From: Persicirhabdus sediminis
Lineage (GTDB): Bacteria > Verrucomicrobiota > Verrucomicrobiia > Verrucomicrobiales > Akkermansiaceae
Length of the DNA stretch: 36,710 nt
Direction of reading: 5' to 3'
Assembly (NCBI RefSeq): GCF_016595495.1
Contig: NZ_JAENIM010000027.1
Coordinates: 1 to 36,710, forward strand
A program made the translations under genes and the position numbers. The notes under the pieces are model-generated. The model was not told the origin of the DNA. It ran no database searches and worked only from the letters and a program-made list of their open reading frames with translations. Positions 1-36,710 of this stretch are shown here, in pieces; positions within the stretch are counted from its first letter, which is position 1; every line of letters begins with the position of its first letter.

Positions 1-344
1 CGACGCTGATTTTTAGGCAAAATCTTCGGCTCAAATTCTCCCTTGCGATCTCGCGGGATGGCCACCTCTAACTCACCGTGCTCACTGATCGCTTTTTTGC
101 GGCTGGTTCCGTTGCGCACATTTCCGCGTTTACCGCCTTTGCGCTGGCCTTTTTCGTAGCCTAAATGGTCATCCATCTCACCAGCTAAGGCACTCTCGTA
201 GAACCTTTTCATTAGCTTTTTGATGAGATCGTCACCCTGAACTGCCAGCTCAGCCGGACTCGCTCCAGCTGCCTTTTGTTTCGCTATGAATGAGTTAAAA
301 AATTCATCCAACGCCTGGTCTGCTTCTGTCTTTTTTTTCTTCAT
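1..344 (-). CDS. IS256-family (Mutator-type) transposase, N-terminal part; partial at the window edge
   Basis: The minus strand reads an open frame from an ATG at 344-342 to the window edge, 114 codons with no stop. The product begins MKKKKTEADQALDEFF and continues through a segment containing GEMDDHLGYEKGQRKGG, then a lysine/arginine-rich NVRNG stretch and VAIPRDRKGEFEP. That order (acidic ALxGEMDxHLGY motif, basic RNG segment, then VPRDRxGxFEP) is the hallmark of the N-terminal region of IS256-family DDE transposases. The catalytic DDE residues lie beyond the window, so intactness cannot be judged. No Shine-Dalgarno sequence precedes the start. A second in-frame ATG exists in the upstream duplicate (407-405) but runs into a stop after eight codons, so 344 is the start used here. 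Confidence 0.85.
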   Translation of the reverse strand, partial: MKKKKTEADQALDEFFNSFIAKQKAAGASPAELAVQGDDLIKKLMKRFYESALAGEMDDHLGYEKGQRKGGKRGNVRNGTSRKKAISEHGELEVAIPRDRKGEFEPKILPKNQR

Positions 345-455
345 GGTCGTATTTTACAAATGCGACCAAAAACACAAATATTATGTCAGGCTCTTTTTTT
401 TCTTCATGGTCGTATTTTACAAATGCGACCAAAAACACAAATATTATGTCAGGCT
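330..455. repeat. Perfect 63-bp tandem duplication at the transposase 5' end
   Basis: Positions 330-392 and 393-455 are identical 63-bp units. Each carries a run of eight T, the transposase start codon region (ATG complement at 342-344 and 405-407), and the presumed IS-end word GAGCCTGACAT read on the minus strand. The outer copy yields only an eight-codon reading frame on the minus strand before TAA. A plus-strand frame across this region encodes the same peptide twice simply because 63 is a multiple of three; it is not a gene. Confidence 0.95.
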
Positions 456-477
456 CAACAACATGATGTCAGTCTCA

Positions 478-864
478 TTATTTCACATTAGACTGCTCAA
501 GGACAAATAGACTAATTGCTTCCGAGCGACCGTCTATTTCCTTATTTACAAGCCTGACTTCGACGGTTTGTCCCTCTTTTATGATCTCAGGCAGTGGTTC
601 AGGTATGTCAATCATCACCTCTTTACCATCCCACATAATAATGCCAGCTCTTAGTTCAGCTCCCGATTCAGAAATATGTTCATATATTTTCTGGATTTTT
701 ACCTTTCGAACTTTGCTGTACTCATCGACTACATTTAGTTGAGAAACCATGTTCTCTACATTTTCATTCTCGTCTAGCAACTCATTTCCCTGTTCTTCTG
801 ATTCACAACAAATTAAAAAGAAGCTAACTAGTACTAGCAGATGGTATTTATAATCAATATTCAT
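478..864 (-). CDS. Small predicted lipoprotein, function unknown
   Basis: The 128-residue product opens MNIDYKYHLLVLVSFFLICC, a basic/polar start, hydrophobic core and a cysteine pair resembling a relaxed lipobox (LICC), so a lipid-anchored or otherwise exported protein is likely. The mature part starts with an acidic low-complexity linker and then a predicted beta-rich module (VKIQKIYE, GIIMWDGKEVMI, GQTVEVRLVNKEIDG). This module lines up in order and spacing with the C-terminal module of the upstream neighbour, suggesting paralogy. The start is well supported: AAGGAG lies about nine bases upstream, inside the last codons of the preceding gene, which ends two bases away. This is one of the few genes in the window with a clear Shine-Dalgarno. 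Its stop abuts the IS256-type element, so the native C-terminus may have been altered. No family was recognised. Confidence 0.7.
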   Translation of the reverse strand: MNIDYKYHLLVLVSFFLICCESEEQGNELLDENENVENMVSQLNVVDEYSKVRKVKIQKIYEHISESGAELRAGIIMWDGKEVMIDIPEPLPEIIKEGQTVEVRLVNKEIDGRSEAISLFVLEQSNVK

Positions 865-866
865 AG

Positions 867-1352
867 TTATAAACTCCTTAGGTGCGCGAGCATAGCATCA
901 GCTCGCTCAAACCTTATCTGCTTTCTTAACTTCCCATCTACTATCCACGGGCTCTCTACTTTCATCACCTTTATTTTATCCCCAACCTTAAGGTTCCATC
1001 GCTCTTCATAATCTCCAAACTTTTCGTTATATTCACGTATGAATACCTCATCCTCGCCCCAGCTAAATACAAAAGACCGAAGCGTTTTATGCTTATTAAT
1101 ATTTGAGCCATAAACTTTGGTAATAACGACTTCTCGAATACCTAAGCGTGCAATTTCCCTTTCGATTGGTGACTTATCACCGTCGGAACTTTGCCTGTTC
1201 TCAGATATCGCCTTCTCAAAATATAGCCTCTCTTCTTCCCGTATTTGGTCAACTAGTTCGAGAATATTACCTTGAGCATCTTCCTCAGCCTCAAGCGTGA
1301 GACCTCCTCCTTGGAGGAAAAAAGCTAAGCCCACAATGATTAATTTCTTCAT
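867..1352 (-). CDS. Small exported protein, function unknown
   Basis: An ATG at 1352 gives a 161-residue protein beginning MKKLIIVGLAFFLQGGG, a standard Sec signal peptide (basic n-region, hydrophobic core) with likely cleavage near LEAEE. A GTG start at 1373 would add seven residues ahead of the signal, so I prefer the ATG. After a charged helical region (EREIARLGI) comes a beta-rich module with EVVITKVYG, SFVFSWGEDEVFI, LKVGDKIKVMKVE and DGKLRKQIRF. The same succession is seen in the downstream lipoprotein. The last codons contain the AAGGAG ribosome site for that gene, so the two are co-transcribed and translationally coupled. No domain family was recognised. No terminator was seen between this operon and the tRNA gene other than the tRNA's own. 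Confidence 0.7.
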   Translation of the reverse strand: MKKLIIVGLAFFLQGGGLTLEAEEDAQGNILELVDQIREEERLYFEKAISENRQSSDGDKSPIEREIARLGIREVVITKVYGSNINKHKTLRSFVFSWGEDEVFIREYNEKFGDYEERWNLKVGDKIKVMKVESPWIVDGKLRKQIRFERADAMLAHLRSL

Positions 1353-1373
1353 ATCAAAAGACAGCTTTAGCAC

Positions 1374-1727
1374 TAAACTAACTGGCTCTGCAACCTCTAA
1401 TCACAGAATTCTGTTAGCTTAGATCAGCGAAATTTCATATGTAATTCTAGATTCAACATTCCAGCTAGCTGGACTTCTGGCCAACTAGTCCTAAACAAGT
1501 GAGAAATTTAGCTGAGCTCAGTTAAAACCATTACAGCCAATTTCTCGCTAGTTTTGCCCCATCAAAACACAGCAATTATCATCATCAGGCTGATTACCGC
1601 CCAATTCATCTATCTAACTAAATCAAAATTTCGAAAATTCCATGTACACTCCAAGTCGTAACATGTCATCACGACTATGTTACGAATCTGGTTACGACTA
1701 TGGTAATTTGCACCAAATCTAGAACAC
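1374..1727. other. Noncoding gap with inverted repeats upstream of the small exported-protein pair
   Basis: No plausible gene is present. Visible structures are a perfect 12-bp palindrome CCAGCTAGCTGG at 1461-1472, an 11-bp inverted repeat (1498-1508 with 1539-1549, GAGAAATT core) and a perfect 9-bp inverted repeat TCGTAACAT/ATGTTACGA (1656-1664 with 1677-1685). The last overlaps a degenerate direct repeat of ACGACTATG (1671-1679 and 1695-1703). This gap must contain the promoter of the two-gene minus-strand operon. The structures could be regulatory, but that is inference. Confidence 0.5.
1656..1685. repeat. Perfect 9-bp inverted repeat in the intergenic gap
   Basis: TCGTAACAT at 1656-1664 is the exact reverse complement of ATGTTACGA at 1677-1685, with a 12-base spacer. 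It lies between the tRNA terminator and the small-protein operon. It may be a regulator-binding site or a transcript hairpin; the sequence alone does not decide. There is no T-tract on either side, so it is not an intrinsic terminator. Confidence 0.55.
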
Positions 1728-1753
1728 AAAAAAGCCGCAATTGCTTGCGGCTT
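1728..1753 (-). terminator. Intrinsic terminator of the tRNA-Ser gene
   Basis: On the minus strand a 9-bp stem AAGCCGCAA/TTGCGGCTT with a four-base loop is followed by a run of six T. It begins about 15 bases after the CCA end of the tRNA gene, the expected place for a factor-independent terminator of a monocistronic tRNA transcript. Confidence 0.85.
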
Positions 1754-1768
1754 AATGGATATGGCAGA

Positions 1769-1858
1769 TGGCGGACAGGGAGGGATTCGAACCCTCGGTA
1801 CTGTTGCCAGCACACTCGCTTTCCAGGCGAGCCCATTCGACCACTCTGGCACCTGTCC
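1769..1858 (-). tRNA. tRNA-Ser(GGA)
   Basis: The minus strand folds as a type II (long variable arm) tRNA of 90 bases including an encoded CCA. The acceptor stem GGACAGG (1852-1858) pairs with CCTGTCC (1773-1779). The discriminator base is G, followed by CCA (1769-1771). The anticodon stem CTCGC/GCGAG flanks the loop CTGGAAA, giving anticodon GGA (1822-1824), which reads UCC and UCU serine codons. The T arm GAGGG-TTCGAAT-CCCTC is canonical. The long variable arm and G discriminator agree with serine identity. A dedicated terminator follows. Short reading frames across this gene on both strands are spurious. Confidence 0.95.
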
Positions 1859-2424
1859 TTTATCTTGCATTTGCGCCGCGTATTGCGGTGCGCGCGGAAA
1901 CTACTCAGCTGACTGCAAAGGTGCAATCTTTTTTTGATGCAAATTCAATAAATTTATACCTTTCGAAATTTCACACAGTTTACGCCTGCTGCCGATTCAC
2001 TCATTGCGCTCAGAATGATGCCATTACTGGGCCAGCCGCCCATAGCTAGATTCTCATGTATTGAGATGGACCAGAAATGTTCTTTGCTGTGAGCGACCGA
2101 TGACTCCGCTGAGAACTCTCAAATTTCTAAATAGGCGCTAGTGCTAGGCGACTTCCGATTATCCAGAGCCAGCTGGGCCCAACACACCTGATAATGAGAC
2201 ATTTCTCAGCGACGAAATAATACAGCGATCACGCCATTTCAGCCTAGTTAGCTTGGTCAAAAAACTCACGCCACGGCTAACATCCCCATATTGAAACATA
2301 TCCGACCAACCAACAGTCAATCACATCAATTATGTAAATTTAAATGTCAAAATACCCAGTATGACGGACTAAATCCTATGAACTAGTCATTACACACAAC
2401 TGCCCCCGTAATTCACGCACATAC
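1859..2424. other. Intergenic gap between the divergent tRNA-Ser and C10 protease genes
   Basis: No convincing gene was found in these 566 bases on either strand. The region must carry the tRNA promoter (minus strand) and the protease promoter (plus strand). A weak tRNA promoter candidate, TTGCAC with a 17-base spacer and TAGTTT, can be read on the minus strand shortly upstream of the acceptor stem. No Shine-Dalgarno is visible before the protease ATG. No terminator, repeat or RNA family was recognised. Confidence 0.5.
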
Positions 2425-4677
2425 ATGAATACTAACAAAATCTACGCAGGCATTATATTTTTCGGTCTGAGTTCTAGCTTGATACAGGCAGGAACGATTA
2501 GCAAAGAACAAGCAGTACAAGAGGCCCTTATATGGATGATAGACCATCCAATTATGAAAGAGGCCAGCCGCGAAGTAGCATCTATCAATAGCTACACCAA
2601 TGAAGACAGCGGCCGCTCTGCATATATCGTAAACCTATCACCAACAGGATATCTCATCCTTAATAGTGATGACAAACTACCTTTAGTCATCTCCTATAGC
2701 CCTGATAGCAGATCTAGCATTAATCCACCTGAAGATAGCGCGTTTTATGTTTTGCTAGACTCGAACCTGAGCCAGCAAGTTAGTGAGCCAGTTACAAAAT
2801 CATTAAGTCTAAGCACAGAGCCAGCTGAATTAATGGAAATTGCAGCTAGCTCGTCCGACTTGCTCATCGAGCCAATGCTAGAAACTGTGTGGCATCAAGC
2901 TCACCCAGGGAACCTATACACACCAGAGGGATTCATTCATGCCCAAGAAGCTTACCGCGGCAGGGCTGCTACTGGTTGTGTGCCAACGGCATTTGCGCAG
3001 CTGATGTACTTTCACAGATGGCCTATTAGAGGCCTAGGAACACACAGCTTCAGCCGCGAAGCTGAAACTAATGGAGTACTCGGTGGTGACTTCAGCGCTA
3101 ATTTCGAAACACGCATTGACTGGGCTAACATGCTAACCTTTTACGACGCGACAGTTGACTATCTTCCTGAGCAAGAGGAAGCGATTGCCGGCCTCATGTA
3201 TAACCTTGGTGTCGCCTCAGAAATCATATACCGAAATAATGGCACGGGAGGCGATGGAGGTTCTCAATCAGCAGCACTGCAACAATATTACTATTACGAA
3301 CCATCATCTACCCAGTTCACACAAAATAGCAGCCTCGGCCCCATCCAGGCTGATCTCAAAGCAGGTTTCCCCGCTAACGCCAGCCTGCCAGCCCACTCAG
3401 TTGTTGTTGACGGCCTGCTCATCAATGGTGATGAAACTACCTATCATGTCAATTATGGCTGGGGCGGTGAGGGCAATGGCTGGTGGCGACACGATGAAAA
3501 CCACCCTAGACTGATCACTAACGGCATGACCTATGAGGGCATTGGCGGAGCAGTAACAAACATTAGACCGCGCATGCTCGCGTTCCCTGCATCTACTAAC
3601 ACAGAGATATCCACCACCTCAACTGACTGCTATTGGATTCTACCAAAAAGAAGACATAAGGAAGTGGCAAAAATCTCGCTCTATGAAAGCGCTCAGAAAC
3701 AGGCACCATGGTCAGCAGATATAGAATCATTCTCAGTGAGAAATGCCCAAAACTGGTCACTAGTAACGCACGCGGGAACAGGTAAAGCATGTTGGTATGC
3801 AAAACCTGCTGAACAGGGAGAAAAATCGTCAATCGTCCTAGCTGAAACATTCACCCCTAACGCTAACAGCACTCTGGATATCAAGGGTTGGCATGATTTC
3901 TCAGGAAGTAACAAATTTAACGTCCTTGTATCCAACACTGGAGGCCAAACATACGAAGTCGTGAACAGCTTCACTGGAGACGCATGGTCACCTAGCTGGA
4001 AAACTAGATCTGTGAATCTCAGCTCCTTTGCAGGTCAGGAAATATCTATCAAGTTAGAGTTTCCTTACTATGATTTTCAAAAATCTTATTACGAACTCTA
4101 CATCGAGAGCATCACACTAAATTCAGGAACGTATACCGGCTATAATTTACTCGCTGAGTATACTGATTTACAGACCGTGGATGGCGCTAGCATTGCTCCA
4201 GAGCATGCAGGCCAAAACCTGCACCTCACTCCCCTACCAGCTCTCGAACCAGGCACCTACAACATTGGAGCAGCTGTAACCAACTTGTCTGGGCAAACAG
4301 AAGCCATCGTTGAAACCATGCAGCTAACCGTCGTTGAAAATCTCTGGGATCCAACAGCTGATACTAACAACGACTCAATCCCGGACGTCATTACCCACCT
4401 TATGGGCTATACTAACGATAAGAAGAATACCTTACCGCAACCGAAACCCTACGGCACAGGTAAGCTAGAGCTTGCTGTACCAGTAGATAGCTCCATAGAT
4501 ACTTCAGGGCTCTTTGTCGAATACTCCACTGACATGATCAACTGGTACAATGTGGAAACATCAACATTACCTAACGGAGACAGCTTCACCACATTGCGAA
4601 AGACAAACAACTTCAAGATCCGCTGGGACAAAAATATCGAAGACAAACTATTCTTCCGCGTTTGCGCCTCACAATAA
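2425..4677 (+). CDS. Secreted C10-family (streptopain-type) cysteine protease
   Basis: The 750-residue precursor starts with a Sec signal peptide (MNTNKIYAGIIFFGLSSSLIQA, cleavage likely near residue 22). A prodomain resembling the Spi/C10 inhibitory propeptide follows (about 25-125; GYLILNSDDKLPLVISYS). The catalytic domain contains the nucleophile in ATGCVPTAFAQLMYFHRWP (Cys185) and the histidine in PAHSVVVDGL (His324). It is followed by YHVNYGWGGEGNGWW, the family's conserved tryptophan/glycine block. Downstream, about 400-570 look like a beta-sandwich module, and about 610-750 include an Asp/Asn-rich DTNNDSIPD stretch resembling a calcium-binding or T3-type repeat. Streptopain itself is about 400 residues, so this protein has a long C-terminal extension, probably for binding or surface retention. 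It is monocistronic, ends in its own terminator, and probably acts outside the cell. Confidence 0.85.
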   Translation: MNTNKIYAGIIFFGLSSSLIQAGTISKEQAVQEALIWMIDHPIMKEASREVASINSYTNEDSGRSAYIVNLSPTGYLILNSDDKLPLVISYSPDSRSSINPPEDSAFYVLLDSNLSQQVSEPVTKSLSLSTEPAELMEIAASSSDLLIEPMLETVWHQAHPGNLYTPEGFIHAQEAYRGRAATGCVPTAFAQLMYFHRWPIRGLGTHSFSREAETNGVLGGDFSANFETRIDWANMLTFYDATVDYLPEQEEAIAGLMYNLGVASEIIYRNNGTGGDGGSQSAALQQYYYYEPSSTQFTQNSSLGPIQADLKAGFPANASLPAHSVVVDGLLINGDETTYHVNYGWGGEGNGWWRHDENHPRLITNGMTYEGIGGAVTNIRPRMLAFPASTNTEISTTSTDCYWILPKRRHKEVAKISLYESAQKQAPWSADIESFSVRNAQNWSLVTHAGTGKACWYAKPAEQGEKSSIVLAETFTPNANSTLDIKGWHDFSGSNKFNVLVSNTGGQTYEVVNSFTGDAWSPSWKTRSVNLSSFAGQEISIKLEFPYYDFQKSYYELYIESITLNSGTYTGYNLLAEYTDLQTVDGASIAPEHAGQNLHLTPLPALEPGTYNIGAAVTNLSGQTEAIVETMQLTVVENLWDPTADTNNDSIPDVITHLMGYTNDKKNTLPQPKPYGTGKLELAVPVDSSIDTSGLFVEYSTDMINWYNVETSTLPNGDSFTTLRKTNNFKIRWDKNIEDKLFFRVCASQ

Positions 4678-4705
4678 AACCATTCATTAGACACTAGCAC
4701 CTATG

Positions 4706-4735
4706 AATACCCAGCTTCGGCTGGGTATTTTTTTT
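4706..4735 (+). terminator. Intrinsic terminator after the C10 protease gene
   Basis: A perfect 10-bp stem AATACCCAGC/GCTGGGTATT with a TTCG tetraloop (4716-4719) is followed by a run of T to 4735. It begins about 28 bases after the stop codon and separates the protease from the MoxR operon. Confidence 0.95.
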
Positions 4736-4801
4736 GCCTCCTTGAAAATCAAATATATGTATAGAAGCATAACAATATAACAAAAATTTGATCTAATCTA
4801 A

Positions 4802-4832
4802 TTGACCTATCAAGACCCAACAGTCAGATATT
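4802..4832 (+). promoter_or_regulatory. Weak candidate promoter for the MoxR/TPR operon
   Basis: TTGACC at 4802-4807 is followed after 18 bases by AGATAT (4826-4831), a loose sigma70-like match. It lies in the AT-rich gap of about 170 bases between the protease terminator and the first operon ATG at 4907, which must contain the promoter. The minus-10 match is poor and other AT-rich hexamers are nearby. Confidence 0.25.
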
Positions 4833-4906
4833 ACATTATTAAATCGTATTTGTAATAGTTCGATAGAATTAATCTGATACAACTCATTCTAACTCGTACA
4901 CAATCC

Positions 4907-6571
4907 ATGAAAATTGACCAATTTCTAAATAAGATCCAGCGCCACCTGAATTTGCAAAAATTCATCTCCACAGTGTCGTGGTCACTACTTGCTGCTGGCA
5001 TTATCGGCATTGTCTACGCGCTTAGTTATATCCTTAGAGGACACGCCATGATCGCTAGTGGCTACTGGCCACTAATTGGCTCCTCCATAGTCATCGGATC
5101 TATCATTGCTAGTGTTAATCGTAATAGCCGAGAAGAGGCAGCTCACTATGCTGACAAAAAGTGGCAGCTTAAAGATCTCATGCTAACTACTATCCAGCTG
5201 CAGAGTTCACAGAACGACAATAACAAACAAAGCATATCCAACAGTGAAGTAGTCGAACTGATTGTTAGTCAAGCTGAGCAACAAGCAGCTAAGGTCAACC
5301 AAGACAAACTCACCCTCAAGTGGCCAAAACACATCATTTTCACAGGCACCAGTCTACTAGCCGTATCCATCTACATGCTCACTATCCCCCCTTCTGAGGC
5401 GGTTGTTATGAAACTAGCTCACGAGAACATGATAGAGAGCAGGTCTAATGAAGTTCGTAATGAGCTAGAAGAATACTTAGATGAGCTAGATAAATCATTA
5501 GATGACGATGAAAAAGAAGCGCTGAAGCTCGATGAACTCAAGCAGTGGGTTGAGGAAATGAAAATTACAGGCAATGAGCGTGAAGCGATGAAGCAGTTTG
5601 CCAAGTTAGAGCAAAAAATTAGCCTGAACCTAAGCCAAATGAATCACGCTAAGGAAGAGCGTGCTTTGAAGAAGATGGCTCAGGAATTGCGTAAGACTGA
5701 TAGCCAACAAGCTAGGGCAATACGCAAAGACATTGAAAAACGCGACTACGACAAAGCGGGCAAAAAACTTGAAGACATGCAATTCAAGAAAAATACAGAA
5801 AGCTCACAGAAAAAATCGACTCCCCTAACTGAACAACAGAAGAAGGCTGCTATGATGCGCGCCATTACCAAGCGCATGGCCAATGCTAACAAATCAAGCA
5901 ATCAAAGTAGTTCACAAGGGCAATCACAGGGCAATCAATCAAACGGTAGCGGAAGCAATGGTGATAATAGCCAGCAAAGTGAAATTGCTTCAATGGTTAG
6001 CCAGCTAGATAAAACTCTCAGTGAGTTAGAAAAAGAGCTCCGCAAATGCGAACTAGATGGCAAAAAACTATCAAACCAGAAATGCGAATCACTCTGTAAT
6101 AATATCAACGACCAACTTTGCAAACTCTCTAAGAAGATGTGCCAGACCAGCGCCCAATGCAAAGCTTCGTTCAAGTTAAAGTGCCTACGTCAAGGTCTCT
6201 GCCAGTCGCAGAGTTATGCGCTTGGTCGATGCAATAAACCTAGTTCCAGACCTGGCGGGCAACAAGCGGGTGTAGGCAGCAATCACTCGGAAAGGCAAGA
6301 ACGCTCAGACCATCTAGCCAATGGAAACATGGCCCAGCTACAGGGGATAAAAAATCAAACTGGCCCGTCGCAGAGTTCGGTCGAAGAAGCGGAGAGTGGC
6401 ACCGCCATCTCTAGCAAAAACGAATCTCAACGAGAGCGCAGCTATCAGAGATCTTTCGAGTCATTTGTCCAGCGCGACGACATTCCTGAGGAACTCAAAT
6501 CAGGCGTGCAAAATTATTTTGAATCCATTCACCAATATCAAGAACCTACGATACCAGCAGATCAAAACTAA
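4907..6571 (+). CDS. Membrane-anchored coiled-coil protein with a cysteine-rich segment, first gene of the MoxR operon
   Basis: The 554-residue protein has hydrophobic segments at about 23-45, 51-70 and 146-164. The REEAAHYADKKWQLKDLMLTT segment between them resembles the membrane-proximal part of DUF4175-like proteins found beside moxR genes, which is a resemblance only. From about 180 to 300 it is highly charged and predicted coiled coil (EYLDELDKSLDDDEKEALK). Then comes a Gln/Ser/Asn/Gly-rich linker (about 330-355) and a second helical stretch containing nine cysteines between residues 381 and 442. The C-terminal 110 residues are polar and low-complexity. It begins the operon and ends 20 bases before moxR. 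No catalytic motif is visible. A role as a membrane partner or adaptor of the MoxR machinery is inferred from position. No Shine-Dalgarno precedes the ATG. Confidence 0.75.
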   Translation: MKIDQFLNKIQRHLNLQKFISTVSWSLLAAGIIGIVYALSYILRGHAMIASGYWPLIGSSIVIGSIIASVNRNSREEAAHYADKKWQLKDLMLTTIQLQSSQNDNNKQSISNSEVVELIVSQAEQQAAKVNQDKLTLKWPKHIIFTGTSLLAVSIYMLTIPPSEAVVMKLAHENMIESRSNEVRNELEEYLDELDKSLDDDEKEALKLDELKQWVEEMKITGNEREAMKQFAKLEQKISLNLSQMNHAKEERALKKMAQELRKTDSQQARAIRKDIEKRDYDKAGKKLEDMQFKKNTESSQKKSTPLTEQQKKAAMMRAITKRMANANKSSNQSSSQGQSQGNQSNGSGSNGDNSQQSEIASMVSQLDKTLSELEKELRKCELDGKKLSNQKCESLCNNINDQLCKLSKKMCQTSAQCKASFKLKCLRQGLCQSQSYALGRCNKPSSRPGGQQAGVGSNHSERQERSDHLANGNMAQLQGIKNQTGPSQSSVEEAESGTAISSKNESQRERSYQRSFESFVQRDDIPEELKSGVQNYFESIHQYQEPTIPADQN

Positions 6572-6591
6572 TCCCCCACCAAACTAACACC

Positions 6592-7587
6592 ATGACACAA
6601 ACAATCAGTTCTCCAATCGAAGAAGCCGCCGAACATTTCAAAGCAACATTCAAGACGATCCGACAAGAAGTTGGCAAATTCATTGTTGGCCAAGATGACA
6701 TCATCGAAAATGTGCTTATTTCTATCTGCTGCGGTGGTCACGTATTGCTCGAAGGCGTTCCCGGCTTAGGAAAAACAGCCCTCGTCAACACTCTGTCCCA
6801 AGCACTGAACCTAGATTTCCAACGCATTCAGTTCACTCCTGATTTGTTGCCATCTGACGTAGTTGGCACCCAGGTGCTGATAGAAGAAAACGGCCACCGT
6901 CAGCTTCAATTCCAAAAAGGTCCCGTCTTCTGTAATATCCTGCTCGCCGATGAAATTAACCGTGCAACTCCTAAGACTCAATCTGCTTTGCTAGAGACCA
7001 TGCAGGAAAAACGTGTCACCGTAGCTAACAAAACTCACAGCATTGGATTGCCCTTCTTCGTTCTAGCCACCCAGAACCCGATTGAGAACGATGGAACCTA
7101 CGCGCTGCCGGAAGCCCAGCTTGACCGCTTTTTCTTTAAGCTCTACGTCACCTTGCCTAACCATGATGATTTCAAAGAAATCCTCAACCGCACAGGAGGC
7201 ATAGAGCAACCAGAAATTAAGGCCGTAGCCAACGGCGAAGATATCCTCAAAATGGGTCACACTCTGCGCCAAGTCGCCATCTCCGATGAAGTGCAAGACT
7301 ACCTCGTCAAAGCCGTGCGTATGACTCATCCAGAAAATGACGATTCCCCACAAGAGATCAAACAATATGTTCGCAATGGCGCATCGCCACGTGCAGCTCA
7401 ATCAATCTTAGCAGCTGCTAGAGGGCGTGCGTTACTCGATGGTCGTTTTCATGTCGCCCGCGAGGATGTAGACGAATGCGCCATTCCCGCCATGCGTCAC
7501 CGCTTAATTCTATCATTTGAAGGTGAAGCTGAAGGCATCCTTGCTGACGATCTCATCCGCAAAGCTCTGAGTGCTGCCGCTAAATAG
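6592..7587 (+). CDS. MoxR-family AAA+ ATPase
   Basis: The 331-residue length is typical of MoxR proteins. Landmarks are a VGQDDIIENVL start of the AAA domain (about 32-42), Walker A GVPGLGKT (55-62), Walker B ILLADEINRA (116-125), sensor-1 ATQNPIE (159-165) and EAQLDRFFF (174-182). The alpha-helical lid (SPRAAQSILAAARGRALLDG) and sensor-2 region follow to the end. MoxR ATPases are chaperone-like remodelers that act with VWA and DUF58 proteins on envelope or metal-cofactor complexes, and exactly those partners follow here. The protein should be cytoplasmic at the membrane face. It lies 20 bases after the coiled-coil gene and 62 bases before the DUF58 gene. Function class is certain; the client is unknown. 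Confidence 0.95.
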   Translation: MTQTISSPIEEAAEHFKATFKTIRQEVGKFIVGQDDIIENVLISICCGGHVLLEGVPGLGKTALVNTLSQALNLDFQRIQFTPDLLPSDVVGTQVLIEENGHRQLQFQKGPVFCNILLADEINRATPKTQSALLETMQEKRVTVANKTHSIGLPFFVLATQNPIENDGTYALPEAQLDRFFFKLYVTLPNHDDFKEILNRTGGIEQPEIKAVANGEDILKMGHTLRQVAISDEVQDYLVKAVRMTHPENDDSPQEIKQYVRNGASPRAAQSILAAARGRALLDGRFHVAREDVDECAIPAMRHRLILSFEGEAEGILADDLIRKALSAAAK

Positions 7588-7649
7588 AAAGCGCATAGCA
7601 GCATCAAACAACTCTAAAAAAGACAGACAAACTAAGTCGGATTGCGCCC

Positions 7650-8525
7650 ATGCACAAAGGAGAATTTACTAACTCAACATTTATTCGCAGACTCGAAAGC
7701 TTGTACTTGCTAGCACGTAAAGTGCTAGGAGGCACACTACAAGCTGACCGTAAAAGTACCCGTAAAGGCGCTGGGGTCACCTTTGCCGATTATGCAGAGT
7801 ATAACCATGGCGATGACTACCGAGCAATCGACTGGCGAGTCTATGCTAGATTTGATGAACTTGTTATCAAATTGTTTGAGCTCGAAGAAGATGCTACTAT
7901 TTACCTGCTTTGTGATTGTAGCCACTCCATGGCGTCCAAACAAAAGACGGCCCTAGAGCTCAGTGCGGCACTTGGCTACATTGCTTTAAACTGTCAAGAT
8001 AGGCTAGCAGCCTATAGCTTGTCTGATAAATTAGAGCCTATCATCGAGCCTACACGTGGCCGAGCTAAAGTATTACCATTTCTAAAAGCCCTAGAACAAA
8101 CTAAGACGCACGGCGAAGACACCCATTTCACCCGCTGCATCAAATCCCTACAGGCGCGCCATCGCAAGCGCGGCATGGTGATCGTCATCTCCGATTTCTT
8201 ATTCCCTCGTGGATACGAAGAAGGCCTGAAACTACTTCAGTGGCACGGCCACGATGTATTCTGTCTACAAGTCCATGACCCAAAAGATCTACAATGTGAT
8301 TGGAAAGGCGACCTTCAGTTAGAATGCATCGAAACAGGGCAAAATCAAAAAGTAACCATCACAAAAAAAGAAGCCGAAGCCTATAACAAGGCGATGGCTG
8401 ACTGGAATGATCAGCTCCGTAAAGAGTGTGCCAAGCGCGGTATCGGGCTAGGCACCTTGACCAGCGAGCACGCATTTGATCAAGTGATTTCCAACATCCT
8501 GAAACGAGGAGGACTGGTAGCATGA
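7650..8525 (+). CDS. DUF58-domain protein (MoxR partner, VWA-like fold)
   Basis: The 291-residue protein carries the DUF58 signature YNHGDDYRAIDWRVYAR at about 51-67, followed by LVIKLFELEEDATIYLLCDCSHSM. The last part gives an intact DxSxS metal-site motif (Asp89, Ser91, Ser93), and a later VIVISDF strand carries a further acidic residue. No signal peptide or transmembrane segment is evident, so it should be cytoplasmic. In MoxR operons DUF58 proteins normally sit between the ATPase and VWA membrane proteins, as here. Its last four bases overlap the start of the next gene (ATGA), indicating translational coupling. The ATG at 7650 gives the full domain and lacks a Shine-Dalgarno. Its molecular activity is not known even in better-studied homologues. 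Confidence 0.92.
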   Translation: MHKGEFTNSTFIRRLESLYLLARKVLGGTLQADRKSTRKGAGVTFADYAEYNHGDDYRAIDWRVYARFDELVIKLFELEEDATIYLLCDCSHSMASKQKTALELSAALGYIALNCQDRLAAYSLSDKLEPIIEPTRGRAKVLPFLKALEQTKTHGEDTHFTRCIKSLQARHRKRGMVIVISDFLFPRGYEEGLKLLQWHGHDVFCLQVHDPKDLQCDWKGDLQLECIETGQNQKVTITKKEAEAYNKAMADWNDQLRKECAKRGIGLGTLTSEHAFDQVISNILKRGGLVA

Positions 8526-10285
8526 GTTATCTGAATCCACTATGGCTCTGGTCATTATTAGCAATCATTCCGCTAACAGCCATCTATTTCCTCAAAGTTA
8601 GACCTAAAAAACAGCCCACTAACGCCTACTTCTTATGGCAAAAAGTCTTTGCTGAGAAACGCTCATCAGCGCTATTTCAACGATTACGAGATTTGTTTTC
8701 TCTCCTGCTGATGCTGCTTGCTTTTGCGGCCGTAGCTTTTGCATTAGCTCAGCCGCGCTGGGGCGACGAGAAGCAAACAGACATGCTCATTATCATTGAT
8801 ACCTCGGCCTCTATGCAGGCAGGGAATAATGCCAATAGCCGCATCCAGCTAGCCAAAGATAAAGCTACAGGGATTATCAGATCCCTAAACGGTGAACATC
8901 GCGTCGCTCTAGCAACTATTGATAAACAGTTAAAGTTTCTCACTCACTTAAGTGATAACCCAAAAGTTCTGGTCGAGCAGATTAAACAGATCAACGCATC
9001 TGACATGCCTCTCAATGCTCAGGCTGCTAGAAGTTTAGCTAATTACAAACTATCAGGTGATTCTAGCGCGCATAGAATTATCTTCATCACAGACGGGTCT
9101 AGCCAACTGCCAGATTTTGACGAAAAAATAGAACTCTTCGCGGTAGGATCTGAAATAGAAAACCTCGGCATCACAGCAGCTGACCTACAGTGGGTACCTG
9201 GCCGCAACGGTACCGCAAGTTGCTATCTGAAAATTGAAAATACCTACAAAAAAGATATCTCTACTGAGATAGAGCTGCGTCACCAAGAATCTGGCGTCAT
9301 CGCAAAGTTAATTCCTCTACAGCTACAAGCTGGCGAAAAATTCGAACAGATTATTGATTTTGATATGGCTGAAGCTGGCATTTGGACGGCTAGTATTAAT
9401 CAGAAGGACGACTTCATGTTAGACAATGAAGTAATCATGGGTCTCAACCCACAGCAAACAATCTCAATTGGCCTAAAAGTCACCACTCCATGGTTTTTCG
9501 AGAATTGTGTGAACGCATTTGCTCGCACTAACGGTCTACTTCAAATCGACTCAGAATCACCACAAATCACACTAGTCGAAGGCTCTACAGATACAGAAGA
9601 GAGCAATTTACTTATTTTCAATCCGCAGCAGCAATCTCAATGGTGGACGTCTATCGGCGAGCCCTTGGATGATATCATTATCGAAACTGAAGATGGCGAA
9701 CACCCTCTAACTCAACACTTAGATTTCGATATCATGGGCTTCCCTGCCGCCAAAAGGCTCAGTGCCCCTGAAGACGCGCAAGTCTTTGCATTTAACCATG
9801 ACGGTACACCTCTGCTCTATAAATTACGCAGGGGAAATCAAACTGCTGTAGTCGTCAACTTGGATCCGTCCGAGCAGAACTTCTTTCTATCACCATGGTT
9901 CCCAACCATCATTCACAGTGCTACAATGCATCTAGCGGGTAGAGAATCTAGCCTCGCTCCAGTCTACGCTACAGGGACAAAAATCACCCTCCCTGGTAAT
10001 AGCGAGCAAGCCGAAATCATCCATAACAATGAGGCTTCAATAGTAGCGGCACAAAGTCAAATTGAGCTAAATAATTCTGCAAGTTACAGATATTCTGCAG
10101 ATGATAGCGAATGGAACTTTGGTGTGAGTCTGCTGTCAGCTGATGATAGCCAGTTGGCTATTATTGACGCCGTGTCCAGTAGACAATTAAGAACCGGTTG
10201 GCCTATTTCAGTTTGGCTAGTCGTAATTGCCCTACTCGCATTAACGTTAGAGTCTATCCTCTATCATCGCCGTAAATTAGGCTAA
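8522..10285 (+). CDS. BatA-type VWA membrane protein
   Basis: The 587-residue protein starts with the BatA N-terminal membrane module: NPLWLWSLLAIIPLTAIYF (TM about 7-24), the basic VRPKK, then a second TM (about 58-77). A VWA domain follows with the metal-ion site IIDTSASM (Asp93, Ser95, Ser97) and HRIIFITDGSS. The middle (about 215-540) is beta-rich, possibly periplasmic. It ends with a TM at about 560-580 and a basic tail (YHRRKLG), a topology that anchors it at both ends. It overlaps the DUF58 gene by 4 bp, so the two are co-translated. It probably presents a VWA domain at the membrane for MoxR-dependent assembly; this role is inferred from family and neighbourhood. Confidence 0.88.
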   Translation: MSYLNPLWLWSLLAIIPLTAIYFLKVRPKKQPTNAYFLWQKVFAEKRSSALFQRLRDLFSLLLMLLAFAAVAFALAQPRWGDEKQTDMLIIIDTSASMQAGNNANSRIQLAKDKATGIIRSLNGEHRVALATIDKQLKFLTHLSDNPKVLVEQIKQINASDMPLNAQAARSLANYKLSGDSSAHRIIFITDGSSQLPDFDEKIELFAVGSEIENLGITAADLQWVPGRNGTASCYLKIENTYKKDISTEIELRHQESGVIAKLIPLQLQAGEKFEQIIDFDMAEAGIWTASINQKDDFMLDNEVIMGLNPQQTISIGLKVTTPWFFENCVNAFARTNGLLQIDSESPQITLVEGSTDTEESNLLIFNPQQQSQWWTSIGEPLDDIIIETEDGEHPLTQHLDFDIMGFPAAKRLSAPEDAQVFAFNHDGTPLLYKLRRGNQTAVVVNLDPSEQNFFLSPWFPTIIHSATMHLAGRESSLAPVYATGTKITLPGNSEQAEIIHNNEASIVAAQSQIELNNSASYRYSADDSEWNFGVSLLSADDSQLAIIDAVSSRQLRTGWPISVWLVVIALLALTLESILYHRRKLG

Positions 10286-10304
10286 TTATCAATTTTTTTA
10301 TATT

Positions 10305-12812
10305 ATGGAGTTTTTCTCACTCACCCCTCTTTGGTGGCTATTAGTCATCATTCCACTTGCCATCGGATACGGTTTTTCTTTAGTCGACCGCCCTGCTAAA
10401 TTTAAAGTTCTATCGATCGCATGTCGAATCATCGGCATTGTATTGTTAGTGCTAACTTTATGCAGGCCGTTCATCAAAAATGAAACAAAATCCGTACATG
10501 TAAGCTTTCTGATCGATGGCTCGGAATCAGTCGACCCTGAATCCATGAAGACGGCACTGGCTCATATCGAATCTAGCATTGCGAGCCTAGATTCGGGTGA
10601 TAGTCATTCACTTTTCATTTTTGCCTCTGAGCTAAAAGAAATGCAGCCAGATGAAATTAAAAAATTCATCACCAGCTGCGAGCAAGGAGTGTCTGATGCT
10701 AAGTTCAGATCATCAACAGATCTAACACAGTCCTTACTCAGCGCGCGCATGAGTTTTCCTGCTGGTAAATCTCGCAGGTTAGTTGTGTACACAGACGCTG
10801 CTGCCACCACCTCTGGTCTAGAAGACGCCCTAGCAACACTCAAGAGCGAGCAAGTAGATCTCTTTCTAAATCAAATTGAGCCATTACAAAAACCCGAAGC
10901 GGCACTGGTTTCTATCGAGCCAGCGTCACTAAACGCATTTCAGAATGAGATTCTACGCATCAAGGTAACTAGCCAGTCCAATAGCGACATGGCAGGGCGA
11001 TTACGAATCCTGCACAAAGGTGTCGCTGTGACTGAGCAAACAATCCAGCTAGAGGCCAACACACCTACTATCAGTTACGCTGACGTAGAAATGACAAGCT
11101 CAGGTGCCAGCCACTGGCAAGCTGAGCTGATTCCTGAGCGAGATTATTTCCCGCTGAACAACAAGCTCTCAACAACGATCAAGGTAAAAGGTCAGCCTAG
11201 AGTGTTAGTCATCCACAGTCAGAGAGAGAAGCTAAGGTCATTCTCTCGCGCGATGGCAAAACAAGGCATCGATATGGATGTTCGTGGGGCACGTGGATTA
11301 CCCGAATCACTAGAGGCAATGCTAGCCTTTGACGCCATTATACTAGCCGACGTTCCAGCTACAGACCTAATGGTAAACCAAATGGAAAACCTCAAACGCT
11401 ATGTTAGCGAGTTTGGCGGTGGCCTAGCCATGATGGGCTCAGAGAACTCATACGGACTTGGCGGCTATTACAAAACGCCAATTGAAGAGGTCATCCCCCT
11501 AACTTCTAGATTTGAAAAAGAGAAACAAAAACCATCTCTATCCATGGTATTAGTACTTGATAAATCAGGTTCCATGGAAGGAACACCAATGGAGCTAACC
11601 AGGCAAGCGGCCAAGGCAGCTGCCGAGCTACTAGGCTCACGTGACCAGATTGCGGTCATCGGCTTTGACAGCAACCCAATGGTTGTCTGCGAAATGACCT
11701 CAGCAGGCAATAAAGTACAAATCATGAACGCCATTGATACTTTGGGAGCATCTGGTGGCACCAATATGTTTCCAGCGATGGTGCAGGGATATGACATGCT
11801 GCAAGCTGCTAACACAAAGATCAAGCACATGATCGTCATGACTGATGGACATACTCAGGAGGCCGATCATATCTCGCTAACTCAGCAGATGGTAGATTCA
11901 GGCATTACGGTATCATCAGTAGCTATGGGTTCAGGGGCTGACGCAAACTTGCTAGAAGAGATAGCTAACTACGGAAAAGGCCGCTTCTACCAAACTGATG
12001 ATCCAGCCAACGTGCCGCAGATTTTTACAAAAGAAACCATGCAGGCTTCCAAGTCAGCCATCAAAGAAGACCTTTATGGCTCAGTCATCACGGGTGATCA
12101 TCCCGTACTAACTGGTTATGAACAGACCGAACTGCCAATGGTATTAGGATTTGTAATGACGAAAAGTAAACCTACTTCTGAGCTATTACTTGTGACCGAA
12201 ACGGGTGACCCACTGCTGGCGATTAATAGGTTCGGCTTGGGCACAGGTCTAGCCTATACATCAGATCTCACTGAGCGCTGGGGCGGTGAGTGGTTAGCTT
12301 GGTCTGGTGCTAGCAAGTTTTGGGCACAAGTCATTAGAGGCATCCTCAAGACTGAAGATGATACTGGGCTCAGCATCGTGCAAGATATCACAGACGACCA
12401 GTGGCGCATTGAAGCTAGTCACAAAGGTCTCAATGGTGCGCCGGTGAACGGCAGCCAATGGACTGCTGAAGCTATCAACCAAGATGGCAAAAAACTGGCA
12501 ATGGACATCTCGCAAACAGGCATCGGAAAATATGCGGGTTCGCTTGACCTGCATGGATCTAACGCCGTGGCTTTGCGCATTCAAGACACTGACCACGACA
12601 AGGTGAAAACGCTCTACTGGCAGCGCTCCTATCCCGCCGAATATCAACTCGGAGGGAAAACCCCGGAGATCCTAACATCATTACCGAGTATCAATGCTGA
12701 ATCCATTCGAGAAAATCTCATTAAGCATTACCGGCATCAAAATATCACTCCATACTTTGCCCTGCTAGCATTTGCCTTTCTCATTACAGGCGTTGTCCTG
12801 CGCAGAGTCTAA
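10305..12812 (+). CDS. Large VWA membrane protein with a glutamine-amidotransferase-like segment
   Basis: The 835-residue protein has two N-terminal TM segments (about 7-25 and 35-53). A first VWA-like domain follows with a variant metal site FLIDGSESVD (Asp71, Ser73, Ser75). Residues about 300-400 (RVLVIHSQREK to GGGLAMMGSENSYGLGGY) look like the class I glutamine-amidotransferase-like fold often inserted in such proteins, but no catalytic Cys is seen where a nucleophile elbow would be. A second VWA domain has a perfect MIDAS, LVLDKSGSM (Asp419, Ser421, Ser423). A single C-terminal TM ends LITGVVLRRV. Two VWA domains in one chain next to a separate BatA-type protein suggest a composite membrane platform. 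The gene starts 19 bases after its neighbour and ends 50 bases before the first giant TPR gene. Confidence 0.85.
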   Translation: MEFFSLTPLWWLLVIIPLAIGYGFSLVDRPAKFKVLSIACRIIGIVLLVLTLCRPFIKNETKSVHVSFLIDGSESVDPESMKTALAHIESSIASLDSGDSHSLFIFASELKEMQPDEIKKFITSCEQGVSDAKFRSSTDLTQSLLSARMSFPAGKSRRLVVYTDAAATTSGLEDALATLKSEQVDLFLNQIEPLQKPEAALVSIEPASLNAFQNEILRIKVTSQSNSDMAGRLRILHKGVAVTEQTIQLEANTPTISYADVEMTSSGASHWQAELIPERDYFPLNNKLSTTIKVKGQPRVLVIHSQREKLRSFSRAMAKQGIDMDVRGARGLPESLEAMLAFDAIILADVPATDLMVNQMENLKRYVSEFGGGLAMMGSENSYGLGGYYKTPIEEVIPLTSRFEKEKQKPSLSMVLVLDKSGSMEGTPMELTRQAAKAAAELLGSRDQIAVIGFDSNPMVVCEMTSAGNKVQIMNAIDTLGASGGTNMFPAMVQGYDMLQAANTKIKHMIVMTDGHTQEADHISLTQQMVDSGITVSSVAMGSGADANLLEEIANYGKGRFYQTDDPANVPQIFTKETMQASKSAIKEDLYGSVITGDHPVLTGYEQTELPMVLGFVMTKSKPTSELLLVTETGDPLLAINRFGLGTGLAYTSDLTERWGGEWLAWSGASKFWAQVIRGILKTEDDTGLSIVQDITDDQWRIEASHKGLNGAPVNGSQWTAEAINQDGKKLAMDISQTGIGKYAGSLDLHGSNAVALRIQDTDHDKVKTLYWQRSYPAEYQLGGKTPEILTSLPSINAESIRENLIKHYRHQNITPYFALLAFAFLITGVVLRRV

Positions 12813-12862
12813 TATTTTTAGTTACAAATCACCTACCAGCTTTCCCCATTTTCTTTCTTAAT

Positions 12863-13882
12863 ATGAATAAAAAACTCTTTGTCCGTCTATCATCTAGTCT
12901 TCTATTTGCCAGCCTATCGCTCGCTCAAGCTGATGAGGCAGCTGACCAGCCAGCCGAGGCAGTTGAAATCAATGCCAAAGCAGCCAAGTACCACAAGGTG
13001 CTGAGCAAACGACCAAATTCAGGCCACGTCTTTGATCGCTTTTGTGATGCATGGTTAGACACTCACTCCAACCAACAGCTAGAGGCCTATCTCATTGCAG
13101 CAGCAAATGACAAATCCCCTGCTAGCCAGCTGCTGCTGGCCTACTTCTACCAGCGTCAAGGTGAAGACCATAAAGCCCTAGAGGTGCTCAAAAAATCGCT
13201 GATAGACCACCCAGAGAATCAAGCGATCCGCATCCAACAGGCGAAAACTCTAGCCAAGCTACTCGCCTTTGATGCCGCCGTCGCCGAGCTCGATATCGCC
13301 GCCAAAACTGCTGAACACGATGACAAGTTAGAAATCCTCCAGCTAAGAGGGAAATTCCTCGCCCGCTGCGGTCGTTATGAAGAAGCTCAGCAGACTTGGA
13401 CGGAAATTCTAAAAACCGACGCCAGCGACGAGGAACTGGTAGAAAACATCCTCGAAGCACAAATTGCAGAAGGGCTGTTCGAGCAAGCGCTGGCCACCTC
13501 AGACATCCAGCTGAAACAAACTCGCGATGCCTATCAGAATGTGCTACACACACTGCGCCGCGGTGACATCTATCAACGCTCTGGGGACGTGCAAAAAGCC
13601 ATTGATACGTACACCAGCACGCTAGACAGCGTGGGCGAAGGCAGCTGGCTGGAACGCGAAATCCTCGCCCAGCTACATGAAATTTTCCGCCGAGATGACG
13701 ACTTTGAATCACTGGTAACGCTTTACGAGAAACTAACAAGTGAACACCCACAACGTGTCGGCATCAAAAAAGCCCACACCCAGCTACTTTCCCAGCTAGA
13801 GCGTCACGACGAAGCTGAAACTTTGCTCAGAGAGATTCTCAAGATCACACCCGGCGACCGCTCCAACCGCGAAGAGCTCATC
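12863..13882 (+). repeat. Near-identical 1-kb block shared by the two giant TPR genes, copy 1
   Basis: These 1020 bases match 21792-22811 at about 95% by my eye count (roughly 47 differences, six amino-acid changes). Similarity begins within one base of the ATG, because the upstream sequences are unrelated, and stops abruptly at codon 340. Beyond it the genes diverge strongly even where protein motifs are conserved. Most differences are synonymous. Confidence 0.9.
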
Positions 13883-16800
13883 AATATTTTAGCCAAAGCA
13901 AGAAAGTACCATGAAGCGATCACTGAAATCAAAGCCCTCTTAGAGCTTGCACCAGATGATTCAAAATTATGGCTAACGCTAGCAAACATCTATCATCTAG
14001 CGAATCAATCTGACGAGATCTCAGCGAGTTTGGCGAAATACCTCGAACTGGAAGATCATAGTGAAAACAGCTACCTGACGGCAGCAAGCTTAATGGTTAA
14101 ATATGAGCTCTTTCAGCAAGCTGAACAATACCTCACTGCAGCTGCTAAGAAATACCCAGATAGCATCGAATGCAAAAAAAGCTACGCTAGGCTTCTAATC
14201 AAGCTTGATAGGAAAGATGAAGCTATCGCCATTTGGCAGGACCTCATCCTCACTGGATCCAAAGATACAGTGATGCGTCAAACTCAGACTTTACGCTCAA
14301 TCGGAGAAGCTGAACTTTCATACGAGTTACTACAAAAGCGGGCAGACGAGTTCATGACCGACATCAACTTTGCCAGCTACGTCTGTAATCAAGCACGACA
14401 ACAAAAAGATTTAGATTCCGCAAAAATATGGGCGTACCGAGTGCTCAAACTAGCAAAACACTTTGACGAAATAAGACAATCAGTCGCTCTAACTAGCAAA
14501 GTAATCGTGCAAGCTGATGCGGAGCTAGCTGAAATCAATCACCTCGAGAATATCGACTCAGCTAGCATTGCCGAGCTCTGGCTGCTAGCAAGGCTGCAAG
14601 AACTTCAAGCTGAATCAAGCAAAGCATTGGAGACACTTCAGCGTATCAGAGAGCAAGATGAAACCATTGCGTTCCTGGCGACTGCTGACTTTTATGAACA
14701 ACGCGATGAAATCCAACTCGCATGCGAGGTGCTCGAACAGCTAATCGCTAGCCCAAAAGGAAAACGTCCACTATACATAAAACAGATCGTTAGACTTTAC
14801 CGTAGCATTGAAAATCACGAGGCTGCTTTGAGCCATATAGCAGAATGGAAAATCCTCGCTCCTGGAGAAAAATTCCCATGGTTTATAGAGGCTGAGATTT
14901 ACCAGCTAGAGAATCAATTAGAAAAAGCAGTCAGTACTTTGGCCAAGGCATCCTTGCTATTTTCAGACGATAACGCAGACATCAATAACAAGCTCGCATC
15001 GGTATATGAAAGTGACGCACAGTTTGCTAACGCTAAACGTATTTACTGGAAACTCTACGAACAGGCTGAAACATCAAACCAGAAGCTGAGTTATATCCCC
15101 TCTCTAGCGCGTGTAGCCGACCATATGGGACAGACACAAGAGCTGCTAGAAAGTTTCACCGAAAGACGTAAATCTAATGAAAGATCCGTTGAACCTATCT
15201 TAGCCTTAGCCGAAATTCATCGCTTCAATGAAGATTACGAAGAGCGCAGGAAATTCATGATAGAGGCAGCTCAACTGCGCCCTGATGACGTCAAAATCCT
15301 CCATCTGATCGCAGATATCGAAGAGCGCGAAGGTGATGTTGAACGCGCTATTCAGACTTTAGACAGAGCGATCAAAGTAGATAAATCTAGCAAAAGCAAA
15401 CAACTGCTAGCTGAGGTATACATGCGTAACTATGAGCTCGAAAAAGGCATTGGCATATTACATGAGTTGGAAATTGGACTCGACTCTAATCCGAGGCAAA
15501 TTGAGAAACTAACACTATCTATCGCCAGTAATGGTGATTACGAGCTAGCCTTAAATTATTTGGCTGAGCACCGCATCCAACATGCTGATGACTATCGCCT
15601 AGCATTCCTGCAGGCCAAACTTCAAATAGAACTCGCGGAACCAGAACTGGCTATTCAATCCCTCCTTGAAGCGCGCGCTATACAAAGTGAAATCGACAAG
15701 CTAACGCCACTAATTAGTGATGCTTCTTTCAAAGAGCAAAGTCAACAAATGGCTAATTTCACTGGTACATCTGAGGACTACATCGTCTACGACTCTCTGA
15801 GTCGCTTAATTTTCAATAATCGGTCTAATAGACAAGGAGGCCCTAGCTTAAGCACGCTTCCAGGTAGCCTAAAAGAAAAAGATGCCTTTGCAGAAGCAGG
15901 CATCATACTCCTACTTGAACAAACTGATGATGAGAAAGTTAGCCAATTGGCAAAAAATCTAAAAGCTGAAGGGTTATATAAACTAGATCTGCGCCGTGAG
16001 TTGATGAAAATGTGGCATTCAAATAGCGGAGATGTTAGTTCATTGAAAGAATTCGCTCTAGCACACCCAGAGGAGACCGTAGCACTGGCTCTCGCGGCAA
16101 GCTTTGAAATCATCATGGCTTCCTTTAAAGAAGGACAGATAGACGAAGAGTTTTTAGCCTACGTGAATAAGCACCTTGATGGCATGCCGACCAATACTCG
16201 CATCATGCTAACTGGTAACTTTTTATGTTATGGTGAAGACCAAAACAATCCCTTGGCTTGGAAAATGTATTTAAATGATATCGATTTAGAAAAAGTCGAT
16301 CATGATGCCCTAGCTACGACATTCACTTTCATCACAAGTCAGGCAAAAACAAGAGAACTCAGTACCGAGGTCCGCTCACTAATCAACGACTTCGCTCTCA
16401 AAATTGCTTTAAACAACGAGGGAAAAACTATCTCCTGGTTCATGCGTACTCAACTGATTACTAACAGCCTCCTATTAGCTATCGAAACAGAAAACGCAGA
16501 TGACTTCATCGCCCTCACGAACAATATTTTGCATGAATATGATGCGAAGAAAGCGGCAAACCAAAATCCGTTTTCGCATAGGTCACGACACAATACTAAT
16601 GGCTTCTCAGTTCCTGAGTTTCCACCAAAAATCATTACAAACCTCCCCCTCTCTTTGCTAGGCCTAATTCAGCAAAACGAGCAATCTACTTATTTCAATA
16701 TGGGTGACTACAGTGACGTATCACTGAATGAGCTGAGCTTAAATTCAATACAGATTAGACAGGTTGAATCAGATAGGCTTCAGCTTTTGTTAGCCCATTT

Positions 16801-19800
16801 CTATAAAAATGAGTCGCTTACAAAATCATTAATCGAAGCCCTTGAGTCCTCAGAAAAACTAAGCTTTTCTGATTACCAATACCTGGCTGGCTACTACTGC
16901 AAAAGTGATCGAGCAAAGGCATTAGATTTACTGATTCAGGCTAACCAATTAGGCTTAACTAGAGCCGAACGTAAACAGCTAGATCAACAGATTGTCGCCA
17001 TAGCGTTAGAACTCAAAGAGTCTGATGAGCCTAACTTCACCAGCAGATCTGATAGAGCCAAACAAGCTGCTCTCAGGCTTAGACGCCAACGGTGGGCAAA
17101 CGCTGAGGCCAGAAACTATCTTATCTCAGCACTTGAATCATTTGGGCTGCAAAAAGAAGCCGATCTAGAAACGATCAAAAATAGTCCAAAATCGAATTCG
17201 TATTCAAGTAGTCGTCAGCATACACAAACAAATACTCAAGATCTCATTAAAGAGCTCGAAAGTGCACTGGCTGACAAGAACCAAGACAAGCTAAAGCGTC
17301 TCATTGTACGCGAGTTGCGTCTATTAACAAAAGCCAATGTCGATTGGCAATACTCTAGAAGGCAGGAGAATTTGGTCAAATTTATCCAGCAGCGAAAGCT
17401 TGAGGATAAGGTCAAAAAATTCATGCACCCAAGCGAGGATAGCTCTAATCAAAAAGTCGTTGAGTACGCACTAACATTAGATCTTTTGGGAGAACGTCAG
17501 GAAGCGCTCGAAAAACTCGATCCCATCATTAAGGAAGGTAGCAAAGACCAAGACCTATTGCTTCGCTATGTGATTATGCTGCCAACGGATCGCTCCTCTG
17601 AAGCGGCTGAGATTATCGTGAATCGCATACAGAGGAGTAAGCATGATTCACTCGCTAAAATGCTAGAGTCAGCATTTGATCGAGCCGAAGATGAAAGCTT
17701 GGAGAAGTGGATGAACATTACCCAAGTCTGTGTCGAGTCATTAGAGCTGGAACAGAAATCCAATAACAGAATCCAAGCTAGCTGGCCTAATCGTCTGATT
17801 GGAAACTTCACTACGAGCTTGCGCTACGACAACCTAACTGTTCCTTCAATCTTAAGCAGTGAATACCTAATCACCAATAATAAAGACGAACTAGAACTGC
17901 GACAGCAAAAACTTAAAATTAGCAGAGATTTCCTCAAACTCTGCATGAACTTCAGCAGCTCCGCTAAAGATGCATTCAAACAATATCATGCCAGCCTAAT
18001 AGCCACTAGTGAACTCGATCAGCTAGACATCAAAATAGCACAATTGGCACACCTAACATCAATACAAAAGAACCAAGGCAATACTTATGCTTACTACAGC
18101 TCGTCAGATACTAATAAAGGGAAGACACCAATAGAATATCTGCTCGCTGAAGCTATTCAAGCAGGCTCAGATCAAGCCTTCCCTGCTGAACATCTAGAAA
18201 AAATTACCCGCAGCAACAAACCATACTCGAAGGCTCTGATAGAAGCTATTGAGAAAATTGATGCTAACGATGATGAATTCGAAGCCTATCTGAAGGCAAA
18301 TATTAACGATAAGTTAAACTATAGCGGTTCAGATACCAAAAGTGATTTAGCGCTTAAACTATGTCTAGCAAAAGGCCAGCGCAGCAAATCACTGGAGGGC
18401 TTATGGATGAACTACGGTGAGATTAAGTCCAACCAAATGAGAATGCATCAATATTCTCAAATGCTTCAAACACAATCACCTTCCTATATTGCTTCTCATC
18501 TACCGAGTAATAGTGATGACATGCGCCTATTACTAGAAAAGGTAATAGAGAACATCATTCTCCCGCGTGAAGATATGAGCGCATTTCTAGCTGAAGAGAG
18601 AAAAAATGACTATCAACAGAACAAAATCACAGATTACCAGCGAGTCTCCATGCTAACGGAATGGCTCTCATTAATTGCCCAGCACACCAACAGCCTAGCT
18701 GAAAACGCGAATTTTCACCGACTGCTGATAGATTTAGGCATACCTAAGAAGATCTTAAGCCATTATGAACTCTCAGAGAATTTACCTAGTCAACAATTCA
18801 CCACACTTAATGAACTTCTAGCTAGCTATGACACAGCTGGTTTTGGAGAAATGCTCACTGATGAAGAGCTCATGATAGCTGGCTCAGGAGCCTCCGCTTA
18901 TTACGGCATCGATCTCTATCTAGATCATATAGGTGACCAAGTAACAACTTCGCAGCTAGTCAATAAGAGCTTGATAGAATCAGAACTGAATAAACAAGCT
19001 GAGCATCATCAAGTCTTCCTCCGCTGCGTATGTCTTTATACAAAAGCACCTTCCAAGAAGAAACAGCGCTGGGTAGTAGAGTTAATGAATGCTCACCATC
19101 AGCACCTGTCAAAACTTTCAGCTGAAGGTACCATTTGGTTTACTAGCTCTATCCTAACTAAAGCTATAGATATTAAATCGAAGCCGAACCTTAAGGGGCT
19201 AACACCCGAAGCTAGCAATTGCCTCCACGCCCTACTCAACAAGTCTAATGAAAAGTCAGGCGAGCAACTCAGTGAGCTATTAGAAAAAGAGCAATTATTT
19301 ACTAAGAGCGAGCTAGAGAGCACACTGAATACCTTTGAAAAAGGCGCCTCCAGCTTATACCAAAAAGACAAGCAGGCCTATTTCAGCATGGCTTCAAAAC
19401 TCGTGCGTTCAGCTAGAAAAATTGACTCTGAAATTAAATTAGATGACTACGGTCATCCGATATTTGGTCAATACCAAAAGAATAATGAAGCCGATACGAT
19501 CACTAAGATTGTTAATTCGGTGAAATCTAAGCAAATTGGCACACACGCTCAGATGCTCTCAGAGTGGTTAAATGACCCCTCAGCTGCTGACATTGAGCTA
19601 AACCTCGCCATGATTCATGCGGCTGGTAAAGAGATTGCAACACTCAATTATGCTATCCACGGTAGTAGCTATTCGATGTGGAGACGCATGCGCGAATTCG
19701 AGCAAGTTGTCGAGCTCTATGAGGCGCTACCTCCAGAAAATGAAAAACTAAATGCTCTTATTCTCATGAGGTACTATCTCGAGCGTGTCGGCGTATGCCT

Positions 19801-21775
19801 TCATATACAAGAGGAATATCTCAATTATTGTGAGCAAAAACTCGCTGAAAAAGATACTCCAATTAGACGAGCCCTCTGCACAGGCATACTAGTTAACCTG
19901 ATAGAAAACTACGGTCCTGAATGGAGCGCCAAATCCGTGAGCCATGTTTCTCACTTTTACGAGTATTTTGATAACAAACAAGATCGCTTGCTATTCACCC
20001 AGATTCTAGCTGATGAAGGCGGTGACATTTTCCATTATGACAAGTTTGCTGAGCTTGCAGAATCTATCTTAATGGAGCAAGTGACAGCTCAGGGGCTAGA
20101 CGCTGTTAGCGCAAAATCTATCACTCGATTACTTCTAAACAATGCTAAGGTTAAGGATAAGACGAGCTACGCACAGCTCTTCACGCAAACCAAATCGCAG
20201 CTTCGTAAAGCGCGCAGCAATAATAGAAGGTCATCGTCTTCTAGCTCGGCTGTGAGGTACAATCAGGACTATGCAGGCGCTGAGCACTTCCTGCTAGCTT
20301 TGGCCTTAGCAAGCGGAGATAAAGATGATGTCAAGTACGTCTTATCAGCCTATAGCCCAGCTAAGCTGCAGAATAATCAATTTGTCACCTGCCTGCTGTT
20401 ACGTCACGGTCTAGTGGCTGAAGCACATAAAATCTGGGGCAACTGGAACTCTTCAGAGCAGCTCAACCTAACGATTACAGGCTCCAACATTGGCCTTTTA
20501 GATAGCGACCTAGAAAAATCACTAGAGGCTTTCGTTGCGCTAGATCCAGACGATTTTAACCGCCACGCGCTGCGTGACTACTACTTGATTAGGGCTCATG
20601 GATTGAATGCGGATACCCAGCCGTCGATTGGCTATGAGGCTATACACAAAGAATTTATCGAAGGTAAAATGGCTACCGCACCATATTCGATAGATACCAA
20701 AAAGACGTTGATGAATAGTCTGAAGCTCTATCCATACAATGAGAATTCAGCCAGGTTAGATAACAAAAACTGCGACAAACTCTTAGCCATTTCTAAAGAG
20801 ATCTATCAATATGAGCTAGATAAATACAAGGGCGGTATAAGAACTACGCGCGGCAATTCAAATAAAATTGCCGTAAGCATAGCACTTAAAGACATTTTAC
20901 TCACTCAAGGTGAGGAAAAGTACGTCGAAACCGTACTTGCTATCAACACTGAGAATAAAAAACAAAAAATTTACCACCTGAACTATTCATTGATAGCTGC
21001 GAACTATGTTCTACAAGATCGCCTATTTGATGCTATTCTAGCAGATGACAGAGCCGCTATTGAGAAGCTTAGAATTATTCTTAAACCTTTAGCTGAACAA
21101 TGCATGACTGACGGCTACTATTATGTCAGAGCATGGGTATTACCCGTTCCCCTCTACGGTATCGCCTGTGCCTATACCAACCACGCCGACGAGTTTAGCC
21201 AATTAGTCAAGGCACATGAAGAGCATACAAAAGATAAAGTCGTAGGAACCTATACCTATCTCGCCTTAGCCAACTCAATTTACAAGGGCGACAAACTCTT
21301 TGCTGAAAAGAACAGAGAGCTGTGTAAGCAGATTTTCGAAAAGCTCATCAGCTCATCCCATGATGGCTTGTTTGATAAAAAGTTCTTACCAGCTCACAAC
21401 TATAGAGGTCTGAGATATTATGAAAGCTGGGGTTGTCTACCTAGCGATTTCGTCATTGAGCTATACGATTACGCAATCACTCTGGATGCTAACAACGCTG
21501 ATCTACACAACGCAAAAGCTAAAATATATAGCAGAAACGGCAGTTATTCTGAAGCAGAAGTTAGCTATCGATCAGCGCTGCAAATCGCGCAAAAGCAGAA
21601 TAACAAACACCAGATTGGCTTGTTCATGTTTAGCATTGCCGAATGTCTAAAGCAACAAGGGCAAACAAAAGCCGCCATTGATTATGCTCAGAGTATTCCT
21701 GAGGATCATCGAAATAAGTTAGTTAAGAATAAACTCAAAACTGTCGTCAGTAAGTGGCAACAAGAAATCAAATAA
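12863..21775 (+). CDS. Giant exported TPR-repeat protein A (2970 residues)
   Basis: The protein begins MNKKLFVRLSSSLLFASLSL and AQA, a clear Sec signal peptide (cleavage near residue 23). The rest is almost wholly helical. Canonical TPR-like helix pairs are obvious to about residue 960 (ASQLLLAYFYQRQGEDHKALEVL; DDVKILHLIADIEEREGDVERAIQTLDRAI) and again near the C-terminus (DLHNAKAKIYSRNGSYSEAEVSYRSAL). The middle is diverged helical repeat. Ser-rich or polar linkers occur near residues 1440 and 2455 (RRSSSSSS), which divides the chain into at least three blocks. It is the sixth gene of the MoxR operon and has no Shine-Dalgarno. The next gene is a full-length paralogue; residues 1-340 match it at 334 positions, while the rest is far less similar. 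The likely role is an extracytoplasmic protein-interaction scaffold or client of the MoxR/VWA machinery. No enzymatic motif was seen. Confidence 0.85.
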   Translation: MNKKLFVRLSSSLLFASLSLAQADEAADQPAEAVEINAKAAKYHKVLSKRPNSGHVFDRFCDAWLDTHSNQQLEAYLIAAANDKSPASQLLLAYFYQRQGEDHKALEVLKKSLIDHPENQAIRIQQAKTLAKLLAFDAAVAELDIAAKTAEHDDKLEILQLRGKFLARCGRYEEAQQTWTEILKTDASDEELVENILEAQIAEGLFEQALATSDIQLKQTRDAYQNVLHTLRRGDIYQRSGDVQKAIDTYTSTLDSVGEGSWLEREILAQLHEIFRRDDDFESLVTLYEKLTSEHPQRVGIKKAHTQLLSQLERHDEAETLLREILKITPGDRSNREELINILAKARKYHEAITEIKALLELAPDDSKLWLTLANIYHLANQSDEISASLAKYLELEDHSENSYLTAASLMVKYELFQQAEQYLTAAAKKYPDSIECKKSYARLLIKLDRKDEAIAIWQDLILTGSKDTVMRQTQTLRSIGEAELSYELLQKRADEFMTDINFASYVCNQARQQKDLDSAKIWAYRVLKLAKHFDEIRQSVALTSKVIVQADAELAEINHLENIDSASIAELWLLARLQELQAESSKALETLQRIREQDETIAFLATADFYEQRDEIQLACEVLEQLIASPKGKRPLYIKQIVRLYRSIENHEAALSHIAEWKILAPGEKFPWFIEAEIYQLENQLEKAVSTLAKASLLFSDDNADINNKLASVYESDAQFANAKRIYWKLYEQAETSNQKLSYIPSLARVADHMGQTQELLESFTERRKSNERSVEPILALAEIHRFNEDYEERRKFMIEAAQLRPDDVKILHLIADIEEREGDVERAIQTLDRAIKVDKSSKSKQLLAEVYMRNYELEKGIGILHELEIGLDSNPRQIEKLTLSIASNGDYELALNYLAEHRIQHADDYRLAFLQAKLQIELAEPELAIQSLLEARAIQSEIDKLTPLISDASFKEQSQQMANFTGTSEDYIVYDSLSRLIFNNRSNRQGGPSLSTLPGSLKEKDAFAEAGIILLLEQTDDEKVSQLAKNLKAEGLYKLDLRRELMKMWHSNSGDVSSLKEFALAHPEETVALALAASFEIIMASFKEGQIDEEFLAYVNKHLDGMPTNTRIMLTGNFLCYGEDQNNPLAWKMYLNDIDLEKVDHDALATTFTFITSQAKTRELSTEVRSLINDFALKIALNNEGKTISWFMRTQLITNSLLLAIETENADDFIALTNNILHEYDAKKAANQNPFSHRSRHNTNGFSVPEFPPKIITNLPLSLLGLIQQNEQSTYFNMGDYSDVSLNELSLNSIQIRQVESDRLQLLLAHFYKNESLTKSLIEALESSEKLSFSDYQYLAGYYCKSDRAKALDLLIQANQLGLTRAERKQLDQQIVAIALELKESDEPNFTSRSDRAKQAALRLRRQRWANAEARNYLISALESFGLQKEADLETIKNSPKSNSYSSSRQHTQTNTQDLIKELESALADKNQDKLKRLIVRELRLLTKANVDWQYSRRQENLVKFIQQRKLEDKVKKFMHPSEDSSNQKVVEYALTLDLLGERQEALEKLDPIIKEGSKDQDLLLRYVIMLPTDRSSEAAEIIVNRIQRSKHDSLAKMLESAFDRAEDESLEKWMNITQVCVESLELEQKSNNRIQASWPNRLIGNFTTSLRYDNLTVPSILSSEYLITNNKDELELRQQKLKISRDFLKLCMNFSSSAKDAFKQYHASLIATSELDQLDIKIAQLAHLTSIQKNQGNTYAYYSSSDTNKGKTPIEYLLAEAIQAGSDQAFPAEHLEKITRSNKPYSKALIEAIEKIDANDDEFEAYLKANINDKLNYSGSDTKSDLALKLCLAKGQRSKSLEGLWMNYGEIKSNQMRMHQYSQMLQTQSPSYIASHLPSNSDDMRLLLEKVIENIILPREDMSAFLAEERKNDYQQNKITDYQRVSMLTEWLSLIAQHTNSLAENANFHRLLIDLGIPKKILSHYELSENLPSQQFTTLNELLASYDTAGFGEMLTDEELMIAGSGASAYYGIDLYLDHIGDQVTTSQLVNKSLIESELNKQAEHHQVFLRCVCLYTKAPSKKKQRWVVELMNAHHQHLSKLSAEGTIWFTSSILTKAIDIKSKPNLKGLTPEASNCLHALLNKSNEKSGEQLSELLEKEQLFTKSELESTLNTFEKGASSLYQKDKQAYFSMASKLVRSARKIDSEIKLDDYGHPIFGQYQKNNEADTITKIVNSVKSKQIGTHAQMLSEWLNDPSAADIELNLAMIHAAGKEIATLNYAIHGSSYSMWRRMREFEQVVELYEALPPENEKLNALILMRYYLERVGVCLHIQEEYLNYCEQKLAEKDTPIRRALCTGILVNLIENYGPEWSAKSVSHVSHFYEYFDNKQDRLLFTQILADEGGDIFHYDKFAELAESILMEQVTAQGLDAVSAKSITRLLLNNAKVKDKTSYAQLFTQTKSQLRKARSNNRRSSSSSSAVRYNQDYAGAEHFLLALALASGDKDDVKYVLSAYSPAKLQNNQFVTCLLLRHGLVAEAHKIWGNWNSSEQLNLTITGSNIGLLDSDLEKSLEAFVALDPDDFNRHALRDYYLIRAHGLNADTQPSIGYEAIHKEFIEGKMATAPYSIDTKKTLMNSLKLYPYNENSARLDNKNCDKLLAISKEIYQYELDKYKGGIRTTRGNSNKIAVSIALKDILLTQGEEKYVETVLAINTENKKQKIYHLNYSLIAANYVLQDRLFDAILADDRAAIEKLRIILKPLAEQCMTDGYYYVRAWVLPVPLYGIACAYTNHADEFSQLVKAHEEHTKDKVVGTYTYLALANSIYKGDKLFAEKNRELCKQIFEKLISSSHDGLFDKKFLPAHNYRGLRYYESWGCLPSDFVIELYDYAITLDANNADLHNAKAKIYSRNGSYSEAEVSYRSALQIAQKQNNKHQIGLFMFSIAECLKQQGQTKAAIDYAQSIPEDHRNKLVKNKLKTVVSKWQQEIK

Positions 21776-21791
21776 CCCTCATCTACACACT

Positions 21792-22811
21792 ATGAATAAA
21801 AAACTCTTTGTTCGTCTATCATCTAGTCTTCTATTTGCCAGCCTATCAATCGCTCAAGCTGAAGAGGCAGCTGACCAGCCAGCTGAGGTAGTTGAAATCA
21901 ATGCCAAAGCAGCTAAGTACCACAAGGTTCTGAGCAAACGACCAAATTCAGGCCACGTCTTTGATCGCTTTTGTGATGCATGGTTAGACACTCACTCAAA
22001 CCAACAGCTAGAGGCCTATCTCATTGAAGCTGCAAATGACAAATCCCCTGCTAGCCAGCTGCTGCTGGCCTACTTCTACCAGCGCCAAGGTGAAGACCAT
22101 AAAGCCCTAGAGGTGCTCAAAAAATCACTGGTAGATCATCCAGAGAATCAAGCGATCCGCATCCAACAGGCGAAAACTCTAGCCAAGCTACTCGCCTTTG
22201 ATGCCGCCGTCGCCGAGCTCGATATCGCCGCCAAAACTGCTGAACACGATGACAAGTTAGAAATTCTCCAGCTGAGGGGGAAATTCCTCGCCCGCTGCGG
22301 TCGTTATGAAGAAGCACAGCAGACTTGGACGGAAATTCTGAAAACCGATGCTAGTGACGAGGAACTGGTAGAAAACATCCTTGAAGCGCAAATTGCCGAA
22401 GGGCTGTTCGAGCAAGCGCTAGCCACCTCAGACATCCAGCTGAAACAAACCCGCGACGCCTATCAGAAAGTTCTGCACACACTGCGCCGCGGTGACATCT
22501 ATCAACGGTCTGGAGACGTGCAAAAAGCCATTGATACCTACACCAGCACGCTCGACAGCGTAGGAGAAGGCAGCTGGCTGGAACGGGAAATCCTCGCCCA
22601 GCTACATGAAATTTTCCGCCGAGATGACGACTTTGAGTCACTGGTAACGCTGTACGAGAAACTAACAAGTGAACATCCACAACGTGTCGGCATCAAAAAA
22701 GCCCACACCCAGCTACTTTCCCAGCTAGAGCGTCACGACGAGGCTGAAACTTTGCTCAGAGAGATTCTCAAGATCACACCAGGCGACCGCTCCAACCGTG
22801 AAGAGCTGATC
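21792..22811 (+). repeat. Near-identical 1-kb block shared by the two giant TPR genes, copy 2
   Basis: Partner of 12863-13882, offset by 8929 bases in the same orientation. The block encodes the signal peptide, the DEAADQPAE-type linker and the first TPR units. The end of near-identity lies just after the codons for REELI in both copies. Confidence 0.9.
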
Positions 22812-25800
22812 GAGATTCTACTGAATGCGGAGAAATTCGACGACGCCTTAGTGGAAATAAAATCCCTGATAAAGCTCCATCCTGAAGACGCACAGCTGTG
22901 GCTCACGCTAGCTAGAGTGCAACAGCAAGCTGGCCAAAAAGCCGAGCTCGAAGCTAGCTTACAAGAATACATCAAACTGAACGACAGCAGTGAAAATGCC
23001 TACCTAACGGCAGCTGAACTACTTCGTCAGTACAAACTTCCTGAATCAGCAGACAAGCTACTTGTTGACGCGATAGCGAAATTTCCAGCTAGCCTAGAAT
23101 GCCGTGATACCCATGCTCGTTTATTACTCAGCATGGATCGTCGAGATGAGGCCATCACTATCTGGTCGGAGATGATAGAATCAGGAACTCGCGATACGGT
23201 GATGCGCCAGACACAAACATTGCGCACTGCTGGAGAGGCAAAATTGAGTTACGAGCTACTACAAAAACGCGCTGACGAATTCAATACAGACATCAACTTT
23301 GCGACCTACGTCACCAATCAGGCGCTGTCCCAGAAAGACTATGAATCCGCAACAACTTGGGCTAACACTGTTTTAACCTTAAGCTCGCACATTGACGAGA
23401 TGCGCCAGGCCGTCTTGCTCAATTGCAAAGTCGCCATGCGCGCGCAAGACCTAACTGAAAGAATTGACCAGCTCAAACAGCTAGAAAATCCTAGCATTGC
23501 TCAACATTGGTTACTCTCACAGCTCTACGAGCTAGATGGCGAGACTGAAGCATCACTCGCAGAGGTTCAGAAAATCCACCAGCAAGATGAGATCACCGGT
23601 ATCCTTGCCGAAACAGACCTCTATGAAAACCGCGAAGATTATACCAACGCTGCGAAATCATTAGAAACGATCCTAGAAAAACCTAATGGCAAACGCCCCA
23701 TCTATCTGCGTCGCTTAGTCACTCTCTATCGCCAACTCGATGAGAGGGAAAAGGCGCTTGCCCATATCGAGACATGGAAACAACTAGCTCCAGGCGAACA
23801 AGGACCTTGGCTGCTAGAAGCTGATCTACACATGCATCGAGTAGGCTGGGAAAAATCCATTGTCGTGCTGCAGCGAGCCAGCCAGAAATTCTCCGATGAT
23901 AATCACGCCATCTTGATGAAGTTAGCTGAAATCTATCAGCGCGACAGCCAATACGCGCAGGCACAGCGTATCTACTGGAACATGTACGAGCGCTCTGAGG
24001 AGATGGATGACCGACTGAAACTGGTGCAAGACATCGCCAAAGTGGCTGAAGAGCAAGGGCGCATGGATGATCTCATCGCCACCTTCCAAGAAAAACGTAG
24101 TGGCAATCGCAAGTCTGTAGAGCCATTGTTAGCGCTAGCTGCAATCTATCAATTCAACGAAGACTACGAAGAGCGCCGTAAGGCCATGCTTGAAGCGGCT
24201 CAACTAAAACCTAACGATGTCAAAATTCTCCACAGCATCGCCCAGCTAGAAGAACGTGAAGGCGATATTGATAGAGCTGAAAATACACTGCAACGTGCGA
24301 TAAAAATCGACAAAAGCGAGAGCAGCAAACAAAAGCTCGCTGAGCTCTACCTCAAGAACGAAGAGGGAGAAAAAGGTCTCGCCATCTTGCAAGAACTTCA
24401 CGGTGTCCAATCGGCTGACGCTCGAGAGTTAGAAAAAGCCACATTAGCCATCGCCAATTCAAACGAAATCGAAGCAGCGCTCACCTTCATAGACGACGCA
24501 CTGTTAAGATTTCCTAACGACTATCGTCTATCGTTTCTCAAGGCGCAGCTGCTCTACTATGAATCTGATTATGATGATACAATAGAACAACTGCTGGGCA
24601 CCTTACAGATTAACGAAGAAATCGAAAACGCAACAGCTATACAAGAAGAAGAATACTGGAAACGATGGCTGGGTGACCATACGAACCCAATCACGGCTAC
24701 TGACAATACGAATTTTGATTGGAGGGCATATCATATCATGCCTAACAAACAAAACCGTCGAGGCAGAATTTTTGACGGCCAACTGCCAGGCCACCTATTC
24801 GAGAAAAATGGGTTATCAGTAGGAGCTATCCTCAGCTGTATTGCTAGACTTGATGATAGTGAAAAAGCAAGCTGGATAAGCAAATTGGAGCAACAAGGGT
24901 TTAAGGAAGTCGAGTTCCGCTCCCTGATAGCATACAGATACCTAGCAAACAGTCTCGAAAATGATGAATTACAAAAATTTTTAGAGCTTAACCCCGAACA
25001 CACAGGAGCGATGGTTAAATGGCTTCAAAAGCAAGATTCATCATTTGAATATGGAAAACGGATACAAAACGCTGCGGAAATCGACATAAAAAAGTGTTTC
25101 GAATACTATAAAATTGTTAGCATTGATGACAAACACAAAGATGATTTGAAGTCCTTCGAGCATGAATGGCGCTGGATGCAGCTATATTATTCAGATGACA
25201 AAGACTCCTTAGAAAAATGGCAACAAACGCTACAAGAGCATCAAGATCATATAAATAACGAGGTTAAAGAAGATAAAAAAGTCACTCAGCTAGCGCCCCC
25301 CTATCATCTAATGAACAAAGACGTTCAGGAGGACATTCGTGATCTACTCATTACTGAAATCCTCAAAGACTTTGCCCATGAAGAAAACTACCAACACCTA
25401 GCGAATTGGCACGACGAGCTTCTCCTTCTAGGTCATTGCGCGCAGCCAGGTCGTGAAAAATTGCTGGCTGATTATATGGTACAAACCACTAAAGTCTATC
25501 AGCATTTCCTCGCTAATAGGAAATCCAACCAATATTACCCGTGGAAGTACCAAATCATGACAGGCTACCGCGAAGCACTCATCGCGCTGCCAGCTTACCC
25601 GCCGAAGTCAGGGTCAAAAGTGCCTCCGCACCTATGGATATTAGCAGATGAAAAACTGCTTGCAGATAATGTCAGTAATATAGGAGGCAAGAAGCCAACC
25701 CTACTGAGCGAGCTGGAGATTGAATTTCCAGCTGAAGTAGAAATTGAGCCGCAACTGCAGCTGCTTCTTGCGAGTTCACAAGGCAACGAGGAGTTAGAAC

Positions 25801-28800
25801 AAAAAATTATTGCCGAGATTGAGCAGAATCACCAATGGGAGTTAGGCGACATCATGCTGTTAGTTGGCTATTATGCCAAACAAGAACAATATGACAAAGC
25901 CATGCAGCTGTTACAAAAAGCACGTTATCAACCGCTGAAAAGCGATCAACGTAAGAAGATCGACGGCAACATGGTAGCTCTAGGGCTAACGATGATAGAT
26001 GACGGCGAATACGAAGGAGGCGCCGAACTCATTGAGGCAAAACGAGCGGCTCTGAGATTACGCAAATCTCGCTTTGAGCAAAGCGATGATAAAAAACAAC
26101 TGATCACCTTGCTAGACCATTTTGGTCTCCATCGCGAGGCCGATCAATTTGCTGCCAAAAACCAACAACAGCAGAATAATTACTCATCGGCCCAAACCAT
26201 GAATTATGAACAAGAGTTCATTGATGCAGTTCGCGATGGCAAAGAAGATAAAATCAAGCGACTCGCTAACAAAAGGTTTAAAGCTCTCATTAGGGGCAGT
26301 ATCAAACACTCTACCATGAAGGACAGGAAAGCCTTCCGGGAATTGGTAAAAGAAAATCAGCTAGAAGAACATCTCACCAAGTCGATTACAGCTGGAGAAA
26401 GCTCGTCAAAGAGAAAACAGGCTGATGATGCAATTGGGCTGTTCATTTTAGCTAAAAATGACGAGGCCTATCAGAAGATGAGCTCCTTAGTTCGCACTGG
26501 CAGCAAGGACCATGAACTGTTAGCCAATTGGCTCTTTTTAATCAAAGATGAAGATATCGAACTAGCTGGTGAAATCGTACATAAAAGACTGCAATTTTCT
26601 AGTTATTGGCAATTAGCCCAGCTCTTAGACCTTTTATTAAGAGCTAGCAGCGAGGGAGATACCCATCATCAATTCTTCAGGCTATTGACCATCTATAAAA
26701 ACTATTTCGACTCGACTGATGGCAAAAATAACCAAGGTCAGCGAGAGCTTGTCTATGCATATGAAAATCTCAATCGACAGCTTTTTTATAATTCACGAAA
26801 ATGGCAATACGATCTTTTATCTCCATTAGCTGACGATTATATAGAAAAACTCGAAAAATGCAAAAACGACGAAGAGAGGGAAATCAATCTGCAGTATCAG
26901 AGCGTCCTCATTGATTTATTGTTAGCAACAATGAAGCAGCCCGTCCTAGCGGAAGCGAGCTTCAATGCCCTGCATGCGATGCATGCTAATACAGGTACAC
27001 TCGACCAACTCAACAGAGAAGTCGCTTTGCCAGCTCTATTAAATCATTTCAAAGCGCTAAAAAATGCAGATTCTGTTGCCAGCAATAGCTACCTTAGAGG
27101 CAAGGCTCAATCGCTGATGCAATTACCGCTCGCCTTCCTCATTGACGAAGCTCAAGAAAATGGTGGACCTATTGTTAGCTCCGACGAACTCAGCCAGATC
27201 AAAAAAGTTAACGCTAAAGCGGCCGCATTTATAGGGCAACTAGATGGATTATTAAATGCCGAAGCCAGTGAACTTGAGGCGATGCTGCAAACTATCATTT
27301 CCAATAAAGACAATAAGAAGATAGCAGGACTATCTGGTATCATGCTGAAAATCTGCGCGGAAAAATCTCACCTGAGCCCAGCGGTCAATGACTACTTAGT
27401 TCGTTCTGATAGGGCGAATGTAAAATCAAAATATGACGGTGATTATTCTTCACTACTACAAAATCTAGCTAGCTATTTCCCTCTGTTAGCGGACCATCTC
27501 TCTGAGAGCGAACTAGAGTCATGGCTGAATCAACTCGCCCACTCACTGGCGATGTGCCAAACAGATCTAGCCGCCTACCTGAGAAGCGATAATAGTTCCT
27601 ATAGCCAAGGCCAAGTTTCCCACTATGAGAGGAAAGCTGCATTTCTTAAGCTGATGGCGAAGCTGAATGAAGACACCTCAGGCTACTACAATTTCTCCAT
27701 CCTCAGAGTCCTTCACGATACAGGCCAACCATTAGAATATTCAGTTAGAAAAATAAGTAGCTCCTTCAATACCGACTCTATCAAAACTGCAGATGATCTG
27801 GTGGAGGATATTGTACTTCATCAAATAACTAATTTAAGCACGGCCAAATACTTAGCGATTGCCCAAGAGAAGGATGAAAAAACCAATCCGCTAGAGAGCT
27901 ACATTGTCAAGCTGAGGAAAAAAATCCGCCGCAATGACAAAGGTGAAGGCATTCAGGTGAAAGACCTGCTCGCTGCCGCAGAAGGCAAAAGTGCGGAAAC
28001 TCAGTTCATTGTCCGCGCGCTATGCCTCACTGAGTTCGACAACCATGAGAAAAAGCAAGCGGCGCTGCTGTCTATGCTAGAAAACCACGCCGATATCTTT
28101 GCGCAGATGGATTCGGTTGTAGGGCTCTGGGCCTACCATTTCTTGATTAGAGACGGTTTGGGATTATCAGGAAATGATACCTTAGAGATTCCTGCTAGCT
28201 ACAGCGATAAGGCCAAGAAGGTCATCCACCAGTTAGTCGAGCTGGGTAAAACCGAGGCAAAAGACAAAATTGCCCAAATGCTCTTGTACAACAAAGTAGA
28301 CGATGATGACGAGCTAAAGGGCCATATCAGTGATTTGCAGAAATACACCAACCAGCTAGCGGAAAGTGATCGCGACTTGCTCACCAAAACAGCCGGTCAT
28401 CTGCTCAAGCTCAGCAGAGATTACCAAAATGCCCGTGAGAAAGATAATTACTATCATCCATTGCTAGGCTCTCACCATAACAACAAGTACACTAACGACA
28501 TGCGTGAGTTAGTGAGCAGCTATCCAGCGCGCCAGGCTGGTGACCGTCTCAAATACTTACACGACATTCTGCAAACTGACCCGCTGAAAGGTAATAAGCT
28601 AAGCTTCTCAGACACGGCCGCGGCAGCGGCTGAGGTGAAGACCATCTACACTGTAATCTTCGATCAGAACAAAACAGATGACGAACGCTTAGACCAACTG
28701 GCTCAGCTGATAGCTGATTACTCAGCGCTTCCGGCGGAGCTGCAATCCACAATGATTCTCAGCATGGTTAGAACGTTCCTCTACGATACCAAGGGCAGTT

Positions 28801-30794
28801 TTGATTTCCAGCTGAAGACGATTGCCAAACTCAAAGAGCTCGCTAAAGAATCGGATTCAGCAGTCAATACCGCGATCACCGCTGCGGTATTGTGTAAAAA
28901 CATTGAGTTCATGCCAGCTAACTGGGGGCAAGACGCAGTAGAATATGTCAAACAAACCTACCAGCTGCTTGATTCTCCCGAGGAAAAATTCATCCTCACA
29001 CACAACCTAGCATCTGATGGAGGGGAAATTTTCAACCATGCGCAAATTGCCCAACTTGCCATCGCTAGTGTGGTTGATAGTCTAGCCGGATTTGATTATG
29101 GTGATCAATTTTACGCCTACGAATCGCTGCACAACATCCTGCTCAACTACCGCCCAAGTGAAAAAGACGAGCGCTACGCGCAGCTGTACAAGCAGCTGAA
29201 AAAAGAACTCCGTCTCCAACGGAAGTCTAGCAGCGTTCGCAGCAACTACCGCAATAGCAAATCATACTACAGCCTGCAGCAAAGCTTGTTAGCATTAGCG
29301 CTAGCCTCAGGAGACGAGAACCTAGTGAACGAGGCGATCAAATCTCACACCGGCTACTACCGCAATAACCCGTATGTGACCATGCTACTCCTGCGTCACG
29401 GACAGGCGGAAGAAGCGCACAAACTGTGGAGCATCAACAGCAAAAAAGAACTAGTGCTAGATGTGCTCAAATCCCCTATCGGATTGTACGACGCGCAGCT
29501 AGAAGCTGGCCTAGATGGCTTCGTGGCGCTCAAGCCAAATGACAAACAACGCCAGCTACTACGTGACTTGGTGAGCCTGCGCGGCGATAGCATTGATCAA
29601 GCCCAGCAGCCCAAGCAAGACGACAAACAACGACGTGTGAAGCTAGCTGAGAACTTGCTAGACAGCTCACACTACAATGCGGATGAAGCGTGCAAGCTGA
29701 TCAGCAACATGTTCTATGCCTATGAGTTTGAGAAAACTAGCAAAGAGCTAGATGGCGATTTATACGACGCGCTGCAGCCAGCAATCCCCCAGCTGATGGA
29801 GAAGCTGCTCGTGCAGGTGAAATACGATTTCAACGAAAAATGGAAAGACGATTACTTCACCGTCATTGCGCTGTATTTCAAGAAGCTAGCTGAAGATGAA
29901 AACCTCGAGCAAATCAGCAAAGACCTCAGGGCCATGAATGCGGCAGCCAAGGCCAATAATAATCGCCCGTGCATTACCCCGCTATACGCCGCAGCAGCTC
30001 AGCTGCAGACGGGCGTATACGATGCCATTCTCAGCGACGACAAAGAAAAGCTAGCAGACTATCAAAAACTGCTAGAACCATTTGCTCGCACGGTGCTGAG
30101 CTCGCGCTCGTACTCTGTGTACCGCAACTACTCACTGCCAAGCACTCTCTATCTACTGTGCTACCTATTCTCAGATCAGCCGAGTGCCTACACGGCATTT
30201 CGTGACGAGATGGAGAAACACAAGAATAGCAAAACCAAATACCTCCGCGGTTTCTATCAGCTGATGCCGCTAGCTCACGCCAGCTACAATGGCCACAAGC
30301 TACTCGCTGAAGAAAACCGTGAGCTACACGTGAAGATCTTCAAGAAGCTCATCGACGGAGTTAGTGATGATTTATTTGAAATACACTACATGTCAGTGAA
30401 TGGTTATACGGGGCTTAATTTCTACCTAACGAAGAAATTACTGCCAAAAGAAAGCCTGCTAGAGCTGTACGACTACGGCCACAGTGTGGACAAAAACCCC
30501 AATGGCGACGCGATGATTAACAAGGCCAAGGTTTACAAGGACTTTGGCGAACACAAAAAAGCCGAGGCTTGTTTCCGCGAAGGCGTCAAGCTAGCTGAGG
30601 CCGCTGGCGATAACGAGCAACTTGGCAGCCACATGTATTTTGTTGCCGAGTCCATGTACTATCAGAAGCGCTATCAGGAAGCGGTAGATTACGCTCGCGC
30701 CATTCCAGAAGACTTATGGAATCAGTTCATGAAGGATTCTTTATACAAAAATACCGAAAGCTGGCTGCAAGAAGCCAAAGGCGCAAATAACTAA
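21792..30794 (+). CDS. Giant exported TPR-repeat protein B (3000 residues), tandem paralogue of A
   Basis: It starts 16 bases after gene A with the same first residues MNKKLFVRLSSSLLFASLS and a Sec signal ending AQA. Residues 1-340 differ from A at only six positions (L/I, D/E, A/V, A/E, I/V, N/K). After that the two align end to end as clear but divergent homologues; for example NEDYEERRKAMLEAAQL and DTVMRQTQTLR are conserved blocks. TPR helix pairs dominate the first 960 residues and the C-terminus. Polar linkers fall at about 1456 (QQQQNNYSS) and 2475 (RKSSSVRSNYRNS), matching those of A. The gene closes the 26-kb operon and is followed by a hairpin at 30820-30853. Expected location is periplasm or cell surface. 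Function beyond protein interaction cannot be read from the sequence. Confidence 0.85.
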   Translation: MNKKLFVRLSSSLLFASLSIAQAEEAADQPAEVVEINAKAAKYHKVLSKRPNSGHVFDRFCDAWLDTHSNQQLEAYLIEAANDKSPASQLLLAYFYQRQGEDHKALEVLKKSLVDHPENQAIRIQQAKTLAKLLAFDAAVAELDIAAKTAEHDDKLEILQLRGKFLARCGRYEEAQQTWTEILKTDASDEELVENILEAQIAEGLFEQALATSDIQLKQTRDAYQKVLHTLRRGDIYQRSGDVQKAIDTYTSTLDSVGEGSWLEREILAQLHEIFRRDDDFESLVTLYEKLTSEHPQRVGIKKAHTQLLSQLERHDEAETLLREILKITPGDRSNREELIEILLNAEKFDDALVEIKSLIKLHPEDAQLWLTLARVQQQAGQKAELEASLQEYIKLNDSSENAYLTAAELLRQYKLPESADKLLVDAIAKFPASLECRDTHARLLLSMDRRDEAITIWSEMIESGTRDTVMRQTQTLRTAGEAKLSYELLQKRADEFNTDINFATYVTNQALSQKDYESATTWANTVLTLSSHIDEMRQAVLLNCKVAMRAQDLTERIDQLKQLENPSIAQHWLLSQLYELDGETEASLAEVQKIHQQDEITGILAETDLYENREDYTNAAKSLETILEKPNGKRPIYLRRLVTLYRQLDEREKALAHIETWKQLAPGEQGPWLLEADLHMHRVGWEKSIVVLQRASQKFSDDNHAILMKLAEIYQRDSQYAQAQRIYWNMYERSEEMDDRLKLVQDIAKVAEEQGRMDDLIATFQEKRSGNRKSVEPLLALAAIYQFNEDYEERRKAMLEAAQLKPNDVKILHSIAQLEEREGDIDRAENTLQRAIKIDKSESSKQKLAELYLKNEEGEKGLAILQELHGVQSADARELEKATLAIANSNEIEAALTFIDDALLRFPNDYRLSFLKAQLLYYESDYDDTIEQLLGTLQINEEIENATAIQEEEYWKRWLGDHTNPITATDNTNFDWRAYHIMPNKQNRRGRIFDGQLPGHLFEKNGLSVGAILSCIARLDDSEKASWISKLEQQGFKEVEFRSLIAYRYLANSLENDELQKFLELNPEHTGAMVKWLQKQDSSFEYGKRIQNAAEIDIKKCFEYYKIVSIDDKHKDDLKSFEHEWRWMQLYYSDDKDSLEKWQQTLQEHQDHINNEVKEDKKVTQLAPPYHLMNKDVQEDIRDLLITEILKDFAHEENYQHLANWHDELLLLGHCAQPGREKLLADYMVQTTKVYQHFLANRKSNQYYPWKYQIMTGYREALIALPAYPPKSGSKVPPHLWILADEKLLADNVSNIGGKKPTLLSELEIEFPAEVEIEPQLQLLLASSQGNEELEQKIIAEIEQNHQWELGDIMLLVGYYAKQEQYDKAMQLLQKARYQPLKSDQRKKIDGNMVALGLTMIDDGEYEGGAELIEAKRAALRLRKSRFEQSDDKKQLITLLDHFGLHREADQFAAKNQQQQNNYSSAQTMNYEQEFIDAVRDGKEDKIKRLANKRFKALIRGSIKHSTMKDRKAFRELVKENQLEEHLTKSITAGESSSKRKQADDAIGLFILAKNDEAYQKMSSLVRTGSKDHELLANWLFLIKDEDIELAGEIVHKRLQFSSYWQLAQLLDLLLRASSEGDTHHQFFRLLTIYKNYFDSTDGKNNQGQRELVYAYENLNRQLFYNSRKWQYDLLSPLADDYIEKLEKCKNDEEREINLQYQSVLIDLLLATMKQPVLAEASFNALHAMHANTGTLDQLNREVALPALLNHFKALKNADSVASNSYLRGKAQSLMQLPLAFLIDEAQENGGPIVSSDELSQIKKVNAKAAAFIGQLDGLLNAEASELEAMLQTIISNKDNKKIAGLSGIMLKICAEKSHLSPAVNDYLVRSDRANVKSKYDGDYSSLLQNLASYFPLLADHLSESELESWLNQLAHSLAMCQTDLAAYLRSDNSSYSQGQVSHYERKAAFLKLMAKLNEDTSGYYNFSILRVLHDTGQPLEYSVRKISSSFNTDSIKTADDLVEDIVLHQITNLSTAKYLAIAQEKDEKTNPLESYIVKLRKKIRRNDKGEGIQVKDLLAAAEGKSAETQFIVRALCLTEFDNHEKKQAALLSMLENHADIFAQMDSVVGLWAYHFLIRDGLGLSGNDTLEIPASYSDKAKKVIHQLVELGKTEAKDKIAQMLLYNKVDDDDELKGHISDLQKYTNQLAESDRDLLTKTAGHLLKLSRDYQNAREKDNYYHPLLGSHHNNKYTNDMRELVSSYPARQAGDRLKYLHDILQTDPLKGNKLSFSDTAAAAAEVKTIYTVIFDQNKTDDERLDQLAQLIADYSALPAELQSTMILSMVRTFLYDTKGSFDFQLKTIAKLKELAKESDSAVNTAITAAVLCKNIEFMPANWGQDAVEYVKQTYQLLDSPEEKFILTHNLASDGGEIFNHAQIAQLAIASVVDSLAGFDYGDQFYAYESLHNILLNYRPSEKDERYAQLYKQLKKELRLQRKSSSVRSNYRNSKSYYSLQQSLLALALASGDENLVNEAIKSHTGYYRNNPYVTMLLLRHGQAEEAHKLWSINSKKELVLDVLKSPIGLYDAQLEAGLDGFVALKPNDKQRQLLRDLVSLRGDSIDQAQQPKQDDKQRRVKLAENLLDSSHYNADEACKLISNMFYAYEFEKTSKELDGDLYDALQPAIPQLMEKLLVQVKYDFNEKWKDDYFTVIALYFKKLAEDENLEQISKDLRAMNAAAKANNNRPCITPLYAAAAQLQTGVYDAILSDDKEKLADYQKLLEPFARTVLSSRSYSVYRNYSLPSTLYLLCYLFSDQPSAYTAFRDEMEKHKNSKTKYLRGFYQLMPLAHASYNGHKLLAEENRELHVKIFKKLIDGVSDDLFEIHYMSVNGYTGLNFYLTKKLLPKESLLELYDYGHSVDKNPNGDAMINKAKVYKDFGEHKKAEACFREGVKLAEAAGDNEQLGSHMYFVAESMYYQKRYQEAVDYARAIPEDLWNQFMKDSLYKNTESWLQEAKGANN

Positions 30795-30819
30795 ATCATA
30801 ACAAAATCCCTGAATCTAC

Positions 30820-30853
30820 CAGCCAGCTGGATCATCCGCCATCCAGCTGGCTG
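30820..30853 (+). terminator. Hairpin at the end of the giant operon, probable terminator
   Basis: A perfect 13-bp inverted repeat CAGCCAGCTGGAT/ATCCAGCTGGCTG with an 8-base loop lies 26 bases after the stop of giant gene B. The following T-tract is poor (CTTTGCC), so it may act with a termination factor or as an mRNA 3'-stabilising hairpin. A third copy of the stem word, CAGCTGGCTGGAT followed by TTTT, occurs at 30883-30899. Confidence 0.6.
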
Positions 30854-30952
30854 CTTTGCCCTATCATCTAGCGATGAACCCGCAGCTGGCTGGATTTTTC
30901 TACTCAGCTAGAGGTATTTGTGGCTAAGGCATCACTTTTTCACCATTTGGAT

Positions 30953-32088
<1,136 letters not shown>

Positions 32089-32114
32089 TCTCACAGATTC
32101 ATCTAGCATTTAAC

Positions 32115-32154
32115 AAATCGTCCGCACTGGTTTTCAGTGTGGACGATTTTTTTT
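32115..32154 (+). terminator. Intrinsic terminator after leuB
   Basis: A 15-bp stem AAATCGTCCGCACTG/CAGTGTGGACGATTT (one G-U pair) with a GTTTT loop is followed by T-rich sequence to 32154, 26 bases after the leuB stop. Confidence 0.95.
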
Positions 32155-32680
32155 GCCTCCAAAACTCCGCTAGCCTGATAGCTGATAGGGTAAATCTAGC
32201 TGGTAGCAAGGGATCACACCGACCCAATGGCAACAAAATGCATTTAATTGAAAAAAGTATTTTTTATATGTCAAATCATTGTGTATGAATGGTATTACAC
32301 ATAGACGGCAGCGGCTGGAAAGCAGCTGAAATCGTAACTGTATCCCCTTTTACGCGCAGAGTATCAAAAGCTAAGCGACACCCATCTCTACCAGTAAGAT
32401 CGATTTTGTGTTAATCGGTAATCGTTGATGCAAAATCAAACTAGGTAAGTTTGGATTAATTAAGCTTAATTCCGTAAATCGTGAATACTCGTCACTTTCT
32501 CGCCGTAAAATTAGGCAACACGCAAGATCATTTCAAATACGAACTCATTAAGATAATCCATCACACAAGGCGGTGCTAAAGTCATACAGAATAAAGCTTT
32601 ACACGATGTTAAATAATAATGAATTTTAAATAGAAAAGAAACTTGTCAATTTCCTTAACTATAATAACAGTCCTTCAAAA
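32155..32680. other. AT-rich regulatory gap upstream of the GntR regulator
   Basis: No gene is supported in about 520 bases. Visible structures are a perfect 14-bp palindrome AATTAAGCTTAATT at 32458-32471, an inverted repeat GATTTTG (32402-32408) with CAAAATC (32431-32437) enclosing two TAATCG words, and TGGTATTACA at 32290-32299. The last resembles the TGGTNNTACCA-like core of GntR-family operators with one imperfect half. TATAAT at 32660-32665 lies 15 bases before the regulator ATG and could be its minus-10 element, but no good minus-35 is at the right distance. Autoregulation through one of these palindromes is inference. Confidence 0.45.
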
Positions 32681-33400
32681 ATGAAAGTTATCAAACCTAA
32701 AGACTCATACAGCAGCGGCCCAGTCATCTCCCATTTCCGCCACCAAATCATGTCTGGAGCACTTCAGGCTGGAGAGCGCCTACCCTCAGAGGCCAAGCTA
32801 TGTGAACAATTTTCAGCTAGCCGCACCGTGATCCGCGAGGCCATGCAGCAGCTCAAAGCACAGGGCTACATCAAGACCATCGTTGGTAGTGGTAGCTACG
32901 TATGTAACGGCTCATTAGATCATCTGCGTGACAGCTTAAGCTTCTACTCATGTACTAGCAAAACTTCTAAGGACTGGCTTGAACTCCTCCAGTTGCGCCA
33001 AATGATCGAAAGTGAATCCGTGAGACAACTCGCTAAGGAGAAACACATTCCAGCACTCAGCCCAATCTGGCAAGCGCTAGAAACCATGCGCGCTAACATC
33101 AACGATCTGGACGCCTTTGCAGCAGCCGACGTCGACTTCCACTTCGCACTCGTTTCCGCTACAGAAAACAAAATCTTTGCATCTATCCTCGAGGCCCTGC
33201 GCCCAATCGCTGATAAATTTGCCAAATACACCTACGAGGCAGAACAAGGCACACAAGCACGTGAGCGCATTCTCGCTGAGCACGAAGCCATCTTCGAATC
33301 TATCCGCAACGCAGACGTAGCTGCAGCAGTGGCCAATGTTGAGCTTCACCTCAATAACTCTATCACCACTCTCGACCTCGAGAGCATTGAGAAGAACTAA
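32681..33400 (+). CDS. GntR-family transcriptional regulator, FadR/FCD subfamily
   Basis: The 239-residue protein has an N-terminal winged helix-turn-helix (about 12-75) with the family signature LQAGERLPSEAKLCEQF, SRTVIREAMQQLKAQGYI and a wing GSGSYV. A C-terminal all-helical FCD ligand-binding domain (about 95-235) follows. Its expected metal or ligand residues are visible: the Asp/His pair in DVDFHFALVSATEN, His in EHEAIFESI and His in VELHLNNS. FCD regulators respond to small carboxylic or sugar acids and often control adjacent catabolic genes. Here there is no catabolic neighbour, so the target is unknown and may be distant or the gene itself. It has its own terminator. No Shine-Dalgarno is seen. 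Confidence 0.92.
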   Translation: MKVIKPKDSYSSGPVISHFRHQIMSGALQAGERLPSEAKLCEQFSASRTVIREAMQQLKAQGYIKTIVGSGSYVCNGSLDHLRDSLSFYSCTSKTSKDWLELLQLRQMIESESVRQLAKEKHIPALSPIWQALETMRANINDLDAFAAADVDFHFALVSATENKIFASILEALRPIADKFAKYTYEAEQGTQARERILAEHEAIFESIRNADVAAAVANVELHLNNSITTLDLESIEKN

Positions 33401-33494
33401 CTGCCCCCAACTATTCAGCTGGAACACTCACACACTAACCAGCTGATAGTTCTGGCCGCAAGGTCAGCTAAAAATCATCATTAACCCAACGTTA

Positions 33495-33538
33495 CCAAAA
33501 AAAGGCCAGCCGGAGAAATCTCCTGCTGGCCTTTTTGG
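33495..33538. terminator. Bidirectional intrinsic terminator after the GntR gene
   Basis: AAAAAGGCCAGC pairs with GCTGGCCTTTTT, extended in the loop by GGAGA/TCTCC, giving a long stem flanked by A-tract and T-tract. It lies between the plus-strand regulator and the convergent minus-strand membrane-protein gene and can stop both transcripts. Confidence 0.85.
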
Positions 33539-33596
33539 TCTCCGCGCCGAGAGCTGAATTGCTAGAGCCTTGGCTAGAAAAAAGATAGCCAGCAGC

Positions 33597-33938
33597 CTAT
33601 TCGACACGCCGGCCATTTGCTAGCTCAGAAAGCACCAGCCTATCCAAGATCTCAGACAGAGCCAGCATCACTAGAGCTATAAAAATTAAAACAAAAGCCA
33701 GCACAATGGCAGCTGGATTGACAAAGGCTGCAAAAAAGCTGAATCCTCCCAGCACTATGCTCAAATAACCAAATACCAGCAGAGCCGTATGAGCCCACGA
33801 ACGCTGAAACTCGACCTGCTGAACAAGCTTTACGATCTCTTGCTTAGGCTCCTCGTTGCATGGTATGCTTTCACTCATGTCCCATTTGTTAGCAAAATCA
33901 ACTAACACAAACAAGCTAATCCCTACGAAACCCGCCAT
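33597..33938 (-). CDS. Small membrane protein, function unknown
   Basis: The 113-residue frame encodes two clear adjacent transmembrane helices at about 50-70 (HTALLVFGYLSIVLGGFSFF) and 76-95 (AAIVLAFVLIFIALVMLAL). They are preceded by a polar segment with EEPKQEIVKLVQQVEF and followed by a basic tail. The first 20 residues (MAGFVGISLFVLVDFANKW) are hydrophobic, so either this is a third short membrane segment or translation starts at Met21 (33878), which would give a cytoplasmic N-terminus. Neither start has a Shine-Dalgarno. It is downstream of the lipoprotein gene on the same strand, 51 bases away. No family was recognised. Confidence 0.6.
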   Translation of the reverse strand: MAGFVGISLFVLVDFANKWDMSESIPCNEEPKQEIVKLVQQVEFQRSWAHTALLVFGYLSIVLGGFSFFAAFVNPAAIVLAFVLIFIALVMLALSEILDRLVLSELANGRRVE

Positions 33939-33955
33939 CGCAGATAGAAAATCAG

Positions 33956-33975
33956 CCTAGCAGTTAGCGGCTAGG
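33956..33975 (-). terminator. Weak hairpin between lipoprotein and membrane-protein genes
   Basis: CCTAGC and GCTAGG form a 6-bp stem with an 8-base loop; on the minus strand it is followed after CTGA by TTTTC. It could attenuate transcription between the two minus-strand genes, but the stem is short. Confidence 0.25.
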
Positions 33976-33989
33976 TTGAAGGCTAGGAT

Positions 33990-34349
33990 TTATTTGTTCA
34001 TTTTCTCAATCGAAAAATCAGCCGAGCCGGCACCATCCTCCCTGAATGTCATCACCAACATTTGTTTATTACCATCGGGATCGTAGATCCAAATCTCACG
34101 CCACGCCATAGCGCCAACGGGCCCGACGGGCTGCTGCAAAACAAACTTCATCACCTTTTTATCGCCGCCCATCAGCTGCCTAACTCCAGCTGAAGCATCG
34201 CGAGTCAGCTGAGCATTGCACAAGGTCCCCTCTGAGCACACGCCAGGCTTCAGCGTATGCAAGGGGGCTAGCTCGTTCGGGTTCTGACTCGTACAGCTTA
34301 CTAATGTTAGTGTGGTCAAAATCGCTAGTGTTGGTAATCGATAGTTCAT
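33990..34349 (-). CDS. Small predicted lipoprotein, function unknown
   Basis: The 119-residue product starts MNYRLPTLAILTTLTLVSC, a type II signal peptide with lipobox LVSC (Cys19), so it should be a lipid-anchored envelope protein. The mature part has a conserved-looking beta-rich end (VLQQPVGPVGAMAWREIWIY, MLVMTFREDGAGSADF). DPDGNKQ, lying between those strands, is a turn. The arrangement resembles small lipoproteins of the SmpA/BamE size class only in size; no family is claimed. Two cysteines in the mature region (in GVCSEGTLC) could form a disulfide. It lies upstream of the membrane-protein gene on the same strand. The ATG at 34349 is the only start that includes the signal. Confidence 0.7.
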   Translation of the reverse strand: MNYRLPTLAILTTLTLVSCTSQNPNELAPLHTLKPGVCSEGTLCNAQLTRDASAGVRQLMGGDKKVMKFVLQQPVGPVGAMAWREIWIYDPDGNKQMLVMTFREDGAGSADFSIEKMNK

Positions 34350-34675
34350 AACAAAGCCACTTTAGCAAGAACCTAGCGGGTCCCTAATCGCTTATCATAG
34401 TTACTTCATCGCTCTAGTCGATAGACTCACAAACTAGCGTGCTGGCTATAGATCTAATGAAGCATCTAGAGTGCGCGTGCTTTAGCACCGCTTTTGCACT
34501 TAGCTCGGCACCAAGTCACCGCCAGTTGACGCATACCATAGACGCTCGTCAGTTAGCAACGAGTAGCTATCCAACTTGAACGAGCGAGCATTGTCTCGCC
34601 CCTTTGGGGCTTTTACTCTATTGGCGACTTATCACCCAGACCAGCGTTGGGCTTTCAGCCCGGCCTTGGACTGGG
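34350..34675. other. Noncoding region leading into the tandem array
   Basis: No gene is supported. At 34598-34614 a hairpin GCCCC-TTT-GGGGC followed by TTTT has the same design and flanking CTCG as the GGTCC-TTT-GGACC element of the array units, so it looks like a degenerate relative. The bases just before the array (GTTGGGCTTTCAGCCCGG and GGACTGGGC) contain further short inverted repeats. A plus-strand reading frame across 34576-34761 is an accident of this repetitive sequence. Confidence 0.5.
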
Positions 34676-36064
34676 CTGCAGTCTCTCGGTCCTTTGGACC
34701 TTTTTTTTCATCACTAGCCACCAGCTTGATAGATACGAATAAATCTAGCTGGTGCCGCTGACATGCACCCCTCTTCTTATGCTATCTGCTAGTCTGGATC
34801 TGGCTGCAGTCTCTCGGTCCTTTGGACCTTTTGTCATCACTAGCACCAGCTTGATAAATGCAAATAACTCTAGCTGGAGTCAATGCATGCTCTCCTTTTC
34901 TTATGCTATCTGCTAGTCTGGGTCTGACTGCAGTCTCTCGGTACTTTGGACCTTTTGTCATCACTAGCCACCAGCTTGATAGATACAAATAAAACTAGCT
35001 GGTGCCGCTGACATGCACCCCTCTTCTTATACTATCTGCTAGTCTGGATCTGGCTGCAGTCTCTCGGTCCTTTGGACCTTTTTTCATCACTAGCACCAGC
35101 TTGATAGATACATAAAACTAGCTGGTGTCAATGCATGCTCTCCTTTTCTTATGCTATCTGCTAGTCTGGATCTGGCTGCAGTCTCTCGGCCTTTGGACCT
35201 TTTGTCATCAATATCACCAGCTTGATAGATGCAAATAAATCTAGCTGGAGTCAATGCATGCTCTCCTTTTCTTATGTTATCTGCTAGTCAGGGGCTGGCT
35301 GCAGTCTCTCGGTCCTTTGGACCTTTGGACCTTTGGACCTTTTTTCATCAATATCACCAGCTTGATAGATGCAAATAAATCTAGCTGGAATCGCTGATAT
35401 GCTCTCCTTTTCTTATGCTATCTGCTAGTCTGGGTCTGACTGCAGTCTCTCGGTCCTTTGGACCTTTTGCCATCACTAGCCACCAGCTTGATAGATGCAA
35501 ATAAATCTAGCTTGTGCCGCTGATATGCTCTCCTTTTCTTATGCTATCTGCTAGTCTGGATCTGGCTGCAGTCTCTCGGGCCTTTAGACCTTTTTTCATC
35601 ACTAGCCACCAGCTTGATAGATGAAAATAACTCTAGCTGGTGCCGCTGACATGCTCTCCTTTTCTTATGCTATCTGCTAGTCTGGGTCTGACTGCAGTCT
35701 CTCGGTCCTTTAGACCTTTTGTCATCAATATCACCAGCTTGATAGATGCATAAAACTAGCTGGAGCCGCTGACATGCTCTCCTTTTCTTATGCTCTCTGC
35801 TAGTCAGGGGCTGGCTGCAGTCTCTCGGGCCTTTGGACCTTTTTTTCATCACTAGCCACCAGCTTGATAGATACAAATAACTCTAGCTGGAGTCAATGCA
35901 TGCTCTCCTTTTCTTATGCTATCTGCTAGTCTGGGTCTGACTGCAGTCTCTCGGTCCTTTAGACCTTTTTTCATCACTAGCCACCAGCTTGATAGATGCA
36001 AATAAATCTAGCTGGAGTCAATGCATGCTCTCCTTTTCTTATGCTATCTGCTAGTCTAGGTCTG
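34676..36064. repeat. Tandem array of eleven ~125-bp noncoding units
   Basis: Units begin at CTGCAGTCTCTCGG. Starts are 34676, 34804, 34928, 35054, 35176, 35299, 35440, 35566, 35692, 35815 and 35941, with a cut-off twelfth CTGTAG at 36065. Lengths are 128, 124, 126, 122, 123, 141, 126, 126, 123, 126 and 124. Each unit contains three parts. The first is a short hairpin GGTCC-TTT-GGACC (degenerate in some copies) followed by a T-run on the plus strand. The second is an imperfect palindrome with arms CCAGCTTGAT and ATCTAGCTGG around an AT-rich centre. The third is a pyrimidine-rich CTCCTTTTCTTATGC segment ending CTGCTAGTC. Copies differ by substitutions and small indels, and sub-variants recur (TCAATGCATGC versus CGCTGACATGC). 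Lengths are not multiples of three, so it is not coding. It stops where the IS3-family element begins. Confidence 0.93.
35315..35338. repeat. Three 8-bp repeats CTTTGGAC inside array unit 6
   Basis: The hairpin core of unit 6 is expanded to three consecutive CTTTGGAC copies, which accounts for nearly all of the extra length of that unit (141 bp). It is a local slippage expansion. Confidence 0.9.
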
Positions 36065-36133
36065 GCTGTAGTGAACTTCCCCAAAATACTAGCCAGCAGG
36101 TCTCCTAATTGATACCAAGAAATCATAGAGACC

Positions 36134-36469
36134 ATGACACAACCACGTAGAAGACATAGCGAAGAATTTAAGCAGGAAGTCATCGATTACTTTCTGAGTA
36201 GTGCAAAAAGCGTAACCCAAATCTGTAGAGACTTCCAAATCTCGCCCAGCCAATTTTATGCCTGGAAAAAGAAGCTCCTTGGGGACGCAGAGAGTGACCG
36301 AGCCTCAGGCGAGGGCATGAACGAAGTCCCCAAGGAGGCTTCGGTCGCAGAGTTAGCTGAGGAAGTTAGGAGGCTGCGCCAAGAGCTAGCCAAGTCACAG
36401 CGCCGTGAAGAAATCCTAAAAAAGGCTGCGCTCATATTGGGAAACGATCCTCACAACAATATGAGCTAG
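36134..36469 (+). CDS. IS3-family transposase OrfA (helix-turn-helix protein)
   Basis: The 111-residue protein has the HTH_Tnp_1 signature: RRRHSEEFKQEVIDYFL, SVTQICRDFQISPSQFYAWKKK (recognition helix). An acidic linker follows, then a leucine-zipper-like C-terminal helix (VAELAEEVRRLRQELAKSQRREEILKKAAL). OrfA binds the terminal inverted repeats and, when fused to OrfB by frameshifting, forms the active transposase. The slippery heptamer A-AAA-AAG at 36418-36424 is exactly in phase for a minus-1 shift. The length is normal for the family. Confidence 0.92.
   Translation: MTQPRRRHSEEFKQEVIDYFLSSAKSVTQICRDFQISPSQFYAWKKKLLGDAESDRASGEGMNEVPKEASVAELAEEVRRLRQELAKSQRREEILKKAALILGNDPHNNMS
36418..36424 (+). 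promoter_or_regulatory. Programmed minus-1 frameshift site A6G
   Basis: AAAAAAG is read by the OrfA frame as A AAA AAG, the canonical X XXY YYZ register. Slippage by one base continues GGC TGC GCT CAT and enters the OrfB frame without a stop. This is the standard way IS3 elements make the OrfAB transposase. Confidence 0.85.
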
Positions 36470-36710
36470 TTCAGAAAATGAAGGATCAGGGTAACTATTC
36501 GGAGCTAGAGCTGTGCGCAGCTTTCGGCGTTTCAAGAGCTGGTTATAGGTACTATGTTAGCCAGCCGTCAACTCAGAGAAAATGCACTCAGTTAGAATTG
36601 CTTGCAGAAATTAAAGCCATACATAAAGACCACAACCTTAAGGTTTATGGCTCGCCTCGAATGACTAAAGAGCTACAGGCCAGAGGCTGGAAGTGCTCTG
36701 AAAATACCGT
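36424..36710 (+). CDS. IS3-family transposase OrfB (N-terminal part), partial at the window edge
   Basis: This frame, minus-1 relative to OrfA, is open from the frameshift site to the window end. The product includes YELVQKMKDQGNYSELELC, AAFGVSRAGYRYYVSQ and EIKAIHKDHNLKVYGSPRM, then TKELQARGWKCSENTV. That is the HTH_21-type region (KxYGSPRMTxEL) that precedes the DDE integrase core in IS3-family OrfB. It is normally translated as an OrfAB fusion through the A6G site. An internal ATG at 36478 could start a free OrfB. The catalytic residues lie beyond the window. Confidence 0.88.

Follow-up and report, generated by a model that had tools for sequence, protein, structure and literature searches.

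The window, i.e. the whole 36,710-nucleotide stretch of DNA analysed here (Persicirhabdus sediminis, family Akkermansiaceae, contig NZ_JAENIM010000027.1), carries two giant genes in tandem, A and B, which are preceded by genes for, in order, a C10-type peptidase, a 554-aa protein, MoxR, DUF58, a BatA-type VWA protein and a VWA/GATase1-like protein (Table 1). A domain search gave TPR matches near both ends of A and of B, and each product opens with a hydrophobic, signal-like stretch, as read from the sequence; the two are probably exported giant TPR solenoids. Their first 340 codons form a block for which a search of the genome gave no copies beyond these two (assembly 96.66% complete).

The MoxR, DUF58 and BatA-type VWA genes are adjacent, which is the arrangement of a MoxR-DUF58-Bat operon, and their homologues also lie together beside giants in relatives; we take the gene row to be akin to the MoxR-vWA operons of the Bat/DUF58 type. 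Among 74 distinct loci of relatives, many of which are cut by contig ends or by the ends of the fetched segments, a giant adjoins a homologue of the 554-aa gene in 25 (19 and 6 in two surveys). The giant comes before the 554-aa gene in all 25 of these loci, whereas in the window the giants follow the VWA/GATase gene. Members of the giant family were detected in 56 of 386 genomes of the order (E up to 1e-40) and in 16 of 288 genomes drawn from the phylum (E 1e-60), the window's own genome being counted in both; a contig scan of genomes for relatives of A and B gave 14 loci, all with 30-38% identity. Among open-licence papers, none was found that deals with these giants or describes gene conversion among them.

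Table 1. Coordinates of the giant genes, their segments and the preceding gene row
Feature	Position	Strand	Description
Peptidase C10 domain protein	2425-4677		Head of the gene row; N-terminal Inhibitor_I69-like stretch just under the Pfam cut-off
554-aa operon protein	4907..6571	+	No Pfam or NCBIfam match at E 0.01; homologue adjoins a giant in relatives' loci (counts in text)
MoxR-type AAA ATPase	6592..7587	+	PF07726, E 4e-62
DUF58 protein	7650..8525	+	PF01882
BatA-type VWA protein	8522..10285	+	PF07584, PF13519
VWA + GATase1-like protein	10305..12812	+	PF00092, PF07090
Gene A	12863-21775	+	2970 aa
A codons 1-340	12863..13882	+	Probably converted block, likely recipient; signal-like stretch and first TPR helices; 95.4% identity to B block; GC3 0.541, codon usage B-like, unlike rest of A
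Block right-hand edge in A	13880..13882	+	Support interval codons 338-340; predicted to lie mid-helix
A codons 341-2970	13883..21775	+	Diverged remainder, giant TPR protein; pS ~0.8 vs B, 55% nucleotide identity in codons 341-940; TPR matches
A-B spacer	21776..21791	.	16 bases; unlike the spacer before A
Gene B	21792-30794	+	3000 aa
B codons 1-340	21792..22811	+	Probably converted block, likely donor; 95.4% identity to A block; GC3 0.515, near rest of B (~0.50)
B codons 341-3000	22812..30794	+	Diverged remainder; TPR matches

Divergence between A and B along their length

Over codons 1-340, A and B align without gaps and differ at 47 of 1020 nucleotides, distributed over the three codon positions as 2, 2 and 43, with six amino-acid differences (L20I, D24E, A33V, A79E, I114V and N226K). 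When codons 1-940 were searched for a single maximum-likelihood change point, it was placed at nucleotide 1016, with a 2-unit interval of nucleotides 1013-1020, i.e. codons 338-340; the difference rate changes there from 0.045 to 0.450, and the gain in lnL is 303, whereas 300 shufflings of the codon columns gave at most 12.9. Among codons at which the amino acid is identical, the fraction that differ is 0.12 (of 330) in codons 1-340, 0.58 (of 146) in codons 341-640 and 0.59 (of 141) in codons 641-940. In windows of 40 codons, pS ranges from 0.04 to 0.34 within the block, reaches 0.48 in the one spanning the edge and is at least 0.50 beyond it. A search for a further step inside the block gave a change point that was not significant (365 of 500 shuffles reach it), and an origin of the block from several superposed tracts was rejected on this result.

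The first-pass annotation had described a block of about 95% identity with six amino-acid differences, which starts at the ATG, ends abruptly and is followed by synonymous divergence even in conserved peptides, and all of this holds in the counts given here, including those for the peptide that it named, DTVMRQTQTLR (codon 468 in both genes), where 7 of 33 bases differ, all of them silently. A smooth silent-site profile, which would have spoken against its reading, was not found; the profile has a hard step. An abrupt step in silent divergence between otherwise homologous paralogues is the mark of a conversion tract.

On the left side, 4 of the 10 and 19 of the 60 bases upstream of the two ATG codons match, and the local alignment of the 60-base upstream sequences is no better than that of shuffled ones (424 of 500 shuffles score as high). 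Since the spacer between A and B is without similarity to the spacer before A, the homology between the two genes ends at the ATG.

The base composition of the block differs between A and B in its relation to the rest of the gene. GC3 of the A block (Table 1) exceeds that of the rest of A (~0.42) and lies outside the range of A's other 340-codon windows (0.379-0.476). In leave-one-out log-odds of codon usage, the A block falls below all 58 overlapping windows of A, none of which is as B-like; the B block is ordinary for B, with 11 of 58 windows lower. Among 60 genes of relatives, none matches A in the excess of GC3 in the first 340 codons over codons 941 to the end. Because the A block has B-like codon usage, B is the probable donor and A the probable recipient; a recipient with donor-like composition is what a non-reciprocal transfer leaves, and composition is an indirect indicator of it.

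Other giant pairs and segment trees

Thirteen within-genome pairs were treated alike, the silent difference in codons 30-290 being compared with that in codons 345-880. In the window pair, it goes from 0.13 to 0.58. No comparable drop in the first part is present in the tandem pairs of genomes G368, G339, G334, G294, G309 and G302 or in five dispersed pairs (first part 0.41-0.69, second part 0.41-0.66); the tandem pairs of G309 and G302 are not mutual closest paralogues and are accordingly weaker controls. The tandem pair of G462 also shows no drop (0.64 in the first part vs 0.51 in the second), and in G167 and G168 the dispersed paralogues have remained distinct. G263 (codon 346, 0.54 to 0.66) and G309 (codon 372, 0.52 to 0.65) have weak change points that run in the direction of the window's but without near-identity. 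Change points above those of the shuffles also occur at codons 18-61 in G368, G339, G259, G168 and G167, and in these the first part is the more diverged one.

Homogenised 5' ends were found in 3 of 10 tandem cases, namely, the window, G268 and G021, and in none of the other 7. These ten cases are neighbours seen on one contig, a set that is no census and to which more may belong: several of the family searches gave scores for a subset of candidates (two of them for 2 per genome, two others for up to 31-32), and the tandem fragments of G330, with N-termini broken by contig ends, were left out. In the tandem pair of G268, the silent difference goes from 0.36 to 0.56 with a change point at codon 285 (lnL gain 51.8 vs at most 9.1 in 200 shuffles), and the similarity extends upstream of the ATG, with 33 of the last 45 bases matching. 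G021 has at least five related giant copies (L031-L035, L109). Contig ends coincide with the heads that these copies share; a single pair, on contig C109, is directly visible as neighbours, and the array is deduced from contigs ending inside shared heads. In the ten pairs of five of these copies, the silent difference is 0.08-0.23 at A-coordinates 540-735 and 0.14-0.36 at 736-925; at 980-1250, it is 0.28-0.52 in the 6 of 10 pairs that are measurable, three of which involve L031, where the alignment slips. A further copy in this genome, on contig C106, has ~60% nucleotide identity to the others and is not homogenised. The right-hand ends thus differ from case to case, lying at about codon 285 in G268 and at codon 340 in the window and being graded to about 930 in G021, and the same limits do not recur independently in relatives.

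Between genomes, nine of ten orthologue pairs have similar pS in codons 30-340 and in codons 341-640, the exception being copy two of G168/G167 (0.13 vs 0.36). The operon-linked giants L093 (G168) and L095 (G167), which are orthologous, are 96% identical in codons 30-340 and 88% identical in codons 341-640, a difference between head and rest that is seen between genomes.

Trees were built for three segments from 66 sequences, with the window's genome as the one genome of its genus, and A and B are sisters with a support of 1.0 in all three. The protein distance between them is 0.013 in codons 30-340, 0.906 in codons 341-640 and 1.042 in codons 641-940, so that, with relatives in the trees, the distance in the tract is far below that in the flanks, as conversion would leave it. 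In the clade of G368, G339, G334 and G294, the eight sequences of the tandem pairs group together, and the copies of each genome are 0.60-0.83 apart in the same block; therefore, homogenisation is no fixed habit of the giant family. The dS of the A/B block is ~0.20, close to the values for the orthologous heads of G167 and G168 (0.14 and 0.19), which indicates that the event was not recent.

In the trees, the A/B head lies closest to L036, from a record labelled Pirellulales, and to L025, whose genome belongs to a different family of the order. This nearness to sequences outside the window's family may reflect transfer or an old paralogue.

Codon 340 and the architecture of the giants

The annotation had further proposed that conversion was limited to an N-terminal module, maintained as an interchangeable docking or export domain. 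In the AlphaFold2 model of residues 1-950 of A (mean pLDDT 87.1, pTM 0.52, 15 sequences), a continuous helical solenoid is predicted to span residues 38 to about 940, with codon 340 inside predicted helix 333-345 of the unbroken TPR solenoid. According to the model, the edge is not a structural boundary, and the tract does not correspond to a structural unit of the kind that conversion maintains in TLR1/TLR6. In most within-genome pairs, identity is fairly high up to about residue 900 and then drops; for the ten orthologue pairs, the segments up to 930 have dN/dS values of 0.018-0.193, and codons 941-1090 have values of 0.114-0.339. From these profiles, the main boundary of the conserved part lies at about 930, not at 340. 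For the A/B block itself, dN/dS is 0.027 (codons 30-340) or 0.039 (codons 1-340), just below or within the orthologue range of 0.031-0.116 for codons 30-340, and hence no special maintenance of the block is needed.

A module with a boundary at codon 340 was rejected given the mid-helix edge and the late fall of conservation. With these two observations, the differing ends in other genomes and the ordinary level of selection, we abandon the maintained docking or export domain. What survives of the proposal is the recombinational replacement of the 5' kilobase, which is supported by the silent step, the trees and the control pairs; its description as a self-contained module does not.

Origin and significance of the shared head

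The best reading of these data, and in our judgement a highly probable one, is interlocus gene conversion of ~1.02 kb long after A and B diverged. A and B would descend from an old tandem duplication of a gene for a giant TPR solenoid that is probably exported, and a later non-reciprocal recombination would have copied the stretch from the start codon to codon 340, most likely from B into A. The left edge would lie where the homology between A and B stops, and the right edge would be an ordinary tract end, within a predicted TPR helix beside the well-conserved motif ITPGDRSNREE. Since the conversion, the two copies would have gained ordinary, mostly silent substitutions under the strong purifying selection that is usual for this end of the protein. 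The 5' placement may reflect that the heads, unlike the tails, stay similar enough to recombine. Against this reading stand the seven tandem cases and the C106 copy of G021 that are not homogenised, as well as the small change points of G263 and G309.

Nearly the same footprint would be left by an unequal crossover in a three-gene array, whereby a hybrid with the head of B and the tail of A formed and the original A was then deleted. Such a crossover yields the same identity step, and copy number does change in the family, as seen in G021 with its related copies sharing heads, two of them adjacent. However, this history requires a further event whose deletion breakpoint falls at the ATG, given that the sequence before A is unrelated to that before B; we consider it unlikely and infer conversion rather than crossover plus deletion. 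It is quite unlikely, too, that a third copy, now lost or missing from the assembly, served as donor or that the head was acquired horizontally: GC3 of the block (0.52-0.54) is slightly above that of both remainders (0.42 and 0.50), and an assembly of this completeness could lack a copy, but none was found in the genome, and the codon usage of the block fits B's own windows.

That the window makes up one entire contig in an assembly of 47, and that contigs of G021 break inside its shared heads, might suggest an assembly artefact in which strain variants of one head were joined to two tails. Such an error is very improbable here: there are 47 differences between the heads, the reading frame is kept at both joins, protein homology runs across codon 340 in A and in B, and the estimated contamination is 0.03%. 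The least plausible account dispenses with recombination altogether and invokes extreme constraint at the DNA level on the first 340 codons, which are indeed strongly conserved at the protein level in the family. Constraint alone was rejected on the silent-site values of the controls, that is, the high first-part differences of the 11 control paralogue pairs and the level pS of nine of the ten orthologue pairs, which contradict it unless such constraint were peculiar to this genome.

Comparison with known systems, as set out in the parts of the papers cited, places the favoured conversion reading among related cases. Partial gene conversion between paralogues is described for RF1 and RF2 in bacteria, in opposite directions in its two cases; like A and B, these are long-diverged bacterial paralogues with conversion confined to part of the gene, whereas the RF1-RF2 tract is nearly the whole domain of a function common to both proteins and the A/B edge cuts a predicted helix (PMC4530459). 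TLR1 and TLR6 of mammals are likewise tandem paralogues that are converted at one end and diverge at the other, with independent conversions, but the tract limits are almost identical in nine species, whereas those of the giants differ and were found in 3 of 10 tandem cases (PMC2077338). The tufA and tufB copies of Salmonella, unlike A and B, are nearly identical throughout and 762 kb apart; the tracts there are limited by the ends of the repeated gene, and the same rule fits the left edge of the A/B block at the start codon (PMC5485169). Gene conversion between bacterial paralogues is also described for PE_PGRS17/18, a tandem pair, and other paralogues of M. tuberculosis, in this case as within-species events in other gene families (PMC1762029, PMC13061034). 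As to the setting, vWA-MoxR conflict systems resemble the window operon in that MoxR and VWA proteins are encoded together and some components have TPR regions; the window operon differs in having DUF58, which is absent from the main text of that paper, BatA-type proteins and a 3000-aa TPR solenoid (PMC7159879).

The process seen here is an ordinary one, in a well-bounded example: A and B offer a clean, controlled case of partial conversion between long-diverged bacterial paralogues. A broader and rather doubtful possibility is that tandem giants are at times re-headed by recombination from at or just before the start codon, which would provide a common head for one and the same partner (the MoxR-VWA machinery, perhaps) and leave tails of ~2000 residues free to diversify, the head being kept by conversion and not as a fixed domain cassette. 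Dating by the N-terminus of such tandem genes makes the duplication appear much younger than it is. In this family of ~3000-residue TPR solenoids beside a MoxR-VWA operon, the tandem copies make the evolution of head and tail measurable.
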